DNA of 64,000 nucleotides from Flavobacterium sp. TR2. GTDB taxonomy: Bacteria; Bacteroidota; Bacteroidia; Flavobacteriales; Flavobacteriaceae. The stretch is from NCBI RefSeq assembly GCF_025252405.1, contig NZ_CP104307.1, positions 4,030,001-4,094,000 on the forward strand. Direction: 5' to 3'. Numbering within the stretch: position 1 is the stretch's first letter; every line of letters starts with the position of its first letter. Of the stretch, positions 1 through 64,000 are shown piece by piece. Below the pieces are notes generated by a model, which did not search any database, had not been told where the DNA came from, and saw only the letters and a program-made list of their open reading frames with translations. The position numbers and the translations under genes were made by a program.

Positions 1-653
1 ATTTTTACCAGTGGCCGAATATCGTTTCCTGCTCCTGCAATTATCAGCGAAATAGATGGTTTTATATATTCAATTAAGGCTTCGCTGTCGTTTTGCTCTT
101 GCAGTTTTTTGACTAATGACGTTTTGCTTTTCAGCACTTCTTTTACATCTGAAATCAGATTTAAAGATTCATTATTATGATTTAGAACAGGACTGTCTTT
201 TCGAAAAAACAAAGTGGTCCCAATCTGAAATGCATTTCTTTTTAAAGAGAAAACGGTAACGATTACAGCTTCTTTTCGTTCCAATTCAAGTTGTCTCAAA
301 AGCTGAATCGGATTGTTTTCTACCTCTTCATCGATGTATTCAAAAAGAATATGAACAATTCCGTTGCACCCCAGCTGCAATCCTACTTCTGCATCATCTT
401 CATTGCTTGTATTGTAGGTGACCAGTTTATTCTGTTTCTGATTAATTGAAAGAAGCGCTTTTCGCAGCGCATCGCCTTCTAAGCAGCCTCCGCTTATGGC
501 GCCCGTCAGTATGCCGTCTTCTGTCACCAGCATACGCGCGCCTGGCTTTCTGTACGACGACCCTTCCACTTTGACAACTGTTGCCAAGGCTGTTTTTTTT
601 CCTGCCAATTCTGCTTCGGAATGCGCTTTAAGAATTTCGCTGATTTCTTTCAT
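1..653 (-). CDS. XdhC/CoxI-family protein, partial (C-terminus beyond left edge)
   Basis: Reading the minus strand from the ATG at 653 gives an open frame that runs off the left edge (about 217 codons seen). The N-terminal part holds the XdhC_CoxI signature: residues of the type SSYRKPGARMLV, then GAISGGCLEGD. The last visible part, SLIIAGAGNDIRPLV, is the start of the Rossmann-like XdhC C-terminal domain. Family members insert or protect the molybdenum cofactor of xanthine dehydrogenase-type enzymes, in the cytoplasm. The partner oxidoreductase genes, if adjacent, lie to the left and cannot be seen. A -7-like box (TATTTTTG on the minus strand, 672-679) lies just upstream, but no -33 box is well placed. 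Family call is firm; the exact client enzyme is unknown. Confidence 0.88.
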   Translation of the reverse strand, partial: MKEISEILKAHSEAELAGKKTALATVVKVEGSSYRKPGARMLVTEDGILTGAISGGCLEGDALRKALLSINQKQNKLVTYNTSNEDDAEVGLQLGCNGIVHILFEYIDEEVENNPIQLLRQLELERKEAVIVTVFSLKRNAFQIGTTLFFRKDSPVLNHNNESLNLISDVKEVLKSKTSLVKKLQEQNDSEALIEYIKPSISLIIAGAGNDIRPLVK

Positions 654-752
654 ATAAAAATATCTTCCAAACAAAAATAGGGAAATCTTTTAAAGAGAAA
701 TAATTCCTGTGACAAATGCCGTTTGGACTATTTCATCGATATAAAAGTAAGG

Positions 753-804
753 AATCTAAAATATATCGGAAGAAAGCTGTCTGGAAGAAAAAATATTTTA
801 GATT
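753..804. repeat. 12-bp inverted repeat in the xdhC/yegP-like intergenic gap
   Basis: AATCTAAAATAT at 753-764 is the exact reverse complement of 793-804, separated by 28 bases. The 287-base gap between the two divergent genes shows nothing else clear. It could be an operator or a hairpin in a leader; there is no good T-run that would make it a terminator. Confidence 0.4.
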
Positions 805-940
805 TTCTTTTGAGAATAACTATAATAATTTTTTATCATTAGCGTAATCATTTTTTTAAACAGGTGTATGATTTATATTACGAAGTTTTGTATTTTTATC
901 AATAGCAAAATTTATTTTACCTAACTTAAAATTAAAATAC

Positions 941-1273
941 ATGGGAAAATTTGTAATCACTACTAGAGCTAATGGAGAGTTCCAGTTCAATTTGAAAGCT
1001 GGTAACGGCCAGACTATTTTAACAAGCGAAGGTTATACAACAAAAGCGGCTTGTAATAATGGTATCGAATCGGTTAAAAAAAATGCATCAGACGATGATC
1101 GTTATGATAGATTAGAATCTAAAAGCGGTAAACCTTATTTTAATTTAAAAGCTGGAAACGGCCAGATTATTGGTTCTAGCGAAATGTACGAAAGCGTTGC
1201 GGCAAGAGAAAACGGAATCGAATCGGTAAAGAAAAATGCTCCCGATGCAACTATAGATGATCAAACGGCTTAA
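941..1273 (+). CDS. YegP-like DUF1508 protein with two tandem repeats
   Basis: A 110-residue protein made of two copies of the DUF1508 (YegP) unit: residues about 1-47 and 58-100 share the pattern F-NLKAGNGQ-I--SE-Y-----A--NGIESVKKNA. Members are small cytoplasmic proteins of unknown biochemical role; two-repeat versions of this length are usual. The gene stands alone between the divergent xdhC-like gene and the convergent lut operon, and an intrinsic terminator follows at 1299-1325. There is no signal peptide and no catalytic motif. The family assignment is confident and the function is open. Confidence 0.85.
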   Translation: MGKFVITTRANGEFQFNLKAGNGQTILTSEGYTTKAACNNGIESVKKNASDDDRYDRLESKSGKPYFNLKAGNGQIIGSSEMYESVAARENGIESVKKNAPDATIDDQTA

Positions 1274-1298
1274 TTGAAAGCCATTTTAAAATAGAAAG

Positions 1299-1325
1299 AA
1301 GCAGTCTCAAAAGGACTGCTTTTTT
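1299..1325 (+). terminator. Intrinsic terminator after the YegP-like gene
   Basis: AGCAGTC (1300-1306) pairs with GACTGCT (1314-1320) around a 7-base loop and is followed by a run of T, 26 bases after the stop codon. Confidence 0.8.
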
Positions 1326-1354
1326 GCTGGACTGATTATCTATATTTTTATAAT

Positions 1355-1942
1355 CTAATCCAATAAGAACACAATCAATCCTCGTGCGCCGTGAGCTCCA
1401 AGAACTAAAGACTGCTCGATATCGGCTGTTTTTGACGGACCGGCTATGAAAGTTCCAAAACCATATTCCATGTTTCCAATTCTTTGATACGCTTGCTGCA
1501 TTGTTGGCACAAGATCTTTTTTATGGACTATAATTGCTAAATATTGCGCGATGAAAGGCGCAACACGCTGTCCTAAAATATCATCTGTTACCCAGAGCCC
1601 GCTGTTTTCGGCAACTCCAAAATGTGCTTTTATAACAGTCAATTCTACATCCTGAAGCGAATGCGGATCTACTGTTTTCCAGTCTAAAGAAGCAATTTCT
1701 GAAAGTTCTGGAAGGGTTGTAATTAATCTTTTTTCTAGATTGTAATTCGATTTTATGTAATTGATAATTTCATCATAATTAGCAACCTCAACCGGATCGC
1801 CTCCAATACCTTTTAAAACCGTTTTATAGGTTTCTAGCACATCAAATTGCTCTGAACCTAAAAGATTTAGATTCGGCAGTTCTGAAACCAAATCAGGCTG
1901 GTTTAATTTAATTCTTTTTAAAATTTCGCCTTTACTGCTCAT
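1355..1942 (-). CDS. lutC: Lactate utilisation protein C (LUD domain)
   Basis: A 195-residue LUD-domain protein with the C-terminal signature G-PSKTADIEQSLVLGAHGARGL. LutC is one of three subunits (LutA, LutB, LutC) of the cytoplasmic iron-sulphur L-lactate dehydrogenase that oxidises L-lactate to pyruvate. I chose the ATG at 1942 (MSSKGEIL), not the longer in-frame start at 2008, because the longer form adds 22 residues wholly inside lutB and is not family-like. With this start it overlaps the end of lutB by 11 bases, indicating translational coupling. It is the last gene of the rha-lut run and converges on the YegP-like gene. Confidence 0.92.
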   Translation of the reverse strand: MSSKGEILKRIKLNQPDLVSELPNLNLLGSEQFDVLETYKTVLKGIGGDPVEVANYDEIINYIKSNYNLEKRLITTLPELSEIASLDWKTVDPHSLQDVELTVIKAHFGVAENSGLWVTDDILGQRVAPFIAQYLAIIVHKKDLVPTMQQAYQRIGNMEYGFGTFIAGPSKTADIEQSLVLGAHGARGLIVFLLD

Positions 1943-3335
1943 CTCTTTTTGCTTTAGATTCTCTCGAATTTTTCTTGTACCATTCTCTAAAAGATTCTTC
2001 TGGAACATCTGGCATTTCGCGCTGATCGTACCATTTATTCATTTTATTATTGACCATTCCTGGAATGTTCTTCATTACAAATCGCCCTGATTTTCCAGCA
2101 ATATTAAAAACTGTTGGATTTGCTAAAACGGTTGCCATTGTTTTCATCGCAATAGTTTTGGCTTTTGGCGTATGTCCTTCTTTCACCAAAACCTGACGCC
2201 ATTTGTACAATTGATCGTGAATATCGATTTTTACAGGGCAAACATTGGTGCACGAACCGCAAAGCGTGCTTGCAAACGGTAAATCTGCATTTTTGCTCAT
2301 GTCTAAATTTGGTGCCAAAATAGAACCGATTGGCCCTGCAACTGCATTGTGATAGCTGTGTCCGCCGCTTCGTCTGTACACGGGACAGGTGTTCATGCAC
2401 GCCCCGCAGCGAATGCATTTCAGCGAATTTCTAAAATCTTCCCTTCCCAATTGCGTGCTTCTTCCGTTGTCTACAATTACAATATGCATTTCTTTTCCGT
2501 CTCTTGGTTTTTTGAAATGGCTTGAGAAAGTAGTTATGGGTTGTCCTGTGGCACTTCTTGCCAATAACCTCAAGAAAACACCTAAATGTTCTCTTTTCGG
2601 AATCAGTTTCTCAAATCCCATGCAGGCGATGTGAACGTCTGCCAGGTGCGCGCCCATATCGGCATTTCCTTCATTGGTGCAGACTACAAATTCGCCAGTT
2701 TCAGCAACAGCAAAATTAACTCCTGTGAGAGCCACTTTTCTAGTTAAAAAAGTGTTTCTCAAACTCTGGCGAGCCGATTCTGTCAAATACTGCGGATTGA
2801 AATTTCCTTTTTCTGTACCTAAATGTTCGTGAAAAGTTTCGCTTACATCTTCTTTCTTTAAGTGAATTGCCGGAAGTACAATGTGGCTTGGCGGTTCTTT
2901 ACGGAGCTGTACAATATATTCTCCCAAATCAGAATCGATTACTTCTATTCCTTTTTCGGCTAAATAATCGTTTAAATGGCATTCTTCTGTAAGCATCGAT
3001 TTGGACTTTACCATTTGCTTTACATCATGTTTTGCCATGATAGAATGCACAATTTCGTTGTGTTCTTTTGCATCGGCTGCCCAATGCACAATTATGCCGT
3101 TTCGTTGCGCATTAGCTTCAAATTCAACTAAATAATCATGAATATTAGAAAGTACATTAAATTTAATTTGAGAAGCCGTTTCGCGAAGCAATTCCCAATC
3201 TTCAATCTGATGCGCCGATTTATCTCTTTTAGCGCGAACAAACCAAAGTGTTTCGTCATGCCAATTGACACGTTCTACATCTTTATTGAACTTTGCTGCG
3301 GCTTCGCTGTGCGGTATTGTTTTTTCTGATGACAT
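1932..3335 (-). CDS. lutB: Lactate utilisation protein B, iron-sulphur protein
   Basis: A 467-residue LutB-type protein: an N-terminal LUD domain followed by two 4Fe-4S motifs, CIRCGACMNTCP at about residues 307-318 and CGSCTNVCP at about 359-367, and the DUF3390-like tail. It would carry electrons in the LutABC L-lactate oxidising complex. The gene lies between lutA (82-base gap) and lutC (11-base overlap). Length and motifs match complete family members. Downstream of the rhamnose genes, its likely job is to use the L-lactate made from rhamnose-derived lactaldehyde. Confidence 0.94.
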   Translation of the reverse strand: MSSEKTIPHSEAAAKFNKDVERVNWHDETLWFVRAKRDKSAHQIEDWELLRETASQIKFNVLSNIHDYLVEFEANAQRNGIIVHWAADAKEHNEIVHSIMAKHDVKQMVKSKSMLTEECHLNDYLAEKGIEVIDSDLGEYIVQLRKEPPSHIVLPAIHLKKEDVSETFHEHLGTEKGNFNPQYLTESARQSLRNTFLTRKVALTGVNFAVAETGEFVVCTNEGNADMGAHLADVHIACMGFEKLIPKREHLGVFLRLLARSATGQPITTFSSHFKKPRDGKEMHIVIVDNGRSTQLGREDFRNSLKCIRCGACMNTCPVYRRSGGHSYHNAVAGPIGSILAPNLDMSKNADLPFASTLCGSCTNVCPVKIDIHDQLYKWRQVLVKEGHTPKAKTIAMKTMATVLANPTVFNIAGKSGRFVMKNIPGMVNNKMNKWYDQREMPDVPEESFREWYKKNSRESKAKRDEQ

Positions 3336-3417
3336 TTTTTATTTTTTTAAGCTGTAGGCTTTAAGCTCTAAGCAGTAAGCAACTTAACTTTCTTAATATC
3401 TTAATGGTAGAAAAAAA

Positions 3418-4158
3418 TTAGTTTTCGAGTGAATTTAATATTTCAGCAATGTGAATGGTTTTAATTCTGCTTTTCTGTCTTTTTAGAATTCCGTCCAAAT
3501 GCATTAAGCAAGACATATCTCCACCCGTAATATAATCCACATCATGACTTTCGTGATCTTTAATGCGATCTTGCCCCATTTTTACAGAAACGGCTTCTTC
3601 GGTCACACAGAAAGTGCCTCCAAAACCGCAGCATTCGTCTTTTCTGGTCAAAGAAATCAAGTCAAGATCTTTTATACTGTGCAGCAATTGCTCTGGTTTA
3701 GAAAAAAATGGTGCGTTCAACTCAGACATCTGCGAAAGCTTTAATCCGCGCTGACCGTGACAGCTTACGTGCATTCCGACTTTATAAGGAAATCTTCCGT
3801 CAATATGATCGATTTTTAAAACGTCGGTTATAAATTCGGTAAGTTCGTAAACCGTATTTCGAATTGCTGCCGCTTTTTCTTCTTGTTTTTCATCGTGCAA
3901 ATGGTCTTTTACGTGCAGAACACAGCTTCCAGAAGGGCAGACTATGTAATCAAATCCAGAAAAATTGGCAATAAAATTGGCATCGCATCCTTTGGTTAAA
4001 TGCGCATAACCGCTATTTGCCATTGGCTGTCCGCAACAGGTCTGTCCCATTGGAAAATGCACGTCACAGCCTAATTTTTGAAGTAATTGGTAGGTTGCGA
4101 TTCCTACTTTAGGATAAAATTGGTCGACATAACAAGGTATAAAAAGTCCAATTTTCAT
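3418..4158 (-). CDS. lutA: Lactate utilisation protein A, CCG-domain protein
   Basis: A 246-residue protein with two cysteine-rich CCG domains: CCGQPMANSGY from about residue 41 and CCGFGGTFCV from about 176, as in LutA / glycolate-oxidase GlcF-like subunits. These motifs bind an iron-sulphur cluster. The start at 4158 (MKIGLFIPCYVDQFYPKVG) is the family start; an upstream in-frame start at 4227 would add 23 residues unlike any LutA. It follows the kinase gene by 95 bases and precedes lutB by 82, so the three lut genes appear to be the distal part of the rhamnose operon. Confidence 0.93.
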   Translation of the reverse strand: MKIGLFIPCYVDQFYPKVGIATYQLLQKLGCDVHFPMGQTCCGQPMANSGYAHLTKGCDANFIANFSGFDYIVCPSGSCVLHVKDHLHDEKQEEKAAAIRNTVYELTEFITDVLKIDHIDGRFPYKVGMHVSCHGQRGLKLSQMSELNAPFFSKPEQLLHSIKDLDLISLTRKDECCGFGGTFCVTEEAVSVKMGQDRIKDHESHDVDYITGGDMSCLMHLDGILKRQKSRIKTIHIAEILNSLEN

Positions 4159-4253
4159 GTTGTAATATTTAGTGTGTTGTTCATTAGGCGTGTACTGTAA
4201 AAATGTAAAAAATACGTTTCTCAACAAATTTACAACATACAGACCATTTTTAC

Positions 4254-5615
4254 CTAATGTTTATAGAATTTCAAGTCAATTAAATCGTTCTGAATTGGTT
4301 TTGGATTCCAGTTATCATGAATTGCCAAAGCTGCCCCCAAAGCACTCGCCTGCGCCATTGAAGCGGCATAAACTTCAATGTCTGGAAAAGCTTCTGCCAA
4401 TAAATTCATATAAATCGAATTTTTACTGAAACCTCCATCCACAAAAATCTTTTTTACTGGGCTGTTATGAATTACCAAATTGGTCGAAAAAACCTGCTGT
4501 TCTACCAAATCCAGCATTAATTGATGATAGGCCGTCTCGTAATCTTTGAAATAGGAAAGATCCCTTTTTTGAAAAGGGCATTCTTTCAGAATATCAAAAT
4601 CGTATTTTTTAGGATAGATAATCTGATAATTAAGCGCTCTTAAATTGGCTACGATTTTTTTGTCAAAATAAACTTCTTTGTACGCGTCAACTGGAACATT
4701 AAAATGCTGTGCCAAACGTTTGGTCTGCACTTCATGTTCATTTCCTGCAAACAAACGCGCTGCTTTTACGGGTTTGTTTGTGTATTGCATATAACAAAGA
4801 CAGTCATTTTGCGATTCGTCAAAAGTCAACGGTTTATTGTTGAATGGGTTTAGAGAAATACTCCAAGTTCCTGTAGACAATAAAACAAAAGGTTCTGTAA
4901 AATTGATTGTGTACGGAATAATCGCTGATGAACTATCGTGAAGCCCAACTCCAATAGCCAGATTATCATTGTTTAGGATAACATCTTTACCAAAATGCAT
5001 TGGCGGAATTTTATCTGAAATAGCTTCTTCCTTCAGCCATTTATGATATTTCATTTTTTTGAAATTCCATAAATTGGTATGGCATCCAATACTTGTAATA
5101 TCGGCGTATGCTTCATTCGTTAAAAGAAAACTTAAAAACTGCGGCAGATGCAGACAGTATTTTACTTTTTTGAATATTTCGGGTTTTTCTTCTTTCAATC
5201 GGTAAATCTGCATTCCCGAATTTAAGCTGCCCAAAACGGGAGAAGCTGTTTTTACAGCAAACTTTTTTTCTCCTTTGTATTTTTTATAAAAATCAGATTG
5301 TAACTCCTCTGGATAATCTTTTAGATAATTATACAGAGGAGTTAAAATTTTTCCGTTTTCGTCTATATAAACAAAACTGGCTCCGTAAGTGCTGAAATTG
5401 ATGGCTTTTAAAACATAATCTTTAAGCTCTTTTATTTCAGATAATCGATCTAAAATCCAGTTTTTCAGCACTTCGATATCTTCGCAAGGAAAACCGTCTT
5501 CGTCTGCTGTTTCATCCAGATTTACAGATTTTTCCCAGACAATTTTATAATTTTCGTTAAATAAAAAAACCTTTTTGTTTGTTTTGCCAATATCAAAAAT
5601 CGCAACTACATTCAT
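4254..5615 (-). CDS. rhaK: FGGY-family carbohydrate kinase, probable L-rhamnulokinase
   Basis: A 453-residue FGGY kinase: the N-terminal phosphate-binding segment AIFDIGKTNKKVFLF, the central VLLSTGTWSISLNPF segment, and the C-terminal FVDGGFSKNSIYMNLLAEAF plus ASALGAALA motifs are all present, so it is full length. FGGY enzymes phosphorylate sugars with ATP in the cytoplasm. Its place between rhamnose isomerase and lutA, with a rhamnulose-1-phosphate aldolase nearby, points to L-rhamnulose as substrate; sequence alone does not exclude L-fuculose or another ketose. The symbol follows the context. Confidence 0.82.
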   Translation of the reverse strand: MNVVAIFDIGKTNKKVFLFNENYKIVWEKSVNLDETADEDGFPCEDIEVLKNWILDRLSEIKELKDYVLKAINFSTYGASFVYIDENGKILTPLYNYLKDYPEELQSDFYKKYKGEKKFAVKTASPVLGSLNSGMQIYRLKEEKPEIFKKVKYCLHLPQFLSFLLTNEAYADITSIGCHTNLWNFKKMKYHKWLKEEAISDKIPPMHFGKDVILNNDNLAIGVGLHDSSSAIIPYTINFTEPFVLLSTGTWSISLNPFNNKPLTFDESQNDCLCYMQYTNKPVKAARLFAGNEHEVQTKRLAQHFNVPVDAYKEVYFDKKIVANLRALNYQIIYPKKYDFDILKECPFQKRDLSYFKDYETAYHQLMLDLVEQQVFSTNLVIHNSPVKKIFVDGGFSKNSIYMNLLAEAFPDIEVYAASMAQASALGAALAIHDNWNPKPIQNDLIDLKFYKH

Positions 5616-5743
5616 TTATTTTAATTATGAGTTATGAATTATAAATTATGAGTTCTTGAATTATGATTTTATCTTTAAGCTAAGTCTATTCATGTTTTCA
5701 GTAAAAACGCAAAAAGACTCAACTTATAACTCATAATTCATAA

Positions 5744-7018
5744 TTACAATCCTGTTGCTACTGTTTTTAAACCTCTTTCGTCAATTAAGCTTTCTCTAAC
5801 CTGAAGCGAACGATACAATGCCACTGGATTTAATGCTGCGCCAGAACGAAGGCGGGCTTCTGCCACTAATGCGCGAACATCTGTGCGGAAAGCATTTTGA
5901 AGAATTTCCTGCGCTTTTACGACATCATTTTCTTCTTGAGCCTTTTCTAACGCTTTTCTGTCGACAGAAAGCGCTTGTGCGTAAGCAATCATAATTGCTT
6001 CGACAGATTGCAGTAAATCTTCTAATGGATCTTTGATATTGTGGGAAGCATCGATCATCCAGCCTAAATCTTTGGCGTGATTCATTCCTCTTGCATCCAT
6101 TCCTTCTACCAATTCATTAAAAATCAAGAATAATTGGTAAGGCTTTAATGCTCCGGCTGTTAAATCGTCGTCACCGTATTTTGAATCGTTAAAGTGGAAA
6201 CCTCCTAATTTGTTTTCCATCAGCAATAAAGAAACAATCTGCTCGATATTAGCATTTGGAAGATGGTGCCCTAAGTCTACCAAAGTCTGCGCTTTGTCTC
6301 CTAACTTTTTAACATACGAATAAGACTGTCCCCAATCTGCTACAGTTGTAGAATAAAAATTAGGCTCTGCACATTTGTATTCTAAAAACAACTTCCAGTT
6401 TGAAGGCAATGCGTCGTAGATTTCTTCTAAACTTTCTAAAGTATTTTGGTAGGCTTTTCTGAAGTTTAACTGTCCTGGAAAATTAGAACCATCTGCCAGC
6501 CAAACTGTTAAAGATTCAGATCCTAATTCGATTCCGTGTTTGATCACTTCAATATTGTGAGCAATCGCCTGTTTGCGAACTGCTTTGTTTACGTTTTGCA
6601 AAGAACCGTATTTGTAAGTATGCTCAGCGTTTGCCTGATCTTGAAATGTGTTCGAATTCATCGCATCAAATTTCAATCCGTGCTGTGCTGCTAATGTTTT
6701 TATTTCATTATAATTTGTTGGAATATCCCAAGGAATATGAAGTGAAATTGCTCCTGAGGCACTGTTTAATTTGTGAAGCAATCCGACATCTTCGATTTTT
6801 TCTTCTAATGAACGAGGCTCTCCTCCACCGGCAAAACGTCCAAATCTTGTTCCTCCTGTTCCTAAAGCCCAAGACGGAATTGCAATTTGAAAGTCGATTA
6901 ATTTTTGAATAATCGCTTCTGTATCATTTATTTCTGATGCTGTAAAAACCAGCTTATTTTGGTGTTTTTTAATTAAATCCCCGTTATGAGAATCAATGTG
7001 GTTTGATGAGATTATCAT
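5744..7018 (-). CDS. rhaI: L-rhamnose isomerase, RhaI type
   Basis: A 424-residue isomerase of the xylose-isomerase-like TIM-barrel fold, resembling the Pseudomonas-type RhaI and not the enterobacterial RhaA. Visible landmarks are IAIPSWALGTGGTRFGRF near the N-terminus, LFLEYKCAEPNFYSTTVADWGQ, the metal-site run LVDLGHHLPNANIEQI and GGFHFNDSKYGDDDLTAG. It converts L-rhamnose to L-rhamnulose. The gene is separated from the upstream rhaEW gene by 316 bases that contain a strong terminator, so it may also have its own promoter. Downstream lies the kinase, 128 bases away. Confidence 0.92.
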   Translation of the reverse strand: MIISSNHIDSHNGDLIKKHQNKLVFTASEINDTEAIIQKLIDFQIAIPSWALGTGGTRFGRFAGGGEPRSLEEKIEDVGLLHKLNSASGAISLHIPWDIPTNYNEIKTLAAQHGLKFDAMNSNTFQDQANAEHTYKYGSLQNVNKAVRKQAIAHNIEVIKHGIELGSESLTVWLADGSNFPGQLNFRKAYQNTLESLEEIYDALPSNWKLFLEYKCAEPNFYSTTVADWGQSYSYVKKLGDKAQTLVDLGHHLPNANIEQIVSLLLMENKLGGFHFNDSKYGDDDLTAGALKPYQLFLIFNELVEGMDARGMNHAKDLGWMIDASHNIKDPLEDLLQSVEAIMIAYAQALSVDRKALEKAQEENDVVKAQEILQNAFRTDVRALVAEARLRSGAALNPVALYRSLQVRESLIDERGLKTVATGL

Positions 7019-7243
7019 AGTTATTGATATTTTAATAGAGTTTTACAAGGTATAAATTTTATATGTCTAGTATATTTTTTTAACACGTGGCGTTGAGTTT
7101 TAGTCGCTGACTCTACGGATTCGTTATCTGCGTTCATTTTACGCATTCAGTATTCTAAACCTAGAAATTTTATAGCGGCAAAACGATGGTTGTACTTCAC
7201 TTTTTTGTTCAGTTTTGTTTGTCAAAGCGAATTGTTATATGCT

Positions 7244-7280
7244 AAAAAAATCTAACGTTCGAAAGAATTCGAACGCTAGA
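7244..7280 (-). terminator. Terminator between rhaEW and rhaI
   Basis: On the minus strand, TCTAGCGTTCGAA (7268-7280) pairs with TTCGAACGTTAGA (7251-7263, one G-U) and runs into seven T. It sits 55 bases after the rhaEW stop. The rest of the 316-base gap (7019-7334) shows no convincing -7/-33 pair, though a promoter for rhaI must be considered. Confidence 0.82.
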
Positions 7281-7334
7281 CCACAAAAAACCACTTTTGC
7301 TTAAACAAACTTATATAAAAAACCTAAACAATCT

Positions 7335-9479
7335 TTATCTATAAAAGCCCATTGCAACGCCGCCGTCTACGTTTAAGGCGTTTCCTGTAGATTTATTCAA
7401 GAAACCTCCAACAAACGCAAAACAAGCATTTGCGATATCATCAGGCAATATGATTTCATTTAATAGCGTACGTTTTGCATAGTAAGCCGGAAGTTCTTCA
7501 ACTGTAATTCCGTATGCTTTTGCACGACCTTCTGCCCATCCACCAGACCAAATGTTTGAATCTGAAATTACAGCATCAGGATTTACTGTATTTACACGAA
7601 TTTTATCGGCTCCAAGTTCTGCGGCCATTAAGCGTGTTAAGTGCGCTTGAGCAGCTTTTGCCGAACCATAACCTGGGTTATTCGGACCAGCGACAACAGC
7701 GTTTTTAGAAACGATATTTACGATATCTCCTCCAAAACCTTGTTTACGCATTACTTCGATTCCAGCTTTAGAAACAATAAATTGTCCTTTTACCAAGATG
7801 TCATATAATCTATCCCACTCTTCAAGAGTATGTTCTGCGATAGATTTTGAAATACTGATTCCAGCATTATTCACTACAATGTCAACACCTCCAAAAGCTA
7901 AACAAGCTTCATCCAATGCTTTTTCTGTACTTGTTTCGTCAGTAACATTCAATAAAGTGCTTGAAACTGCATCTTTACCGAAAGCTTTAATAAACTCAGC
8001 AGTTGCTCCTTCTAAACGTTCTTCGTTAATATCATTGATTACCACGCAAGCACCTTCTTGAGCGAATTTTTTAGCAATAGCTTTACCAATTCCGCCCGCA
8101 GAACCGGTGATTAAAGCTACTCTTCCAGATAATGCTTTTGGTTTTGGCATACGCTGTAATTTTGCTTCTTCCAACAACCAATATTCGATATCAAAAGCTT
8201 CTTGGTGCGGCAATGAAGTATATTCTGAAACTGCTTCAGCACCTTTCATTACGTTTACTGCATTGATGTAATATTCAGATGCCAAACGCGCCATTGTTTT
8301 GTCTTTAGCAAAGGTGAACATACCTACTCCAGGATACAAAATAACAACTGGATTTGGGTCACGCATTGCTGGCGAATTTGATTTCTTGCAAGCATTGTAA
8401 TAGTCTTTGTACATGGCGCGGTAAGCCTCAAAAGCAGGAGCCAATTTTGCTTTAACCGCTTCAATGTCAGACAAATCTTCATTTGGATCCAGTTCTAAAA
8501 CCAATGGACTGATTTTAGTTCTTAAAAAGTGGTCTGGACAAGATGTTCCCAGTGGGGCTAATTTTGCTAAATCATTAGAATTAATGAACTCTAAAACTCT
8601 TGCATCGTCTGTATAATGTCCAATCATCTGACGCTCTGACGAACAGAAGCCTCTTAAAATCGGAGCTACTTTTGCCGCTTTCAATTTACGGTCTGCTTCA
8701 GAAAGACTTTCAATTTTCTGCCCTCCAAAAACCGGACGCTTTTTTCCGTAATTATCTTCTAAGTAAGAAGCGCATTTCTCGATTACTTCCAGCGTATTGA
8801 TATAACTGTCAAACGCAGTATCTCCCCAAGTAAATAAACCATGAGAACCTAACATGATTCCGCGCAATTGTTTACCGTTTTTTGCTGCTGTTTCTAAACA
8901 GGCTCTTAATTGAAGACCAAGATCAAAACCTGGACGCTGCCAGCCTACCCAGCCAATTTCTCCGTTAAATAATTCTTCTGTTATTTTCTTTCCATCTTTC
9001 GCAGCAGCGATAGCAATTGCCGCATCTGGATGCAAGTGATCGATATGTTTGAATGGAAGAAAACCATGCAAAGGCGTATCTATTGAAGGCGCTTTTGACG
9101 CTAAATCGAAAATACAGTGGTTGAATAATTCTACCATTTCATCTTCAAACTCAATACCTCTGTAAACATTTTCAAGGTTACGAAGTCTGTCCAAATACAA
9201 AGCCGCACAACCAGATTTTGTCAATGTTCCAATATCACCGCCCGAACCCTTAATCCACATTACTTCAGAAGATTCTCCAGTAAGAGGATCTTTGTCTGTA
9301 ATTTTTACAGAAGTATTTCCGCCTCCGTAGTTGGTCAATCTTAAATCAGCCCCTAGCAAGTTAGAACGATAAATAAAAAGCGCTACTTCATCACCTGCTA
9401 ATGCTGCTGCCTTAGCCTCATCCCAAAGGTAGCTTACATGCTTAAAATTCATATTATTAATTGTGTTTGTATTCGACAT
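7335..9479 (-). CDS. rhaEW: Bifunctional rhamnulose-1-phosphate aldolase / lactaldehyde dehydrogenase
   Basis: A 714-residue fusion. Residues 1 to about 430 are a class II aldolase domain with metal-site histidines in HGFLPFKHIDHLHPDA (138-153) and GSHGLFTWGD (211-220). Residues about 450-714 are a short-chain dehydrogenase with the nucleotide loop GSAGGIG (459-465), NNAG, and a YGSAK active-site segment. RhaEW enzymes split L-rhamnulose-1-phosphate to DHAP and L-lactaldehyde and oxidise the aldehyde to L-lactate with NAD. The gene lies between rhaT (33-base gap) and rhaI. The lactate product explains the lutABC genes in the same run. Confidence 0.93.
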   Translation of the reverse strand: MSNTNTINNMNFKHVSYLWDEAKAAALAGDEVALFIYRSNLLGADLRLTNYGGGNTSVKITDKDPLTGESSEVMWIKGSGGDIGTLTKSGCAALYLDRLRNLENVYRGIEFEDEMVELFNHCIFDLASKAPSIDTPLHGFLPFKHIDHLHPDAAIAIAAAKDGKKITEELFNGEIGWVGWQRPGFDLGLQLRACLETAAKNGKQLRGIMLGSHGLFTWGDTAFDSYINTLEVIEKCASYLEDNYGKKRPVFGGQKIESLSEADRKLKAAKVAPILRGFCSSERQMIGHYTDDARVLEFINSNDLAKLAPLGTSCPDHFLRTKISPLVLELDPNEDLSDIEAVKAKLAPAFEAYRAMYKDYYNACKKSNSPAMRDPNPVVILYPGVGMFTFAKDKTMARLASEYYINAVNVMKGAEAVSEYTSLPHQEAFDIEYWLLEEAKLQRMPKPKALSGRVALITGSAGGIGKAIAKKFAQEGACVVINDINEERLEGATAEFIKAFGKDAVSSTLLNVTDETSTEKALDEACLAFGGVDIVVNNAGISISKSIAEHTLEEWDRLYDILVKGQFIVSKAGIEVMRKQGFGGDIVNIVSKNAVVAGPNNPGYGSAKAAQAHLTRLMAAELGADKIRVNTVNPDAVISDSNIWSGGWAEGRAKAYGITVEELPAYYAKRTLLNEIILPDDIANACFAFVGGFLNKSTGNALNVDGGVAMGFYR

Positions 9480-9512
9480 ATAGTATTTTAAATTATTTCT
9501 TTTGTACTTATT

Positions 9513-10562
9513 TTATAATGAGTTACCAATTCCTACCAAAACAATCGAAAGCATAATAAGCCCGATTCCCCAAATGAAAGTTCTAAATGTTTTTTTAGAA
9601 ACTCCCGTCCATTCTTTCAAATAAAATCCCCAGAAATTTGCTGTCAGGATAATTGTTGCCATATGCAGAATCCATGAGCTGGCGCCGTTTCCTAATTTGC
9701 TTTCTCCCATTCCGTAGAAGAAAAACTGCAAAAACCACATTGTTCCGGCAAGTGCAGAAAACAAAACATTTTTGGCTATGGGAGTCGATTTATTGGCGTA
9801 ATCACCAATTGTTTTATTTTTAAAATTCAAATAGATGCACCAGATAAAGTTTGTTGTAAGTCCTCCCCAAAGCAAAACGATATAGGTTACATTGTTTTGA
9901 AATAAAGGATTGCATCCGTTAATTACGGCTTGCTCTGCCATAGGTTTTCCAGCTTCGATTCCGTAATTAAAGAATGAACTTAAAATTCCCGAAATAACCG
10001 CCACGGTAAGCCCTTTTACCAAACTGAAATCTTTATCCTTATCTTCATGCCCTGTTGCAAAATCTTTTTCTTTAAGCATCCCTGCTTTTCCAGAAATAGC
10101 AATTCCTAAAAGGCAAACGGCAACTCCCAATAAAACCAGCTGTCCGCCAGGATTAGCAAGCATATGAGAAAATGAAATTTTTCCTTCTGTTGGATACAAA
10201 TCGTAATATATTGACGGAACCAAAGCTCCAAATGCAGAACAAAATCCTAATGTAATAGAGTTTCCTAAAGACATTCCTAAATAGCGAACGCCTAGACCAT
10301 AAGTTAAACCGCCAATTCCCCAGATTAAGCCCATCGAAAAAGTAAAGGCTTTGATTGATGGAGAAGCTGCAGCGATAATTTCGCCAAAATTTGGAATCGT
10401 TAAATAAGCTGCAATAGGAGGAACAATCAGCCAAGAGAAAAATCCTCCCACAAGCCAATAGCTTTCCCAAGCCCAGTCCTTCACTTTTTTAAAAGGCATA
10501 TAAAAACTACCCGAAGAAAATCCTCCGATTGAGTGAAAAATGATTCCTAATAATGATTCCAT
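9513..10562 (-). CDS. rhaT: L-rhamnose/proton symporter
   Basis: A 349-residue integral membrane protein with about ten hydrophobic segments and the RhaT hallmarks: SIGGFSSGSFYMPFKKVKDWAWESYWLVGG at the N-terminus, GLGVRYLGMSLGNSITLGFCSAFG and SALAGTMWFLQFFFYGMGESKLG. It imports L-rhamnose with protons across the inner membrane. It is the first gene of the minus-strand rha run, 33 bases before rhaEW, and is divergent from the GntR regulator across a 381-base gap. It is complete and of normal family length. Confidence 0.93.
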   Translation of the reverse strand: MESLLGIIFHSIGGFSSGSFYMPFKKVKDWAWESYWLVGGFFSWLIVPPIAAYLTIPNFGEIIAAASPSIKAFTFSMGLIWGIGGLTYGLGVRYLGMSLGNSITLGFCSAFGALVPSIYYDLYPTEGKISFSHMLANPGGQLVLLGVAVCLLGIAISGKAGMLKEKDFATGHEDKDKDFSLVKGLTVAVISGILSSFFNYGIEAGKPMAEQAVINGCNPLFQNNVTYIVLLWGGLTTNFIWCIYLNFKNKTIGDYANKSTPIAKNVLFSALAGTMWFLQFFFYGMGESKLGNGASSWILHMATIILTANFWGFYLKEWTGVSKKTFRTFIWGIGLIMLSIVLVGIGNSL

Positions 10563-10943
10563 AGTATTGTTTTCGGTTTAGGTTAGGTTTGTTAGTAATT
10601 TGGTTTTGTAAAATAAGAGAATGTCAAAAAGAAAACTGTCCTGTACTATCCTTTACGGATTTCATATTTTTTGTTAAAACTAAAGATTATTAGAAATAAC
10701 GGTTTGCAATTATTGGGTAAATAAATTTAAAATGGCTATTTTAGCAATTGATTTCGCAATTATTGATTCTTCATTCGAGCTAAAATTCAGAAATCATAAA
10801 AAAAAGACTACAAGCCTTGTCAATTTCTCTTTTTCATATCGAAAATGATTCTGCTTAACAGATTCTTTTTTAAAGAAGAGATTTTTTTAAAATATTTAGA
10901 ATTAAAAAGAGTCTTGTTGAAATACGAGACAGATTTCCTCAAA
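10563..10943. promoter_or_regulatory. rhaT / gntR divergent control region
   Basis: A 381-base gap between divergent transport and regulator genes. It contains the direct repeat GCAATTATTG at 10706-10715 and 10756-10765, with the related GCAATTGATT at 10744-10753; these are candidate operator half-sites. I found no clean TAnnTTTG box on either strand. No other gene is visible. The operator role is inference from position. Confidence 0.4.
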
Positions 10944-11990
10944 ATGAACATGATTAAACTTATTAAAATAGATGAAGATTCTCGAGTTCCTAAATACAAA
11001 CAGATTGTTGACTCTATTCTTCAGAACATCGCTAATGGAAATTTAAAAATCAATCAAAAAATTCCTTCTATCAATAGTTTCAGCGAAGAATTTTATATGT
11101 CTCGCGATACTGTTGAGAAAGCTTATAATATTTTAAAAGAAAGAAAAATCATTTCTTCCATTAGAGGAAAAGGCTACTATATTACCCGAACTAAATTGGA
11201 GTCGAAAGTCAATATTTTGTTTTTGACGAATAAGTTGAGTTCGTACAAAATGAAAACCTACAGTTCGTTTATCGATACTTTGGGCGCCAATGCACACGTT
11301 GACCTGCAAATTTACCACTGCGACGAAACGCTGTTTTTGAATATCTTAGATAAGTTTGAAGGCGCATACGACTATTATGTCATCACGACACATTTTAAGA
11401 CAGACGAACTAAAACATCTAAGTTTTACAGATGATGTTGTAAGTGCCATTAAAAAGATTCCGCAAGAAAAGCTGGTTGTTTTAGATAATATCAAATTAGG
11501 AACTGGTGACGACGTTATCAAAATTTATCAGGATTTTGAAAATGATATTTATAATGCCTTAAAAGAAGGGCTTTCTAAAATCACAAAATACAAGCGCTTA
11601 ATTTTGGTGTACCCAGACAAGGCCGTTTATCCTTATCCGAGACGAATTTTGCACGGATTCCGAAAATTCTGTGTGGAGCATGAAATCAATTTTGAAATCT
11701 TAAGCGAGGTTTATGATGACATGATCCTTAAAAAAGGAGATTTATTTATCACAATTGAAGAATCTGATCTTGTAAATTTAATGAAGCAGATTCGTGATGA
11801 AGAATTTGTTTTAGGCAAAGAAATTGGGGTTATATCTTATAATGACACCCCACTGAAAGAATTGTTGGGCATTACTGTAATGTCTACCGACTTTAATGTT
11901 ATGGGAGAAACAGCCGCGCGAATGATCTTGAATAAAGAAAAAGGCCAGGTAAAAGTTCCTTTTAATTTTATTGACCGAAATTCTATATAA
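10944..11990 (+). CDS. GntR-family regulator with periplasmic-binding-like sensor domain, probable rhamnose regulator
   Basis: A 348-residue regulator: residues about 1-75 form a GntR winged helix (PKYKQIVDSILQNIANGNL...IPSINSFSEEFYMSRDTVEKAYNILKERKII...GKGYYI), followed by a LacI/RbsB-like ligand domain with late motifs VISYNDTPLKELLGITVMSTDF and GETAARMI. I start at the ATG at 10944; an in-frame start at 10845 adds a 33-residue stretch with no family character. GntR proteins with such sensor domains control sugar operons in Bacteroidota. Divergence from rhaT suggests that it senses rhamnose or an intermediate; this is inference. Confidence 0.85.
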   Translation: MNMIKLIKIDEDSRVPKYKQIVDSILQNIANGNLKINQKIPSINSFSEEFYMSRDTVEKAYNILKERKIISSIRGKGYYITRTKLESKVNILFLTNKLSSYKMKTYSSFIDTLGANAHVDLQIYHCDETLFLNILDKFEGAYDYYVITTHFKTDELKHLSFTDDVVSAIKKIPQEKLVVLDNIKLGTGDDVIKIYQDFENDIYNALKEGLSKITKYKRLILVYPDKAVYPYPRRILHGFRKFCVEHEINFEILSEVYDDMILKKGDLFITIEESDLVNLMKQIRDEEFVLGKEIGVISYNDTPLKELLGITVMSTDFNVMGETAARMILNKEKGQVKVPFNFIDRNSI

Positions 11991-12067
11991 GGTTCTGAGA
12001 TACTAAGATGCTGAGCTTCTAAGTTTTCTCTTCCTTTTCTTATACTTTTTAATACTTTGTACTTTGC

Positions 12068-12097
12068 AAAAAAAAACCTCGTCTTTTGGACGAGGTT
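12068..12097 (-). terminator. Terminator of the histone-like gene
   Basis: AACCTCGTC (12075-12083) pairs with GACGAGGTT (12089-12097); read on the minus strand the stem is followed by a long T-run. It ends the minus-strand gene at 12107 and lies between convergent genes. Confidence 0.85.
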
Positions 12098-12106
12098 TCT
12101 GTGGTA

Positions 12107-12283
12107 TTATTTTTTTGATTCTTCGATAGAAACTTTTCTGAACTCTTTTAAAAGTTTTTCGATTTCTAAAGTCGATTTACGTGCTCTTGGTCCAGCAGCT
12201 TTAATTCCTTTTTCAGTCAAAGATTCAGCTTCAGTTTTGAATGTTTCAATTTCGGCGTTGATTTTTACTAATAAATCTTTCAT
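12107..12283 (-). CDS. Small histone-H1-like protein
   Basis: A 58-codon frame on the minus strand starting MKDLLVKINAEIETF and ending FRKVSIEESKK, rich in Lys and Glu, with the segment KGIKAAGPRARKSTL in the middle. This matches the short histone-H1-like proteins common in Flavobacteriia; the biochemical role is not settled, with nucleoid association presumed from the name family. It has its own promoter (12309-12338) and terminator (12068-12097), which strongly supports a real gene. It is convergent with the GntR regulator. Confidence 0.85.
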   Translation of the reverse strand: MKDLLVKINAEIETFKTEAESLTEKGIKAAGPRARKSTLEIEKLLKEFRKVSIEESKK

Positions 12284-12308
12284 GCTTATATATTGTTAAA
12301 TTAAGTCA

Positions 12309-12338
12309 CAAAAATAAAAGTTTGTGTGATAGTTACAA
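12309..12338 (-). promoter_or_regulatory. Bacteroidota-type promoter of the histone-like gene
   Basis: On the minus strand TTG (12336-12338) is followed by 19 bases and TATTTTTG (12309-12316), matching the TTTG / TAnnTTTG pattern. It lies 26 bases before the ATG. The rest of the 336-base gap up to 12619 shows nothing else that I can support. Confidence 0.7.
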
Positions 12339-12619
12339 CAATTTTGCTGTTAAATTTAATGCAGTTTTTCATTCATTTTCTTCACATTAAATTCACTTTT
12401 GTTTTTTACAAAAAACCAGCAATCACAATACATTAGCAATCAAAGACTTATTTGCAAGATAATTCTACCGAAGAGGTTTTAAAGCATTGTACATCATATA
12501 CAAATTCCTAAAAAAAATATGCAAAAATGCCTTCTAAGCCCCTCCTATTTGTTAAAATTTGATGATAAAAATCACTGCAAATTGAAAAAAACAGTCGTTT
12601 AGCACCTTAAAAAGGCCGC

Positions 12620-13909
12620 TTATTTAGCCGTTACTGTTATTTTTACGGAAAGCTGTTTGGCCAAATTGGTCACGTAGTTGGTAAAAAAAGCGGAATCACT
12701 AAAGCCTTTATCTGCACTCAATTCCCAAGCTGCAATAGCATAATAGCTAATCTCTTTATTGTTTTCTACTTTTAATTTTGCCAAATACGAATCTGTCAGC
12801 TGTCCAGTTTTAGGAGCCTCTATATAACCTTGATAAAGATCTGCTGGAACTAGAATGGCAGTTCCCAAAATCCACTGGCGCTCGTAAGTGAGGTAATCGT
12901 GCTGAATTAAGCAAACCCAATCTCCAGCTTCAATAACCTGCAACGGGTTTTTATTGTTTAAATTCGAAATTGCCGCCAGAAAGGTTTCCGTCCCTTTAAT
13001 TCCGTTTATCGAAACCGTATTTTTGTAACCGTACATTCCGGGCCAGATCGAAGTTGTTTCCTGCACTTGATACAAGTTTCCAGAGGCACTCCAATTTTGA
13101 TAGTGATAGCTTAAAACCGAATTTACAGGTCCTTCAGCCGCAATTTTAAAAGTCGTTTTTTCTACATTATTGATAGTATCATTTCCTAAAATTCCAAGTC
13201 TGTTTATTTTATTGTCAATTAGTAACGCGTAACCTCCGAGACCTACCGAATTTCCAACAGGAAAAATATCTCTACCCCAATCGTACATCACATGATAATT
13301 ATCCTCAACGGCACCTTTACTGTTTATGCCTACATTTTCTGGCGTTATGGCTGGAAGTTTTTTCCCGAAAACATCTTTTGAATTTCTTCCGTCCAAATAA
13401 TGCCTAAAGCCAACCTTATCATTTTCCCAAGTTGGTCCGTCTGTCTGATATTTTTGGTACCCAAGTTTTTTATGAACCTGATTGGCCATTAGAACTTCCT
13501 GCGTGTCTGGATGGACAGGAAGATTTTTTCCTTCTCGTTTTCCAAAACGAACACTGGTTTTTATGGTAAATTTTGGATCTGTCTCGGACCATTTTAACTG
13601 AATGTTTTTTTCTTCGTTTGGCAAAAAGTCAGCCGTAAAGAAAAGTTCATCCCATTTTCCATCGCCATTAAGATCGTTTGTCTGTGCCGGAATTGTATCT
13701 GTTTTAAAAAGCAGTATCGGAAACGTTCCTTTTATATTTTTTTCTCCGATGTTTTCCCTTTTGATAGCAATTGCCTTTTGCGAAAGCACTAGAGAACTGC
13801 TGTTTTTAAGGATAATTGTTTTTTCTGATACGCTTTGAGAAACTTTACAGCTAGTGAGTAAAGCTGTAAATAAAACAATTGGAATATAAAATAATACTCT
13901 TTTTTTCAT
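12620..13909 (-). CDS. DUF4861 lipoprotein (orphan copy)
   Basis: A 429-residue protein with a lipoprotein signal (MKKRVLFYIP...LLTSC, Cys near residue 21), so probably anchored in the outer membrane or periplasm. The body is a DUF4861 domain; the key block GPTWENDKVGFRHYLDGRN...DVFGK recurs as GPGWENNRIGYRLYLDWRN...DIFGK in the protein at 26159-27124. Start at 13909 is chosen because it begins the signal peptide; an upstream ATG at 13939 adds ten charged residues. The paralogue in the pectin locus suggests a role in plant polysaccharide breakdown, but no activity can be read from the sequence. It is convergent with nothing and has no operon partner. Confidence 0.8.
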   Translation of the reverse strand: MKKRVLFYIPIVLFTALLTSCKVSQSVSEKTIILKNSSSLVLSQKAIAIKRENIGEKNIKGTFPILLFKTDTIPAQTNDLNGDGKWDELFFTADFLPNEEKNIQLKWSETDPKFTIKTSVRFGKREGKNLPVHPDTQEVLMANQVHKKLGYQKYQTDGPTWENDKVGFRHYLDGRNSKDVFGKKLPAITPENVGINSKGAVEDNYHVMYDWGRDIFPVGNSVGLGGYALLIDNKINRLGILGNDTINNVEKTTFKIAAEGPVNSVLSYHYQNWSASGNLYQVQETTSIWPGMYGYKNTVSINGIKGTETFLAAISNLNNKNPLQVIEAGDWVCLIQHDYLTYERQWILGTAILVPADLYQGYIEAPKTGQLTDSYLAKLKVENNKEISYYAIAAWELSADKGFSDSAFFTNYVTNLAKQLSVKITVTAK

Positions 13910-14031
13910 TCTTTCTAAGTCTTTATTTTTTCTGAACAATTTAAGAGTTTTAATTGTTACAACAACACTTAAAAAAGAAAACTTTGTTTAAAAGAATGAT
14001 CTGTGCATTTGCTCTTCTTGCCTTAAAGTTT

Positions 14032-14053
14032 GTTGCAAATTATAATTTGCAAC
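14032..14053. promoter_or_regulatory. 22-bp perfect palindrome upstream of the DUF1254 gene
   Basis: An uninterrupted perfect palindrome whose half is GTTGCAAATTA; the second half is its exact complement. It sits 80 bases before the ATG at 14133 in the 223-base gap between divergent lipoprotein genes. It is not followed by a T-run. It is a strong candidate operator for a dimeric regulator not encoded next to it. Confidence 0.6.
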
Positions 14054-14132
14054 CTAATCGTAAAGCCTACCAGTTACAATTATGGTTAATTTAGTATTGA
14101 AATCATTCCTAAAAACAGCCTAAAAAAAAATT

Positions 14133-15674
14133 ATGAAAAAAACAGTCTTAATTATAATGTTTGCTGGTTTGCTGTCCGTAAGCTGCAAACAATCGCCTAA
14201 AGATGAAGCCACTGCTACTGGCACTTCTCCTGCTCCTACAGATCAGGACATTGTAGGCGGATATCCAACGGCTGAATCTACTGAAAAACTAAATGACGAA
14301 TTGTATTTTCAGAGAGCCACTCAGGTATATTTATGGGCATTGCCAGCTGTAAATATGTATGCTATGAAAGAAGGTTTGGGTAAAATATCTGGTGAAGGGT
14401 ATAATGTTATTTCTGTTTTTGAAAAAAGATTAAAACCTAGAACAGTTATCACAACTCCAAATTCTGATGTAATTTATGCTCTCGGATTTGCCGATTTGAG
14501 CAAAACAGGCCCTTTAGTTCTAGAGGTTCCTCCGATGCTGCAGGGAATATTAGATGATTTTTGGCACAGACCTCTTGCAGGTCCGGCAAAACCAGATGGT
14601 ACGACTTATTTAGGAGATATTGGTCTTCCTGGCCCTGATAAAGGAAAAGGCGGCAAATATTTAGTGATTCCTTCCGATTATAAAGGTACTGTAGATGACA
14701 AAAATTATTTTGTTTTCAGATGTAAAACAAACGGACTTTTTATTTTTCAGCGCGGTTTCTTTCAGTCGGTTGATGATCTTTCGCCTGGTGTAAAATCTGT
14801 TGAAGGAATAAAGGTGTATCCTCTTAACGGAGAAAAGAAACCTATGAGTTTTAAGCACGTTTCGGATGTACCTTCAAATTCATTGTTTGCCCATGATTTC
14901 AGCTATTTTGAAATGTTGGACAGATTTATACAAAGCGATAAAATAGATGATGTTGATCCTTATATGCATGGTATGTTAGAAGCTATCGGCATCAAAAAAG
15001 GAGAAGCTTTTAAACCTACAGAAAAACAAAAAGAAATTTTGGACAGAGCGGCTAAAACGGCTTGGAAAATGGCTAAAAATGTGGCTGGAAATTACGATAA
15101 AGAAAAAGATGCCATCTGGTGGGCAGACCGCAAATGGATTGCTCATGGCAAAACTAAACTTGATGATTTCATGCATACGCTTCTAGACGAAGAATACCGC
15201 AATAGAATAACAAAACATACAGATGTGAATGCTAAAATTCAGATGTACATTAACCATTATTCAATAAGTTCTGGAATGATGTCTTCTATTCCGGGTCTTG
15301 GTGCAAAATATGGAAATGCTTATAAAGATAAAGACGGCAATTTTCTGATGGGCGAAAACACTTATAAGATTACTTTTCCTGCAAATCCGCCAGCAGGTTT
15401 ATTCTGGTCACTTACGCTTTATGACGCTGAAACAGCATCGGGAGTAGATGCAAAGGATCAAGTTTATCCGTCTTTGAATTCTATGAACAAACTAATTTAC
15501 AATCCTGATAAATCGGTGACTTTTATCGTTAGTCCAGAAAAACCATCAGGAGACGCCAACTGGCTGAAAACAGTTCCAGGCAAAGGCTGGTTTGCACTCT
15601 TCCGTTTCTACGGACCGAAACAAGAGTTTTTTGACCGAAAATATAAACCTGGAGATTTTGAAAAAGTAAACTAA
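14133..15674 (+). CDS. DUF1254 / DUF1214 lipoprotein
   Basis: A 513-residue protein with a lipoprotein signal (MKKTVLIIMFAGLLSVSC, Cys at residue 18). The DUF1254 part lies at about 50-190 (YLWALPAVNMYAMKEG, TPNSDVIYALGFADLSKTGPLVLEVPP, FWHRPL) and the DUF1214 part near the C-terminus (NTYKITFPANPPAGLFWSLTLYDAETASGV...PSLNSM...SVTFIVSPEKP...NWLKTVPGKGWFALFRFYGP). Members are widespread extracytoplasmic proteins without an agreed enzymatic role. It is followed after 26 bases by a predicted outer-membrane protein, probably in one transcript. Confidence 0.85.
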   Translation: MKKTVLIIMFAGLLSVSCKQSPKDEATATGTSPAPTDQDIVGGYPTAESTEKLNDELYFQRATQVYLWALPAVNMYAMKEGLGKISGEGYNVISVFEKRLKPRTVITTPNSDVIYALGFADLSKTGPLVLEVPPMLQGILDDFWHRPLAGPAKPDGTTYLGDIGLPGPDKGKGGKYLVIPSDYKGTVDDKNYFVFRCKTNGLFIFQRGFFQSVDDLSPGVKSVEGIKVYPLNGEKKPMSFKHVSDVPSNSLFAHDFSYFEMLDRFIQSDKIDDVDPYMHGMLEAIGIKKGEAFKPTEKQKEILDRAAKTAWKMAKNVAGNYDKEKDAIWWADRKWIAHGKTKLDDFMHTLLDEEYRNRITKHTDVNAKIQMYINHYSISSGMMSSIPGLGAKYGNAYKDKDGNFLMGENTYKITFPANPPAGLFWSLTLYDAETASGVDAKDQVYPSLNSMNKLIYNPDKSVTFIVSPEKPSGDANWLKTVPGKGWFALFRFYGPKQEFFDRKYKPGDFEKVN

Positions 15675-15700
15675 TCTGTCCCGTTTCAAAAAAAAACTTG

Positions 15701-16510
15701 ATGAAACTAAGATCGTATATTATATGCCTTTTATCATGCTGTTGCTGGACGTCAGTTTTCAGCCAGTCTGATACGGATCGTAAAACGTCTGTTGAAGAAA
15801 TGAGCAAAAAAAGACAAGATCCCGTGAGTGGTCTGCGTAGTGTTTTTCTACAGGAAGTATTGCTTCCTGTAGGAGACGGTATGGCAAGTTCGTTTTCTGT
15901 ACAGCCTGTTTATCCTTTTAAACTTGGGACAAATTTAAAGCTTATTACTTATACCATTATTCCGTTTCAGTCCTTACCTTCTATTACGGCAGACGCTACC
16001 TGCGAAGCTGGAATGGGAAATATTCTCTTCAACGGTTATTTTTCGAGTATTACTAAAAAAGGAAAATTCAGTTGGGGAATTGGGCCTGCCATGCAGATTC
16101 CGACTCGCACCAATGCTGCACTGGGAAGCAATCGCTTAAGTCTTGGCCCAACTGCCTTATTGTACTACGCTGGCGATAAATTTTCTCTCGGAACTGTTGT
16201 CCAAAACTATTGGTCGCTTGGCGGCGATGAAGATAACAAGGTTAGTGCAGGAAGTCTCCAGTATGTGGCATATTATAACTTTTCGCAAGGCTGGTTTATA
16301 GAAAGCAATGCTACTATTGTAGCCAACTGGCTGGCTCCTAGCCACGATAAATGGCTGGTTCCTATTGGCGGCGGTCCCGGCAAAACTTTTCAGATTGGAT
16401 CTAAAAGCAAATTATTTTATTCTGCCGCAGCTCAGGGTTTTTACAACGTAGAAAAACCCAGTTATGTAGGCAATTGGCAAGCTATCATTCAGTTTCAGGT
16501 TATTTTTTAA
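15701..16510 (+). CDS. Predicted outer-membrane beta-barrel protein
   Basis: A 269-residue protein with a Sec signal (MKLRSYIICLLSCCCWTSVFSQ) and repeated amphipathic strands ending in an aromatic residue (QAIIQFQVIF), typical of outer-membrane barrels. The pattern of GNILFNGYFSS, SWGIGPAMQIPT, LSLGPTALLYYAG, FSLGTVVQNYWSLGG and AYYNFSQGWFIESN resembles neuromedin-U/transporter-like barrels of unknown substrate. I use the ATG at 15701; a TTG directly before it is in frame. It follows the DUF1254 lipoprotein by 26 bases and converges on the CE12 gene 20 bases downstream. No function is assigned. Confidence 0.72.
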   Translation: MKLRSYIICLLSCCCWTSVFSQSDTDRKTSVEEMSKKRQDPVSGLRSVFLQEVLLPVGDGMASSFSVQPVYPFKLGTNLKLITYTIIPFQSLPSITADATCEAGMGNILFNGYFSSITKKGKFSWGIGPAMQIPTRTNAALGSNRLSLGPTALLYYAGDKFSLGTVVQNYWSLGGDEDNKVSAGSLQYVAYYNFSQGWFIESNATIVANWLAPSHDKWLVPIGGGPGKTFQIGSKSKLFYSAAAQGFYNVEKPSYVGNWQAIIQFQVIF

Positions 16511-16530
16511 ACCGCTGCAAAATATTGATT

Positions 16531-17274
16531 TTACTTAATTCCGTTTTTAAGATTCTTTAATGAAGCATCTTTCGAAAGCTTAATTTGGTTAATTACAATT
16601 TCAGCAATTTTATTTGCTCCTAATAATGAAAGGTGCGTATCATCAGCTTTGTCTTTATCATAAAAAGCATTCTCTCCTGCTTTGAAATGAAGATGAAGCT
16701 GTTTTGATTTTTCTGGCCCATAAGACTGCTCCAATAATTCGGTGTAATATTCTAAATCTATAAAAGGCACATTGTATTCTTGCGCAACCAATCGGGTTTC
16801 TAAAGGATAATCGCCATGTGTGGGCACTAAAACGCCTTTCTCGTTAAAATTACGTCTGCTAATTGAAGTCAACAATACCGGAATTGCTCCTTTTTCTCTG
16901 CTTTCTTTTACAAAACGAATGAGATTGTATCTGTAAGCGGTATGCGGATTTGTGTAACGCGCAGAGTCTTCTATTTTCTGGTCGTTATGCCCAAATTCAA
17001 TAAAAACATAATCTCCTTTTTTCAATTTGTTATAAACTGAATCCCAGCGTTTTTCGTTGATAAAGCTTCTGGTGCTTCGTCCGTTTACAGCTTTATTGAT
17101 TACGGTTACATTTTCACTGAAAAATGGTTGCAATACCTGCGCCCATCCGTGTTCTGGATTTTTTTCGGGGTCTTTCTTATTTGCCATTGTAGAGTCGCCA
17201 ATGCAATACAAGGATGTTTTTTGAGCAAAACAAACTGTGGTGATTAGGAATGTTAGGATGATGTATTTTTTCAT
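16531..17274 (-). CDS. SGNH/GDSL rhamnogalacturonan acetylesterase, CE12-like
   Basis: A 247-residue secreted esterase (signal MKKYIILTFLITTVCFAQ). SGNH blocks: GDSTMANK with Ser 28 as nucleophile, NGRSTRSFI, EFGHNDQ and the Asp-His pair in DDTHLSLLG (His about 214). This arrangement is that of RhgT/CE12 enzymes, which remove acetyl groups from rhamnogalacturonan. It is the last gene of the minus-strand pectin locus, separated from the GH28 gene by a 644-base repeat-filled gap, so co-transcription with the others is uncertain. Confidence 0.9.
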   Translation of the reverse strand: MKKYIILTFLITTVCFAQKTSLYCIGDSTMANKKDPEKNPEHGWAQVLQPFFSENVTVINKAVNGRSTRSFINEKRWDSVYNKLKKGDYVFIEFGHNDQKIEDSARYTNPHTAYRYNLIRFVKESREKGAIPVLLTSISRRNFNEKGVLVPTHGDYPLETRLVAQEYNVPFIDLEYYTELLEQSYGPEKSKQLHLHFKAGENAFYDKDKADDTHLSLLGANKIAEIVINQIKLSKDASLKNLKNGIK

Positions 17275-17403
17275 TTTTCTATTGTTTTTGTTTTTTTACA
17301 GCTAAGTTTTTTTTTACCGCAAAGCGCGCTAAGGTTACGCAAAGTTCACAAAGTTTTTTGTTTCTCTTCTTTGTCTAGAAGGCGCTAAGCTTTGTCTCCG
17401 TTT

Positions 17404-17467
17404 GTCAGTCTGAGCGAAGTCGAAGACCTTTACGCCACGAAAATCCTTCGACTCCGCTCAGGAGGAC
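17404..17467. repeat. Imperfect inverted repeat of the CTGAGCG-AGTCGAAG family
   Basis: The left arm at 17404-17425 (ending GAGCGAAGTCGAAG) pairs imperfectly with 17446-17467 (CTTCGACTCCGCTCAGGAGG). The same element recurs at 58653-58730 and 59770-59836. Confidence 0.7.
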
Positions 17468-17490
17468 AATACTTTGCCGATATCCTTTGT

Positions 17491-17870
17491 GTAGACGCAC
17501 TGCAATGCGTCTCTACAGAAAATCTTTGCGAGCTTTGCCTCCTTTACAAAACTTTGTTTGCTTTGCGTATTCTTTGTGTGCTTTGCGTTAAAAAATTAAC
17601 CGCAAAGTAGACGCACTGCAATGCGTCTCTACGGAAAATCTTTGCGAGCTTTGCCTCCTTTACTAAAACTTTGTGTGCTTTGCGTATTCTTTGTGTGCTT
17701 TGCGTTAAAAAATTAACCGCAAAGTAGCCGCACTGAAGTACGTCTCTACGGAAAATCTTTGCGAGCTTTGCCTCCTTTACAAAACTTTGTGTGCTTTGCG
17801 TATTCTTTGTGTACTTTGCGTTAAAAAATTAACCGCAAAGTAGACGCACTGAAGTGCGTCTCTACGGAAA
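17491..17870. repeat. Tandem array of a ~117-bp unit carrying a 26-bp palindrome
   Basis: The phrase TTAACCGCAAAGTAG starts at 17596, 17713 and 17829, giving periods of 117 and 116 bases; the units also share the GAAAATCTTTGCGAGCTTTG and TTTGTGTGCTTTGCG segments. Each unit holds one 26-bp palindromic core (17491-17516, 17607-17632, 17724-17749, 17840-17865). The array fills most of the 644-base gap between CE12 and GH28 genes. Units differ by a few bases in the palindrome centre. There are no spacers and no cas genes, so this is not CRISPR. Confidence 0.85.
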
Positions 17871-17918
17871 ATCTTTGAACCTTTGTCTCTAAGAAACTTC
17901 GAACCTTAAAAAAATCTA

Positions 17919-19271
17919 CTACTTAGAAACGGCTGTCGGTACTGTTGCTCGCTTACCTATAAACACATCTGTCATCAATACATTTTCAGCATTTTCGTTC
18001 GACAGCGCATTTTTAGCTTCTTTTATTTCTATGTTTTTTAATGATATGTTCTTGATTTTTTTATCTGCGAATCCTTGAATTACAATCCCTGATTCAGATG
18101 CTTTATTGCAAGTGATATCCGAAAAATATACATTTGATATATCCGATTGATAGCCTTTTCCTTCTCCATGATAATTTGATGTAATGTAAAGGCAGTCTTC
18201 TACTTGGTCTAATTGAATATTTCTAACAAATATATTTTTAATATATCCTCCGCGATCGGCATTGGTTTTTAGATAAATTCCTCTTTTTAAATATCCCGCT
18301 GTTTTACAGTTTTCTACAAAAACATTCTGAACTCCAGCCGACATTTCGCTCCCGATCACAACTCCGTGCAATCCTTTAAAATTACAGTTTCTAATGACAA
18401 TATTTTGGCTTGGCGTTGCTGTGTTGGCCCTTCCTTCATGATCTCTTCCCGCTTTTATGGCCACATTATCGTCTCCATTGTCAAAAGTGACATTTTCAAT
18501 TAAAACGTCTTTGGCATATTCGGGATCGATTCCGTCGTTGTTATGATTTAGCGATTTATAGCTTATCCCGCGAATGGTGATGCTTTCTGATTTTAAAAGG
18601 TGCAGACACCAGAATGGCGAATTTTCGATTCTGATATTTTCTACTAAAATATTTTTGCAATTGAGAAACTGAATCATCTGCGGTCTCAAAAAATAGCCTT
18701 CTCCAAATTTTCTTTCGCTCAATGGCACCTTATTATGATTCATGTCACGGCTTCGGCTTTTGCCTTCGTTCTCTTTTGCTTTAAAGGTCTTCCAAGTCTT
18801 CCCTCCTTCGCCATCCATAATGCCTTCGCCAGAAATGGCAATATTAGTGCAATTATTAGCATAAATAAGCGGACTGTAATTGTAAAGCATCGTTCCTTCC
18901 CAGCTGGTTAAAACCATTGGAAGATAGTCTTTTGGATTGTCGCTGAATTTTATTTTTGCTCCTTTTTCGAGCTTCAGATTAACGTTGCTCACAAAATGAA
19001 TCGGGCCGTTTATTTTGTAGATTCCTTTTGGAACAATAATCGTTCCTCCGCTGTTCTTTTTGCACAATGCCATTGCCTTATCAAAAGCCTTTTTATTGTC
19101 TGAAACAGAATCTCCTTTTGCTCCTAATTTCGTCACATTGATTTGAAAAGAAGGAATTTCTGGAAGCTTTATGTTCTTTACAATAGAATCGACTTTTGCT
19201 GATGGGAAATCTGTGTTTTGTGCAAAACATACGCTGGTGATTAGTAGTAAGAGAAGGTATTTTATATTCAT
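17919..19271 (-). CDS. GH28 polygalacturonase-type glycoside hydrolase
   Basis: A 450-residue secreted protein (signal MNIKYLLLLLITSVCFAQ) with a right-handed beta-helix. GH28 landmarks: N-terminal VTKLGAKGDSVSDNKKAFDKA, then HNNDGIDPEYA, NGDDNVAIKAGRD, LHGVVIGSEMSAGVQ and IYLKTNADRGG. The three catalytic aspartates (in NDGID and GDDN) and the histidine of LHG are present; the usual RIK tripeptide reads YLK. Such enzymes release galacturonate from homogalacturonan or unsaturated/RG fragments, usually exo-acting in this clade. It belongs to the pectin locus, next to the PL10-CE8 gene, and works in the periplasm. Confidence 0.9.
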   Translation of the reverse strand: MNIKYLLLLLITSVCFAQNTDFPSAKVDSIVKNIKLPEIPSFQINVTKLGAKGDSVSDNKKAFDKAMALCKKNSGGTIIVPKGIYKINGPIHFVSNVNLKLEKGAKIKFSDNPKDYLPMVLTSWEGTMLYNYSPLIYANNCTNIAISGEGIMDGEGGKTWKTFKAKENEGKSRSRDMNHNKVPLSERKFGEGYFLRPQMIQFLNCKNILVENIRIENSPFWCLHLLKSESITIRGISYKSLNHNNDGIDPEYAKDVLIENVTFDNGDDNVAIKAGRDHEGRANTATPSQNIVIRNCNFKGLHGVVIGSEMSAGVQNVFVENCKTAGYLKRGIYLKTNADRGGYIKNIFVRNIQLDQVEDCLYITSNYHGEGKGYQSDISNVYFSDITCNKASESGIVIQGFADKKIKNISLKNIEIKEAKNALSNENAENVLMTDVFIGKRATVPTAVSK

Positions 19272-19383
19272 ACTTTTAATATTGAATTTGTGTCGTTTTT
19301 TTTACCGCAAAGTGCGCGAAGTTTTTTCTTTATTTTCGTTATGTTCTATATCGAAAGGACACAAAGCTTTGTCGATTCTTTGT

Positions 19384-19508
19384 GTAGACGCACTGCCGTG
19401 CGTCTCTACGGAAAAAACTTTGTCTCTTTGTTTCTTTGAACCTTTGCTACTAAATTTAAAATTCTTTGTCGATTCTCTTTGCGTAGACGCACTGCGGTGC
19501 GTCTCTAC
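19384..19508. repeat. Two copies of the 26-bp palindromic repeat
   Basis: Copies of GTAGACGCACTGC..GTGCGTCTC with tail TAC lie at 19384-19409 and 19483-19508 in the 369-base gap between GH28 and PL10-CE8 genes (19272-19640). The flanks also resemble the 117-bp tandem unit (ending with the TTTGTGTGCTTTGCG and TTAACCGCA phrases at about 19568-19594). I see no gene in this gap. Confidence 0.75.
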
Positions 19509-19640
19509 GTGAAAATCTTGCGAAATTTGTCTCCTTTACAAAAACTTTGTGTTCTTTGCGTATTCTTTGTGTGCTTTGCGTTAAAAAATTAACCGCATAG
19601 CATTACAATTTGCACTGTAAACTGAGACTGCGACTGAATA

Positions 19641-21638
19641 CTAAAAATACCACGCTCCAGCCTTATCCTTAAGAATGTTCTCAATAGTATATTGTGCAGC
19701 ATCTTTTTTTGAAAGCTGATGCGACCATTTTACTCTTTTTGATGGCTGAAAACCTTCGCCACTGCAATTGTATTCGGCGTAAAAGGCATTTTTTTCTGCT
19801 TCTGGTTTTGACCAGTTTTCCCAGCCCTCTGGCTTAATTTGTGCCCCCATTTCGCAGTTCATAAAAACCGTTTTGGCAAAAATGCGCCACGGCCTTCCTA
19901 AGTAAACTTCTTTTGCTTCAGGATTTGCTGTCAGCTTGCAATTTTTAAAAACAAATCCAAACGGTGTGTCTTCTGGGGTTGAAGCTGCTGTGATATACGA
20001 ACTTTTGATGCTGTGAATGGTACAGTTCTCAAACAAAGCTGTTGCGCCTCCAAAAATAAAATCGGTTGTTCCTTCGATATAACAGTCTTTAAAATACTGT
20101 TTGGCCTCTTTTCCTGATAAATACAAAGTATCCTGATTTCCTAAAAAATTGCAGTTTGTTATTTTAACACGATTTCCTGTCACCGACAATGCAATAGCCT
20201 GCCCGCGATCTCCCGAAGTATTTTTAATGGTTAGGTTTGATGCCGAAAAATCATCGCTTTCAACCAAAAGCGTGTAGGTATAAAAGGTGCTGTTTCTTCC
20301 CAAAGCAATTTTCGAAAAATTATCATCAAAGGCAATGATGGTGTTTTCTTTGCTTTCGCCTTGCAGAACCACATTGGTATTCCATTCTGGAATTCTGACT
20401 TTCTCGTTATACGTTCCGTTTTTCACATAAATGGTAACTTTCTCATAAGGAAAAGCAGGAGTCGCATAAACGGCATCTTGAATTTTGGTGTAATCTCCAG
20501 AACCGTCTTGAGCTACTGTGATATAATTTACGTTTTTCTTTTCTGATGCGCCTACTTTAGTGCCATTTTTAACTGCCCAGTCCGGAAATTTTTTCAAAAC
20601 TTCTTGCGGTGCGTCTGAATACCAAGAGTAGCCATTTCTTCTCTCTGATCCTATCTGATCCAGCGATTTTTTCTTGATTCCGTCACGGTCGCAAAAGAAA
20701 GGTTCATTGGTTTCCAAATCCATAAATCTTGCCCAAATGGGTTTAGCATTTGCTGTTGGAATCATTTTTTTGTCTACAATTTTTCCAGCGTCATTTAAGA
20801 CTCTTTTTTCTTCTAAATTGGTGATTTTAGTTTTTTCGAACCACGCTACAGCACTTTTTACGGCTGTTACAATTTCTCTTGAAGGTTTGTCAATGGACAT
20901 TAAAAGCAGCACTATTTTTGCCGATTCGTAACCGCTTAGCGAAGCCAATTCAAAAGCTCTAGCATTTGCAGGAGCCAATGTAACTTCATCGTGCTGAGCA
21001 CACCATGCTGTTAAAACTCCGTTTTGTTTGTACTGTGTTTTTAAGATGCAGTCAATTCCTTTGTCAAAAGCTTTTTTGCATTTTTCTACAACTTCTTTTG
21101 ATGGTTTTATACTGTAATAATCCGATTCGTCTGCAACGGCTTTTATGACATTCATAATATTCACCATCGAATCGTCATTATAGGTAATGTGCGTATAATA
21201 TCCTTTTTTTAACGGATAAAACTGTGGCCAGCCTCCGTTTGCATATTGCGCTTCAAGCAGATAATTCAATCCTTTTAAGAAAGATTCTCGATAGCGTTCG
21301 TCTTTTACCTGCGCGTACATTCTAGACATAAAAAGCATTTCTTGGCTAGTTGCTCCGTTGTCTGTAGTAGTTTCTACAGCTGTTTTTTTGAGCGCAATCA
21401 AATCTTTTTTCTGCTTATCGCTCAATTCATCCTGCATCTGAATATTCTTTGGCCAGCCCCCTATATCTCTTTGATACAAAAGCACATTTTCTGCTATTTT
21501 TTTGGCTTCCGCCGAAGCAAACCAAGAAGCATCATTCTTTCGAATAATTTCGGGCCATCTTTTGTAGGTGTTTTGAGATTTTACAGCAAAACTGCAAAAA
21601 CATACAAAAAGCACTATTTGTTTCTTTAACTGCATCAT
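19641..21638 (-). CDS. Pectate lyase (PL10) - pectin methylesterase (CE8) fusion
   Basis: A 665-residue secreted two-domain enzyme. Residues about 25-360 are a PL10 pectate lyase (YQRDIGGWPKN, ANGGWPQFYPL, TYNDDSMVNIMNV, WCAQHD, PIWARFMDLETNEPFFCDRDG). Residues about 370-665 are a CE8 pectinesterase (AQDGSGDYTKIQDAV, GNQDTLYL, CYIEGTTDFIFG with the catalytic Asp pair, and YLGRPW with the active-site Arg). The esterase strips methyl groups from pectin and the lyase cuts the freed polygalacturonate by beta-elimination, so coupling them is sensible. It begins 4 bases after the GH43 gene ends, a clear operon link. Confidence 0.93.
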   Translation of the reverse strand: MMQLKKQIVLFVCFCSFAVKSQNTYKRWPEIIRKNDASWFASAEAKKIAENVLLYQRDIGGWPKNIQMQDELSDKQKKDLIALKKTAVETTTDNGATSQEMLFMSRMYAQVKDERYRESFLKGLNYLLEAQYANGGWPQFYPLKKGYYTHITYNDDSMVNIMNVIKAVADESDYYSIKPSKEVVEKCKKAFDKGIDCILKTQYKQNGVLTAWCAQHDEVTLAPANARAFELASLSGYESAKIVLLLMSIDKPSREIVTAVKSAVAWFEKTKITNLEEKRVLNDAGKIVDKKMIPTANAKPIWARFMDLETNEPFFCDRDGIKKKSLDQIGSERRNGYSWYSDAPQEVLKKFPDWAVKNGTKVGASEKKNVNYITVAQDGSGDYTKIQDAVYATPAFPYEKVTIYVKNGTYNEKVRIPEWNTNVVLQGESKENTIIAFDDNFSKIALGRNSTFYTYTLLVESDDFSASNLTIKNTSGDRGQAIALSVTGNRVKITNCNFLGNQDTLYLSGKEAKQYFKDCYIEGTTDFIFGGATALFENCTIHSIKSSYITAASTPEDTPFGFVFKNCKLTANPEAKEVYLGRPWRIFAKTVFMNCEMGAQIKPEGWENWSKPEAEKNAFYAEYNCSGEGFQPSKRVKWSHQLSKKDAAQYTIENILKDKAGAWYF

Positions 21639-21642
21639 TTTT

Positions 21643-23232
21643 TTATTTCGTTATTCTAAACCAATCCACTTCAACGTTTCCAGAATCATTTTTTATTTCT
21701 TTGCCTAACGCAAAAAGTCCGACTTTGGCTCCAATCCATTTGCCTTCTCTCGATTTGAAATCATTCCCAATCGTCTGATAATTTTTATCGTCTAAGCTGT
21801 AAAAGAAACTGCACATTCCGTCTTTCTTAATTTGAACTCTCAGATAAATGGTATTGCTATCAATTGCGATCGGTTTTGTCCCTGTTTCTGAAACACTTTT
21901 ATCAAAAGTTCCTGTTTTCTGATTTAGGTACAATTTCCCATCAATATTTTGAAAACATAGCAAACTATAATCTAACCCCATTACGATCAGACCTGTTGAT
22001 TCGCCTTTTAATCTCGAATTGAAAGTCAGTTTTGCTGTAGCTGTAAATTCTTCAGCAGGGAATTTTTGCAGTAATAAATTTGGAGCATTAAAAATATTGG
22101 CTGTTGTGGTATTGCAAAACAGATTCAGGTATCCTAAACTAGTCGGAAATCCAAAATTGATTTGTTTGTTGGCCTGCCATTGCCATTGCAATCCTAATTT
22201 GGGTTCGTTAAACTCATCTGAAGTTGCTGGAACTTCTATTGGGTATTTTTTGCCAACATTTGGTTTTCTGTAGGTAGTTACAGGTTCTCCAATTCCGTTT
22301 TTATCAAAATCTTCTCCCATAACTGGCCAGTCGTTTAGCCATTTCATAGGTTGCAGATGCACAATGCGTCCGTAGGCGCCTTTATCCTGAAAATGGAAAA
22401 ACCAGTCTTCTCCTGTCTGCGTCGTTACCCAAGCACCTTGATGCGGACCATTTATAGCGGTCGAACCTTGTTCCAGAACCTTCTTTTTTTCGTAAGGTCC
22501 AAAAACATTTTTCGATCTTAAAATAGTCTGCCATCCCGTTGGAACGCCGCCTGCTGGAGCAAAAATGTAGTAATATCCGTTTCGTTTGTAAAATTTAGGG
22601 CCTTCAATAGTTTCTTCTCCTTTATGTCCGTCAATAAGCATTACTTCGTCATTATTTACAACGGTTCCTTCTGGATTCATAGTGCAAACCACTAACAAAC
22701 TTTTAATCTGTGCACGACTTCCTGCAAAGGCATGAGTCAGATAAGCTTTGCCGTCTGTATCCCAAAGCGGACTAGGATCAATCAATCCTTTTCCTGCTTT
22801 GACCAAAAGCGGTTCAGACCAAGGGCCTTCAGCATTTTTGGCTTTTATCATATAAATTCCGAAATCGGGATCGGGATAGTATATGTAGAATTCATTTTTA
22901 TGATAGGTAATGCTTGGCGCCCAAACTCCATTTCCGTGCTGCACACTGTCGTATGTTTCAAACGGAGGCTGTTTTACCAAAGCATGACCGATAATTTTCC
23001 AGTTTACCAAATCTTTCGAATGTAAAATAGGCAACCCCGGAATACAGTTAAAAGATGAAGCCGTCATATAATAATCATCTCCCACGCGAACAACATCTGG
23101 ATCTGAGTAATCGGCATGAATAACAGGATTGGTGTATGTTCCGTCTCCGTTATCGGGCACCCAGACTTGTGCTGCATTCTTTTGAAAAGAAAAAATACAG
23201 AAAAGGAATATGATGATTTTTATGTTTTTCAT
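21643..23232 (-). CDS. GH43 glycoside hydrolase with C-terminal beta-sandwich
   Basis: A 529-residue secreted enzyme (signal MKNIKIIIFLFCIFSFQKNAAQ). The five-bladed propeller at about 30-320 has the GH43 acidic residues in HADYSDPDVVRVGDDYY, LIDPSPLWDTDGKAYL and EGPKFYKRNGYYY. Residues about 335-529 form a lectin-like sandwich (EFNEPKLGLQWQWQ..., VGLFALGKE...VEVDWFRI) typical of GH43 beta-xylosidase/arabinofuranosidase subfamilies. In this locus, removal of arabinose or xylose side chains from pectin is likely; the exact sugar cannot be told. It sits between GH105 (191-base gap) and PL10-CE8. Confidence 0.9.
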   Translation of the reverse strand: MKNIKIIIFLFCIFSFQKNAAQVWVPDNGDGTYTNPVIHADYSDPDVVRVGDDYYMTASSFNCIPGLPILHSKDLVNWKIIGHALVKQPPFETYDSVQHGNGVWAPSITYHKNEFYIYYPDPDFGIYMIKAKNAEGPWSEPLLVKAGKGLIDPSPLWDTDGKAYLTHAFAGSRAQIKSLLVVCTMNPEGTVVNNDEVMLIDGHKGEETIEGPKFYKRNGYYYIFAPAGGVPTGWQTILRSKNVFGPYEKKKVLEQGSTAINGPHQGAWVTTQTGEDWFFHFQDKGAYGRIVHLQPMKWLNDWPVMGEDFDKNGIGEPVTTYRKPNVGKKYPIEVPATSDEFNEPKLGLQWQWQANKQINFGFPTSLGYLNLFCNTTTANIFNAPNLLLQKFPAEEFTATAKLTFNSRLKGESTGLIVMGLDYSLLCFQNIDGKLYLNQKTGTFDKSVSETGTKPIAIDSNTIYLRVQIKKDGMCSFFYSLDDKNYQTIGNDFKSREGKWIGAKVGLFALGKEIKNDSGNVEVDWFRITK

Positions 23233-23252
23233 TTTTAACTGTTCTTTTATTT

Positions 23253-23296
23253 AAACCCGACAGGTTTTATCCCGAAGCTTCGGGACTGTCGGGTTT
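23253..23296. repeat. Nested hairpin repeat between GH105 and GH43
   Basis: AAACCCGACAG (23253-23263) pairs with CTGTCGGGTTT (23286-23296) and encloses the palindrome CCCGAAGCTTCGGG (23271-23284). No T-run follows on the minus strand, so it is a repeat or processing site more than a terminator. Confidence 0.6.
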
Positions 23297-23380
23297 GTAA
23301 CTTGCATATTCTTTGAGGAGTTTCTTTGCGATGCTTCTCCCGAAGTCTCGGGATCGCTCAGCAAGACAAATTGGAGCATT

Positions 23381-23415
23381 CATAACTCATAACTCATAAC
23401 TCAAAACTCATAACT
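23381..23415. repeat. Heptamer tandem repeat (CATAACT) x5
   Basis: Five consecutive 7-base units CATAACT, the fourth reading CAAAACT, just downstream of the GH105 stop. Related AACTCAT-type units flank the rhaK/rhaI gap at about 5620-5745. Confidence 0.8.
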
Positions 23416-23423
23416 TTTAGAAA

Positions 23424-24650
23424 TTAACGATTTAACTCAATAGCTGCCAAAATAAAAGGCCCTGTTGCTTTAGGATCGTTGTCTTTTTTTCTTTCGTTTA
23501 CATAATACTCGTAAGAACCATCACGGTACGGATTTCCACCTAAACCAGCCACTTGACAGCAGTTTGTTAAAGTGATTCCGCCATCTTCATCAACTTTTTT
23601 GATTAAAATTGTAGTTAATCCATCAAAAGCTTTGTTGGCTGCTTTTTTAAATTTAGCTGGCAGATAACCTTTGTTTGCTCCTTTTGCATAAGCATACGCA
23701 AACATAGCCGATCCAGAAGCTTCTAAGTAATTGTCTTTATCACCGCCTCTGTCTGTAACCTGATACCACAAACCAGACGATTTATCTTGAAATTTAAGTA
23801 TCGCCTCAGAAGCGTTGTTTAAGTATTTGATCAATTCTTTTCTTTTTGGATGGTCTTTTGGCATATAATCTAAAACATCAACCAAAGCCATTACATACCA
23901 GCCCAAAGATCTAGACCAGAAGTTTGGCGAGTTTCCTGTTTCTTTATTGGCCCAAGGCATTTGTTTGCTTTCGTCCCAACCGTGATATAGCAGTCCTGTT
24001 TTTGGATCTGTAGCTTTCAATTGAATCACTTCAAATTGTTTTGCGATATCGTCAAAGCTTTTTCCGTTTTCAAATTTAGCTGTGTATTCTGCATAGAATG
24101 GTTCGCCCATGTATAAACCGTCTAACCACATTTGGTTTGGATAGATTTGTTTGTGCCAGAATCCGCCGCTTTGAGTTCGTGGCTGTTCTGCTAGCTGTTT
24201 GCGAATTAACTGCAATGCTTTTAAATACTTTTCTTCTTTTGAAGTTTCATAAACATCAAAAAGAAGACGTCCTGGCAATACTAAATCAATATTGTATTTA
24301 TCAAATTCGTAAGTATTGATGCTTCCGTCAGCTTGCACCAAATTGTCTACATATCCTCTTATGTACGCTTTGTATCTCGGATCTGGATTTTTTTTGTACA
24401 ATTCTTCGATTGAATGCAATACTAAGGCGTGAACATAATCCCACTTTGGCTTTTTAGCATCGTCGATCATGTAGGCTTCCGGATGGCGTTTCATCAATGT
24501 TAAAGCCATTTTATCAGACCATTTCAGATTCTTTCCAATTACGATATCCTTTTTTGCAGGCTCTTGAGAGGTTACTTTACAACTTGTAATAGTCATAACG
24601 CAGATCATCAGAACCGACATGAAGTAATTGTGCTTTCTACTATTTTTCAT
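23424..24650 (-). CDS. GH105 unsaturated rhamnogalacturonyl hydrolase, lipoprotein
   Basis: A 408-residue (alpha/alpha)6-barrel enzyme with a lipoprotein signal (MKNSRKHNYFMSVLMICVMTITSC). GH105 landmarks are WHKQIYPNQMWLDGLYMGEPFYAEY, whose Asp is the proposed general acid, NSPNFWSRSLGWYVMALVDVL and EASGSAMFAYAYAKG. It removes the 4,5-unsaturated uronate from the ends of pectin fragments produced by lyases. I start at ATG 24650; the in-frame TTG at 24671 lies directly after the previous gene's stop and precedes the signal peptide. It is a clear paralogue of the upstream GH105 gene. Confidence 0.92.
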   Translation of the reverse strand: MKNSRKHNYFMSVLMICVMTITSCKVTSQEPAKKDIVIGKNLKWSDKMALTLMKRHPEAYMIDDAKKPKWDYVHALVLHSIEELYKKNPDPRYKAYIRGYVDNLVQADGSINTYEFDKYNIDLVLPGRLLFDVYETSKEEKYLKALQLIRKQLAEQPRTQSGGFWHKQIYPNQMWLDGLYMGEPFYAEYTAKFENGKSFDDIAKQFEVIQLKATDPKTGLLYHGWDESKQMPWANKETGNSPNFWSRSLGWYVMALVDVLDYMPKDHPKRKELIKYLNNASEAILKFQDKSSGLWYQVTDRGGDKDNYLEASGSAMFAYAYAKGANKGYLPAKFKKAANKAFDGLTTILIKKVDEDGGITLTNCCQVAGLGGNPYRDGSYEYYVNERKKDNDPKATGPFILAAIELNR

Positions 24651-24671
24651 TTCAACAATATTTAAATTCAA

Positions 24672-25871
24672 CTATTTTTCTAATTCGATCGATGCCAATA
24701 AAAACGCTCCTAAGCCTATTGCACCATTTTCTTTTGTTTTGGAAGACATATAATAATCATTTGTTCCATCGCGGAATGGTTTTCCGCCCAATCCTACATT
24801 TGACGAAACATTTAGAATATTGACTTCTCCTTTTTTATCCACTTTCACAAATTCTTTCACAAAACCGTCAAATGATTTTTTCGCTGCTGTTTTATAGCTT
24901 GACGCTAAATAACCTTTGTTGGCTCCTTTTGCAAACGCATAAATAATCATTCCAGAAGCTGATGGTTCTACATAGTTTCCGTACAATTCTGGTTTATCGG
25001 CAACTTGATACCAAAGCCCATTTTCGCTTTTGAACTGATTCACGTTTTTTGAAATCTGATTTAAGTACCCTACCAAAACTTTATATTTTGGATGTGATTT
25101 CGGAAAATAATCTAACGTTTCTACCAATGCAACCATGTACCAGCCAATTCCTCTGCCCCAGATCGTTGGCGAGGTTCCTGTCTGTTTATCTGCCCACGCG
25201 ATCTCTTTGCTTTCGTCCCAAGCTTGGTAAACCAACCCTGTCTTGGGATCTACTATATGATTTTGAACGAGTTCAAATTGTTTGGCGATATCGTCTAAGC
25301 TCTTTCCTTTTTCATACTTCACTGTAAACTGCGCATAAAAAGGTTCTGCCATATACAAACCGTCAATCCACATTTGGTTTGGGTAAATCTGTTTGTGCCA
25401 AAATCCTCCGCTTGGTGTTCTCGGCTGACTTTCAAGCTGATTTCTCAGTTTTCCGATAAGCTGCAGATAGCGTGAATCTTTGGTAATATCATATAAATTA
25501 AACAGCAGTTTTCCCGGATTCAAACAATCGATATTGTATTCTTTTACATCATACTTTTTGATGTTTCCTGTGCTGTCAATCATTCCATCAACATACTCTT
25601 TAATATAATTCAGGTATTTTTTATTGTTTGTCTTCTGATATAATTTTTCAAAACCAGACAATACAAAACCCATTTTATAATCCCATTTTGGTTTGTCATT
25701 TCCATCCAGCTGCCATGCATTCGGATACTTGCTTAAAATAGAAAGTGCTGTTCGTTCTGACCATTTTAAATCGTACGGAATTACATTTTCTGATGCGTCA
25801 GTTTGATTTTGCGCTATTGCAAAAACATTGAAAAGCAGAAATAATAATAGGGCAGTTTTTTTATACTTCAT
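24672..25871 (-). CDS. GH105 unsaturated rhamnogalacturonyl hydrolase, secreted
   Basis: A 399-residue enzyme with a Sec signal (MKYKKTALLLFLLFNVFAIAQ) and no lipobox, so probably periplasmic. It shares WHKQIYPNQMWIDGLYMAEPFYAQF, SPTIWGRGIGWYMVALVETLDYF and EPSASGMIIYAFAKGANKGYL with its neighbour. The Asp of WIDGLYM is the expected catalytic acid. Start at ATG 25871; a GTG seven codons upstream would push the signal sequence inward. The two GH105 genes probably arose by duplication, with different cell anchoring; substrate preferences may differ (rhamnogalacturonan against galacturonan fragments). Confidence 0.92.
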   Translation of the reverse strand: MKYKKTALLLFLLFNVFAIAQNQTDASENVIPYDLKWSERTALSILSKYPNAWQLDGNDKPKWDYKMGFVLSGFEKLYQKTNNKKYLNYIKEYVDGMIDSTGNIKKYDVKEYNIDCLNPGKLLFNLYDITKDSRYLQLIGKLRNQLESQPRTPSGGFWHKQIYPNQMWIDGLYMAEPFYAQFTVKYEKGKSLDDIAKQFELVQNHIVDPKTGLVYQAWDESKEIAWADKQTGTSPTIWGRGIGWYMVALVETLDYFPKSHPKYKVLVGYLNQISKNVNQFKSENGLWYQVADKPELYGNYVEPSASGMIIYAFAKGANKGYLASSYKTAAKKSFDGFVKEFVKVDKKGEVNILNVSSNVGLGGKPFRDGTNDYYMSSKTKENGAIGLGAFLLASIELEK

Positions 25872-25924
25872 ATTTATATTTTTTTTCGCCACAGATTAAT
25901 GGATTATTCTTTGGCTGTTTTTTT

Positions 25925-26062
25925 AACACATAGATACATAGTTTAGAAAACTTAATAAAAGGCATTTCACTTGCAATAATAAACATAGTATGCTATGTGT
26001 AAGAAGCAAGCTTCTTTTTTATATTCTTTTAAAATACAATAAACTCTATGTTTCTATGTGTT
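25925..26062. mobile_element. MITE-like structured repeat, copy 1 (17-bp terminal inverted repeats)
   Basis: AACACATAGATACATAG (25925-25941) is the near-perfect inverse of CTATGTTTCTATGTGTT (26046-26062), 16 of 17. Inside are hairpins ACATAG/CTATGT (25983-25998) and AAGAAGC/GCTTCTT (26001-26016). A diverged second copy lies at 59613-59748 and shares the internal phrase ATAAAAGGCATTTCACTT. No coding capacity. It sits between DUF4861 and GH105 genes, inside the presumed pectin transcript. Confidence 0.7.
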
Positions 26063-26126
26063 AAAATTATTCTCACGCTGATTCGGCAGATTGAGCAGAT
26101 CTTTTTTAATCATTTTAATCTTTTAT

Positions 26127-26142
26127 CCCGATAGCTATCGGG
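26127..26142. repeat. 16-bp perfect palindrome CCCGATAGCTATCGGG
   Basis: Perfect self-complementary sequence 17 bases downstream of the DUF4861 stop when read on the minus strand; no T-run follows. A short REP-like or processing element. Confidence 0.55.
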
Positions 26143-26158
26143 AGTGGCAAAAAACAAT

Positions 26159-27124
26159 TTACATTTTGCCTTTTTTATTCAGTACTTCCAATTGTTTGTC
26201 TAAATATTGAGCAAATTCTTCTTTTGTTTTGATACCGTTTACTTCCTGTTCCCAAGCTCCTAAAAGGTAAAAAGTCACCGCTTTTGTAGTTGGTTTAAAA
26301 ATTAAAAGATAGTCTAAGTCTGTATCAGCAATATTTTCGACAGTACTAATTTCATAAAAAATTGCCATTCCTAACTTATCTGGAACCAAAGATTGTTCTC
26401 CGTAAGTTGCCAGATATGCCCATTTTTTGTTTTTGCTTTCTTTCTTAAGCAATTCAGCCGTTTTTTGTTTTACAATTCCAGTACAAATTCCTTTGATTGC
26501 TTGTGATGCTTTAATCGTGTGCTGCGTATACAACTGGTCTGGTTTAATGGTCAACTCTGAAACAAAGTCGATTTTGTCTGAAGCTGTTTTCCACCCATAA
26601 TAATTTACTTTTACCACAGATTCATTTGCTTTATTGGCTACTGTTGCAATGGTTGAATCAACTTCGCGAAAGTGTAATTTTTCGCTGTTTAAATAACGGT
26701 CGATAGAACCAATTCCAATTCCTTTTCCTGCTTTTAAGATATCTGCACCCCAGTCGCTCATTTCATGATACGAATCAAAACCGTCCTGTCCTACTTTTGG
26801 CAGAATATTTTCTGATGTTTTCTTTCCGAAGATGTCAATAGCATTTCTCCAGTCTAAATACAAGCGGTATCCAATTCTGTTGTTTTCCCATCCCGGCCCT
26901 TCATAACGAATGTCAAAAGAATGGTCAGTATGCTCAGGAGCCAGCTTTAATCGGTCCACATTTTTAAACACCGTACCGCCTTTATACTTTCTTCCTTCCC
27001 ATTTTCCGTCTGTTTTTGCAGATATTTCGGCATACGTTTTATTGGTTTTGATATCATATTTCTGCGCGTTTATGGCTGTTAGACCTGCGAAAAATAAAAC
27101 TGCTGTGGTGATTTTTGCTTTCAT
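26159..27124 (-). CDS. DUF4861 secreted protein in the pectin locus
   Basis: A 321-residue protein with a Sec signal (MKAKITTAVLFFAGLTAINAQ) followed by a DUF4861 domain: GRKYKGGTVFKNVDRLKLAPEHTDHSFDIRYEGPGWENNRIGYRLYLDWRNAIDIFGKK, SYHEMSDWGADILKAGKGIGIGSI, and FYLLGAWEQE near the end. The family has no well-known activity to me. Placement between an esterase and two GH105 enzymes, 13 bases after the esterase gene, suggests an accessory enzyme or binding protein for rhamnogalacturonan fragments. The conserved Trp, Glu, Asp and Arg residues would suit a sugar-binding or catalytic surface; this is inference. Confidence 0.85.
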   Translation of the reverse strand: MKAKITTAVLFFAGLTAINAQKYDIKTNKTYAEISAKTDGKWEGRKYKGGTVFKNVDRLKLAPEHTDHSFDIRYEGPGWENNRIGYRLYLDWRNAIDIFGKKTSENILPKVGQDGFDSYHEMSDWGADILKAGKGIGIGSIDRYLNSEKLHFREVDSTIATVANKANESVVKVNYYGWKTASDKIDFVSELTIKPDQLYTQHTIKASQAIKGICTGIVKQKTAELLKKESKNKKWAYLATYGEQSLVPDKLGMAIFYEISTVENIADTDLDYLLIFKPTTKAVTFYLLGAWEQEVNGIKTKEEFAQYLDKQLEVLNKKGKM

Positions 27125-27137
27125 TTGTATTCTAATA

Positions 27138-28076
27138 TTATTTAAAAATTTTATCTAAAAATCGTACGCTGTACGAAATTGTCTGTGTAAACCAAGGATC
27201 ATAAAACCAAAATGAATGAGGCGAATCTGGAATGGTCTGCACTTCATTATAGATTTTATATTTATTCAAAATCTGAATCATATCGTCTCTTCCTGCATGA
27301 AATCGCGGAATGCTGCTGCAGATATACAATATAGGCTGCGTATCTTTGCCTGTATGGCTCAGTGCCGAAGCATTTTGCCAATTCTCAGGCATCTCATCTG
27401 ATTTTCCTCCCAACCAAAATGCTGCCATATCGCCTTCTGACGATTCTGGATGTTTGAATGCCAAAACCCCATCTACATCTATTATGGCATGAACTTTTGA
27501 AGAAGAACGGCTTTTAAAATTTTTATCTTCAAAAAGCGGATTATTATGTGTTGTACCAATCAAAGCTGCCATTTGCCCTCCCGAGGAACAGCCTAAAACC
27601 GCAATTTTGTTTGGATCTACATTAAATTTCACTGCATTGTCTTTGATAAATTTTATTGCATTCTTTACATCGATAACTCCTGTCGGATATTTTGCTTCTA
27701 ATGATAATCTGTATTCGATCGCAAAACAAGAATAGCCTTTTGCTGCAATTGCTGCACCTAAAAACTGCATCTGATTTTTATTCCCCGATCTCCACCCTCC
27801 GCCATGAATCATAATTACGGCAGGATTTTTTTTCTTTTTGGTATTAACAAAAGCATCAAAATGCAGAACGCGATCTTGTTCTTGATTGTAAATTTGGTCG
27901 AATGCCTCTCTAACTTCTAAATTTGTTTTTACTTCTGGAATTGTAATAAACGGGTATTTCTTAATTAATTTAGCGTAAGTGCTTTTAATGGTATACGACG
28001 TGTCTACCTTGTACTGCTGGCTTTGCATTACAATTGCATTAAAAAACAACACTAAGATTAATTTAAATTTTCGCAT
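27138..28076 (-). CDS. Secreted alpha/beta hydrolase, carbohydrate-esterase-like
   Basis: A 312-residue secreted protein (signal MRKFKLILVLFFNAIVMQSQ) with the alpha/beta hydrolase oxyanion motif IMIHGGGWRSG, nucleophile elbow GCSSGGQMAAL, and catalytic His in SPHSFWFYDPW. The layout resembles BD-FAE/acetyl-xylan-esterase-like enzymes. In this locus it probably removes acetyl, methyl or feruloyl esters from pectin. It lies 100 bases downstream of susD and 13 bases upstream of the DUF4861 gene. Confidence 0.83.
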   Translation of the reverse strand: MRKFKLILVLFFNAIVMQSQQYKVDTSYTIKSTYAKLIKKYPFITIPEVKTNLEVREAFDQIYNQEQDRVLHFDAFVNTKKKKNPAVIMIHGGGWRSGNKNQMQFLGAAIAAKGYSCFAIEYRLSLEAKYPTGVIDVKNAIKFIKDNAVKFNVDPNKIAVLGCSSGGQMAALIGTTHNNPLFEDKNFKSRSSSKVHAIIDVDGVLAFKHPESSEGDMAAFWLGGKSDEMPENWQNASALSHTGKDTQPILYICSSIPRFHAGRDDMIQILNKYKIYNEVQTIPDSPHSFWFYDPWFTQTISYSVRFLDKIFK

Positions 28077-28176
28077 TTCTACTCTTTACTGTTTAGTTAA
28101 GAAAGGAGTTCGACCTATAGTCAAACTCCTTTTTAACTACTTCAAAAAACATAGTTCTCAAAAAACTAACCAATTA

Positions 28177-29850
28177 CTAATAACCAGGATTTTGAGGAAA
28201 ATCTTTATTTTGGTTTAAATCCAAAGCGGTTTGCGGTATTGGTCTTAAAATTTTAAGCTTGCCGTCAACACCCACAAAATTTGCTTCTTTAATTTTATAA
28301 TTATAAGCTGAAGCTCTCGCTACCAAAGTTCCTGTACGTTTAAGGTCAAACCAGCGTTTGTACTCGCCCAATAATTCTCTCCCTCTTTCGTCCAAAATAT
28401 AATCGATATTAAACTGAGCTAAAGTGGCATTGGCTACTCCCGCTCTCTTTCTTACTGCGTTTAAACGGTCTAATCCTGTTCCTGGGTTTCCTGCTTTTAA
28501 ATAAGCTTCTGCCGCAATTAAATACGTTTCTCCAAGTCTTGAAACAATAATGTCTCTTGTGCTTACTGGTCCTGTACTTGATGGAGTTGTTGGATCTGGA
28601 TCGTCAAATTTCTTAACTGGAATAGTATAACAGTCTAAGTTTTTAATTAGCGTATGCGCCGCAGAATATTCTCCCCAAGGATGATACACAAATGTTGCTG
28701 ATAATCTAGAAGCATTAGCGGTCATCCAAGCGGTTTTATCAGCAGGCGTAAACCATTTTGGTTCGTAAAAATGTCTCACTTTTAAAGAAGATGGGTTTGA
28801 ACTTCTGTAGTACGGATAGTATAAAATAGTTTTTGTAACTCCGTTTGTTGTTTCTGGCCCTTCGACAATTTCAGTCATAAAAGTCGCGTTCCATCTTGCA
28901 TCGCCTTTTTCGTATAGACCTAAAGCATAATCTGTCGGGCATAAATTGTAGCTTCTTAATGGCGCTCCTGTTTCTGCTCCTCCTAAATAAGAACTGAAAT
29001 AGTAAAACTGATTGTTACCCAATTTTGTCGGATCTGTACTTGTCGAAGCTTTGTCGTATTGTACAGAAAAAATGGTTTCTGCATTTAAATCGTTTCCTGG
29101 TTTAAACAATTGATCGAAAGCAAGTGCTAAAGTCTGGCCTGCAATTGCAGCATCTGCGTAAGTTGCAGCTTTTGAAAAATCATCAGCTTTACCAAAAGTT
29201 TCGTATCCTCTTGTTAAATACACTTTTGCCAATAAATCGTTTACAGCTCTTTTGTTTACTTTTCCAGATGTGCCGTATGCTGCAGTTCCAACATTAGCTA
29301 AGGCAAAATCCAAATCGGCTATGATTTGCGTGTATACTTCTTCTGCCGTATTTCTTGTAAAAAACAAAACTGGACTTGTAATATTCTCGCTTACAATGGG
29401 CACTCCTCCATAAGTCTGAACTAATAAAAAATAGGCATTTGCTCTAAGAAATCTAGCCTCGCCTACTAACGTGTTAAGATTTGAAGTCTGCTCTGTTACA
29501 GTAGAGTAATACACCGTTTTATTTACAGACTGAATCAGCTGATAGCAAGAATTATACAAATCGGCAACATTGTCTGAAGACGGAATTAAAAGCGCATATT
29601 GGCTTAAACCTGCTGGTTCTGGCGTTCTTCCTTCTGCATACATATCGGTTCCTGCTTCAAAAAGCCAAGGATTTCCTCCATAAATTCCTTTTAACCATGC
29701 ATAATTGGTATTCACTAGCAATTGAAAACCAGCCGCCGTTTTATAAGTCCCGTCTGCTGGAACATTTGACAAACTTTCCTCTTTTATATAATTACTGCAA
29801 GAACTTAATGTTCCTACAATGATTCCTAATAATATGATGAATTTTTTCAT
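28177..29850 (-). CDS. susD: SusD-family outer-membrane glycan-binding lipoprotein
   Basis: A 557-residue SusD/RagB protein with lipoprotein signal MKKFIILLGIIVGTLSSC (Cys 18). TPR-like helical segments (YQLIQSVNKTVYYS, VGEARFLRANAYFLLVQTYGGVPIV, AVNDLLAKVYLTRGY) and the C-terminal RLGETYLIAAEAYLKAG...LDERGRELLGEYKRWFDLKRTGTL block are typical. It forms the lid of the SusC transporter and binds the oligosaccharide. It starts 12 bases after the susC stop, in the same operon. The ligand is likely a pectin or rhamnogalacturonan fragment, judged by the neighbours. The symbol is a family name. Confidence 0.94.
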   Translation of the reverse strand: MKKFIILLGIIVGTLSSCSNYIKEESLSNVPADGTYKTAAGFQLLVNTNYAWLKGIYGGNPWLFEAGTDMYAEGRTPEPAGLSQYALLIPSSDNVADLYNSCYQLIQSVNKTVYYSTVTEQTSNLNTLVGEARFLRANAYFLLVQTYGGVPIVSENITSPVLFFTRNTAEEVYTQIIADLDFALANVGTAAYGTSGKVNKRAVNDLLAKVYLTRGYETFGKADDFSKAATYADAAIAGQTLALAFDQLFKPGNDLNAETIFSVQYDKASTSTDPTKLGNNQFYYFSSYLGGAETGAPLRSYNLCPTDYALGLYEKGDARWNATFMTEIVEGPETTNGVTKTILYYPYYRSSNPSSLKVRHFYEPKWFTPADKTAWMTANASRLSATFVYHPWGEYSAAHTLIKNLDCYTIPVKKFDDPDPTTPSSTGPVSTRDIIVSRLGETYLIAAEAYLKAGNPGTGLDRLNAVRKRAGVANATLAQFNIDYILDERGRELLGEYKRWFDLKRTGTLVARASAYNYKIKEANFVGVDGKLKILRPIPQTALDLNQNKDFPQNPGY

Positions 29851-29862
29851 TTGATATCTTTA

Positions 29863-32800
29863 TTAAAATTTAACACTTAATCCCAATTGTGTCGTCACAG
29901 AGGCTGGACGATTTACTCCGAAAGCAGCACCGGCCCATTCAGGATCGTATCCGTCAAAGTCTGTAAATACAAATGGGTCTAAAACATTCACATAAATCCT
30001 CAAATTACTGATTTTAAGTCTTTTCAATAATTCAGAATCCAATGTGTATCCTAAAGATATATTTTTAATTTTCACGTAAGATACGTCTCTGTAATACCCA
30101 AATAAAGAAGTCCAATATGCTCCAGCACCAGTCGCTACAGGTCCTGGTCTTGGGTGTTCGTTGTTTGCGTTAGCCGCAATTCCCGTTCCGTTTGTTGGAA
30201 TAAAGTAATCCATTGCCAATTTCTGACGTCCTCTATCGCTCACATCGGCAAAGTTTTGGTGGAATGTGCTCAAAACCGTTTGCCCTTGGCTTGTTAATAC
30301 CGAAAAATTGAAATCGAAATTGCCAACAGTTAATTTAGAATATAAACTTCCCTGCCAATCTGGATTTGCATTTCCGATTACGGTTCTATCATCTTGGTTG
30401 AATTTCCCATCATTATTCAAATCTTTTGGCCTAGCTTGTCCGGGAGCCATTCCGTAAGATGCTGCCTGTGCCGCTTCGCTTTCTTGCCAAACGCCATCAT
30501 AAACGTAGTTGTAGTTTGGATTTAATTCAGACCCTAAGATTAATTTGTTACCAATATCACTTACTTGATCCTGATTGTAAATTGACTCTAATTTGTTTAC
30601 GTTTTTAGTAAATGTAAAAGTGGTTTCCCAGTTTACATTTTTACTTTTAATGTTTTTAGTAGTCAATAATACTTCAACTCCTTTGTTGCTAACAGAACCA
30701 ACGTTGGCATAAGTGTTTTTCCAGCCTGTTTCTGATGGCAATTGCTGTTTGTAAATCAGTTTATCTGATAGTCTGTCGTAAACGTCTACTGTACCTGTAA
30801 TTCTGTTGTTCAAAAATCCGTAGTCAAGACCAAAGTTTAGCTCACGTGTTTTTTCCCAAGTCAAATTTTGATTTGCTAAATTTTCAGACTGCCATCCCGC
30901 AACTACATTAGCTCCATTGGCGTAAAAAGTCTGCTGGTTTAATAAAGCTTGAGAAGTATAAGGTGCAACGTTATCGTTTCCTGTATACCCTAAACTCGCA
31001 CGAAGTTTTAAATCAGAAACAACTGAGCTGTTTGCTAAGAAAGATTCTTTGCTAATTTTCCATCCTAAAGCTACAGAAGGGAAACTTTGCCATTTATTGC
31101 CTTCAGATAAAACAGAAGAACCATCCCATCTTGTAGAAGCCGTCAATAAGTATTTGTCTTTAAAAGTATAATTTAAACGAACTGCATAAGAACTTAATGT
31201 ATTCTTTTGATAGCCTGAACTTATGTTATAACTTGTCTGAACTCCAGATCCCATATTATTAGATCCAACGTCAAAAGGCTGATTGTTAGAATATAAATAA
31301 GATGTTTCATCAACATTTGAATACAAACTCTGCAATAATAAAACGCTAAAATCGTGTACTTCTTTAAACGTGTGTTTTAAGTCGATCTGGTTATCCCAAG
31401 TGTAATTAAAGTTGTTGAAGTTTTTTATTGATGCTGAGTTTTTTCCGTTTAAGGTTACACCCGCATTTGTTTGTGCAGTATAAGCCGCACTGGTAACTGT
31501 ATTTTCTATACCTCCTGCAAATGTTGTTTTAAACGAAAGCCATTTTAAAGGCTGGTATTGGAAGAAAACATTTCCAACGGTTTGCCATGTTTTTTCTGTC
31601 TGAGAAGAATTGGCAATTTCCATCAAAGGATTTACTGTACTTGTTTTATTAATTGCCCATGAACCGTCAGGATACGTTAATTTCCCCGGAAGGAAAAATA
31701 GCGTTCCCACTTTTTCATTTCCTTGTGCGTCAACCGCCCAAGGAGACATCAGCGGACTTAGTCTGAAAGCATCCTGCATGGCCAAATCACTTCCTAATTG
31801 CGTATCAATGCGAGCAATAGTAATGTTGGCGCCAGTTGTAAATTTATCGTTGATTTTGTGGTTTAACCCAAGTTTAAAAGAGTACTTATCAGTCGAATCA
31901 TTTTCGATAAGTCCTTCATCACTCTGAACACCGAATCCTAAGTTATAACTCAAACCAGAATCTGAACGCCCTGTAACATTTAAATAATTATTTTGAGTCA
32001 TACCAGGCTTAAGAACAGCATCTGTCCAGTCAAAATTATAACCGCTGTTAGCGCGAGAAACTAATAACGGACTCTGATTTCCTGCCAAAGCGGCTAATTG
32101 TGCAGGCGTTTGCGTCAGCGGTGTTGCGCTCATGTACGCTACCTGATGGAATTTCCACCATTCTTCACCGTTCATCATTTTTGGCATTCTAGCGGCAGTT
32201 TTATTACCGTAAGAAGTATCAAAAGTCACATTGATTCCAGATTTTACATTGGCGCCGCTTTTTGTAGTTACGATAATAACACCGCTTGCTCCTCTAGAAC
32301 CATAAATTGCAGCCGAAGAAGCATCTTTTAAAACGTCCATTCTAGAAATATCCTGCGGGTTCAAAAAGTCAATATTATCAACTGGCACGCCATCTACGAT
32401 ATATAATGGCGATGATCCAACTAAGGAGTTATTCCCTCTGATTACTACTTTGTACCCATCTCCCGCACGTCCTGATGCTGATGAAATCTGAACTCCCGGC
32501 GTGCTTCCTTGAATAGCCTCTAATGGACTTGTGGTATTTCTTTCTGTAATAGTCGCCGCACTGATTGTACTAACAGATCCTGTAAGGTCTGTCTTTTTTA
32601 CAGAACCGTATCCAACTACCACAACTTCTGTCAATGCGTTTGACTGTTCGGCTAAACTTACATTTATTTTGGTTTTTCCTGCAACACTTACTTCTTGTGT
32701 CTGGAATCCTAAATAGCTAATTATTAAAACAGCTTTACTGTTTGATACATTGATTTTAAAACTTCCTTCAAAATCTGTCGAAGTTCCGTTTTTAGTTCCC

Positions 32801-32964
32801 TTTTCATTAATGTTTACCCCTGGCAGCGACATACCCGTCGCATCGGTAATCTTCCCTTCAATTGTGGTTGTCTGTGCGTATATAGAACTGCACAGCAAAA
32901 AATTCAGGAAAAAGAAAAATACAAAGTACTTATCTTTTTTCTTAGATAATTGTTTAATACTCAT
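29863..32964 (-). CDS. susC: SusC-family TonB-dependent outer-membrane transporter
   Basis: A 1033-residue protein: signal peptide (to about residue 31), a carboxypeptidase-regulatory-like domain (TTIEGKITDATGMSLPGVNI...SYLGFQTQEV), a TonB-box-like EVVVVGYGSVKK, the plug (NTTSPLEAIQGSTPGVQISS...SPLYIVDGVPVDNIDFLNPQDI...ASSAAIYGSRGASGVIIVTTKSG) and a long barrel ending in a Phe (QLGLSVKF). No N-terminal STN domain is seen, so control through an anti-sigma factor is not expected. It imports oligosaccharides with SusD. It is 30 bases downstream of the GH28 gene stop, with no separate promoter visible. Confidence 0.95.
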   Translation of the reverse strand: MSIKQLSKKKDKYFVFFFFLNFLLCSSIYAQTTTIEGKITDATGMSLPGVNINEKGTKNGTSTDFEGSFKINVSNSKAVLIISYLGFQTQEVSVAGKTKINVSLAEQSNALTEVVVVGYGSVKKTDLTGSVSTISAATITERNTTSPLEAIQGSTPGVQISSASGRAGDGYKVVIRGNNSLVGSSPLYIVDGVPVDNIDFLNPQDISRMDVLKDASSAAIYGSRGASGVIIVTTKSGANVKSGINVTFDTSYGNKTAARMPKMMNGEEWWKFHQVAYMSATPLTQTPAQLAALAGNQSPLLVSRANSGYNFDWTDAVLKPGMTQNNYLNVTGRSDSGLSYNLGFGVQSDEGLIENDSTDKYSFKLGLNHKINDKFTTGANITIARIDTQLGSDLAMQDAFRLSPLMSPWAVDAQGNEKVGTLFFLPGKLTYPDGSWAINKTSTVNPLMEIANSSQTEKTWQTVGNVFFQYQPLKWLSFKTTFAGGIENTVTSAAYTAQTNAGVTLNGKNSASIKNFNNFNYTWDNQIDLKHTFKEVHDFSVLLLQSLYSNVDETSYLYSNNQPFDVGSNNMGSGVQTSYNISSGYQKNTLSSYAVRLNYTFKDKYLLTASTRWDGSSVLSEGNKWQSFPSVALGWKISKESFLANSSVVSDLKLRASLGYTGNDNVAPYTSQALLNQQTFYANGANVVAGWQSENLANQNLTWEKTRELNFGLDYGFLNNRITGTVDVYDRLSDKLIYKQQLPSETGWKNTYANVGSVSNKGVEVLLTTKNIKSKNVNWETTFTFTKNVNKLESIYNQDQVSDIGNKLILGSELNPNYNYVYDGVWQESEAAQAASYGMAPGQARPKDLNNDGKFNQDDRTVIGNANPDWQGSLYSKLTVGNFDFNFSVLTSQGQTVLSTFHQNFADVSDRGRQKLAMDYFIPTNGTGIAANANNEHPRPGPVATGAGAYWTSLFGYYRDVSYVKIKNISLGYTLDSELLKRLKISNLRIYVNVLDPFVFTDFDGYDPEWAGAAFGVNRPASVTTQLGLSVKF

Positions 32965-32994
32965 GTGGTTTAAAGTTTGGTTAATTGATAGTGT

Positions 32995-34434
32995 TTAGTT
33001 AGTAATAGATTCTACTTTTTTTTCATTGATGTAGGTATTTATAAAATTTATGTTTTTTACGTTTTTTAATAAATAGAGCGAGTCGACCTTTTCAATTTTT
33101 ACATTTTTCAACGTAATATTCTCGACAGGCGATTCGTTATAGCCTTCTGCCCAAACGCTGTATTTTCCGCCGTTTTTGACAGTCACATTTTCTAAACTTA
33201 CATTTCTGATGGTCGGGATAAAATTTCCTGTCTGCGATCCGTACACATTGTAAAACATATTCAATTTGAGGACACATTCTTTTACGGTTCCCACTTCAAG
33301 GTTTCGGACGTAGACATTTTCAATGATTCCACCTCTTTTCGAATTGGTTTTGATACGAATAGCACGATCCAAATTGGGACTATCCATCACGCAATTTTCT
33401 ACAAAAACATTATTTACTCCTGCAGAAATTTCGCTTCCAATTACAACACCGCCATGCCCATCAATCATTTTGCAGTTTTGCACAATTATATTTTTACTTG
33501 GTATGGCAACTCTTCTTCCGTCTCCGTCGCGTCCTGCTTTAATGGCAATGCAGTCGTCGCCTGTATTGAACGTGCAGTTTCTAATGACAATGTTTTGAGA
33601 ATATTCAGGATCGCAGCCATCATTGTTCGGGCCGTGACTGTTAATCGTCACCCCGTCAATAATCATGTTGTTTGTTTTTATAGGATGCAAAATCCAAAAC
33701 GGAGAATTGATGATTTTTACGTCTTTTACCAAAGCAGTATTGCATTCAAAAAACTCAATAAAGTTTGGCCTTAAGTAACGTCCGTCGCCAAAAACTCTTT
33801 CTGATACCGGTACTCCTTTTTCTGCCATATCAACCAAAACTTCACGGTTTGTCGGGTCATTCTGAGACGGAATTCCTTTTTTCCAACCGTAATTTTTTCC
33901 TCCAGACCAAATCCACCAATTTGTGCTGTCAGCCTGACCGTTTAGCGTTCCTTTTCCTGTAACTGCAATGTTGGTTTTGTTTTTTGCGTAAATAAGAGGA
34001 GAATAATTCATTAGTTCTGTTCCTTCCCAAGAAGTATGCACAATAGGATAGTCTTTCGGATTTAAACTAAAAAGAATCTCAGCATGATCTTCCAAATGCA
34101 GATTCACATTGCTTTCTAAATGAATGGCTCCTGTCAAATATTTTCCGTTTGGAACTAAAACTTTCCCGCCTCCATTTGCAGCACATTCTTGTATCGCCTT
34201 TTGGAAAGCGGAAGTGTTTAACGTTTTTCCGTCAGCAACAGCGCCAAAATCATTGATATTGTAAATTTTATCTGAGAAATGTGTTTGAGGTATGCTTTTA
34301 ACTACCAAATCCATTTTTTGCCATGGATTTTCTGAAGAAATAGCTGAAGAATGTCTTGCACATGATGGCATTAAAAGCCCTAAAACGGCTAGAAAAAGAA
34401 TCTTTTTTGTTGCGACTATCTTATTTGTAATCAT
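32995..34434 (-). CDS. GH28 polygalacturonase-type lipoprotein, first gene of the pectin operon
   Basis: A 479-residue enzyme with a lipoprotein signal (MITNKIVATKKILFLAVLGLLMPSC). GH28 residues are complete: PNNDGCDPEYSQ, TGDDCIAIKAGRDGDG, GHGGVVIGSEISAG, and RIKTNSKRGG. It would hydrolyse polygalacturonate or RG fragments at the cell surface or in the periplasm. I start at 34434, where the signal peptide begins; the ATG at 34464 adds ten residues. The operator palindrome and promoter at 34480-34525 lie just upstream, so this gene leads the transcript with susC and susD. It differs from the second GH28 (17919-19271) by having the canonical RIK motif. Confidence 0.92.
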   Translation of the reverse strand: MITNKIVATKKILFLAVLGLLMPSCARHSSAISSENPWQKMDLVVKSIPQTHFSDKIYNINDFGAVADGKTLNTSAFQKAIQECAANGGGKVLVPNGKYLTGAIHLESNVNLHLEDHAEILFSLNPKDYPIVHTSWEGTELMNYSPLIYAKNKTNIAVTGKGTLNGQADSTNWWIWSGGKNYGWKKGIPSQNDPTNREVLVDMAEKGVPVSERVFGDGRYLRPNFIEFFECNTALVKDVKIINSPFWILHPIKTNNMIIDGVTINSHGPNNDGCDPEYSQNIVIRNCTFNTGDDCIAIKAGRDGDGRRVAIPSKNIIVQNCKMIDGHGGVVIGSEISAGVNNVFVENCVMDSPNLDRAIRIKTNSKRGGIIENVYVRNLEVGTVKECVLKLNMFYNVYGSQTGNFIPTIRNVSLENVTVKNGGKYSVWAEGYNESPVENITLKNVKIEKVDSLYLLKNVKNINFINTYINEKKVESITN

Positions 34435-34479
34435 TTGCACAGATTTTTCTTGTTTGAATATCAAAAACTTCAGGTTTTA

Positions 34480-34493
34480 TGTAATCGATTACA
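34480..34493. promoter_or_regulatory. Predicted LacI operator at the GH28-susCD promoter
   Basis: TGTAATCGATTACA, a perfect 14-bp palindrome with the central CG step typical of LacI-family sites. It lies directly downstream of the predicted -7 box (34494-34501, minus strand), over the expected start of transcription, and 46 bases before the ATG. Confidence 0.8.
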
Positions 34494-34525
34494 CGAAAGT
34501 AGAAAAATTGTTCTAAGACACCAAA
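34494..34525 (-). promoter_or_regulatory. Predicted promoter of the pectin operon
   Basis: On the minus strand TTTG (34522-34525), 20-base spacer, TACTTTCG (34494-34501), one mismatch to TAnnTTTG. It abuts the operator at 34480-34493. Confidence 0.65.
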
Positions 34526-34643
34526 TTAATTTAGAAAAAAATTATATATTTAATTTTTATTACAAAATTTAATTACATTTAATGCAAAAAATTAGATAAT
34601 TTATTATCATTGTAGAATCTAAAACGTTTGAATTTTTAAATAC

Positions 34644-34657
34644 GGTAATCGATAACA
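34644..34657. promoter_or_regulatory. Predicted LacI operator upstream of the lacI gene
   Basis: GGTAATCGATAACA matches 12 of 14 positions of the perfect operator at 34480. It lies 27 bases upstream of the lacI -7 box TACTTTTG (34685-34692), consistent with self-control. Confidence 0.6.
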
Positions 34658-34684
34658 ATTTTTATTACATAATGAAAAAAAATG

Positions 34685-34692
34685 TACTTTTG
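34685..34692 (+). promoter_or_regulatory. -7 box of the lacI gene
   Basis: TACTTTTG fits TAnnTTTG and lies 29 bases before the ATG at 34722. A -33 TTTG at the expected distance is not clear. Confidence 0.55.
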
Positions 34693-34721
34693 TCTAAAAT
34701 AATCCGAAAAACTTTTTTTGA

Positions 34722-35750
34722 ATGAGTGAAAAAGTAACTATTTACGATATTGCTGAAAAATTAAACATCACGGCTGCGACAGTTTCTAGAGCGTTAAACA
34801 ACAATCCTAAAATAAAGGAAGCGACGCGCGAGTTGGTTATAAGGACTGCTGCTGAAATGAACTATAAGCAAAATAAATTGGCGCTTGCTTTGAAGAGTGG
34901 CCGAAGTAATAATATCGGAGTTATTGTGCCGCGTATTGACAGTAACTTTTTCGCCTCAGTCATTCGAGGAATTGAAGAAGAGCTTTATCCTCACGGTTAT
35001 CAGGTTATTATCTGCCAAACTCACGAAAGCATTAAAAGAGAAAACGAAAATCTTCACACGCTTGTAGATGCACAAGTTGACGGCATTATGATGTCTGTAA
35101 CGGGTATCTCAGATGAGAACGACAGCGCTTTCAGAAATGTACTGGAGAAAAATGTACCGCTGATCTTTTTTGATAGAAGCAAACACATTGATGGCGTAAG
35201 TTCTGTCACTATCAATGACTTTAAAGGCGGTTATTTAGCTACAAAACATTTAATAGATGAAGGCTGCAGAAATATTGCTCATTTCTCTGGAGACCAATCG
35301 TTAGACATCTTCAAAAACAGGTTTTTAGGATACAAACAGGCGTTATTAGACAACGGATTTACTTTTAACGAAGATTATGTTGTTTTTACCAAAAGTAGCG
35401 TAGACGCTGGTAAAGAAGCAGTTGACAAACTTTTGCAATTGCCAACTCCTCCAGACGCTATTTTTTCTTCGAGTGATTTTGCTGCATTGGGCGCAATACA
35501 AGAATTAAAAGAAAGAAATATCAGCATTCCGAGTGAGTTTTGTGTCGCGGGTTTCAGTAACGAGCCTTTTACTAAATTCATGGAATTATCTATTACATCT
35601 GTAGACCAGTCACCGCTTGAAATGGGAAGAATGTCTGCACGTGTTTTCTTAGAACAGGTTGACAAAACAGATACGATTAAAATTGAAAAAAAGGTCGTGC
35701 TTGCACCAGAATTGCATATTCGTAAATCTTCTACGAGAACAAATTTTTAA
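34722..35750 (+). CDS. LacI-family transcriptional regulator of pectin/uronate genes
   Basis: A 342-residue LacI/GalR protein: N-terminal helix-turn-helix and hinge VTIYDIAEKLNITAATVSRALNNNPKIKEATRELV...ALALKSGRS, then a periplasmic-binding-like sensor domain (NNIGVIVPRIDSNFFASVIRGIEEELYPHGYQVIICQT; FCVAGFSNEPFTKFMELSITSVDQSPLEMG). It lies between the pectin enzyme operon and the uronate pathway genes. Three near-identical operators (34480, 44376, 46026) and one weaker (34644) make it the likely repressor of both blocks. The inducer is probably an uronate pathway intermediate; sequence does not say which. A terminator follows at 35777-35805. Confidence 0.9.
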   Translation: MSEKVTIYDIAEKLNITAATVSRALNNNPKIKEATRELVIRTAAEMNYKQNKLALALKSGRSNNIGVIVPRIDSNFFASVIRGIEEELYPHGYQVIICQTHESIKRENENLHTLVDAQVDGIMMSVTGISDENDSAFRNVLEKNVPLIFFDRSKHIDGVSSVTINDFKGGYLATKHLIDEGCRNIAHFSGDQSLDIFKNRFLGYKQALLDNGFTFNEDYVVFTKSSVDAGKEAVDKLLQLPTPPDAIFSSSDFAALGAIQELKERNISIPSEFCVAGFSNEPFTKFMELSITSVDQSPLEMGRMSARVFLEQVDKTDTIKIEKKVVLAPELHIRKSSTRTNF

Positions 35751-35776
35751 TTTTTTTTTCACCATATAAGTTATAT

Positions 35777-35805
35777 AAGCTCATTTTAGAATGGGCTTTT
35801 TTTTT
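35777..35805 (+). terminator. Terminator of the lacI gene
   Basis: AGCTCATT (35778-35785) pairs with AATGGGCT (35790-35797, one G-U) and is followed by nine T, 27 bases after the stop. Confidence 0.8.
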
Positions 35806-35810
35806 ATGCA

Positions 35811-35972
35811 AGCTTCAGAGGAGCGAAATAGTTATAGCAAAAGATTAGCGGTTACAACATAAAGCTCCAGCGGAGCGACATATTTTTCTGCAACCTAAAT
35901 ATATATCGCTCCGCTGGAGCTTTATTCTCAATGACTAATTGTTATCTATAAATATTTCGCTTCTCCGAAGCT
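35811..35972. repeat. Nested double palindrome (~160 bp)
   Basis: Outer arms AGCTTCAGAGGAGCGAAATA (35811-35830) and TATTTCGCTTCTCCGAAGCT (35953-35972) pair with few mismatches; inner arms ATAAAGCTCCAGCGGAGCGA (35859-35878) and TCGCTCCGCTGGAGCTTTAT (35906-35925) pair perfectly. It fills most of the 356-base gap between convergent lacI and uxaA genes. Confidence 0.8.
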
Positions 35973-35985
35973 TTCTCTAAAAATA

Positions 35986-36011
35986 ATAGACGCACTGCAG
36001 TGCGTCTCTAC
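35986..36011. repeat. 26-bp palindromic repeat, isolated copy
   Basis: ATAGACGCACTGCAGTGCGT followed by CTCTAC, the same family as the copies at 17491-17865 and 19384-19508. Confidence 0.75.
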
Positions 36012-36025
36012 AGATAAATCTAACA

Positions 36026-36055
36026 CAAAAAAAAGACGCACTACATTGTGCGTCT
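36026..36055 (-). terminator. Terminator of uxaA, built from a REP-like stem
   Basis: On the minus strand AGACGCAC (36048-36055) pairs with GTGCGTCT (36034-36041) and runs into a T-run of eight. It lies about 50 bases past the uxaA stop. The stem resembles half of the 26-bp palindromic repeat, so a repeat seems to serve as terminator. Confidence 0.8.
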
Positions 36056-36106
36056 TCTATATAAACCTTTATCACTTTGTCCCTTAAAACCTTTGCACCT
36101 AAAAAA

Positions 36107-37729
36107 CTACAATGAAACTCCTCTTTTCCAAGGAATAAAATCGTTCTGATTTAAAATAGCCGCTTTTGTTTTAATATTACCGCTGGCAACATCAATAATA
36201 AATTCTAACATTTCGTCAGCCATTTCGTCAATTGATTTTTCTCCAGTGATAATTCCACCAGTATCAATATCTATAATGTCAGACATTTTGTTTGCTAACT
36301 GCGTGTTTGATGAAATTTTTACAACCGGAGCAATAGGGTTTCCTGTTGGAGTTCCCAAACCTGTTGTAAACAATACCATATTTGCACCAGAGCCCACCAT
36401 TGCCGTTGTGCATTCTACGTCATTTCCTGGCGTACATAACAACGTAAAGCCTGGTTCGTTAATGTATTCTCCATAATCGAAAACCCCCGTAATTGGCGAT
36501 GTTCCGCCTTTTTTAGCAGCACCAGCCGATTTCATAGCATCTGTAATCAAACCGTCTTTGATATTTCCTGGAGAAGGATTCATATCAAATCCTGAACCTG
36601 CATCAACAACTGTTTTTTCGTACCATTGCATTAAATCTAAGAAACGCTTTCCATCTTTATCATCTATACAACGATTTACTAATTCCTGCTCTACTCCACA
36701 TAATTCAGGAAATTCAGAAAGAATTGTAGTACCTCCTAAAGCCACTAAATGATCAGATAATACTCCCAATGTCGGATTAGCAGAAATTCCAGAGAATCCG
36801 TCAGATCCGCCACATTCTAATCCAATTCTTAATTTAGACAATGGAGCTGGTTCTCTCTTAATTTCGTTTGCTTTTTTGATTGCTTCGAAAGTATCTTTTA
36901 CCACACTGCTCAACATCGTTTCGATAGTCCCGATAGATTGCTGATCGTAAATTAAAACAGGTTTTTTACTGTTTGGATTAATCGCATCTAAAGCTTCTTT
37001 GAAAATTGAAATCTGAAGATTCTGGCATCCCAAACTCAAAACAGTTGCTCCAGCCACGTTTGGGTTGTTAACATACCCCGCCAAAAGTTTAGCTAAACTG
37101 TGCGAATCTTGACGAATTCCGCCGCAGCCGCCTTGGTGTGTGATGAATTTAACTTCGATATTATTAAACAAGTTAGCATCATTTGAAGCTTCTTGATTTC
37201 CTGCTCCGCCAGTTTCTGATTTCACTAAAGAACGCAACAATAACTGATAATCGTTCTCCTTTGGCTTCATCAATTCTTTTTCAAAAATATCTTTTAAGAT
37301 CTCGATGTTTCTGTTTTCACAAAAAACTAATGGAAAAAACAGCCATACATTTTCTGTACCCACCTGTCCATCTTCTCTGTGATAGCCCTGCCACGTTCTG
37401 TCTTTCCATTTATCAACATTAGGAGCTGTCCAGCCAATTGTTTCTGTTTTGCCTGTAACTTTATCACTTTCATGTTTTACGTTAGCAGTAGAAAGCAGTC
37501 CGCCCTTTTCAATTTTAGCACTTGCTTTACCGACCAAAACACCATACATAATGATTCTGTCCCCTACATTAAAAGGAACCATTGCAATCTTATGTTTCAT
37601 TTTTACATCAGACTCTACGGTAATTGATTGTCCTTCAAAATCAATCACTTCGCCTGCAGTAAGATCCACCAAAGCAACCGCAACATTGTCGGTTGGGTGA
37701 ACTTTTATTAATTTTTTCTGCGTTGCCAT
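36107..37729 (-). CDS. uxaA: Altronate dehydratase
   Basis: A 540-residue protein with an N-terminal SAF domain (VHPTDNVAVALVDLTAGEVIDFEG, residues about 10-95) and a C-terminal altronate/galactarate dehydratase domain with GYHREDGQVGTENVW, THQGGCGGIRQDS, GLECGGSDGFSGISANPTLG and TTGLGTPTGNPIAPVVKI. It dehydrates D-altronate to 2-keto-3-deoxygluconate (KDG) in the cytoplasm. It is the last gene of the uronate run, 206 bases after uxaB. The full SAF-plus-catalytic form and length match complete UxaA. Confidence 0.94.
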   Translation of the reverse strand: MATQKKLIKVHPTDNVAVALVDLTAGEVIDFEGQSITVESDVKMKHKIAMVPFNVGDRIIMYGVLVGKASAKIEKGGLLSTANVKHESDKVTGKTETIGWTAPNVDKWKDRTWQGYHREDGQVGTENVWLFFPLVFCENRNIEILKDIFEKELMKPKENDYQLLLRSLVKSETGGAGNQEASNDANLFNNIEVKFITHQGGCGGIRQDSHSLAKLLAGYVNNPNVAGATVLSLGCQNLQISIFKEALDAINPNSKKPVLIYDQQSIGTIETMLSSVVKDTFEAIKKANEIKREPAPLSKLRIGLECGGSDGFSGISANPTLGVLSDHLVALGGTTILSEFPELCGVEQELVNRCIDDKDGKRFLDLMQWYEKTVVDAGSGFDMNPSPGNIKDGLITDAMKSAGAAKKGGTSPITGVFDYGEYINEPGFTLLCTPGNDVECTTAMVGSGANMVLFTTGLGTPTGNPIAPVVKISSNTQLANKMSDIIDIDTGGIITGEKSIDEMADEMLEFIIDVASGNIKTKAAILNQNDFIPWKRGVSL

Positions 37730-37935
37730 AATTAACCTTTGTTCTTTTTGTTTTTCTATTATTTTTAACCTGTTGAGTGATATTACTTTTTCCAGATTTC
37801 ACTCAACAGCTAAACTTAAATCTGTTCAAATTTGCTTTCATCTGTACAAATCTGCGTGAGAAATAGTTCTCGCAGATTTCCGCAGATTAAATTCGATTTT
37901 ATTTGTTGAATAAAACTATTTTTACTCCAACGGAT

Positions 37936-39381
37936 TTATTTTATTCTTTCTTGAAACTTAGCAAAACCAGCTTCAATTCCGTTTGAATCTATTTCTTCCA
38001 AAGCAATCGTAATTGCTCTTGTTAAACCTGGAATTTCAGTTAGATCTTGGTCCCAGAAACCTTTGTTTTGCAATGTCAAACGAGCAATTTTTTCATAATC
38101 ATCAGACTTCCAAAGTCCGTTAAAGAATGCGGTAATATCTTCACCATCTTTAACCGGTAAGCTTTGACCGTTCCAAGTTCCTTTGTAGAAACGAATTAAG
38201 CTCGCTAATGAAAAAGTCAAATTAACAGGCAATTTTTTGTTAGCATTATAATATCCTAATAAACTAGGCAAAACTCTTACTTTGAATTTCGATACAGAAT
38301 TTAATGCAATATCAGCAAGTGCGTGTTTAATAAATGGATTTTTAAATCGGTCCATTACTTCCTCAGAATAGGCCGTAATTTCATTTTTGTCCATATCAAG
38401 AGTTTCACTAATTTCACTAATAACGCTATTTACAAATTTCCCTGTAAAATCTCCGTCAACAGTTTCCATTACTAATTTATTACCATGCAAAAGTGAAAAA
38501 GGAACCATTGCCGTATGCGCACCGTTTAAAATACGAACTTTAATCATTTTAAAAGGACGTATATCATCAACGATTTTTACATTCAAATCTGTTTTATGGA
38601 AAGGCAATTTTGCTTTTAGATCATCCCCACCTTCAATTGCCCAAAGGAAAAAAGGTTCAGCCGCAACAATTAAGTTGTCCTCATAATCTAATTTATTATT
38701 GTATTCTTCAATTTCAGCTCTTGGATATCCAGGGACAATTCTGTCAACCAAAGTACTATGATATGTACAAGCATCTGATACCCAAGTTTTAAATGCATCC
38801 TCTAATTTCCATAAATCAACATATTGCAAAATATATTTTTTAAGCGTTTCAGAGTTATAATCAATTAATTCACACGGAATTATTGTAACTCCTTTAGAAG
38901 CGTCTCCATTAAAATGCTTAAATCTTTCATATAACAAAACCGTCAATTTTGCAGGAAATGACACTGGTGGCTGCATATCTGGAGTATCGCTTTCAATAAA
39001 TTCAATTCCAGCTTCTGTAGTATTAGAAACAATAAACTGAAGTTCTTCTTCTTTAGCTAAAGCCAAATAATTTGCAAATTCAGTATATGGGTTTATCGTT
39101 TTTACAATGTTATTAATTAAGACAATATCTTGTATCTTTTCACCTTTTTTAATTCCGTTCATAAACAAGGTATAAAGACCGTCCTGATCATTAATCATAT
39201 TTACCATACCGTCTTTCAATGGTTGGACTACTGCAATACCGGCATTAAAATCGACTTCTTTATTTAGTTTATCAAAAGCATAATCAACAAAGGCTCTTAA
39301 AAAGTTACCTTCTCCAAACTGAACTACCTTAATTGGCTGTAACTTTTCTAATCCTGTATTTATTCTATTTAATTTTTTCAT
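37936..39381 (-). CDS. uxaB: Tagaturonate reductase
   Basis: A 481-residue mannitol-dehydrogenase-family enzyme: N-terminal VVQFGEGNFLRAFVDYAFDKLN (nucleotide domain), SNTTEAGIEF, and the catalytic C-terminal block KMIKVRILNGAHTAMVPFSLLHG with the conserved Lys and His. UxaB reduces D-tagaturonate to D-altronate with NADH. Its neighbours uxaC and uxaA catalyse the steps before and after, which selects it over fructuronate reductase UxuB. It lies 220 bases downstream of kdgA; that leader contains a hairpin at 39461-39533. Confidence 0.92.
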   Translation of the reverse strand: MKKLNRINTGLEKLQPIKVVQFGEGNFLRAFVDYAFDKLNKEVDFNAGIAVVQPLKDGMVNMINDQDGLYTLFMNGIKKGEKIQDIVLINNIVKTINPYTEFANYLALAKEEELQFIVSNTTEAGIEFIESDTPDMQPPVSFPAKLTVLLYERFKHFNGDASKGVTIIPCELIDYNSETLKKYILQYVDLWKLEDAFKTWVSDACTYHSTLVDRIVPGYPRAEIEEYNNKLDYEDNLIVAAEPFFLWAIEGGDDLKAKLPFHKTDLNVKIVDDIRPFKMIKVRILNGAHTAMVPFSLLHGNKLVMETVDGDFTGKFVNSVISEISETLDMDKNEITAYSEEVMDRFKNPFIKHALADIALNSVSKFKVRVLPSLLGYYNANKKLPVNLTFSLASLIRFYKGTWNGQSLPVKDGEDITAFFNGLWKSDDYEKIARLTLQNKGFWDQDLTEIPGLTRAITIALEEIDSNGIEAGFAKFQERIK

Positions 39382-39460
39382 TTTAAATTTTCTTTAATGC
39401 GTTATAAATAACCATTTATAAACCTTATTTCATTATTTCTGCCTTATAAATTGCAAAAGA

Positions 39461-39533
39461 AACATTACACCCGATTGAGTAAAATAAAGCCGGCTGTGAG
39501 GAATGGCTGGCTCAATTTTTCAAGCGTAATGTT
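39461..39533. repeat. Interrupted hairpin in the uxaB leader
   Basis: AACATTAC (39461-39468) pairs with GTAATGTT (39526-39533), with an inner pair ATTGAG (39474-39479) / CTCAAT (39511-39516) and a central GCCGGC. It lies 80 bases upstream of the uxaB start in the 220-base kdgA-uxaB gap. No T-run follows the stem on the minus strand. Confidence 0.5.
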
Positions 39534-39601
39534 CAATTACAATCTCTAAAAATCTAAAAAAAACTTATAAAATAAGGAGTTAGGCATGATTACCCCTTAA
39601 T

Positions 39602-40270
39602 CTATTTTCTAATATCTTTTATAATGTCAAGAACCTGTTTCACTTTTGCAGTTAGCCCATCGAAGTCTTTCTGGTCTAATATCTCTTTTGAAATTAATTG
39701 CGAACCCAATCCAACACAAGTTGCACCGGCGTTCAGCCATGAAGACAAACTTTCTTTTGTTGGATAAACGCCTCCTGTAGGCATAATATTCGTCCAAGGA
39801 CACGGGCCTTTTATAGCTTTAATAAAGTCTGGTCCGTAAGTGTCGGCTGGAAATAGTTTTACGATTTCACATCCTAATTCTTCTGCTTTTGCTATTTCTG
39901 TCAACGTGCCGCAGCCTGGCGACCAAAGTACTTTTCTTCGATTACAGGCTATAGCTATATCTTCTCTAAATACTGGTGTTACAATAAAATTTGCCCCTAA
40001 ACTCATGTACAAAGAAGCCGAAGCTGCATCTGTAATAGAACCCACTCCTAAAATCATTCCCGGAAGCTCTGCCAAAGCGTATTTATTTAATGCTCCAAAA
40101 ACTTCATGAGCAAAATCGCCTCTGCTTGTAAATTCCATTAATCTGGAACCTCCATCGTAACACGCTTTTAAAACTTTTTTACTTAGTTCAATATCAGAAT
40201 GAAAAAACAACGGAACCATACCGTTTTCTTTCATGGTCTGAGCTACTTCAATTCTTGAATATTTTGCCAT
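39602..40270 (-). CDS. kdgA: KDPG/KDG-type aldolase (2-keto-3-deoxy-6-phosphogluconate aldolase)
   Basis: A 222-residue KDPG/KHG aldolase with LMEFTSRGDFAHEVF, GMILGVGSITDAASASLYMSLGANFIVTPVF, and the Schiff-base lysine in EIVKLFPADTYGPDFIKAIKGPCPW followed by MPTGGVYPTKESLSSWLNAGATCVGLGSQL. It splits KDPG into pyruvate and glyceraldehyde-3-phosphate. It follows kdgK by 10 bases. Length is normal and all key residues are visible. Confidence 0.93.
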   Translation of the reverse strand: MAKYSRIEVAQTMKENGMVPLFFHSDIELSKKVLKACYDGGSRLMEFTSRGDFAHEVFGALNKYALAELPGMILGVGSITDAASASLYMSLGANFIVTPVFREDIAIACNRRKVLWSPGCGTLTEIAKAEELGCEIVKLFPADTYGPDFIKAIKGPCPWTNIMPTGGVYPTKESLSSWLNAGATCVGLGSQLISKEILDQKDFDGLTAKVKQVLDIIKDIRK

Positions 40271-40280
40271 TTTTATTTTT

Positions 40281-41300
40281 TTATCTTGATACTAATGCAG
40301 AACCATCGCCATCAATCATATTTTCAACTTCCTTTAAGGTAACCAAGTTATAATCTCCAGCAATTGTATGTTTCAAACAGCAAGCCGCTACTGCAAAATC
40401 TAGCGCTCTCTGGTTATTATTATACTCCAACAAACCGTAAATTAATCCGCCCATAAAGGCATCTCCACTTCCTACGCGGTCTACAACTGGCGTAACTTCT
40501 TTAACTGCGGCGCTATAAATTGCTTTTCCGTCGTACAAAATTCCACCAATTCTCTGGTGCGAAGCGCTAACAGAATAACGAAGCGTTGTTGCAGCGATTT
40601 TTAGGCTCGGAATCAATTCAAACAATTTATCGTACACTGCCGGAAGCGATTTCTCATCCTGATAATTCGGATTTACTTTAGGAATTCCAAGCATGAAATA
40701 CGCCGTATCGATATCTCCTAAAATCACATTGCTGTATTTTAGCATTTCTGGCATAACCTCGCTTGGAGTTTTTCCGTACTGCCAAAGTTTTGATCTGTAG
40801 TTTAAATCGCAAGAAATTTTAGTTCCTTTTTTATGAGCGACTTTAATTGCTTCTAGACAAGCTTCTGCTGCACTTTCTGAAATCGCTGGCGTAATGCCGC
40901 TCCAATGAAACCATTCTGCACCTTCCAACACGTTTTCCCAATCAACCTGCCCTTTTTGTATTGTCGACATGGCGCTGTGAGCACGATCATAAACAACATT
41001 GCTGCCGCGGGTTCCTGCTCCTGTTTCTAGAAAATAGATTCCTAAACGTTCTCCTCCGTAAACAATGTTTTTAGATTCTACATTCATTTTTCTGATTTCT
41101 TTTAATGCAGAAAAACCAATTTCATTTTCAGGCAGTCTGGTAACAAATTCAGCATTTACACCATAATTAGCCAAAGAAACACATACATTAAACTCTCCGC
41201 CACCATACGTAGCACCAAATGCTGTAGATTGCGAAAAACGCAAATGTCTTTCTGTCGATAAACGCAGCATGATTTCTCCAAATGCAACTACTCTACTCAT
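40281..41300 (-). CDS. kdgK: 2-keto-3-deoxygluconate kinase
   Basis: A 339-residue PfkB-family kinase: N-terminal AFGEIMLRLSTERHLRFSQS...GAT-YGGGEFNVCVSLANYG and C-terminal TPVVDRVGSGDAFMGGLIYGLL, where GSGDAF carries the catalytic Asp. KdgK phosphorylates KDG to KDPG. It lies between uxaC (13-base gap) and kdgA (10-base gap), the expected substrate and product enzymes, so the assignment is firm for a family of broad specificity. Confidence 0.93.
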   Translation of the reverse strand: MSRVVAFGEIMLRLSTERHLRFSQSTAFGATYGGGEFNVCVSLANYGVNAEFVTRLPENEIGFSALKEIRKMNVESKNIVYGGERLGIYFLETGAGTRGSNVVYDRAHSAMSTIQKGQVDWENVLEGAEWFHWSGITPAISESAAEACLEAIKVAHKKGTKISCDLNYRSKLWQYGKTPSEVMPEMLKYSNVILGDIDTAYFMLGIPKVNPNYQDEKSLPAVYDKLFELIPSLKIAATTLRYSVSASHQRIGGILYDGKAIYSAAVKEVTPVVDRVGSGDAFMGGLIYGLLEYNNNQRALDFAVAACCLKHTIAGDYNLVTLKEVENMIDGDGSALVSR

Positions 41301-41313
41301 TGTAAATACTTAA

Positions 41314-42714
41314 TTAAAATTTAAAATATTCTTTAGCGTTGTTGTATGAAATATCAGAAACTAATTTTCCGATCCATTCCATATCATTTGGAAGCTCTCC
41401 TCTTTTGATTTCATCTCCCAAAAGATTACATAAAATACGTCTGAAATATTCGTGTCTTGGAAACGATAAGAAGCTTCTAGAATCTGTCAGCATTCCAACA
41501 AAACAGCTGATTAAGCCCATGTTTGAAAGCGCATTCAATTGTTTTGTCATTCCGTCTTTCTGATCTAAAAACCACCATCCAGAACCAAATTGCACTTTTC
41601 CGCGAACACTTCCGTCGTTAAAGTTTCCAATCATCGTTGCCATAACTTCGTTATCAGCAGGATTTAAGTTATAGATAATCGTTTTTGTCAATTTATCTTT
41701 GCTGTCTAACGCATTCAAGAAGCCAGACAGTTTTTGCGCTTGCGGATAATCTCCTATAGAATCCCATCCTGTATCTGGACCTAAGATTCTGTGCATACGT
41801 GCATTGTTGTTACGCAACGCGCCTAAGTGAAACTGCTGCACCCATCCAAATTCGTGGTAAGTTTCGCATAAGAAAATTAAAACAGCACTTTGGAATTTCA
41901 GCGCTTCTTCTGGAGACAATGCTCCGTTTTCTCTTTTCTTTTTGAAAATCGCGTTGATTTCGCTTTCTGTAAAGTTTTCGAAGTAAATCTGATCCAAACC
42001 GTGGTCACTCAATTTACATCCGTTTGCGTTAAAGAATTCGATTCTTTTTCTTAATGCCGAAAGCAAATCAGCGTACGTGTTAATTGCAATACCGGACACA
42101 TCCCCTAATGTGTCCAGATATGCATTATAACCATCATTAGCAATTAAGATGGCTTTATCAGGTCTGAAAGCCGTACTCATCTTGATTCCAGTCGAATTGT
42201 TAGCGAATTTTTGGTGAAATTCTAACGAGTCGATTGGATCTTCTGTTGTGCAAACTAATTCAGCGTTTACTTTTTTAAGCAGGTTTTGCGTGCTGTACGC
42301 TTGAGAATTTATTTTCTCAGAAGTTTCGATATAAATTTTCTCTGCCGATTTTTCATTCAATAAATCATAAATATCAAAATAACGAGCTAATTCTAAATGT
42401 GTCCAGTGGTACAACGGATTACGCATCGTGTACGGAACTGTTTTTGCCCAGTTTAAGAATTTATCTTTATCTGAACCATTTCCTGTTACAAACTGCTCGT
42501 TGATTCCTAATGTACGCATTGCACGCCATTTGTAGTGATCACCATTGATCCAAACTTGCGTGATATTATCAAAGATTTTATCTTCTGCAATAAACTGTGG
42601 ATTTAGGTGATTATGATAATCAATAATCGGCTGGTTTTTAGAGTAATTGTGGTATAACTCTTCAGCATATTTATTTTCTAATAAAAAATTATCGTGTATG
42701 AATGTCTGGCTCAT
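41314..42714 (-). CDS. uxaC: Uronate isomerase
   Basis: A 466-residue amidohydrolase-fold enzyme with IDYHNHLNPQFIAED (metal-binding His pair), WINGDHYKWRAMRTLGI, VCTTEDPIDSLEFH, QFHLGALRNNNARMHRILGPDTGWDSIGD and the C-terminal MLTDSRSFLSFPRHEYFRRILCNLLGDEIKRGELP. It isomerises D-galacturonate to D-tagaturonate (and D-glucuronate to D-fructuronate). It lies 15 bases after kduD. All motifs of UxaC are present and length is standard. Confidence 0.95.
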   Translation of the reverse strand: MSQTFIHDNFLLENKYAEELYHNYSKNQPIIDYHNHLNPQFIAEDKIFDNITQVWINGDHYKWRAMRTLGINEQFVTGNGSDKDKFLNWAKTVPYTMRNPLYHWTHLELARYFDIYDLLNEKSAEKIYIETSEKINSQAYSTQNLLKKVNAELVCTTEDPIDSLEFHQKFANNSTGIKMSTAFRPDKAILIANDGYNAYLDTLGDVSGIAINTYADLLSALRKRIEFFNANGCKLSDHGLDQIYFENFTESEINAIFKKKRENGALSPEEALKFQSAVLIFLCETYHEFGWVQQFHLGALRNNNARMHRILGPDTGWDSIGDYPQAQKLSGFLNALDSKDKLTKTIIYNLNPADNEVMATMIGNFNDGSVRGKVQFGSGWWFLDQKDGMTKQLNALSNMGLISCFVGMLTDSRSFLSFPRHEYFRRILCNLLGDEIKRGELPNDMEWIGKLVSDISYNNAKEYFKF

Positions 42715-42729
42715 GTCTTTTTAAATAAA

Positions 42730-43521
42730 TTATTCTTCGTTTGAAGGTTTTCCGATCGTAGCTAGAATTCCTCCATCTACATATAAAATGTGACCGTTTA
42801 CAAAATCACTTGCTTTTGATGATAAAAATATTGCTGCTCCTGCCAAATCGCTTGGATCTCCCCATTTTGCGGCAGGCGTTCTGCTGATGATGAAATCGTT
42901 AAACGGATGCCCATCAACTCGAATAGGTTTGGTCTGTTCTGTTGCAAAATAGCCAGGGCCGATTCCGTTAATCTGAACATTGTATTTTGCCCATTCTGTC
43001 GCCATATTTTTAGTCAGCATTTTTAAGCCTCCTTTTGCAGCAGCGTAAGCAGAAACTGTATTTCTTCCCAATTCGCTCATCATAGAACAAATGTTGATGA
43101 TTTTGCCTTGTCTTCTTTCGATCATTCCCTTTGCTACGTGCTTAGAAACAATAAACGGACTTACTAAATCTATATCAACCACTTCTCTGAAATCTGAAAC
43201 TTCCATATCCAAAAGCGGAATTCTTTTAATAATTCCAGCATTATTGATCAAGATATCGATTGGTCCTACTTCGCTTTCAATTTTAGCTACAGCAGCTTTT
43301 ACTTCCTGTTCTTCAGTAACATTAAATTTGTAGCCTACAGCATTTATTCCTTCGCTTTTTAATTCTGCTACGGCATTGTCAATTTTTTCCTGAGAAGAAT
43401 TTCCGTTTACCACAATTATAGCTCCAGCCTGACCCAAACCTTTTGCCATCGCCATCCCCAGTCCGTGCGTGCTTCCTGTGATAAGGGCAACTTTTCCTTT
43501 TATATCAAACAAATTTGTCAT
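42730..43521 (-). CDS. kduD: 2-deoxy-D-gluconate 3-dehydrogenase type SDR, KduD
   Basis: A 263-residue classical SDR: GSTHGLGMAMAKGLGQAGA, LINNAGIIKRIPLLDM, and the active-site YAAAKGGLKMLTKNMATEWA. KduD reduces 2,5-diketo-3-deoxygluconate to KDG. It is separated from kduI by one base, so the two steps are surely co-transcribed. The AIFLSSKASDFVNGHILYVDGGILA tail is normal. Confidence 0.93.
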   Translation of the reverse strand: MTNLFDIKGKVALITGSTHGLGMAMAKGLGQAGAIIVVNGNSSQEKIDNAVAELKSEGINAVGYKFNVTEEQEVKAAVAKIESEVGPIDILINNAGIIKRIPLLDMEVSDFREVVDIDLVSPFIVSKHVAKGMIERRQGKIINICSMMSELGRNTVSAYAAAKGGLKMLTKNMATEWAKYNVQINGIGPGYFATEQTKPIRVDGHPFNDFIISRTPAAKWGDPSDLAGAAIFLSSKASDFVNGHILYVDGGILATIGKPSNEE

Positions 43522-43522
43522 C

Positions 43523-44362
43523 TTATCTTAAATCAGTGATTTTACAAACATCCATATCGCCATAATCTAAGTTTTCACCTGCCATTCCCCAGATAAAAGT
43601 ATAATTGCTGGTTCCTGAGCCCGAATGAATAGACCAAGGCGGAGAAATAACTGCCTGATGGTTGTTCATCCAGATATGCCTTGTTTCCTGCGGCTGCCCC
43701 ATGAAGTGGCAAACTGCCTGATCTTGTGGAATATCCAAATAGAAATACACTTCCATTCTGCGGTCGTGAACGTGTGCTGGCATAGTATTCCAAACACTTC
43801 CCGGTTTTAATTCTGTCATTCCCATCTGCAATTGGCAAGTTGTTACCACACTTCCGATAATCATTTGGTTTACCGTACGGTGATTAGCCGTTTCCATTGT
43901 ACCCAATTGTAATTTATTAGCTTCAGCTAAACTTACTTTCTTCGTAGGGTAAGTGGTATGCGCTGGTGCAGAATTCAAATAGAATTTAGCAGGATTATTT
44001 TTGTCGTCACTTTTAAAAACCACTTCTTTATTTCCAGCTCCGATGTACAAAGCGTCTTTAAAACCTAACTCATAAGTTGTTCCTTCAACCACAACAGAAC
44101 CGCTTCCTCCAACATTGATGATTCCTAACTCTCTGCGCTCTAAAAAATAAGGTGCTTTTAGCGGATCAATCGTTTCTAAAGCCAAATCTCCTTTTACAGG
44201 AACTGCAGAACCTGCAATGTATCTGTCGTAATGAGAATAAACCAATACCACTTCATCTTCCTGCATTAAGTCATCAATTAAGAATTCTTCTCTCAATTGC
44301 TGCGTATCATACTTTTTTACAGCTTCTGGGCTTGACGCGTATCTTGAACTATATTTTGTCAT
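43523..44362 (-). CDS. kduI: 5-keto-4-deoxyuronate isomerase
   Basis: A 279-residue cupin: SRYASSPEAVKKYDTQQLREEFL at the N-terminus, and the metal site PAHVHDRRMEVYFYLDIPQDQAVCHFMGQPQETRHIWM followed by AVISPPWSIHSGSGTSNYTFIWGM. KduI isomerises 5-keto-4-deoxyuronate, the product of pectin lyases and GH105 enzymes, to 2,5-diketo-3-deoxygluconate. It is the first gene of the kduI-kduD-uxaC-kdgK-kdgA run, with the operator and -7 box at 44376-44397 just upstream. Confidence 0.95.
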   Translation of the reverse strand: MTKYSSRYASSPEAVKKYDTQQLREEFLIDDLMQEDEVVLVYSHYDRYIAGSAVPVKGDLALETIDPLKAPYFLERRELGIINVGGSGSVVVEGTTYELGFKDALYIGAGNKEVVFKSDDKNNPAKFYLNSAPAHTTYPTKKVSLAEANKLQLGTMETANHRTVNQMIIGSVVTTCQLQMGMTELKPGSVWNTMPAHVHDRRMEVYFYLDIPQDQAVCHFMGQPQETRHIWMNNHQAVISPPWSIHSGSGTSNYTFIWGMAGENLDYGDMDVCKITDLR

Positions 44363-44375
44363 AATTTTAAATTAA

Positions 44376-44389
44376 TGTAATCGATTGCA
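44376..44389. promoter_or_regulatory. Predicted LacI operator at the kduI promoter
   Basis: TGTAATCGATTGCA differs by one base from the perfect operator at 34480. It is directly downstream of the -7 box on the minus strand, 14 bases before the ATG at 44362. Confidence 0.78.
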
Positions 44390-44397
44390 CAAAATTA
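44390..44397 (-). promoter_or_regulatory. -7 box of the kduI operon
   Basis: TAATTTTG on the minus strand fits TAnnTTTG and abuts the operator; the -33 element is weak. Confidence 0.55.
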
Positions 44398-44460
44398 TAT
44401 TTTTATATTTAAATAGCATAATTGAAAACGAAAAAATGTTTCAATTCTGTTCATTTTTCT

Positions 44461-45927
44461 TTATAAATCGGTTATTGGACTGTATTTTGGCACTAGAGAT
44501 TTCATTACAATCCAGCCCGTTAAGTAACAAACCGCACAAATTGAGAAAATGATAAAATATCCAGCCTCAATTCCTTTAAATCCCATAAAAACCATATTAG
44601 TATCCTTTGCGTAATCAAACAATACTCCAGACCCTTTATTAATCAATGTTGAGCCAATTCCTCCTGCTAAACCTCCAATTCCTGTAATGGTCGCAATTGC
44701 TTTTTTAGGAAACATATCGCCAACTGTAGTAAAAATATTTGCTGACCATGATTGGTGAGCCGCTCCTGCGATTCCGATAATAATTACGGGAACCCAGTAG
44801 CTGATATATCCTAATGGCTGTGCGATTAAAGCCAATAATGGGAAAAATGCAAAAATCAGCATCGCTCTCATTCTTCCTTCGTACGGATTCATTCCTTTTT
44901 TCTCTACAAAATATGTTGGCAGCCAGCCTCCAATAATAGACAATAATGTAATCATGTACAGTACAAACAATGGCAATGCGGCTTCTGTAGAATCCATTCC
45001 GTAAACCGAACTTAAATAAGCAGGAGTCCAAAATAAGAAGAACCACCAAACACCATCGGTCATAAATTTTCCAAAAGCAAAAGCCCAAGTTTGTTTGTAT
45101 TTAAAGCAATCTGCCAAAGACACTTTTCCTTTAGCTTCAGGTTTAAAACCTATTTTACTATCTTCAATATCATCCTGCTGAATATAAGCCAATTCTTCTG
45201 GCGTTACTTTTGAATGCTTTTCTGGCTTATCGTACATAAACATCCAAAATCCCATCCAAACAAATCCTAATGCCCCAATGATGATAAATGACATTTCCCA
45301 ACCGAAATATTTTGCAATAAAAGGAATTGTAACTGGCGCCGCTAAAGCTCCAACTGTAGCACCTGCATTAAAAATGCTAGTGGCAAAAGCCCTGTCTTTT
45401 TTAGGAAAATATTCTGCTGTAGTTTTAATTGCCGCAGGAAAGTTTCCAGCTTCTCCAACCGCTAAAACGAAACGGGCAAAAATAAATAAAGCCACACTCA
45501 CATTGATTACCAACGCTGTATCGCTTATTGTACTGATTATTTCTTTTGAGCCATGAAAACTCACAAACCATTCTCCCGCAATAATCCCTGAAGTAGCAAT
45601 ACCGCAGAATGCATGAAGACAAGCTCCAACTGACCAGATTCCGATTGCCCAAAGAAATCCTCTTTTAGTATCCAGCCAATCTACAAATCGCCCGGCAAAC
45701 AATAATGACACTGCATAAAATATAGAAAACAAGGCCGTTATGTTTCCGTAATCATTATTGGTCCAATGAAATTCTGGCGCAATAAAATCACTCCAAGTTA
45801 AAGAAAGCACCTGTCGATCCAAGTAATTGATTGTGGTTGCAAAGAACAGCAAGGCACAAATACTCCAACGGTATTTTCCTGTGGTTTTGGCGCTCTGATT
45901 TACTGCAACGGTTTCGGTTTGATTCAT
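44461..45927 (-). CDS. exuT: MFS hexuronate transporter
   Basis: A 488-residue major-facilitator protein with about twelve hydrophobic segments and the ExuT/anion-cation-symporter look: RWSICALLFFATTINYLDRQVLSLTW, ALFSIFYAVSLLFAGRFVDWLDTKRGF, VLAVGEAGNFPAAIKTTAEYFPKKDRAFATSIFNAGATVGAL. It would import galacturonate and other hexuronates across the inner membrane. It has its own operator and a textbook promoter at 46026-46070, separate from the kduI promoter. It stands 98 bases upstream of kduI. Confidence 0.92.
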   Translation of the reverse strand: MNQTETVAVNQSAKTTGKYRWSICALLFFATTINYLDRQVLSLTWSDFIAPEFHWTNNDYGNITALFSIFYAVSLLFAGRFVDWLDTKRGFLWAIGIWSVGACLHAFCGIATSGIIAGEWFVSFHGSKEIISTISDTALVINVSVALFIFARFVLAVGEAGNFPAAIKTTAEYFPKKDRAFATSIFNAGATVGALAAPVTIPFIAKYFGWEMSFIIIGALGFVWMGFWMFMYDKPEKHSKVTPEELAYIQQDDIEDSKIGFKPEAKGKVSLADCFKYKQTWAFAFGKFMTDGVWWFFLFWTPAYLSSVYGMDSTEAALPLFVLYMITLLSIIGGWLPTYFVEKKGMNPYEGRMRAMLIFAFFPLLALIAQPLGYISYWVPVIIIGIAGAAHQSWSANIFTTVGDMFPKKAIATITGIGGLAGGIGSTLINKGSGVLFDYAKDTNMVFMGFKGIEAGYFIIFSICAVCYLTGWIVMKSLVPKYSPITDL

Positions 45928-46025
45928 AGTAAGTGGGTATTATAGTTTTTGTAAATTTTGGTAATCTTAAAAGGCTACATTTACCGCTTTAAAATCAATA
46001 AATTACCACCTTAAAAGAAAAATAA

Positions 46026-46039
46026 TGTAATCGATTGCA
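46026..46039. promoter_or_regulatory. Predicted LacI operator at the exuT promoter
   Basis: TGTAATCGATTGCA, identical to the kduI operator, directly downstream of the exuT -7 box on the minus strand. The 398-base gap (45928-46325) also separates exuT from a divergent esterase gene. Confidence 0.78.
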
Positions 46040-46070
46040 CAAATATAGTTTTTAATCTGTACAATCCAAA
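46040..46070 (-). promoter_or_regulatory. Promoter of exuT
   Basis: On the minus strand TTTG (46067-46070), a 19-base spacer, and TATATTTG (46040-46047): an exact fit to the Bacteroidota -33/-7 pattern. The operator begins at the next base. Confidence 0.8.
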
Positions 46071-46325
46071 CAATATTGTATAAAAAATTATTTTTAGTCT
46101 ATTAAATAAGCATAATGCATAAAAAAAAGAATACAAAATTACACATTAAACAATATATTTGTTAAAAGCATACAGGTCAAAATCATCCCTTTTAGGGGGT
46201 AAAATTGTCCTGAGATTTACAATTTAAAAAATACTTTCGGCCAATTTTGATTAATTTAGGCTAACGGTTGCAATTTTTGAACTACAGAACGTATACTATT
46301 ACAAACCAAATAATTATAAATCAAA

Positions 46326-47264
46326 TTGAAAACTAAAAAAACACAATTTTCAAGAAGAATTACGTTAAGTTTTCTTCTCTTTTCAGGGCTATTTTCTATG
46401 AATGCACAAAATCAAGTGATTCCATTATGGGATAAAATTCCAGATGAAGTAAAGGCAACCGATTACAAAGAAAAAGAAGTCATTAAAAATGAAAGAATGG
46501 AAAGTACCAGTCAGGTTTCGATGCCAACTTTAAGCATTTTTATTCCGAAGGAAGCAAAACCAAATCAAACTGCTGTAGTCATTTGTCCAGGAGGCGGTTA
46601 CACTCATTTAGCGTTTGATAAAGAAGGAACAAAAGTGGCTGAATGGTTTAATAGCTTAGGAATTGCAGCTTTTGTATTAAAATATCGAATGCCAACCGAT
46701 TTAACCATGAAAAATAAAAATGTCGGTCCTTTGCAAGATGCTCAAGAAGCCATTCGTTATGTAAGGCAAAATGCTTCGAAGTGGAATATTGACCCTAAAA
46801 AAATTGGAATTTTAGGTTTTTCTGCAGGCGGTCATTTGGCATCGACAGCTTCAACGCATTATGATGATAAAGTATATGAGTCTGCCTATAAAGTAAGCGC
46901 TAGACCAGATTTTTCGCTGCTCATTTATCCTGTCATTTCAATGGAGAATGAAATCACGCATAAAGGATCTCAAACCAATTTACTTGGAAAAAATCCTTCA
47001 AAAGAGCTGATAGATTCTTTTTCGAACGAAAAGAGAGTGACTTCTAAAACACCTCCTACTTTTTTAATTCATGCCACAGATGATACGGTGGTTATTCCAG
47101 AAAATAGCATTAATTATTATTTGGCATTAAAGAAAAATGGAGTTACGGCAGAGCTGCATATTTACGAGAAAGGCGGCCACGGGTTTGGATTGGGTGTTGC
47201 TGACACTAGCAAATTTTGGACTCGAGACTGCGCTGAATGGCTAAAATCAAACGGTTATAATTAA
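46326..47264 (+). CDS. Secreted alpha/beta hydrolase, esterase-like; TTG start
   Basis: A 312-residue secreted protein (signal to about MNAQ, residue 28) with oxyanion motif ICPGGGYTHLAF, nucleophile elbow GFSAGGHLAS, acid in HATDDTVV and catalytic His in KGGHGFGLG: a complete acetyl-xylan-esterase-like triad. No ATG is available: an in-frame stop lies at 46317-46319 and the first start-like codon is TTG at 46326, directly followed by the signal peptide. Divergence from exuT suggests a role in deacetylating plant glycans. A symmetric terminator follows at 47271-47300. Confidence 0.82.
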   Translation: MKTKKTQFSRRITLSFLLFSGLFSMNAQNQVIPLWDKIPDEVKATDYKEKEVIKNERMESTSQVSMPTLSIFIPKEAKPNQTAVVICPGGGYTHLAFDKEGTKVAEWFNSLGIAAFVLKYRMPTDLTMKNKNVGPLQDAQEAIRYVRQNASKWNIDPKKIGILGFSAGGHLASTASTHYDDKVYESAYKVSARPDFSLLIYPVISMENEITHKGSQTNLLGKNPSKELIDSFSNEKRVTSKTPPTFLIHATDDTVVIPENSINYYLALKKNGVTAELHIYEKGGHGFGLGVADTSKFWTRDCAEWLKSNGYN

Positions 47265-47270
47265 AAAAAT

Positions 47271-47300
47271 AAAGGCAAAACTTTTACAAGTTTTGCCTTT
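47271..47300. terminator. Bidirectional-type terminator between convergent genes
   Basis: AAAGGCAAAACTT (47271-47283) pairs perfectly with AAGTTTTGCCTTT (47288-47300) over a 4-base loop. The minus strand has the better T-run, serving the PepSY gene; the plus strand ends the esterase gene. Confidence 0.8.
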
Positions 47301-47345
47301 TATCAAAAAAAACAAAAAGGAATTATAAAAACCAATTTTATATGT

Positions 47346-48767
47346 CTAAGCAGTAACTTCTTGTTCTGCGGTATTTTTTAATTTAGGAGCAGGAATTGCT
47401 TTAGCCGCCACTGTGGTTTTTGCAGCTGGCTTCTTTTTTCCAAATTTCTGTTTTCCCCACCAGATAATAAATCCCGTAATGGGTAAGCTGGCAGAAATCA
47501 AACTGGCCAAAAAAGCAATGATTTTTCCCGTAAGTCCAAGCACGCTTCCTACGTGAATATCATAATTCATGCGCCTGATTTTGTCTGGAATATTGGCTTC
47601 TACATATTTTCCCGAAAAGGGAGTCTTAATCGAGATTTCTTTCAGAGTCTGCTGATCAAAACTATATCGGTCCATATTGTAAAAGGTATGTCTCTGCTTA
47701 TAAACAAAAGCACCTATCGGATCGGCAGGTTTTGCTGGAATGCTGATTAAAATTCCAGCCGCCTGAGGGTTTTCTTTTCTTAAATTCAATAAAACTTTGT
47801 CTGTTGTTGTGATATTAAACTCTTTGACATGAGTGGTATCCGATTTTGGCGATTCTCGGTTTTCAACCAATGGTTTTCCTCCAGAGGTTACCCAATACAG
47901 CGATTTGCTCCACCAGCCAAAACTCCACACCAAGCCTGTTACGGCAATAAAAAACAGAAAAATGCAGCTGTAAAAGCCAAATACATTATGCATATCATAA
48001 TTGACACGCTTAAAACTGGCGTCCCATTTAATTTTAAAACTTTTATCAATAATCGATTTAATCCATTTTGTAGGCCACCACAAAACGATGCCCGAAATTA
48101 ATAGCACCACAAAAATTAAAACAGCAACTCCCACAATTGGTCTTCCAATATCGTAAGGAAGCCATAAAGCGCGGTGTCCGTTTAAAATCCATCTGAAAAA
48201 ATCTGGCGATTCTCCTCTCGAAAAGGTTTTCACGTTTAGTATTTCTCCTGTGTACGGATTCATGTAAACGCTTATGAACGTTCCGTTTCTTCTTCCTTTA
48301 CCCTTTTTTTCTTTTTCTTTTCCGCTAGATTTTGCTTGAGTTTTCAGTTCAGATTTTGCCTTTTCTTGATTTTGAGCTAAATCTTTTTTTCTGTCTCCTC
48401 TTTTTTGTTCTCCTTTTTCACCAAGACCACCTTCTTCTTTTTTCTCCACAAAATAACCCACAATAGCCGCTTCATCTTTAGCGCCAAAAGTCACGCTGGT
48501 CGCTTTTTTATCTTTCATTTTTTTATCTGCTATCGAAACCAACTGAGATGGGAGTAAAAATGCTTTTTCCTGAGGTTTTACAAAACGCCAGTCTTCAATA
48601 AAATCTTTAATTTCATTTTCGAAAACATAAATGCAGCCCGTAAGACTGACAATAACAACAATAATTCCAGATGCTAAACCAAGCCACAAATGCAGCCAGG
48701 CCATAATGCGCTTAAAAAGCGACTTTTTACTTTTTTTCTTATTATTTGGTTTTGAAGAAGAAAACAT
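47346..48767 (-). CDS. PepSY-associated membrane protein (iron-uptake type)
   Basis: A 473-residue PepSY_TM protein: one N-terminal membrane helix (MAWLHLWLGLASGIIVVIVSLTGCIYVFE), a periplasmic region interrupted by a Lys/Glu-rich low-complexity stretch (about residues 110-160), a helix at about 205-225 (VGVAVLIFVVLLISGIVLWW), one at about 255-275 and one near 425-445. Family members are found with siderophore receptors and are thought to help ferric-siderophore reduction or transport in the inner membrane. It follows the DUF4374 gene by 73 bases containing a terminator-like stem, so its expression may be reduced relative to the receptor. Confidence 0.83.
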   Translation of the reverse strand: MFSSSKPNNKKKSKKSLFKRIMAWLHLWLGLASGIIVVIVSLTGCIYVFENEIKDFIEDWRFVKPQEKAFLLPSQLVSIADKKMKDKKATSVTFGAKDEAAIVGYFVEKKEEGGLGEKGEQKRGDRKKDLAQNQEKAKSELKTQAKSSGKEKEKKGKGRRNGTFISVYMNPYTGEILNVKTFSRGESPDFFRWILNGHRALWLPYDIGRPIVGVAVLIFVVLLISGIVLWWPTKWIKSIIDKSFKIKWDASFKRVNYDMHNVFGFYSCIFLFFIAVTGLVWSFGWWSKSLYWVTSGGKPLVENRESPKSDTTHVKEFNITTTDKVLLNLRKENPQAAGILISIPAKPADPIGAFVYKQRHTFYNMDRYSFDQQTLKEISIKTPFSGKYVEANIPDKIRRMNYDIHVGSVLGLTGKIIAFLASLISASLPITGFIIWWGKQKFGKKKPAAKTTVAAKAIPAPKLKNTAEQEVTA

Positions 48768-48790
48768 AATGGGATAGATAAATAGGATAA

Positions 48791-48830
48791 ATAAAAAAAC
48801 CGCAAGCCCCGATAAAATAAGGACTTACGG
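48791..48830 (-). terminator. Terminator-like stem between the DUF4374 and PepSY genes
   Basis: On the minus strand CCGTAAGTCC (48821-48830) pairs, using G-U, with GGGCTTGCGG (48800-48809) and is followed by a run of seven T. It lies inside the presumed operon, 10 bases after the DUF4374 stop. Confidence 0.65.
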
Positions 48831-48839
48831 CAAAAAAAA

Positions 48840-50066
48840 TTAGTATTTTAATTTCTGGATTGCAGTAATTTGTCCGCCTTCCACTTTCATGCCTTTTGTT
48901 GCTACAGCAGTTGTACCGTTGATAGCGTAAATCCAGTTTCCATCAGGAGTATTAATACCTACAATGGCAGAATTTCCGTCTTCTGAGGTAATATTGTAAC
49001 GGCTAGTTACAGAAGTCAATGTTACAGGAGCATTTGTTACCCAAGTGAATGTTTGGTTGTAAACATCGGCAATTGCCATTTTTACTGCCCCATTGTTTTT
49101 ACCTACATTTCCGTACATCAACAATAAGAATTTACCTTTTGAAATATAAGTTGTAGAAGATATTTTATACCCTCCAGATTTTTCCTGAACATTAAAGAAG
49201 TAAGATTTGTCGAACTCTGTAGTTCCTTTTTTGATTCTCACAATAGCAGAAGGTTTTGTAGAAGTCATTACAGCGTTGCTAGTTGCAATTGCTCCCGAGA
49301 AACCGTAAGCATCGCCATTTTCGTCTTGGAATAATCCGTTTGTGAAATAAGCTCCTAAATAGCTCGTACGGTTATCTTTGATTACTTTCTGTAATTTCAA
49401 TTCTGGATAATTGTACACCGCAACCCAAGTACTGTCTGGATTTGCAGTACCAAAATTGTCTACTCCGTCACCTTTGATGCTCATATAAGGCATATAAACT
49501 TTATCTCCAACCTGAGTTGCCCAAGTATAGAACGCTCTTTCTCCGTTTCCTGCCAGTTTCTTAGTATCTTGCTGCGCTTCGCCAACAATAAGCGATTTTT
49601 CAGCATCGATTTTGTACATAGAAGCGATAGAAGCTCCGCTTCTTGGAACTTTAACCGTCAAAATATCTTTGTTTACAGCCGCAAATACGTGAACTGTTTC
49701 TGCTTGAAAATCTGATTTTTTAACCAATTTTCCTTCAGCATTTAAGTTGTAAGTTGTTACAGCTCCAGGATTTCCTTGTCCGTAAAGCAAACTGAAGAAG
49801 TTGTTTTGTGCTGTAATATAATAACGGTACGTTCCGTCCTGTTCCAATCCGTTTCCTGTAGTGGTAATTGTTCCGGTAGAAACATCATCGGCAGTTAAAA
49901 GATAATCTGCAATTCCTGCTGCACCAGTGGTTGCCGTAATAATATATTTTGTTTTTCCTGTATCGGTTCCTCCGCCAGTATCTCCTGATTTATCTGAATC
50001 ACTGCTGCAAGAAAAGGCTGTAAAAGCTAAAACAGCTGATAACGCTAATGTTGTACTTTTTTTCAT
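48840..50066 (-). CDS. DUF4374 lipoprotein
   Basis: A 408-residue lipoprotein (MKKSTTLALSAVLAFTAFSC, Cys 20, then a Ser/Asp/Gly-rich tether). The rest is a DUF4374 domain predicted as a beta-propeller (KYIITATTGAAGIADYLLTADDVSTGTITTTGNGLEQDGTYRYYITAQNNFFSLLYGQGNPGAVTTYNL; VYNYPELKLQKVIKD; FLLLMYGNVGKNNGAVKMAIADVYNQTF). Members occur beside TonB-dependent siderophore receptors in Bacteroidota and are presumed surface partners. It begins 26 bases after the receptor gene. Confidence 0.85.
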   Translation of the reverse strand: MKKSTTLALSAVLAFTAFSCSSDSDKSGDTGGGTDTGKTKYIITATTGAAGIADYLLTADDVSTGTITTTGNGLEQDGTYRYYITAQNNFFSLLYGQGNPGAVTTYNLNAEGKLVKKSDFQAETVHVFAAVNKDILTVKVPRSGASIASMYKIDAEKSLIVGEAQQDTKKLAGNGERAFYTWATQVGDKVYMPYMSIKGDGVDNFGTANPDSTWVAVYNYPELKLQKVIKDNRTSYLGAYFTNGLFQDENGDAYGFSGAIATSNAVMTSTKPSAIVRIKKGTTEFDKSYFFNVQEKSGGYKISSTTYISKGKFLLLMYGNVGKNNGAVKMAIADVYNQTFTWVTNAPVTLTSVTSRYNITSEDGNSAIVGINTPDGNWIYAINGTTAVATKGMKVEGGQITAIQKLKY

Positions 50067-50092
50067 TGTATTATGGTGTTTGTATTAAAAAT

Positions 50093-52483
50093 TTAATTAT
50101 TTGATTTACTGAAGTAATATCTAAACTTGATATAGAAAGCTCTGCTTGGTTTTTGCAAGGAGAAATTGTCATAAAGCTTGTTGTCTAAAAAGTTTTTGCA
50201 CTCAAAGGCAATATTATATTTCCCGTTTGCCATTGTGTAAACGGCATTTAAATCATGGCTAAACTGCTGAGGAATCTCTAGCTTGCTATCCTTGCTTCCC
50301 ATACTTGGCCATGACAAATAGTACGTATGGACATAAAGCAGATTATACCCAACAGACAGATTATTACCTTTTTTCCAGACATTATTAAAGAACATTGTAG
50401 CATCTGCGTTTCCGAAGAGATAGGGCATATTTGGAATTCTGTCATTATAAAAAGGAGACACATAATTTTGATTGGGTTCGTACATTGTTTTGTTTCTAAT
50501 ATTCTGATAAGTAGCGTTGAAACCTGCCGTAAAACGATTGCTGTAAGAATATCTAATCTCGCCATCAATGCCATAATTGGTCACTTTTCCCTGATTGACA
50601 TTGGTCGTCATGGTCTGATTGTTGTTTAATGTCGGACGAATAAAATCGACAGCATTTCTATGCAAAAGATTCACATCAAATGATAAGGCATTTTTCTCTC
50701 GGAAACTGGTCTGATAGCTTGCGCCCAAATTGTAGTTGTTGCTCTTTTCAGGTCTTAAAGAAAGATTGCCTTCCAGATTGTCGTTGACATTACCAAAGAT
50801 TTCCTCTGGAGTTGGCAGCCTGTAAGTCTTTTCATAAGAAGCTTTTATCTGCAGATTGCGCTTTAGGTAATAGCTCGTTGCGACACCATAACCAGTTGCA
50901 GAAGTATGATCTACGTATTTCTGATAGGCAATATCTCCAGCAGCCCCCGATGGATTGTAGCTTCTGGAATAAGTAGTTTTTAACGAATAATCTTTCAAGA
51001 AAACTGACGTGCTCCATTTATCATTATAATCCATCTTGTAACCCAATCCTAAAACATTTTTTTGCGTTTTTTTAGGCTGTTTGTAAACCAATGATTCAGG
51101 AACCAATTCGTCACTTTCTTTACGGTTAAACGTATTAAACGTATTATTGACCATAAAAGAATGCCTCTCGTTTAGCGTATAAGTCGCATTGGCAGTAGCA
51201 ATACCATTGTTGTTGTAGAATTTACGCAACGTTCGGCTTCTTTCTCCTCCTGCGCCTTCATATTGTTTGTAATCGCCAAACCAATTGTATCTTCTAAAAA
51301 CAGTGTCAATATTCTGTTCGTAGCCAAAATTGTAATTACCCGTTACATTTACGTTAAGTCCTTTGGTAAACAAATCTTTAACCCGATATTTTAAAGTCGG
51401 CATTACAATGCTTCCTTTTCTATAAATCTGTCCAAACACGCTAACCATTCGAGCACCAGTTTGTATATCAGCCTTATTTTCTCCGCCCGTAAAACCAATC
51501 ATCAGCTTATCCGCATATTTTTTTCCGGTTATACCCACATTCAAAATCACCGTTTCGTTACGGTATTTATCATGAAAACGTCTAACTCTCTGATTCGGAA
51601 AGTAAGCTCCTGTATTTAAATCGGCTACATCTACATTTACCCAGTAATTATTATCAGAATAGTTCTGAAAAGCATTGATTTCTGTTGTAAAACCGCTTTT
51701 AGCCGTATAACCTGCATTAATGCTTGAGCGATGCGTGTTGAATGATCCGAACGAATAAGAAGCATCTGCATAAGTTCTAGGCTTGCTATTGGTTACAATA
51801 TTTATGGCTCCTCCAAGAGCATCTCCTCCAAGCCAAATGGGCACAACGCCTTTGTAAACTTCTACGCGATCGGCAAGATTGATCGGAATATTATTCATCT
51901 GGAAAGAAGAGCCAAAATTATCCATCGGAACTCCGTCAATAAAAACCTTAATCTGATTTCCTGAAAATCCGTTGATCGAAAGCTCCGACCTCGAGCCCAC
52001 ACCACCAGCTTCACGGTTACGCACCCCCGAAACGCGGTCTAAAGCATGAGATAAATCTAACGTTGAATTGTTGAGTTTTTTAGCATCTATTGCCGTTACG
52101 CTGTAGGCTTGTTTGTTTACTTTATCTGTTTGCGATCTTCCAAGCACTGTTACACTTTCAAGCTCTTGAAGCTCGCTTTCCATTTTAACTGAAACATCTA
52201 AATTGCCCGAAACTTCAATCTGCTTTTTTTGCACTGCAAATCCCATTGCCGAGACTTTCAGCGTATGTTTTCCTGATGGAACATTTTTTAAAATATAATT
52301 TCCGTTTTCATCCGAAATAACACTCAAACCTGTTTTTTCGATTATGACTGTCGCGAACGGAATTGTTTCTCCAGAATTTTCAACAACTTTTCCTGCCACT
52401 GTGAAACCTTGATTTTGCTGGGAAAATGATAAGAACGTAGTTAGAAAAAATAAACTGGCAAATAAAAATTTTTGAGTTGACAT
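50093..52483 (-). CDS. TonB-dependent outer-membrane receptor, siderophore type
   Basis: A 796-residue receptor: Sec signal (to about residue 22), a carboxypeptidase-regulatory-like domain (GFTVAGKVVENSGETIPFATVIIEKTGLSVISDENGNYILKNVPSGKHTLKVSAMGF), plug (LDLSHALDRVSGVRNREAGGVGSRSELSINGFSGNQIKVFIDGVPMD...ADRVEVYKGVVPIWLGGDALGGAINIVTN) and a barrel ending KFRYYFSKSNN. With the DUF4374 and PepSY partners and a divergent AraC regulator it most likely imports a ferric siderophore. A -7 box TACTTTTG on the minus strand (52519-52526) lies 36 bases before the start. Confidence 0.9.
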   Translation of the reverse strand: MSTQKFLFASLFFLTTFLSFSQQNQGFTVAGKVVENSGETIPFATVIIEKTGLSVISDENGNYILKNVPSGKHTLKVSAMGFAVQKKQIEVSGNLDVSVKMESELQELESVTVLGRSQTDKVNKQAYSVTAIDAKKLNNSTLDLSHALDRVSGVRNREAGGVGSRSELSINGFSGNQIKVFIDGVPMDNFGSSFQMNNIPINLADRVEVYKGVVPIWLGGDALGGAINIVTNSKPRTYADASYSFGSFNTHRSSINAGYTAKSGFTTEINAFQNYSDNNYWVNVDVADLNTGAYFPNQRVRRFHDKYRNETVILNVGITGKKYADKLMIGFTGGENKADIQTGARMVSVFGQIYRKGSIVMPTLKYRVKDLFTKGLNVNVTGNYNFGYEQNIDTVFRRYNWFGDYKQYEGAGGERSRTLRKFYNNNGIATANATYTLNERHSFMVNNTFNTFNRKESDELVPESLVYKQPKKTQKNVLGLGYKMDYNDKWSTSVFLKDYSLKTTYSRSYNPSGAAGDIAYQKYVDHTSATGYGVATSYYLKRNLQIKASYEKTYRLPTPEEIFGNVNDNLEGNLSLRPEKSNNYNLGASYQTSFREKNALSFDVNLLHRNAVDFIRPTLNNNQTMTTNVNQGKVTNYGIDGEIRYSYSNRFTAGFNATYQNIRNKTMYEPNQNYVSPFYNDRIPNMPYLFGNADATMFFNNVWKKGNNLSVGYNLLYVHTYYLSWPSMGSKDSKLEIPQQFSHDLNAVYTMANGKYNIAFECKNFLDNKLYDNFSLQKPSRAFYIKFRYYFSKSNN

Positions 52484-52518
52484 ATCTTTAATTAGACTAA
52501 TTATAAATAACTTTGCTG

Positions 52519-52526
52519 CAAAAGTA
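52519..52526 (-). promoter_or_regulatory. -7 box of the TonB receptor operon
   Basis: TACTTTTG on the minus strand fits TAnnTTTG in the 86-base gap between receptor and divergent AraC gene; the -33 element is not clear, as is common for regulator-dependent promoters. Confidence 0.5.
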
Positions 52527-52569
52527 CCATCAACGCCTTCAAAAAGGATAGGGAAAAACGGATTATATT

Positions 52570-53601
52570 TTGAAAATCAAAGCCACACTTTTAACCTCAG
52601 AAACGCCAATCATTAAAATTCAAATTGGAGATAAATATTATCCAAAAAGCATTTTAACCGAAGAAAATGTCAACATTCAAAATGGAGATTCTGAAAAAAT
52701 TATAAGCCGTCATCTCATAACTGAAGGATTAGTTCTTCTTGACACTCAAATGTATTACACAAGCGCAAGAACTGTTAATTTTGAAATCGATGAAGAATCG
52801 GTTGTCATGAATTTTATTTACAGCAGCAATGTCGAAACTCACATTGATCAATTGGAAAGCGAGAAGTATTCTAAAAAAAATACCCATAATATTTTCTACA
52901 CCAACAATTTTAAAGCCACGTTTAACATTCCTCCTTTTACGCAAATCAATTATTTGTCAATTATTTTTTCAAAAGAGTTTTATTACAACATCATAAACGA
53001 AGATTGGCAGCTGCACGAAAAATTTTCACAGAAAATCCTTGAAAAGCAATCGAGCTACTTGACCTCAAAATATCTGCCCTTTACTCCTGCAATTCAGTGG
53101 GTAACATCCGAAATAAAAAACTGCACTCGAGAAGGCCTTTTAAAAAGAATTTATATCGAAAGCAAAATCAAAGAGCTCCTTATCCATCAGCTTGAAACCT
53201 TAATGCCCAAACCGCTGCCAGAAGAAAAAATTAATGAAGAGGATTACAGCAAACTTTTAGAAGCAAAAAAAATATTAGAAAACGACTATAGAAACACTCC
53301 TACTCTGCCCGAACTTTCTCGGCTTATTTCGTTAAACGAATTCAAACTAAAAAAAGGTTTCAAAGCTTGTTTTGGAACCACTGTCAAAAGCTACATCATA
53401 AAACTGAGAATGGAACACGCCAAAGAACTGTTTCAAAGTAATACCGCCACGGTAAGCGAAGCGGCGTATAAATGTGGCTATAAAGACGTCTCGCATTTTT
53501 CTGCAGCGTTTAAAAACTATTATGGCTTTTCGCCTCAAAAGTTCAAAATCAATACCGATATTATCCAGTTCTGGCTAATTGGCTTTTCAATATTGTGGTA
53601 A
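52570..53601 (+). CDS. AraC-family regulator beside the siderophore receptor; TTG start
   Basis: A 343-residue protein with a C-terminal AraC DNA-binding domain (about 235-325): LEAKKILENDYRNTPTLPELSRLISLNEFKLKKGFKACFGTTVKSYIIKLRMEHAKELF...VSEAAYKCGYKDVSHFSAAFKNYYGFSPQKFK. The N-terminal part is not a recognised sensor domain; the arrangement is like PchR/YbtA siderophore-responsive regulators. The frame is closed upstream by a stop at 52549-52551; TTG at 52570 is the likely start, as the next in-frame ATG would remove 60 residues. It probably activates the divergent receptor operon. Confidence 0.82.
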   Translation: MKIKATLLTSETPIIKIQIGDKYYPKSILTEENVNIQNGDSEKIISRHLITEGLVLLDTQMYYTSARTVNFEIDEESVVMNFIYSSNVETHIDQLESEKYSKKNTHNIFYTNNFKATFNIPPFTQINYLSIIFSKEFYYNIINEDWQLHEKFSQKILEKQSSYLTSKYLPFTPAIQWVTSEIKNCTREGLLKRIYIESKIKELLIHQLETLMPKPLPEEKINEEDYSKLLEAKKILENDYRNTPTLPELSRLISLNEFKLKKGFKACFGTTVKSYIIKLRMEHAKELFQSNTATVSEAAYKCGYKDVSHFSAAFKNYYGFSPQKFKINTDIIQFWLIGFSILW

Positions 53602-53707
53602 AAAAAAAGGGTTTTAAAATTACGTCCGTCGACACAATCTTAAAACCCTAAAAAAAATTAGACATTAATGTATATTGCAAACTTATATACAAATACCCAC
53701 GATCAAA
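53601..53707 (-). ncRNA. Candidate small RNA (promoter plus terminator, minus strand)
   Basis: On the minus strand TTTG (53704-53707), 18-base spacer and TAAGTTTG (53678-53685) form a promoter-like pair; GGGTTTTAA (read from 53648 to 53640) pairs with TTAAAACCC (53617 to 53609) and runs into nine T. A transcript of about 70 bases would result. The stem has no T-run on the plus strand, so it is not a good terminator for the AraC gene. No coding frame fits. The rest of the 544-base gap up to 54145 shows only a plus-strand -7-like box TACATTTG (54044-54051) and GCTTAGAA direct repeats near 54109-54127. Confidence 0.4.
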
Positions 53708-54145
53708 TGAATATGTCAAAATTCAATGTAAAAACGTTTCTCCAAAAACAGTTTTCTGCAAAAATTTAAATGACATCTAAAAAGGTAAAGAATGCCATCG
53801 TTTTCAAATTTCTGCAGGCCAAAATTAGAATTCAGATTATAGATTCCCTTACGGTTTTCCTCATTGTATGAAAAATTTAACACTCTTAACTTTAATTTAA
53901 AGTCTTAAGTAATTGTACCGCAAAACATTGCCAAAATCTATTTTAACGTAAATTTGTAAAAGAAAATACTAGTTTCTAAAGGAATCTTAACAAAAAAACA
54001 TATTTCTTGTCCTAGATTAAGTATCATTTTACAAAACCCTCCCTACATTTGCAAGTGGCTTTAATTAGATAATCGTACTATTAGACCATTAAATTGTAAA
54101 CAACATAGAAGCTTAGAAGCTTAGAAACTCAGAAACTTTAAAGAA

Positions 54146-54460
54146 ATGAAACAGCTGCAATTTTTATTACTTGGAAAAAACGAAGCTATCCTCGCCATTC
54201 TGCTTCGTCTTGTGAATGCCGACGAAAACTGGAATGCCATTGCTTTTAATAATGAAAAAGAAGCGCAAGAACACTTTCAAAACAATAAAATTGATATTGT
54301 TCTTTTGAGTTCGGCAATCGAAGATCATGTTGAAAAAGAGTTTACTGCATTCTGCTTAAAAACGCAGCCAGATGTAGAAGTCATAGAACATTTTGGCGGC
54401 GGAAGCGGTTTATTAAAATCTGAAATTCTGCATCGATTGCATTTGAAAGGAAAAATTTAG
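54146..54460 (+). CDS. Small receiver-like protein lacking the phosphoacceptor
   Basis: A 104-residue protein with the start of a CheY-like fold: QFLLLGKNEAILAILLRLV, then KIDIVLLSSAIEDHVEKEFTAFC. In a true receiver the end of the third strand carries the phosphorylated Asp; here the position reads Ser (IVLLS), and the N-terminal acidic pair is also missing. It has no output domain and no partner kinase next to it. I assign no function; it could be a phosphorylation-independent signalling or scaffold protein. Confidence 0.6.
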   Translation: MKQLQFLLLGKNEAILAILLRLVNADENWNAIAFNNEKEAQEHFQNNKIDIVLLSSAIEDHVEKEFTAFCLKTQPDVEVIEHFGGGSGLLKSEILHRLHLKGKI

Positions 54461-54575
54461 CGACCGCATTTTTCTCTTTAAACATAATGAAAATTCGCTT
54501 GTTAACTATAAGAAATTTATACTACTTTTGAGAAGACAAATTTAAACCAACACTTCAAAAAGTAAGTTTCTTAAG

Positions 54576-56837
54576 ATGAAAAAAAGCATCATTCTACTAT
54601 TAATTTGTTTTTCCTTTCAAATAGGAACTTCACAAAAAATCTATTTCGAAAAAAGCAATTACAAAGACAGTCTTACACTCAGCAAAAACATTCCGCTTCT
54701 TGCTAAAAAGCTGCTGCCCCTTTATAAAAATCCAAGCAGAGCTTCTTATTTAGACAATTATGCCAGAATACAATCTGTTGCAGGAGATTTTAAGGGAATG
54801 CATCAAACTTTTGCAACCTATTCACAGGAAATTTTAGGAGATAGTATTGCTAACAGGCCTTTAGGATTTATCTATAAAACTTATGGAAAAACAGCACAAA
54901 AGGAACCTCAAACTAAATCTGATTTTGAGAGAGTCTATACTGCTGAGTTTTATAAGTTATACAACACTTTTAATGCAGATGGAAAAAGCTGGGCCGAAGG
55001 ATATTATGATTTAAAACTATCCGACATTAAAAACGATTATGAAGCGCAGCTTAAAACTGATCAAGATAATGACAGCATTAGTGTAGAAAATGCTGCGCAA
55101 TTATGCAGACAATATGCTCGCTATTTTATTTTAAGCAAAACATTTTCTCTTGCTCGTAATATAATTTCAAAAATAGAAGCGGATACTTATATAATTGACC
55201 GTGACATCATTATTACATTGCCAAACGGAAGCACAATTTCTGCCACGATGGTCAGACTTAAAAATGTAACCGAGCCACAGCCTGTTGTAATGAAATATAA
55301 TATCTATGCTGGTAATGAAGTGAGTGACTGTAAAGAAATTGCAAACATGGGCTATGTAGGTTTTGTGGCCAATACTCGAGGTAAACGTTTAAGCAATGAT
55401 CCGATAGAACCTTACGAACATGATGGCGATGATGCGTACCATATTCTGGATTGGGTTAGCAAACAGTCATGGTGCAATGGCAAAATTGGATTGTATGGAG
55501 GCAGTTATTTAGGTTTTAGCCAATGGAGCGCTGTAAAAAAAGTGCATCCTGCTTTAAAGACCATTGTTCCCTTGGTTTCAGTAGGAGCCGGAATTGATTT
55601 TCCTATGCAAAACGGTATTTTTATGAGCTATGCTTTAAAATGGATTCATTTGGTTGCCAATACAAAACTAACAGATCTCAACAGCTTTTTGAACAGCAAA
55701 AAATGGGATGAAGTTTTTACAAAATACTATAAAACAGGAGCTAGTTTCCGTTCTTTAGACAAAATTGAAGGCAATTCTTCGCCTATATTTCAAAGATGGC
55801 TAGAACATCCTGCTTATGATAGCTACTGGCAGAATATGACTCCTCAAAAAGAAGCATTTGCTAATATTAATATTCCTATTTTAAGTACAACAGGTTATTA
55901 CGATGATGATCAGCTTGGAGCGATGTACTACTACAATCAATACCAAAAATACAATAAAAGTGATAATTATTATCTCATAATCGGGCCTTATGACCATGGC
56001 GGTTCACAAGGAGCTCCCCGAAAAGAATTAGGCGGTTACACCATCGATGAAGTGGCAAATATTCCAATTAATGCCATTATTTTTCAATGGTTTGACCATA
56101 TCTTGAAAGGTGCCAAACGTCCTGAAATTTTGAAGGATAAAGTAAACTTTGAAATTATGGGTAAAAATGAATGGAGAAGCGTTTCTTCTTTAGACAAAAT
56201 GCACAATGACAACCTAACCTTTTATTTAAGCAACAGGAATTCCAAATATTCATTGCAAAAAACAGCTCCAAAAAAGGCCATTTCTATTAACCAGACTGTT
56301 GATTTTACAGATCGATCTGAAATTAATATCTATAATGATGACTACGTAAATGGTTTTCCTAAAGTTATAGATTCGAATTTGAAACCAGAAAAACAGCTCT
56401 TGGTTTTTGAAAGTGATCCTCTTGAAAATTCAACAATAATTAGCGGTTCTTTAAAAGCATCGTTAAAAATAAGCACCAACAAAAAAGACATAGATGTTGA
56501 AATACAGCTTTACGAAAAAACAGCAAAAGGCCTATATTTTGCTTTAACCAACAATTTACAAAGAGCCAGTTTCGCAAAAGACAGAACCAAAAGACAATTG
56601 TTGACTCCTAATAAAATAGAAACAATCGACATTGCGCAAACCTTTATAATTTCAAAAGAATTAGAAAAAGGAAGTTCTATTATTGTTGTATTGGGAGCTA
56701 ATAAAAATCCAAACTGGGAAGTTAATTACGGTTCTGGTAAAAACGTTAGCGAAGAAACTATCGATGATGCTAAAGAGCCTCTACAAATAAAATGGTATTC
56801 TGACAGCACCATTACAATTCCGATTTTAAAATTGTAA
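54576..56837 (+). CDS. CocE/NonD-family hydrolase, X-Pro dipeptidyl-peptidase S15-like
   Basis: A 753-residue secreted protein (signal MKKSIILLLICFSFQIGTSQ). A unique N-terminal helical part of about 200 residues precedes the S15 alpha/beta hydrolase (ITLPNGSTISATMVRLKN...GYVGFVANTRGKRLSNDPIEPYEHDGDDAYHILDWVSKQSWCNGKIGLYGGSYLGFSQW, with the nucleophile Ser in GGSYLG; DDDQLGAMYYYNQY; catalytic His in GPYDHGGSQGAPR) and a C-terminal jelly-roll. Family members hydrolyse acyl-peptides or esters. Substrate is unknown. The 2H-type gene follows after 14 bases, probably one transcript. Confidence 0.86.
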   Translation: MKKSIILLLICFSFQIGTSQKIYFEKSNYKDSLTLSKNIPLLAKKLLPLYKNPSRASYLDNYARIQSVAGDFKGMHQTFATYSQEILGDSIANRPLGFIYKTYGKTAQKEPQTKSDFERVYTAEFYKLYNTFNADGKSWAEGYYDLKLSDIKNDYEAQLKTDQDNDSISVENAAQLCRQYARYFILSKTFSLARNIISKIEADTYIIDRDIIITLPNGSTISATMVRLKNVTEPQPVVMKYNIYAGNEVSDCKEIANMGYVGFVANTRGKRLSNDPIEPYEHDGDDAYHILDWVSKQSWCNGKIGLYGGSYLGFSQWSAVKKVHPALKTIVPLVSVGAGIDFPMQNGIFMSYALKWIHLVANTKLTDLNSFLNSKKWDEVFTKYYKTGASFRSLDKIEGNSSPIFQRWLEHPAYDSYWQNMTPQKEAFANINIPILSTTGYYDDDQLGAMYYYNQYQKYNKSDNYYLIIGPYDHGGSQGAPRKELGGYTIDEVANIPINAIIFQWFDHILKGAKRPEILKDKVNFEIMGKNEWRSVSSLDKMHNDNLTFYLSNRNSKYSLQKTAPKKAISINQTVDFTDRSEINIYNDDYVNGFPKVIDSNLKPEKQLLVFESDPLENSTIISGSLKASLKISTNKKDIDVEIQLYEKTAKGLYFALTNNLQRASFAKDRTKRQLLTPNKIETIDIAQTFIISKELEKGSSIIVVLGANKNPNWEVNYGSGKNVSEETIDDAKEPLQIKWYSDSTITIPILKL

Positions 56838-56851
56838 AAACATTTTCATCT

Positions 56852-57412
56852 ATGGAAAAAACATATTCGGTTGTATTTTATTCTAAATCATTGGTTGAGC
56901 CCGTTAAAAAAATGAAAGACTTTTTAAAAAGTAAAATCAACTGGTACAACAGCTGCAATTCTGAAGCACACATTACGATTTGTGAATTTGAAATCGACGA
57001 ATCTCAACTCGATTCTATCAAACAAAAGCTTTCTCAAATTGCTGATCCTTTTACTCCTTTCCAAGTAACATTAAATCACTTTGATTCTTTTCCGAATGCT
57101 GGCGCTTTTTTTATTGGCGTAACCGAAGAATCTAAAAATAGTATGGTGCCTATCATGAAAAAAGTTCATGAAACCTTCAAGTTTTTAAAACTTAAAAAAA
57201 GCGATAATCCGCACCTGTCAATTGGACGAAGATTAACTCCAGAAAACCTTAAAATAGCTTCTGAGCTTTTTACCGCAATTAATCTTCAATTTGAATGCAA
57301 TGAAATTGTTTTAAGAGAATTTGATCCCAAAGTAAAACAGTTTTTTGTAATTGAAGCTTTTCCTTTCGGAAGCAATCCTGCGCCTGAGTTTGCACAGGGA
57401 AGTCTTTTTTAA
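56852..57412 (+). CDS. 2H phosphoesterase / 2'-5' RNA ligase-like protein
   Basis: A 186-residue protein with two H-x-[ST] motifs spaced as in the 2H superfamily: EAHITICEF (about residue 42) and NPHLSIGRRL (about residue 123). Such proteins act on 2',3'-cyclic phosphates or similar RNA ends in the cytoplasm. Its pairing with the preceding hydrolase is only by 14-base spacing. No signal peptide. Family call good, substrate unknown. Confidence 0.82.
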   Translation: MEKTYSVVFYSKSLVEPVKKMKDFLKSKINWYNSCNSEAHITICEFEIDESQLDSIKQKLSQIADPFTPFQVTLNHFDSFPNAGAFFIGVTEESKNSMVPIMKKVHETFKFLKLKKSDNPHLSIGRRLTPENLKIASELFTAINLQFECNEIVLREFDPKVKQFFVIEAFPFGSNPAPEFAQGSLF

Positions 57413-57426
57413 TGGCTTTGCTGGTC

Positions 57427-57614
57427 TTGCCACAAAGGCGCTAAGGCACAAAGTTCATTTTTTTCTTAAATGCTTAATGGTTTCAATTATTGCGACTCAA
57501 CGCATATCAAATTCTGAGTTCCCGTGGTTGAAACCACGGGCGACAAAGATTACAAATTGTACCAGCCAATTTCATAATAAAAAAAAACTCCGTGCCTTAG
57601 CATCTTAGTGGCAA
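57427..57614. repeat. Nested inverted repeat (~188 bp) between 2H and AraC genes
   Basis: Outer arms 57427-57453 (TTGCCACAAAGGCGCTAAGG...) and 57588-57614 are complementary at 22 of 27 positions. Inside is the perfect hairpin CCCGTGGTTGAAACCACGGG (57521-57540). The element reaches past the GTG at 57608, an argument that the AraC gene starts at 57665. Confidence 0.7.
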
Positions 57615-57664
57615 AAAATCAAATAACTTTTTTCGTATATTTGAATTTCGCAATTCATAACGCT

Positions 57665-58588
57665 ATGAAATCCCTAGATTCATTTTATAAAGAGATTACC
57701 GAGGGCTCGACAGTTGATCCTACTTCTCTACTTCCAAATGACATTCAGAAAGAAATCGGACATTTTAATGTATTTGATATAAAAGAACTTTTGGAGCGCA
57801 TGAAAGGAAAACCTGGAATGCCTTATGACAGAAGGGCCTACTACAAAATAAGTTTGATAAAGGGCCACAACAGAGCCGAATATGCCGATAAGGTAATCGA
57901 AATAAAAAAACAAGGATTGCTGTTTGCAACACCAAAAATTCCGTACAATTATTTGCCTCAGGATACCAATCAGGGAGGCCAATTTTGTGTGTTTACCAGC
58001 GAATTTTTATCTAAAAGCAAAAGCGGAATAGACTTGGATGAGCTTCCTATTTTCGCTTCAGACGGTTATCCCATTTTTCAGCTTACGGACGAAGAAGTTT
58101 CCGAAGTAGAATTGATTTTCAATAAAATACAAAAAGAAATCAACTCTGATTATATCTACAAATACGATTTGATCAGAAATTATGTGGCTGAATTAATTCA
58201 CTTTGGGCAAAAATTGCAGCCTATTACAGCTTTATATTCTAAACACAATTCGGCAGCAAGAGTTTCTTCTTTATTTGCCGAATTATTAGAAAGACAATTT
58301 CCTATAGAATCCCCAAATCAAAGATTAGAATTGAGGACTGCAAAAGATTTTGCAGAGCGATTATCTGTTCATGTGAATCATTTAAACAAGGTTTTAAAAG
58401 AAAATACCGGAAAAACCACAACAGAATTAATTAGCAGCCGTTTGACAAACGAAGCCAAAATCCTTTTAAAACAAACCGATTGGAACATATCTGAAATTGC
58501 CTATTCGCTTGGTTTTGAAGAATTAGCGCATTTTTCTAATTTCTTTAAAAAACAAACTTCTTACACGCCGATTGCTTTTAGGAGTTAA
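57665..58588 (+). CDS. AraC-family transcriptional regulator
   Basis: A 307-residue regulator with a C-terminal AraC domain (about 200-305): LELRTAKDFAERLSVHVNHLNKVLKENTGKTTTELISSRLTNEAKILLKQTDWNISEIAYSLGFEELAHFSNFFKKQTSYTPIAFR. The N-terminal region has a cupin-like character. I start at the ATG 57665 (MKSLDSFYKEITEG); the in-frame GTG at 57608 lies in an inverted repeat. It is followed by two SDR genes on the same strand and probably regulates one or both; this is inference. Confidence 0.86.
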   Translation: MKSLDSFYKEITEGSTVDPTSLLPNDIQKEIGHFNVFDIKELLERMKGKPGMPYDRRAYYKISLIKGHNRAEYADKVIEIKKQGLLFATPKIPYNYLPQDTNQGGQFCVFTSEFLSKSKSGIDLDELPIFASDGYPIFQLTDEEVSEVELIFNKIQKEINSDYIYKYDLIRNYVAELIHFGQKLQPITALYSKHNSAARVSSLFAELLERQFPIESPNQRLELRTAKDFAERLSVHVNHLNKVLKENTGKTTTELISSRLTNEAKILLKQTDWNISEIAYSLGFEELAHFSNFFKKQTSYTPIAFRS

Positions 58589-58596
58589 ATTTTGTT

Positions 58597-58630
58597 TCAA
58601 GTTTCAAGTTTCAAGTTCCAGGTTTCAGGT
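58597..58630. repeat. Heptamer tandem repeat (TTTCAAG family)
   Basis: Consecutive 7-base units of the type TTTCAAG/TTTCAGG directly after the AraC gene; the same unit recurs at 60691-60763 and inverted at 60890-60931. Confidence 0.7.
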
Positions 58631-58652
58631 TTTCAAACTTGCACATAACGTT

Positions 58653-58730
58653 TGTCTTCCTGAGCGTAGTCGAAGGACACGCACCGTATGGATTTAGCAA
58701 AAGGATTCTTCGACTACGCTCAGGAAGACA
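58653..58730. repeat. Perfect 23-bp inverted repeat (TCCTGAGCGTAGTCGAAG family)
   Basis: The arm 58653-58675 (TGTCTTCCTGAGCGTAGTCG...) is the exact complement of 58708-58730, loop 32 bases. Related imperfect copies lie at 17404-17467 and 59770-59836. The 291-base gap to the SDR gene holds nothing else supported. Confidence 0.8.
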
Positions 58731-58879
58731 TAAAATGAGGATTTAAATTTTGGAATTTGGAATTTCATTATTGAATTTTGAACTATGATTTGAATTTCGC
58801 AAACATCGGTTTGATATTTACAACTCCCGAAGTCTACTTCGCTCCTACCTTTGTCTCATCAAATTAAAAGAACGAAAAG

Positions 58880-59602
58880 ATGGATTTATCAAACAACAAA
58901 ATTTTAATAACTGGCGGTGCAAGCGGTATCGGACTTGGGCTTGCCGAACGATTTATTCAGGAAAACAATACCGTGATTATCTGCGGAAGAAGAGCTTCTC
59001 TTTTGGAAGAAGTAAAAGCTAAATTCCCTTCGATTATTGCTAAAGTATGCGATTTGTCTATAGAAGAAGAACGCATTGCTCTTTATGAATGGATTGCAGC
59101 AAATCATCCTGACTTAAATGTTTTAGTCAATAATGCAGGAATTCAAAACTGGATGGACATAACGGATGCAGATTTTTATGAAAACATGAAAAATGAAGTC
59201 AGCACAAATATTGAAGCTCCTTTGCATTTAACTTCATTGTTTATTCAGCTGCCATCTCTAAAAACAGTGATGAATGTGACTTCTGGATTAGCATTTTCGC
59301 CTTTTGCAAAAGTTCCTGTTTACTCGGCTACTAAAGCTTTTTTCAGATCATTTACACTGTCGCTTCGCCATTTACTGAAAGAAAAAAATGTTGAAGTGGT
59401 AGAAATAATTCCTCCAGCCTTAAACACCGATTTAGGCGGCATTGGTTTGCACGACGCGCATCCAAGCGTAAGCAGTTTTATTGAAGCTATTTTCGAACAA
59501 TTAAAAGAGGGAAAACAAGAATTGACATTCGGAACCAGCGAAACTAGGCTTAATGCAAGCGCAGAAGAATTGAGAAATCATTTTAATGCAATGCATCCTT
59601 AA
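58880..59602 (+). CDS. Short-chain dehydrogenase, DltE-like
   Basis: A 240-residue classical SDR: nucleotide loop GGASGIGLGLAERF, VLVNNAGIQNW and catalytic YSATKAFFRSFTLSLRHLL. The overall pattern (shorter C-terminus, PPALNTDLGGIG) resembles DltE/YdfG-like oxidoreductases of unknown substrate. It lies downstream of the AraC regulator across a 291-base repeat-bearing gap, so operon membership is uncertain. Confidence 0.87.
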   Translation: MDLSNNKILITGGASGIGLGLAERFIQENNTVIICGRRASLLEEVKAKFPSIIAKVCDLSIEEERIALYEWIAANHPDLNVLVNNAGIQNWMDITDADFYENMKNEVSTNIEAPLHLTSLFIQLPSLKTVMNVTSGLAFSPFAKVPVYSATKAFFRSFTLSLRHLLKEKNVEVVEIIPPALNTDLGGIGLHDAHPSVSSFIEAIFEQLKEGKQELTFGTSETRLNASAEELRNHFNAMHP

Positions 59603-59612
59603 TTTTAAATTA

Positions 59613-59748
59613 AACACATAGAAACATAGATCTTTTGGAGTCGATAAAAGGCATTTCACTTTTAATAAAACACATAGACTATGTGTTAGAAACTAGTTTC
59701 TTTTAGTAGTCCTTTAAAAGAGAAACAAAGTCTATGTTTCTATGTGTT
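59613..59748. mobile_element. MITE-like structured repeat, copy 2 (17-bp terminal inverted repeats)
   Basis: AACACATAGAAACATAG (59613-59629) is the exact inverse of CTATGTTTCTATGTGTT (59732-59748). Inner hairpins: AACACATAG/CTATGTGTT (59669-59687) and the 14-bp palindrome AGAAACTAGTTTCT (59688-59701). The latter occupies the position of AAGAAGC/GCTTCTT in copy 1 (25925-26062), with changes on both sides of the stem. Confidence 0.75.
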
Positions 59749-59769
59749 TAAAAAATGAACATAACGCTT

Positions 59770-59836
59770 TGTCCTCCTGAGCGTAGTCGAAGGACATGGG
59801 TACCGCAAAAGGTCTTCGACTACGATCAGATAGACA
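59770..59836. repeat. Imperfect inverted repeat (TCCTGAGCGTAGTCGAAG family)
   Basis: Arms at 59770-59792 and 59814-59836 pair with a few mismatches around a 21-base loop; same family as 58653-58730. Confidence 0.7.
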
Positions 59837-59873
59837 ACAAAAAAACAGCACGTAATTCACAATTAACCATTCA

Positions 59874-59908
59874 CAATTAACAATTAACAATTAACAATTA
59901 ACAATTAT
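59874..59908. repeat. Heptamer tandem repeat (CAATTAA) x5 at a start codon
   Basis: Five 7-base units (the last CAATTAT) end 5 bases before the ATG at 59914, inside the untranslated leader of the second SDR gene. Copy-number change here would alter the leader or promoter spacing. Confidence 0.8.
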
Positions 59909-59913
59909 AAAAA

Positions 59914-60678
59914 ATGGCAGTAAATACAAAAATAGCTCTAGTTACCGGCGGTAGCAGAGGTTTAGGAAAAAATATGGCAATTGCGATTGCAAAAAAAGGA
60001 CTTGATGTAATTATCACATACAACAGCAAAAAAGAAGAAGCTGACGCTGTGGTTGCAGAAATCGAAAGCTTAGGTCAAAAAGCGGCTTCTCTGCAATTGA
60101 ATGTTGCCGATTCTGGGACTTTCGATTCTTTCTTCGAAAATGTAAAAACAGTTTTGAAAGGCACTTTTAAAACAGACAAATTTGATTTTTTAGTAAATAA
60201 TGCCGGAATCGGAATTCACAATTCGTTCATGGGAACTACTGAAGCAGAGTTTGATCGATTGACCAATATTCAGTTTAAAGGGCCATTTTTCTTAACGCAG
60301 AAAGGATTAAATGTAATGAATGACGGCGGCGGAATTGTAAATATTTCTACTGGTTTGGCAAGATTTTCTTTCCCAGGCTATGCGGCTTACGCGTCTATGA
60401 AAGGTGCGATCGAAACTTTGACAAAATATCAGGCAAAGGAACTGGGCGCAAGAAAAATTAGAGCCAACGTTGTAGCTCCTGGCGCCATAGAAACTGATTT
60501 TGGAGGCGGAGTTGTTCGCGACAATGAACAAATGAATCAGCAGATTGCTTCTGTAACGGCTCTAGGAAGAGTTGGCCTTCCTGATGATATTGGAGGAGTT
60601 GTTGCCTTCTTATGCACCGAAGACGCTCGCTGGATAAACGCACAAAGAATTGAAGTTTCTGGAGGAATGATGCTGTAA
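59914..60678 (+). CDS. Short-chain dehydrogenase
   Basis: A 254-residue classical SDR with GGSRGLGKNMAIAIAKKGLDV, FLVNNAGIGIHNSF, catalytic YAAYASMKGAIETLTKYQAKELG and C-terminal RIEVSGGMML. It resembles FabG-like/glucose-dehydrogenase-like oxidoreductases; the residues are complete but do not identify the substrate. The leader carries a heptamer array. Downstream is a large repeat element. Confidence 0.87.
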   Translation: MAVNTKIALVTGGSRGLGKNMAIAIAKKGLDVIITYNSKKEEADAVVAEIESLGQKAASLQLNVADSGTFDSFFENVKTVLKGTFKTDKFDFLVNNAGIGIHNSFMGTTEAEFDRLTNIQFKGPFFLTQKGLNVMNDGGGIVNISTGLARFSFPGYAAYASMKGAIETLTKYQAKELGARKIRANVVAPGAIETDFGGGVVRDNEQMNQQIASVTALGRVGLPDDIGGVVAFLCTEDARWINAQRIEVSGGMML

Positions 60679-60690
60679 AGAAATTTCACG

Positions 60691-60931
60691 TTTCAGGTTT
60701 CAAGTTTCAAGTTTCAGGTTTCAAGTTTCAGGTTTCAAGTTTCAGGTTTCAGGTTTCAGGTTTAACCGCAAAGAACGCTAAGGTTTTCGCAAAGTTCGCA
60801 AAGTTTTTTAAAGCTTTGTGAACTTTGCGTTTTAGACGTAGAGTTAAAAAAATTGCGCCTTTGCGGTTAAAGTACACAAAGAATATCAACTTGAAACTTG
60901 AAACTTGAAACTTGAAACATGAAACATGAAA
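60691..60931. repeat. Large nested element: inverted heptamer arrays flanking a double palindrome
   Basis: TTTCAAG/TTTCAGG heptamers at 60691-60763 and their complement CTTGAAA at 60890-60931 flank outer arms TTTAACCGCAAAG (60761-60773) / CTTTGCGGTTAAA (60859-60871) and inner arms CGCAAAGTTCGCAAAG (60788-60803) / CTTTGTGAACTTTGCG (60814-60829). It fills most of the 347-base gap between convergent genes; related ACCGCAAAG segments occur at 17320 and in the 117-bp array. Confidence 0.75.
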
Positions 60932-60950
60932 CAATAAAACAAAAAAACAA

Positions 60951-60990
60951 TAAAACAAAACCCGACAAGCATTAAAAGCCCATCGGGTTT
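60951..60990 (-). terminator. Terminator of the PepSY-like gene
   Basis: On the minus strand AAACCCGA (60983-60990) pairs with TCGGGTTT (60958-60965) and is followed by TTGTTTTA; it lies about 36 bases past the stop at 61026. Confidence 0.65.
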
Positions 60991-61025
60991 GTCATTTCAA
61001 ATAATATTTGAATTAGTAAACTTTT

Positions 61026-61499
61026 TTAATTCTTTTCGATAGAGACATCAAAACCTCCTTCTTTATCAAAAACAATATCGTAAAATTTAGTATCTTTTGT
61101 TACTCCAACTTCGTAAGTTGTTTTATTTTTATCATCTACCACCATTGCGATTTCTCGAATTGCTTTTGCCTTATAATTCTTTTTCAGATAAGTCTGCGCT
61201 TTTATCGGAAGATCTCTAAAAGCGATCTGCAATTCATACGCTTTCATGTTTCCGAGATTATCATAAACCGCTACCGCTTTGGTTGTGTTGTTTACGTTAT
61301 ATCGCGCCTCAAACCTAATTTCGTCTGCATCGTCTCCAACATATTCTTCAGACCATACCGGCACTTTTCCTTGGTATTCTTTTTCAAAAGCTAATCGAAC
61401 CTGTTCTGGCGGCGTGATTATCTTTTTCATATTGGTTCCCTCTTGGGCTATTAAAAAACTACTGCATAAAAAAGTAAAAGTTAAAAACACGTTTTTCAT
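61026..61499 (-). CDS. Secreted PepSY-like protein
   Basis: A 157-residue protein with a Sec signal (MKNVFLTFTFLCSSFLIAQ) and two PepSY-like units (PPEQVRLAFEKEYQGKVPVWSEEYVGDDADEIRFEARYNVNNTTKAVAVYDNLGNMKAYELQI; LPIKAQTYLKKNYKAKAIREIAMVVDDKNKTTYEVGVTKDTKFYDIVFDKEGGF). Members are periplasmic and often near two-component systems. Start at 61499 is set by the signal peptide; an in-frame ATG at 61580 adds 27 residues with no role. It sits just downstream of the LytS/LytTR pair on the same strand. Confidence 0.78.
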   Translation of the reverse strand: MKNVFLTFTFLCSSFLIAQEGTNMKKIITPPEQVRLAFEKEYQGKVPVWSEEYVGDDADEIRFEARYNVNNTTKAVAVYDNLGNMKAYELQIAFRDLPIKAQTYLKKNYKAKAIREIAMVVDDKNKTTYEVGVTKDTKFYDIVFDKEGGFDVSIEKN

Positions 61500-61624
61500 A
61501 GTTTCATTTTTTAAAATTAAACTTTCATTACGTATTAAAATTACTACTTTTTTATTAAGATAAGGTGAAGAAATTAACATTTTTCACCAGCCACAAGAAA
61601 TTGATTTAAAATCAAAGCTTTACA

Positions 61625-62329
61625 TTACAGCTCTAGTTTTTTTAACCTGTCGGTCAGCTCTCTTTTATAGGTAATCCCAATTGGAATTCTTTCGTTTTTA
61701 ATCACCACAAAGTCTTTTTCGGTGGCATCGATTTTATCCAAAGCCACGATGTATGATTTATGAATGCGCATAAAACTCTTTTCTGGCAGGCATTTTTCAA
61801 ATTCAGTTGTAGTAATTGAAGCTAGAAAAGTTCTTTTTGTCGTGTGAAGTTTTACATAATTGCCAAAACTCTGAGCAAACAAAAGCTGGTCCAATTCGAT
61901 ATCCATCATATAACCGTCGACTTTTACGCTTACCGAATTGACTGTTTCTTCTGCTTTTTGCTTCACGCTTTCAGTAGCAAAAAAGCGGTCAATTGCTTTT
62001 AGAAATCTTGGAAAATAAATAGGTTTCAGCAGATAGTCAATTACACCATAATCGTAGCTTTCAAGTGCAAATTCAGAATACGCTGTGGTTAAAATAGTTT
62101 TAGGATGCGTCGGAAGAATTTTTAGCAATTCCATTCCTGAAATCTCAGGCATATTGATGTCCAGAAACATTAAATCTACCGAATTTTCTCTAAGAAAGTT
62201 CATCGCCTCAATGCCGTTATATCCTTGAAAAACCAATTCTAACTGCGGATTCTGTTTGATATAATTGGCCAGAACATAATGCGCAGCAGGTTCGTCGTCT
62301 ACAATAATGCATTTCTTTATTTCTTTCAT
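61625..62329 (-). CDS. LytTR-family response regulator
   Basis: A 234-residue regulator: receiver domain (CIIVDDEPAAHYVLANYI, phosphoacceptor Asp in LMFLDINMPEISGMELL, LTTAYSEFALESYDYGVIDYLLKPI) and a C-terminal LytTR DNA-binding domain (ELDQLLFAQSFGNYVKLHTTKRTFLASITTTEFEKCLPEKSFMRIHKSYIVALDKIDATEKDFVVIKNERIPIG). It overlaps the upstream kinase gene by 4 bases (ATGA), so the two are translationally coupled. Targets may include the divergent TolC gene or the following PepSY-like gene. Confidence 0.93.
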   Translation of the reverse strand: MKEIKKCIIVDDEPAAHYVLANYIKQNPQLELVFQGYNGIEAMNFLRENSVDLMFLDINMPEISGMELLKILPTHPKTILTTAYSEFALESYDYGVIDYLLKPIYFPRFLKAIDRFFATESVKQKAEETVNSVSVKVDGYMMDIELDQLLFAQSFGNYVKLHTTKRTFLASITTTEFEKCLPEKSFMRIHKSYIVALDKIDATEKDFVVIKNERIPIGITYKRELTDRLKKLEL

Positions 62330-63363
62330 CCTACAAACTTTTTAAGCTGTATTTCTAAATCGACAACATAAATTTGTTTATCATCTTGAATGTCTAATTT
62401 ATAGTCTTTTCCATAAATTAATTTCAGACGTTCGATGGTATTTTTCAAACCAATTTTAGTCGAAATCACATCATTTTTCTTCGGAATTGAATTGGCAACA
62501 TGAAGATGGAGCAATCCGTTTTCTACTGAAATCGTAATTTTAACAAAGCATTTTTCGATGGCGCAGGTTCCATGTTTAAAAGCATTTTCGATAAATGCAA
62601 TCAAAAGCATTGGAGAAATTTTATAGGCATTTTCGTTATCCACTTTACTTTCAAAAGTAATATCGCATCGATAGCCAACACGCTCTTTTTCAAGCTGCAC
62701 ATAACTGTTTATAAATTCCAGCTCATCTTCCAAAGATACGCATTGTTTGCTGTTGCTTTCTAGCTGATAGCGCATTAGCTGCGAAACTTTCATAATCAAA
62801 TCTGGCGTTCTATCTGGAAACTGAAGGCTGATTCCGTAAAGGGTATTAAAAGTATTAAACAAAAAATGCGGGTTCAATTGTCCTTTCAATGAATTCAGCT
62901 GCATTTGATTGAACAATAAAGCCGCATCGGTCTGTTTTCTGTGAATGCGATAAAATTTAAAAACAATAATCGGGCTGAGAATGCAGACCAAAGTTCCTAA
63001 AACGCTTGCCAATTGATACACATAACTTCTCTGATGCGAGTTTTGGTACAAATGGCATTTGGCAAACATATCCAGCATTGTAATTTCATACAAAATGACC
63101 GAGAATACAAAAACACCAAAAAGCGTCAGGATAATATAAGTAAAAGGTTTATTCGCTTTAAATAAAATAGGAAGCAAAAAAAAGCGGTTAAACTGAGCGT
63201 GCATATATAAAATGCAATAGAAAAATATCCCCATCAAGATCGAAATGAAGGAACTAAAGAGCATCCAGTCATTTTTTAGGGTATAAATTGTAAATGAAAA
63301 AAGGACAACGGCTACCTCCTGCCACCATTTGTTATCCAATATGTTTTCAATTCTTTTGTTCAT
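62326..63363 (-). CDS. LytS-type sensor histidine kinase
   Basis: A 345-residue kinase: four hydrophobic helices in the first 160 residues, then the His_kinase motif QLNPHFLFNTFNTLYGISL with the phosphorylated His, and the ATPase region (SPMLLIAFIENAFKHGTC, IGLKNTIERLKLIYG). It lacks a recognisable extracellular sensor domain and would sense through the membrane segment. It pairs with the LytTR regulator (4-base overlap) and is divergent from the TolC-family gene 176 bases away. Confidence 0.92.
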   Translation of the reverse strand: MNKRIENILDNKWWQEVAVVLFSFTIYTLKNDWMLFSSFISILMGIFFYCILYMHAQFNRFFLLPILFKANKPFTYIILTLFGVFVFSVILYEITMLDMFAKCHLYQNSHQRSYVYQLASVLGTLVCILSPIIVFKFYRIHRKQTDAALLFNQMQLNSLKGQLNPHFLFNTFNTLYGISLQFPDRTPDLIMKVSQLMRYQLESNSKQCVSLEDELEFINSYVQLEKERVGYRCDITFESKVDNENAYKISPMLLIAFIENAFKHGTCAIEKCFVKITISVENGLLHLHVANSIPKKNDVISTKIGLKNTIERLKLIYGKDYKLDIQDDKQIYVVDLEIQLKKFVG

Positions 63364-63539
63364 TCTTAATTCTGAAATAGTTTACAAAGTACGAACAATT
63401 ATTTAATTATTTTTTTCAAAAAATGACCAATTCAATTCGTCATTTACTAGTGCAGTACATCACTTAACCTGACTTTTATCAGCGTAAGAGAAATAAATTT
63501 GTTTCATCAAAAAACATTTCTATATCACACTTTGAGTTT

Positions 63540-64000
63540 ATGTATTTCAAAAAAATTACCTTTTTATTTTTATTGATTTTTGCCTCAATCGGTTATGCTC
63601 AAACCCTGTCTTTAAAAGAAGCTTTAAAGATAGGTCTTGAAAACTACGGTTCTATCCGAGCAAAAAACAATTACACCAATGCCTCAAAAGAGACTCTAAA
63701 ACAATCTCGACGTGATTATCTGCCCAACCTGAACTTATCGGCACAGCAGGATTACGGAACCGTAAACGGACAAAATGGGCCGCTTTATGGTTTTGGAGGT
63801 TTAGGAGTTGCATCATCAGGACTTCCGCTTCCGGAGCAAAACTGGAACTCGGCTTTTGGCGCACTTTATTTAGTCAACATGAACTGGGATTTTTTCACTT
63901 TCGGAAAAACACAGGAAAAAATCAATCTCTCTAAAATTGATGTTCAGGCTAAAGAAAAAGATTTAGAGCAGGAAAAATTTCAGCAGGAAATCAAAATCTC
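63540..64000 (+). CDS. TolC-family outer-membrane efflux protein, partial (runs off right edge)
   Basis: An open frame from ATG 63540 to the edge (about 153 codons): Sec signal MYFKKITFLFLLIFASIGYAQ, then TLSLKEALKIGLENYGSIRAKNNYTNASKETLKQSRRDYLPNLNLSAQQDYGT, the TolC helical and beta start. It would form the outer-membrane channel of an efflux or type I secretion system; the pump genes are to be expected to the right. The divergent two-component genes make it a candidate target of that system. Confidence 0.85.
   Translation, partial: MYFKKITFLFLLIFASIGYAQTLSLKEALKIGLENYGSIRAKNNYTNASKETLKQSRRDYLPNLNLSAQQDYGTVNGQNGPLYGFGGLGVASSGLPLPEQNWNSAFGALYLVNMNWDFFTFGKTQEKINLSKIDVQAKEKDLEQEKFQQEIKI

Follow-up and report, generated by a model that had tools for sequence, protein, structure and literature searches.

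In Bacillus subtilis and in gammaproteobacteria, the KdgR proteins are repressors that couple pectin products (2-keto-3-deoxygluconate, KDG) to the genes of uronate use, the gammaproteobacterial KdgR belonging to the IclR family. In Bacteroides, two LacI-family regulators of uronate catabolism, KdgR (BT0487) and UxaR (BT0824), have been predicted by comparative genomics, and the genes for periplasmic or extracellular proteins in the KdgR regulon are described as limited in number (PMC3878776, PMC4052901). Rhamnogalacturonan PULs of Bacteroides with a predicted motif have been assigned to HTCS regulators, and extracellular glycan breakdown, SusCD and central catabolism have been predicted to be under one regulator, the GntR-family protein ManR (PMC3878776). 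Searches of open-licence PMC papers on pectin/uronate regulation, promoters and GalR loops showed no description of the operator or regulon reported below.

Here, we analyzed a window of 64,000 nucleotides from Flavobacterium sp. TR2. One repressor and one DNA sign at start points appear to restrain pectin use, from secreted enzymes to intracellular sugar-acid breakdown, in this Flavobacterium and its relatives. The candidate regulator (34722..35750, forward strand) is a protein of 342 aa with the recognition helix ITAATVSRAL. It combines an N-terminal LacI helix-turn-helix domain (Pfam LacI, 47.8 bits) with a periplasmic-binding-protein-like sensor (Peripla_BP_1, 112.5 bits, and Peripla_BP_3), the two scores each being over the cut-off, as expected for the LacI/GalR family. 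Comparison of sequences makes it very likely that this protein is a local repressor of a pectin regulon, which would sit as a dimer on the palindrome TGYAATCGATTRCA right after the sigma-A -7 box, occlude initiation and be released by an intracellular uronate intermediate. The four sites listed in an earlier note on this DNA were all recovered: TGTAATCGATTACA at 34480 (no mismatches), TGTAATCGATTGCA at 44376 and 46026 (one mismatch) and GGTAATCGATAACA at 34644 (two mismatches, that is, a 12/14 match). When up to three mismatches were allowed, TGTAATCGATTACA had 13 matches in the window versus 4.35 expected from shuffles. A three-mismatch match at 34426 was rejected, as it overlaps the GH28 start codon.

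Operator 1 (TGTAATCGATTACA, 34480..34493, reverse strand) lies at the predicted start site of a GH28-susC-susD operon on the same strand. Its first gene encodes a GH28 polygalacturonase-like protein (32995..34434; Pfam Glyco_hydro_28), followed by SusC (29863..32964; Pfam Plug, TIGR04056 above cut-off) and SusD (28177..29850; Pfam SusD_RagB). The GH28 ATG is at 34434, the mechanically called ORF starting at a TTG at 34464, and the best NCBIfam match of the product, alpha-D-galacturonidase BT4155, is below cut-off. Another operator (TGCAATCGATTACA, 44376..44389, reverse strand) coincides with the predicted start site of kduI (43523..44362, reverse strand), which encodes 5-keto-4-deoxyuronate isomerase (NCBIfam NF002091 above cut-off). 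Behind kduI, on the basis of Pfam and NCBIfam, are genes for an SDR, uxaC, a KDG-kinase-like pfkB, KDPG aldolase, uxaB (tagaturonate reductase) and a uxaA-like gene (altronate-dehydratase-like) (36107..43521, reverse strand). From strand and order we infer that they form one operon with kduI, in which uxaB is preceded by a gap of about 220 bp and uxaA by one of about 205 bp. The SDR occupies the KduD position; the NCBIfam gluconate 5-dehydrogenase model was over cut-off, whereas KduD models were below. A further copy of TGCAATCGATTACA (46026..46039, reverse strand) is found at the predicted start site of an exuT-like MFS gene (44461..45927, reverse strand; Pfam MFS_1, no NCBIfam model above cut-off), whose product, given its context, likely carries hexuronate.

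At all six sites of the TGYAATCGATTRCA form, a -7 box adjoins the operator with zero spacing, five of these boxes being exact TAnnTTTG and one, TACTTTCG, having one mismatch. Those in the window, all on the reverse strand, are TACTTTCG (34494..34501) for GH28, TAATTTTG (44390..44397) for kduI and TATATTTG (46040..46047) for the exuT-like gene. The claim that a box directly precedes the operator at three promoters was borne out, except that the GH28 box is not TAnnTTTG. In F. psychrophilum, the -7 box spans -12 to -5 (PMC9723704), so that a zero-spaced operator would span about -4 to +10 and a repressor bound there should block initiation by occlusion. Accordingly the position just after the -7 box given in the earlier note stood, whereas its road-block repressor, which would stop elongation, is better replaced by occlusion of initiation. 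Regulon targets recur in divergent species. In nine divergent Flavobacterium genomes, an exact zero-spaced box was present at 39 of 58 sites; with a background of 0.00084 per position and strand, about 0.1 would be expected. The 19 sites that had no exact adjoining box included two before uxaC and several in one genome (G147) next to genes with no obvious pectin role. The operator before uxaC had an adjoining box at one locus (L255) and none at two others (L218 and L233).

Operator 2 (GGTAATCGATAACA, 34644..34657, forward strand), the site claimed before lacI itself, is present and conserved (across 79 aligned sequences, 13 of its 14 columns never vary and the first base is kept in 88%), and it is this conservation that backs it, because two-mismatch matches in the genome are largely noise. 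Its geometry, however, is unlike that of the start-site operators: it does not adjoin a box but ends 27 bp before the predicted lacI -7 box (TACTTTTG, 34685..34692, forward strand), which has the TAnnTTTG pattern and near-invariant columns, and it thus spans roughly -53 to -40 relative to the predicted lacI start. Such a position is compatible with activation, and CcpA, the nearest solved relative of the protein, can act as an activator or dual regulator. That LacI is itself an activator or dual regulator instead of a pure repressor nevertheless appears quite improbable, as a protein bound over the start site normally represses, and the operator adjoins the box and overlaps the predicted start at all six sites here, the one with a mismatched box included, and at the 39 sites elsewhere.

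The two operators of the divergent region are 164 bp apart, and their spacing is 163-165 bp in 78 of 78 close relatives. Among 132 lacI upstream regions, 108 contained a site with at most two mismatches and 24 had none in 600 bp. The dominant spacings across species were 164, 173-176, 183-186 and 195-197 bp, values of 130, 148, 180, 201 and 228 bp also being seen. Phasing was calculated from the 59 of these 132 regions that had both operator 1 (box with at least 5/6 matches) and operator 2, the other 73 being unused. R was 0.587 at 10.5 bp but ranged over 0.48-0.64 for all the periods tried between 9.5 and 12, with no sharp period; the jitter p of 0.00175 ignores shared ancestry, and R was 0.345 on 12 unique values. 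The clustering of spacings near 174, 185 and 196 bp outside the close relatives may hint at a phased loop. A wider scenario is possible but doubtful: operators 1 and 2 might form a helically phased, GalR-repressosome-like loop that ties lacI to the PUL promoter, with spacing changing in steps of about one turn (164, 174, 185, 196 bp), the rest of the regulon, including the secreted lyases, relying on single start-site operators and the cytoplasmic LacI standing in for the HTCS sensing of Bacteroides.

Scanning of the 5.1-Mb genome for TGTAATCGATTACA gave 8 places at up to one mismatch (2 with a reversed-pattern control) and 47 at up to two (27 with the control). A large share of the two-mismatch matches is thus noise, and no targets were added from a scan so near the control level. 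Six of the eight one-mismatch places precede pectin/uronate genes: three are those of the window, one stands before a second susCD and two before genes for T9SS pectate lyases, both PL1 and one carrying CBM77. The three distant sites are at 177745, 1244966 and 3070808. The seventh, at 2883488 (CGTAATCGATTACA), is flanked by a cNMP-binding gene and by a pectate lyase gene that starts 159 bp away. A box that deviates from the pattern by one base, TATTTTTA, adjoins it on the cNMP-gene side and not on the lyase side; possibly this third pectate lyase or the adjacent cNMP-binding gene is also a target. The eighth, at 1153011, falls on the start codon of a ribosomal L25 gene and was rejected as a coding coincidence. 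Random scatter of the motif was therefore not seen (six pectin/uronate sites, one ambiguous, one coding), and the proposal that the sites lie in control regions of one pathway was supported, the regulon being wider by the second susCD and the two lyases. Operators at kdu/uxa/kdg genes, as in KdgR-type regulons, were found here at the kduI and exuT-like promoters and in other species at uxaB, kduI and exuT-like genes.

Operators were also compared in related genomes, as had been suggested. In 80 relative loci, two had too little DNA before lacI (L155 and L172) and three too little after it (L118, L119 and L182), which left 78 and 77, respectively. The operator was intact before GH28 in 78/78 and before the kduI-like start in 77/77; the GH28 box was kept as TAnnTTCG in all of the former and the kduI box was TAnnTTTG in all of the latter.

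Across 150 Flavobacterium genomes, TGYAATCGATTRCA was found in 46 of 47 with a LacI orthologue (275 sites) versus 9 of 103 without (Fisher p 2.7e-28, which ignores kinship); the latter nine had one site each, equal to the reversed-control rate. In the family sample, the motif occurred in 32 of 37 LacI-positive genomes, the other 5 having none, versus 11 of 212 LacI-negative genomes. One orthologue-bearing genome (G060) had no exact motif and one 2-mismatch palindrome upstream of lacI. In the 20 LacI-negative genomes with the motif (9 Flavobacterium and 11 from the family sample), 11 loci were read: nine sites were inside ORFs, one had no called ORF and one, in G307, was beside a PL10-like gene, and a box with at least 5/6 matches was present at none of the 11. 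It might be argued that the palindrome is bound by another regulator, be it a LacI paralogue or some unrelated factor, and that co-occurrence reflects shared pathway ancestry, since the genome has seven LacI genes, kduI is present in 46 of the 47 LacI-positive genomes, and G307 has five sites with no orthologue detected. However, of eight kduI-positive genomes without the orthologue, seven had no motif and one had a single site, which indicates that the motif tracks LacI and not the pathway. Moreover, among the seven LacI proteins of this genome the TAATVSR helix occurs only in the 34722-35750 protein, the recognition helices of the six other paralogues being different, and the site recurs in the 108 lacI upstream regions mentioned above. 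We therefore consider another regulator very unlikely. That the zero-spaced palindrome serves as an extended promoter or as a 5' UTR element and not as a protein operator is extremely improbable: its fixed spacing to the -7 box and its location at the predicted transcript start would fit, but the same core is found in operator 2, away from the box and 164 bp off, genomes lacking the regulator have the motif at chance level, and TGYAATCGATTRCA is a palindrome with a central CG, which we take to be an operator of LacI type.

The helix varies somewhat among carriers: AA was found at the two helix positions in 127 of 132 and other residues in 5 (L286, L341, L355, L373 and L395). In the 450 bp upstream of 15 distant homologues with xxSTVSR, no site came within two mismatches of TGTAATCGATTACA (L295, L297, L300 and L305 were left out of this reading), and looser TGYAATCGATTRCA at two mismatches was seen in 500 bp upstream of 3 of the 15. 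Outside the order, matches to the protein had 39-48% identity, with one exception of 63% (G545). Co-occurrence across genomes, the kduI control and the recognition helix together support the link of these sites to the 34722-35750 LacI that the earlier note had put forward.

The sites, their fixed geometry, their conservation, the co-occurrence with LacI and the target genes can be read from the DNA itself. On this basis, we infer a LacI dimer that would bind TGYAATCGATTRCA at zero spacing after TAnnTTTG and, covering the start site, would occlude initiation at the GH28-susCD operon, at kduI with the uronate genes that follow, at the exuT-like transporter gene, at the second susCD and at the two T9SS-secreted PL1 pectate lyases; operon extents are likewise predicted. 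lacI itself would be controlled through operator 2. Upon entry of pectin fragments, the operators would be freed of the repressor by a uronate intermediate inside the cell; pathway logic makes KDG the best guess for this effector, since it is where the galacturonate branch joins the unsaturated-uronate branch. In F. johnsoniae grown on pectin, TonB/Sus genes mapped to one operon with a polygalacturonase were reported to rise 60-100-fold in mRNA (PMC8056085), which speaks for the model in that the kind of gene content is that of GH28-susCD. F. johnsoniae strain CI04 carries the LacI orthologue (L169). The same report describes a pectate lyase gene and a further tonB as raised at the protein level and not induced in mRNA (PMC8056085), which counts against the repressor model. 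In Gramella flava, pectin was reported to raise polygalacturonase and uronate genes and not the susCD of the pectin PUL (PMC5306329), and this non-response also counts against it.

The model offers a gene-by-gene prediction of how pectin use is turned on in Flavobacterium species, in which secreted lyases, surface import and uronate catabolism would all be released by a single signal inside the cell. It also gives a testable explanation of why PUL proteins of F. johnsoniae are induced by pectin (PMC8056085). The model differs from the HTCS-centred one described for Bacteroides and rhamnogalacturonan (PMC3878776). With the TAnnTTTG-TGYAATCGATTRCA composite, candidate members of the regulon can be picked out in other genomes of the group, and the element might find use as an inducible promoter.

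LacI uronate repressors are a known kind of regulator; the scope and geometry found here are new. T9SS lyases, SusCD and a Bacteroidota -7 box are not known from the KdgR systems of Bacillus subtilis and gammaproteobacteria. CcpA is similar in its ATVSR helix and gave the best PDB sequence matches (chains 3oqm, 1rzr and 1zvv, residues 5-337 of 342), and its cre operator, a palindrome with a central CG, is resembled by TGYAATCGATTRCA. However, CcpA exerts global catabolite control, unlike a pectin-regulon LacI, and the CcpA equivalog model TIGR01481 scored 184.5 against a cut-off of 442.35. The Gal repressosome, described as GalR with HU on a 113-bp loop that depends on helical arrangement (PMC4693257), shares two operators of a LacI/GalR-family protein, whereas here the two operators lie 164, 174, 185 or 196 bp apart between divergent promoters and looping is hypothetical. 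As far as their descriptions go, ManR is alike in its one-regulator scope and differs in family, substrate and operator, and Bacteroides KdgR and UxaR are alike in being LacI-family proteins of Bacteroidota that control glucuronate, galacturonate and KDG catabolism. In contrast with what is described for Bacteroides, one LacI operator here also precedes susCD PULs and secreted lyases.

A scan of the whole 5.1 Mb genome of Flavobacterium sp. TR2 revealed eight places within one mismatch of the operator pattern, compared with two for the reversed-pattern control. Exact matches were found at genome positions 177745, 1244966 and 4064480, the sites at 3070808, 4074376 and 4076026 read TGTAATCGATTGCA, and those at 1153011 and 2883488 differed by other changes. 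All four sites claimed by the earlier note (window 34480, 34644, 44376 and 46026) were recovered. Pectin or uronate genes lie downstream of six of the eight: three in the window (GH28-susC-susD, kduI and an exuT-like MFS gene), SusC (1102 aa) and SusD (600 aa) at 177745, with a DUF4957/DUF5123 protein next in line, and two pectate lyases bearing type IX secretion tails, one of 950 aa that also carries CBM77 (1244966) and one of 438 aa (3070808). The site at 1153011 is coding (the start of the ribosomal L25 gene) and was rejected, and that at 2883488 is ambiguous, with a pectate lyase gene on one side and a cNMP-binding gene on the other. The latter (L019:4989-5002) reads CGTAATCGATTACA, and its imperfect abutting box points to the cNMP-binding (Crp-like) gene; if real, it would tie the regulon to a Crp-like regulator.

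The composite of TANNTTTG directly followed by TGYAATCGATTRCA had five exact matches and one single-mismatch match in the genome, which are the six targets; the operators at the GH28, kduI and exuT-like promoters do stand immediately after the -7 box. Seven more composite matches occurred at two or three mismatches (reversed control, one). CGCAACCGATTGCA with a near-box at G000:C1:4322104, three mismatches from the composite, lies about 1 kb from a LacI paralogue (4323115-4323252, helix ATSTISRAL) and is possibly its own operator. Among all 58 exact operators of nine divergent Flavobacterium genomes, 39 had TAnnTTTG directly adjoining on one side, and each distance from 1 to 39 bp accounted for at most two (background rate 0.00084 per position and strand). 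In F. psychrophilum this box is described at -12 to -5 (PMC9723704), so the operator would extend from about -4 to +10, a span that suggests start-site occlusion. The road-block proposed in the earlier note is better read as occlusion of this kind. Predicted transcription starts are window 34489 (GH28), 44385 (kduI) and 46035 (exuT-like). Judging from these sequence patterns, the LacI of the window is probably a local repressor of the pectin regulon, blocking initiation at start-site operators.

Comparison of operators in related genomes, as the earlier note proposed, covered the 80 best named relatives of LacI (87-98% identity; Flavobacterium, other Flavobacteriaceae and one [Flexibacter] sp.), 78 of them with enough DNA upstream of lacI and 77 reaching far enough on the other side. 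These relatives place TR2 close to F. tistrianum, F. nitrogenifigens and F. anhuiense. TGTAATCGATTACA with a TAnnTTCG box preceded GH28 in 78/78, and TGTAATCGATTGCA with a TAnnTTTG box preceded a kduI-like gene (at least 14 of the first 20 residues matching KduI) in 77/77. The TAnnTTCG box of GH28-susCD (window 34494-34501), as opposed to the TAnnTTTG of kduI, is a conserved and perhaps weaker promoter variant.

The motif also tracked the regulator, in agreement with the proposed link to the protein at window 34722-35750. Among 150 sampled Flavobacterium genomes, 47 had a LacI orthologue (E ≤1e-95, identity ≥57%); the exact motif was present in 46 of these (275 sites in total) versus 9 of the 103 others, one site each, a rate equal to that of the reversed-pattern control (13 matches in 150 genomes, 0.087 per genome). 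Eight genomes (G002, G026, G028, G035, G085, G105, G116 and G137) had kduI without the orthologue; seven lacked the motif and G116 had one. Sampling 249 genomes across the family gave the motif in 32/37 with the orthologue and 11/212 without it. Upstream regions of carrier lacI genes contained a site with at most two mismatches within 600 bp in 108/132 cases and none in 24. G307 had five exact operators (L266, L313 and L314), several close to pectin-type genes, and no LacI orthologue at E 1e-100; G650 and G739 of the same genus have it. Tandem second LacI copies in G059 and G065 (L396, L397; 81 and 83% identical) had no site within two mismatches in 600 bp upstream. With regard to the recognition helix, AA occupied the two positions ahead of TVS in 127/132 carriers. 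None of 15 distant homologues with xxSTVSR had a site within two mismatches of TGTAATCGATTACA, three having a looser-pattern site at two mismatches, and a 60% identical homologue with SVATVSR (L286) was without a site. All six remaining LacI paralogues of TR2 have other helices.

In divergent genomes, genes facing an abutting box (labeled by blastp against TR2 proteins, or Pfam) included GH28, PL1, PL1-CBM77, SusC, PL10 or CE8-like, GH105, exuT-like MFS, kduI and uxaB, together with uxaC in L255; two other uxaC sites had no box. The close relative G006 had a seventh site, upstream of another GH28. Operator and abutting box each occurred once upstream of fructose-1,6-bisphosphatase (L228:3526, G091), which would connect gluconeogenesis with growth on pectin in that species, and of a GntR regulator (L217:3573, G111). 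The GntR/Peripla_BP_3 make-up of the latter recurs in a regulator beside rhamnose genes (window 10845-11990), near which the window motif scan listed no operator match. Some sites in G147 adjoin surface-protein genes without a box and may be unrelated to the regulon. Near the pectin genes of the window, an intergenic inverted repeat downstream of lacI (35850-35930, arms around AAAGCTCCAGCGGAGCGA, by eye) looks like a dispersed repeat, and PepSY_TM, DUF4374, TonB receptor and AraC regulator genes (47346-53601) perhaps form an iron or metal uptake unit.

The 12/14 match before lacI (window 34644) is a real second element, since 13 of its 14 positions were unchanged in a 79-sequence alignment of the lacI-GH28 region. 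Its start lay 164 bp from that of the GH28 operator in 66/78 close relatives (163 in 8, 165 in 4), and the shorter stretch to the lacI start varied from 77 to 85. Fifty-nine of 132 upstream regions had both elements, in 20 alignable sets with medians (larger value in sets of two) of 130, 148, 164, 174, 174, 176, 180, 184, 184, 185 (six times), 186, 186, 195, 201 and 228; one set contained 173, 174, 185, 186 and 197, and another 164 and 185. LacI has 342 aa, with residues 5-337 matched by CcpA chains, which leaves too little length for a tetramerisation tail of the LacI type; looping would therefore require contacts between dimers, as in GalR. The spacing shifts by roughly a helical turn at a time, which suggests a phased loop, comparable to the gal repressosome (PMC4693257), and jitter p was 0.00175 at 10.5 bp and 0.00125 at the best period between 10 and 11.5, uncorrected for shared ancestry. 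However, spacings of 148, 180 and 201 fall roughly half a turn out of phase, the periodogram was flat (R 0.48-0.64 at every period tried, 9.5 to 12) and 12 unique values gave R 0.345, all of which count against a loop. It seems rather doubtful that the two operators form a phased loop at lacI/GH28-susCD, with single start-site operators elsewhere and control of the pectin PUL by a cytoplasmic LacI in place of Bacteroides-type HTCS sensing.

Both routes of entry belong to the regulon, with kduI serving lyase products and exuT-like plus uxaCBA serving galacturonate. These converge at KDG, making it the first candidate inducer, with about an even chance from the pathway; KDPG or an earlier uronate are alternatives. 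An induced kinase gene behind kduI would bring KDG down. In F. johnsoniae on pectin, mRNA of a TonB/Sus pair in one operon with a polygalacturonase rose 60-100-fold, and a pectate lyase gene as well as a different tonB rose in the proteome and not in mRNA (PMC8056085). Assuming that these correspond to regulon genes, the former would fit the regulon reading, whereas the latter would not. In Gramella flava, susCD of the pectin PUL was not raised (PMC5306329).

LacI repressors of uronate catabolism, such as KdgR and UxaR of Bacteroides, have been described (PMC3878776, PMC4052901), so this kind of regulator is known, and the Bacteroides reconstruction assigned rhamnogalacturonan PULs to HTCS regulators instead (PMC3878776). 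This operator and regulon did not appear in the open-licence PMC literature searched. The novelty of the predicted regulon lies in its scope, with one operator for uronate genes, two susCD loci and secreted lyases alike. Also new are the operator-box element with zero spacing, retained in the genus and also found beyond it within the family, and the pair of operators conserved at lacI.
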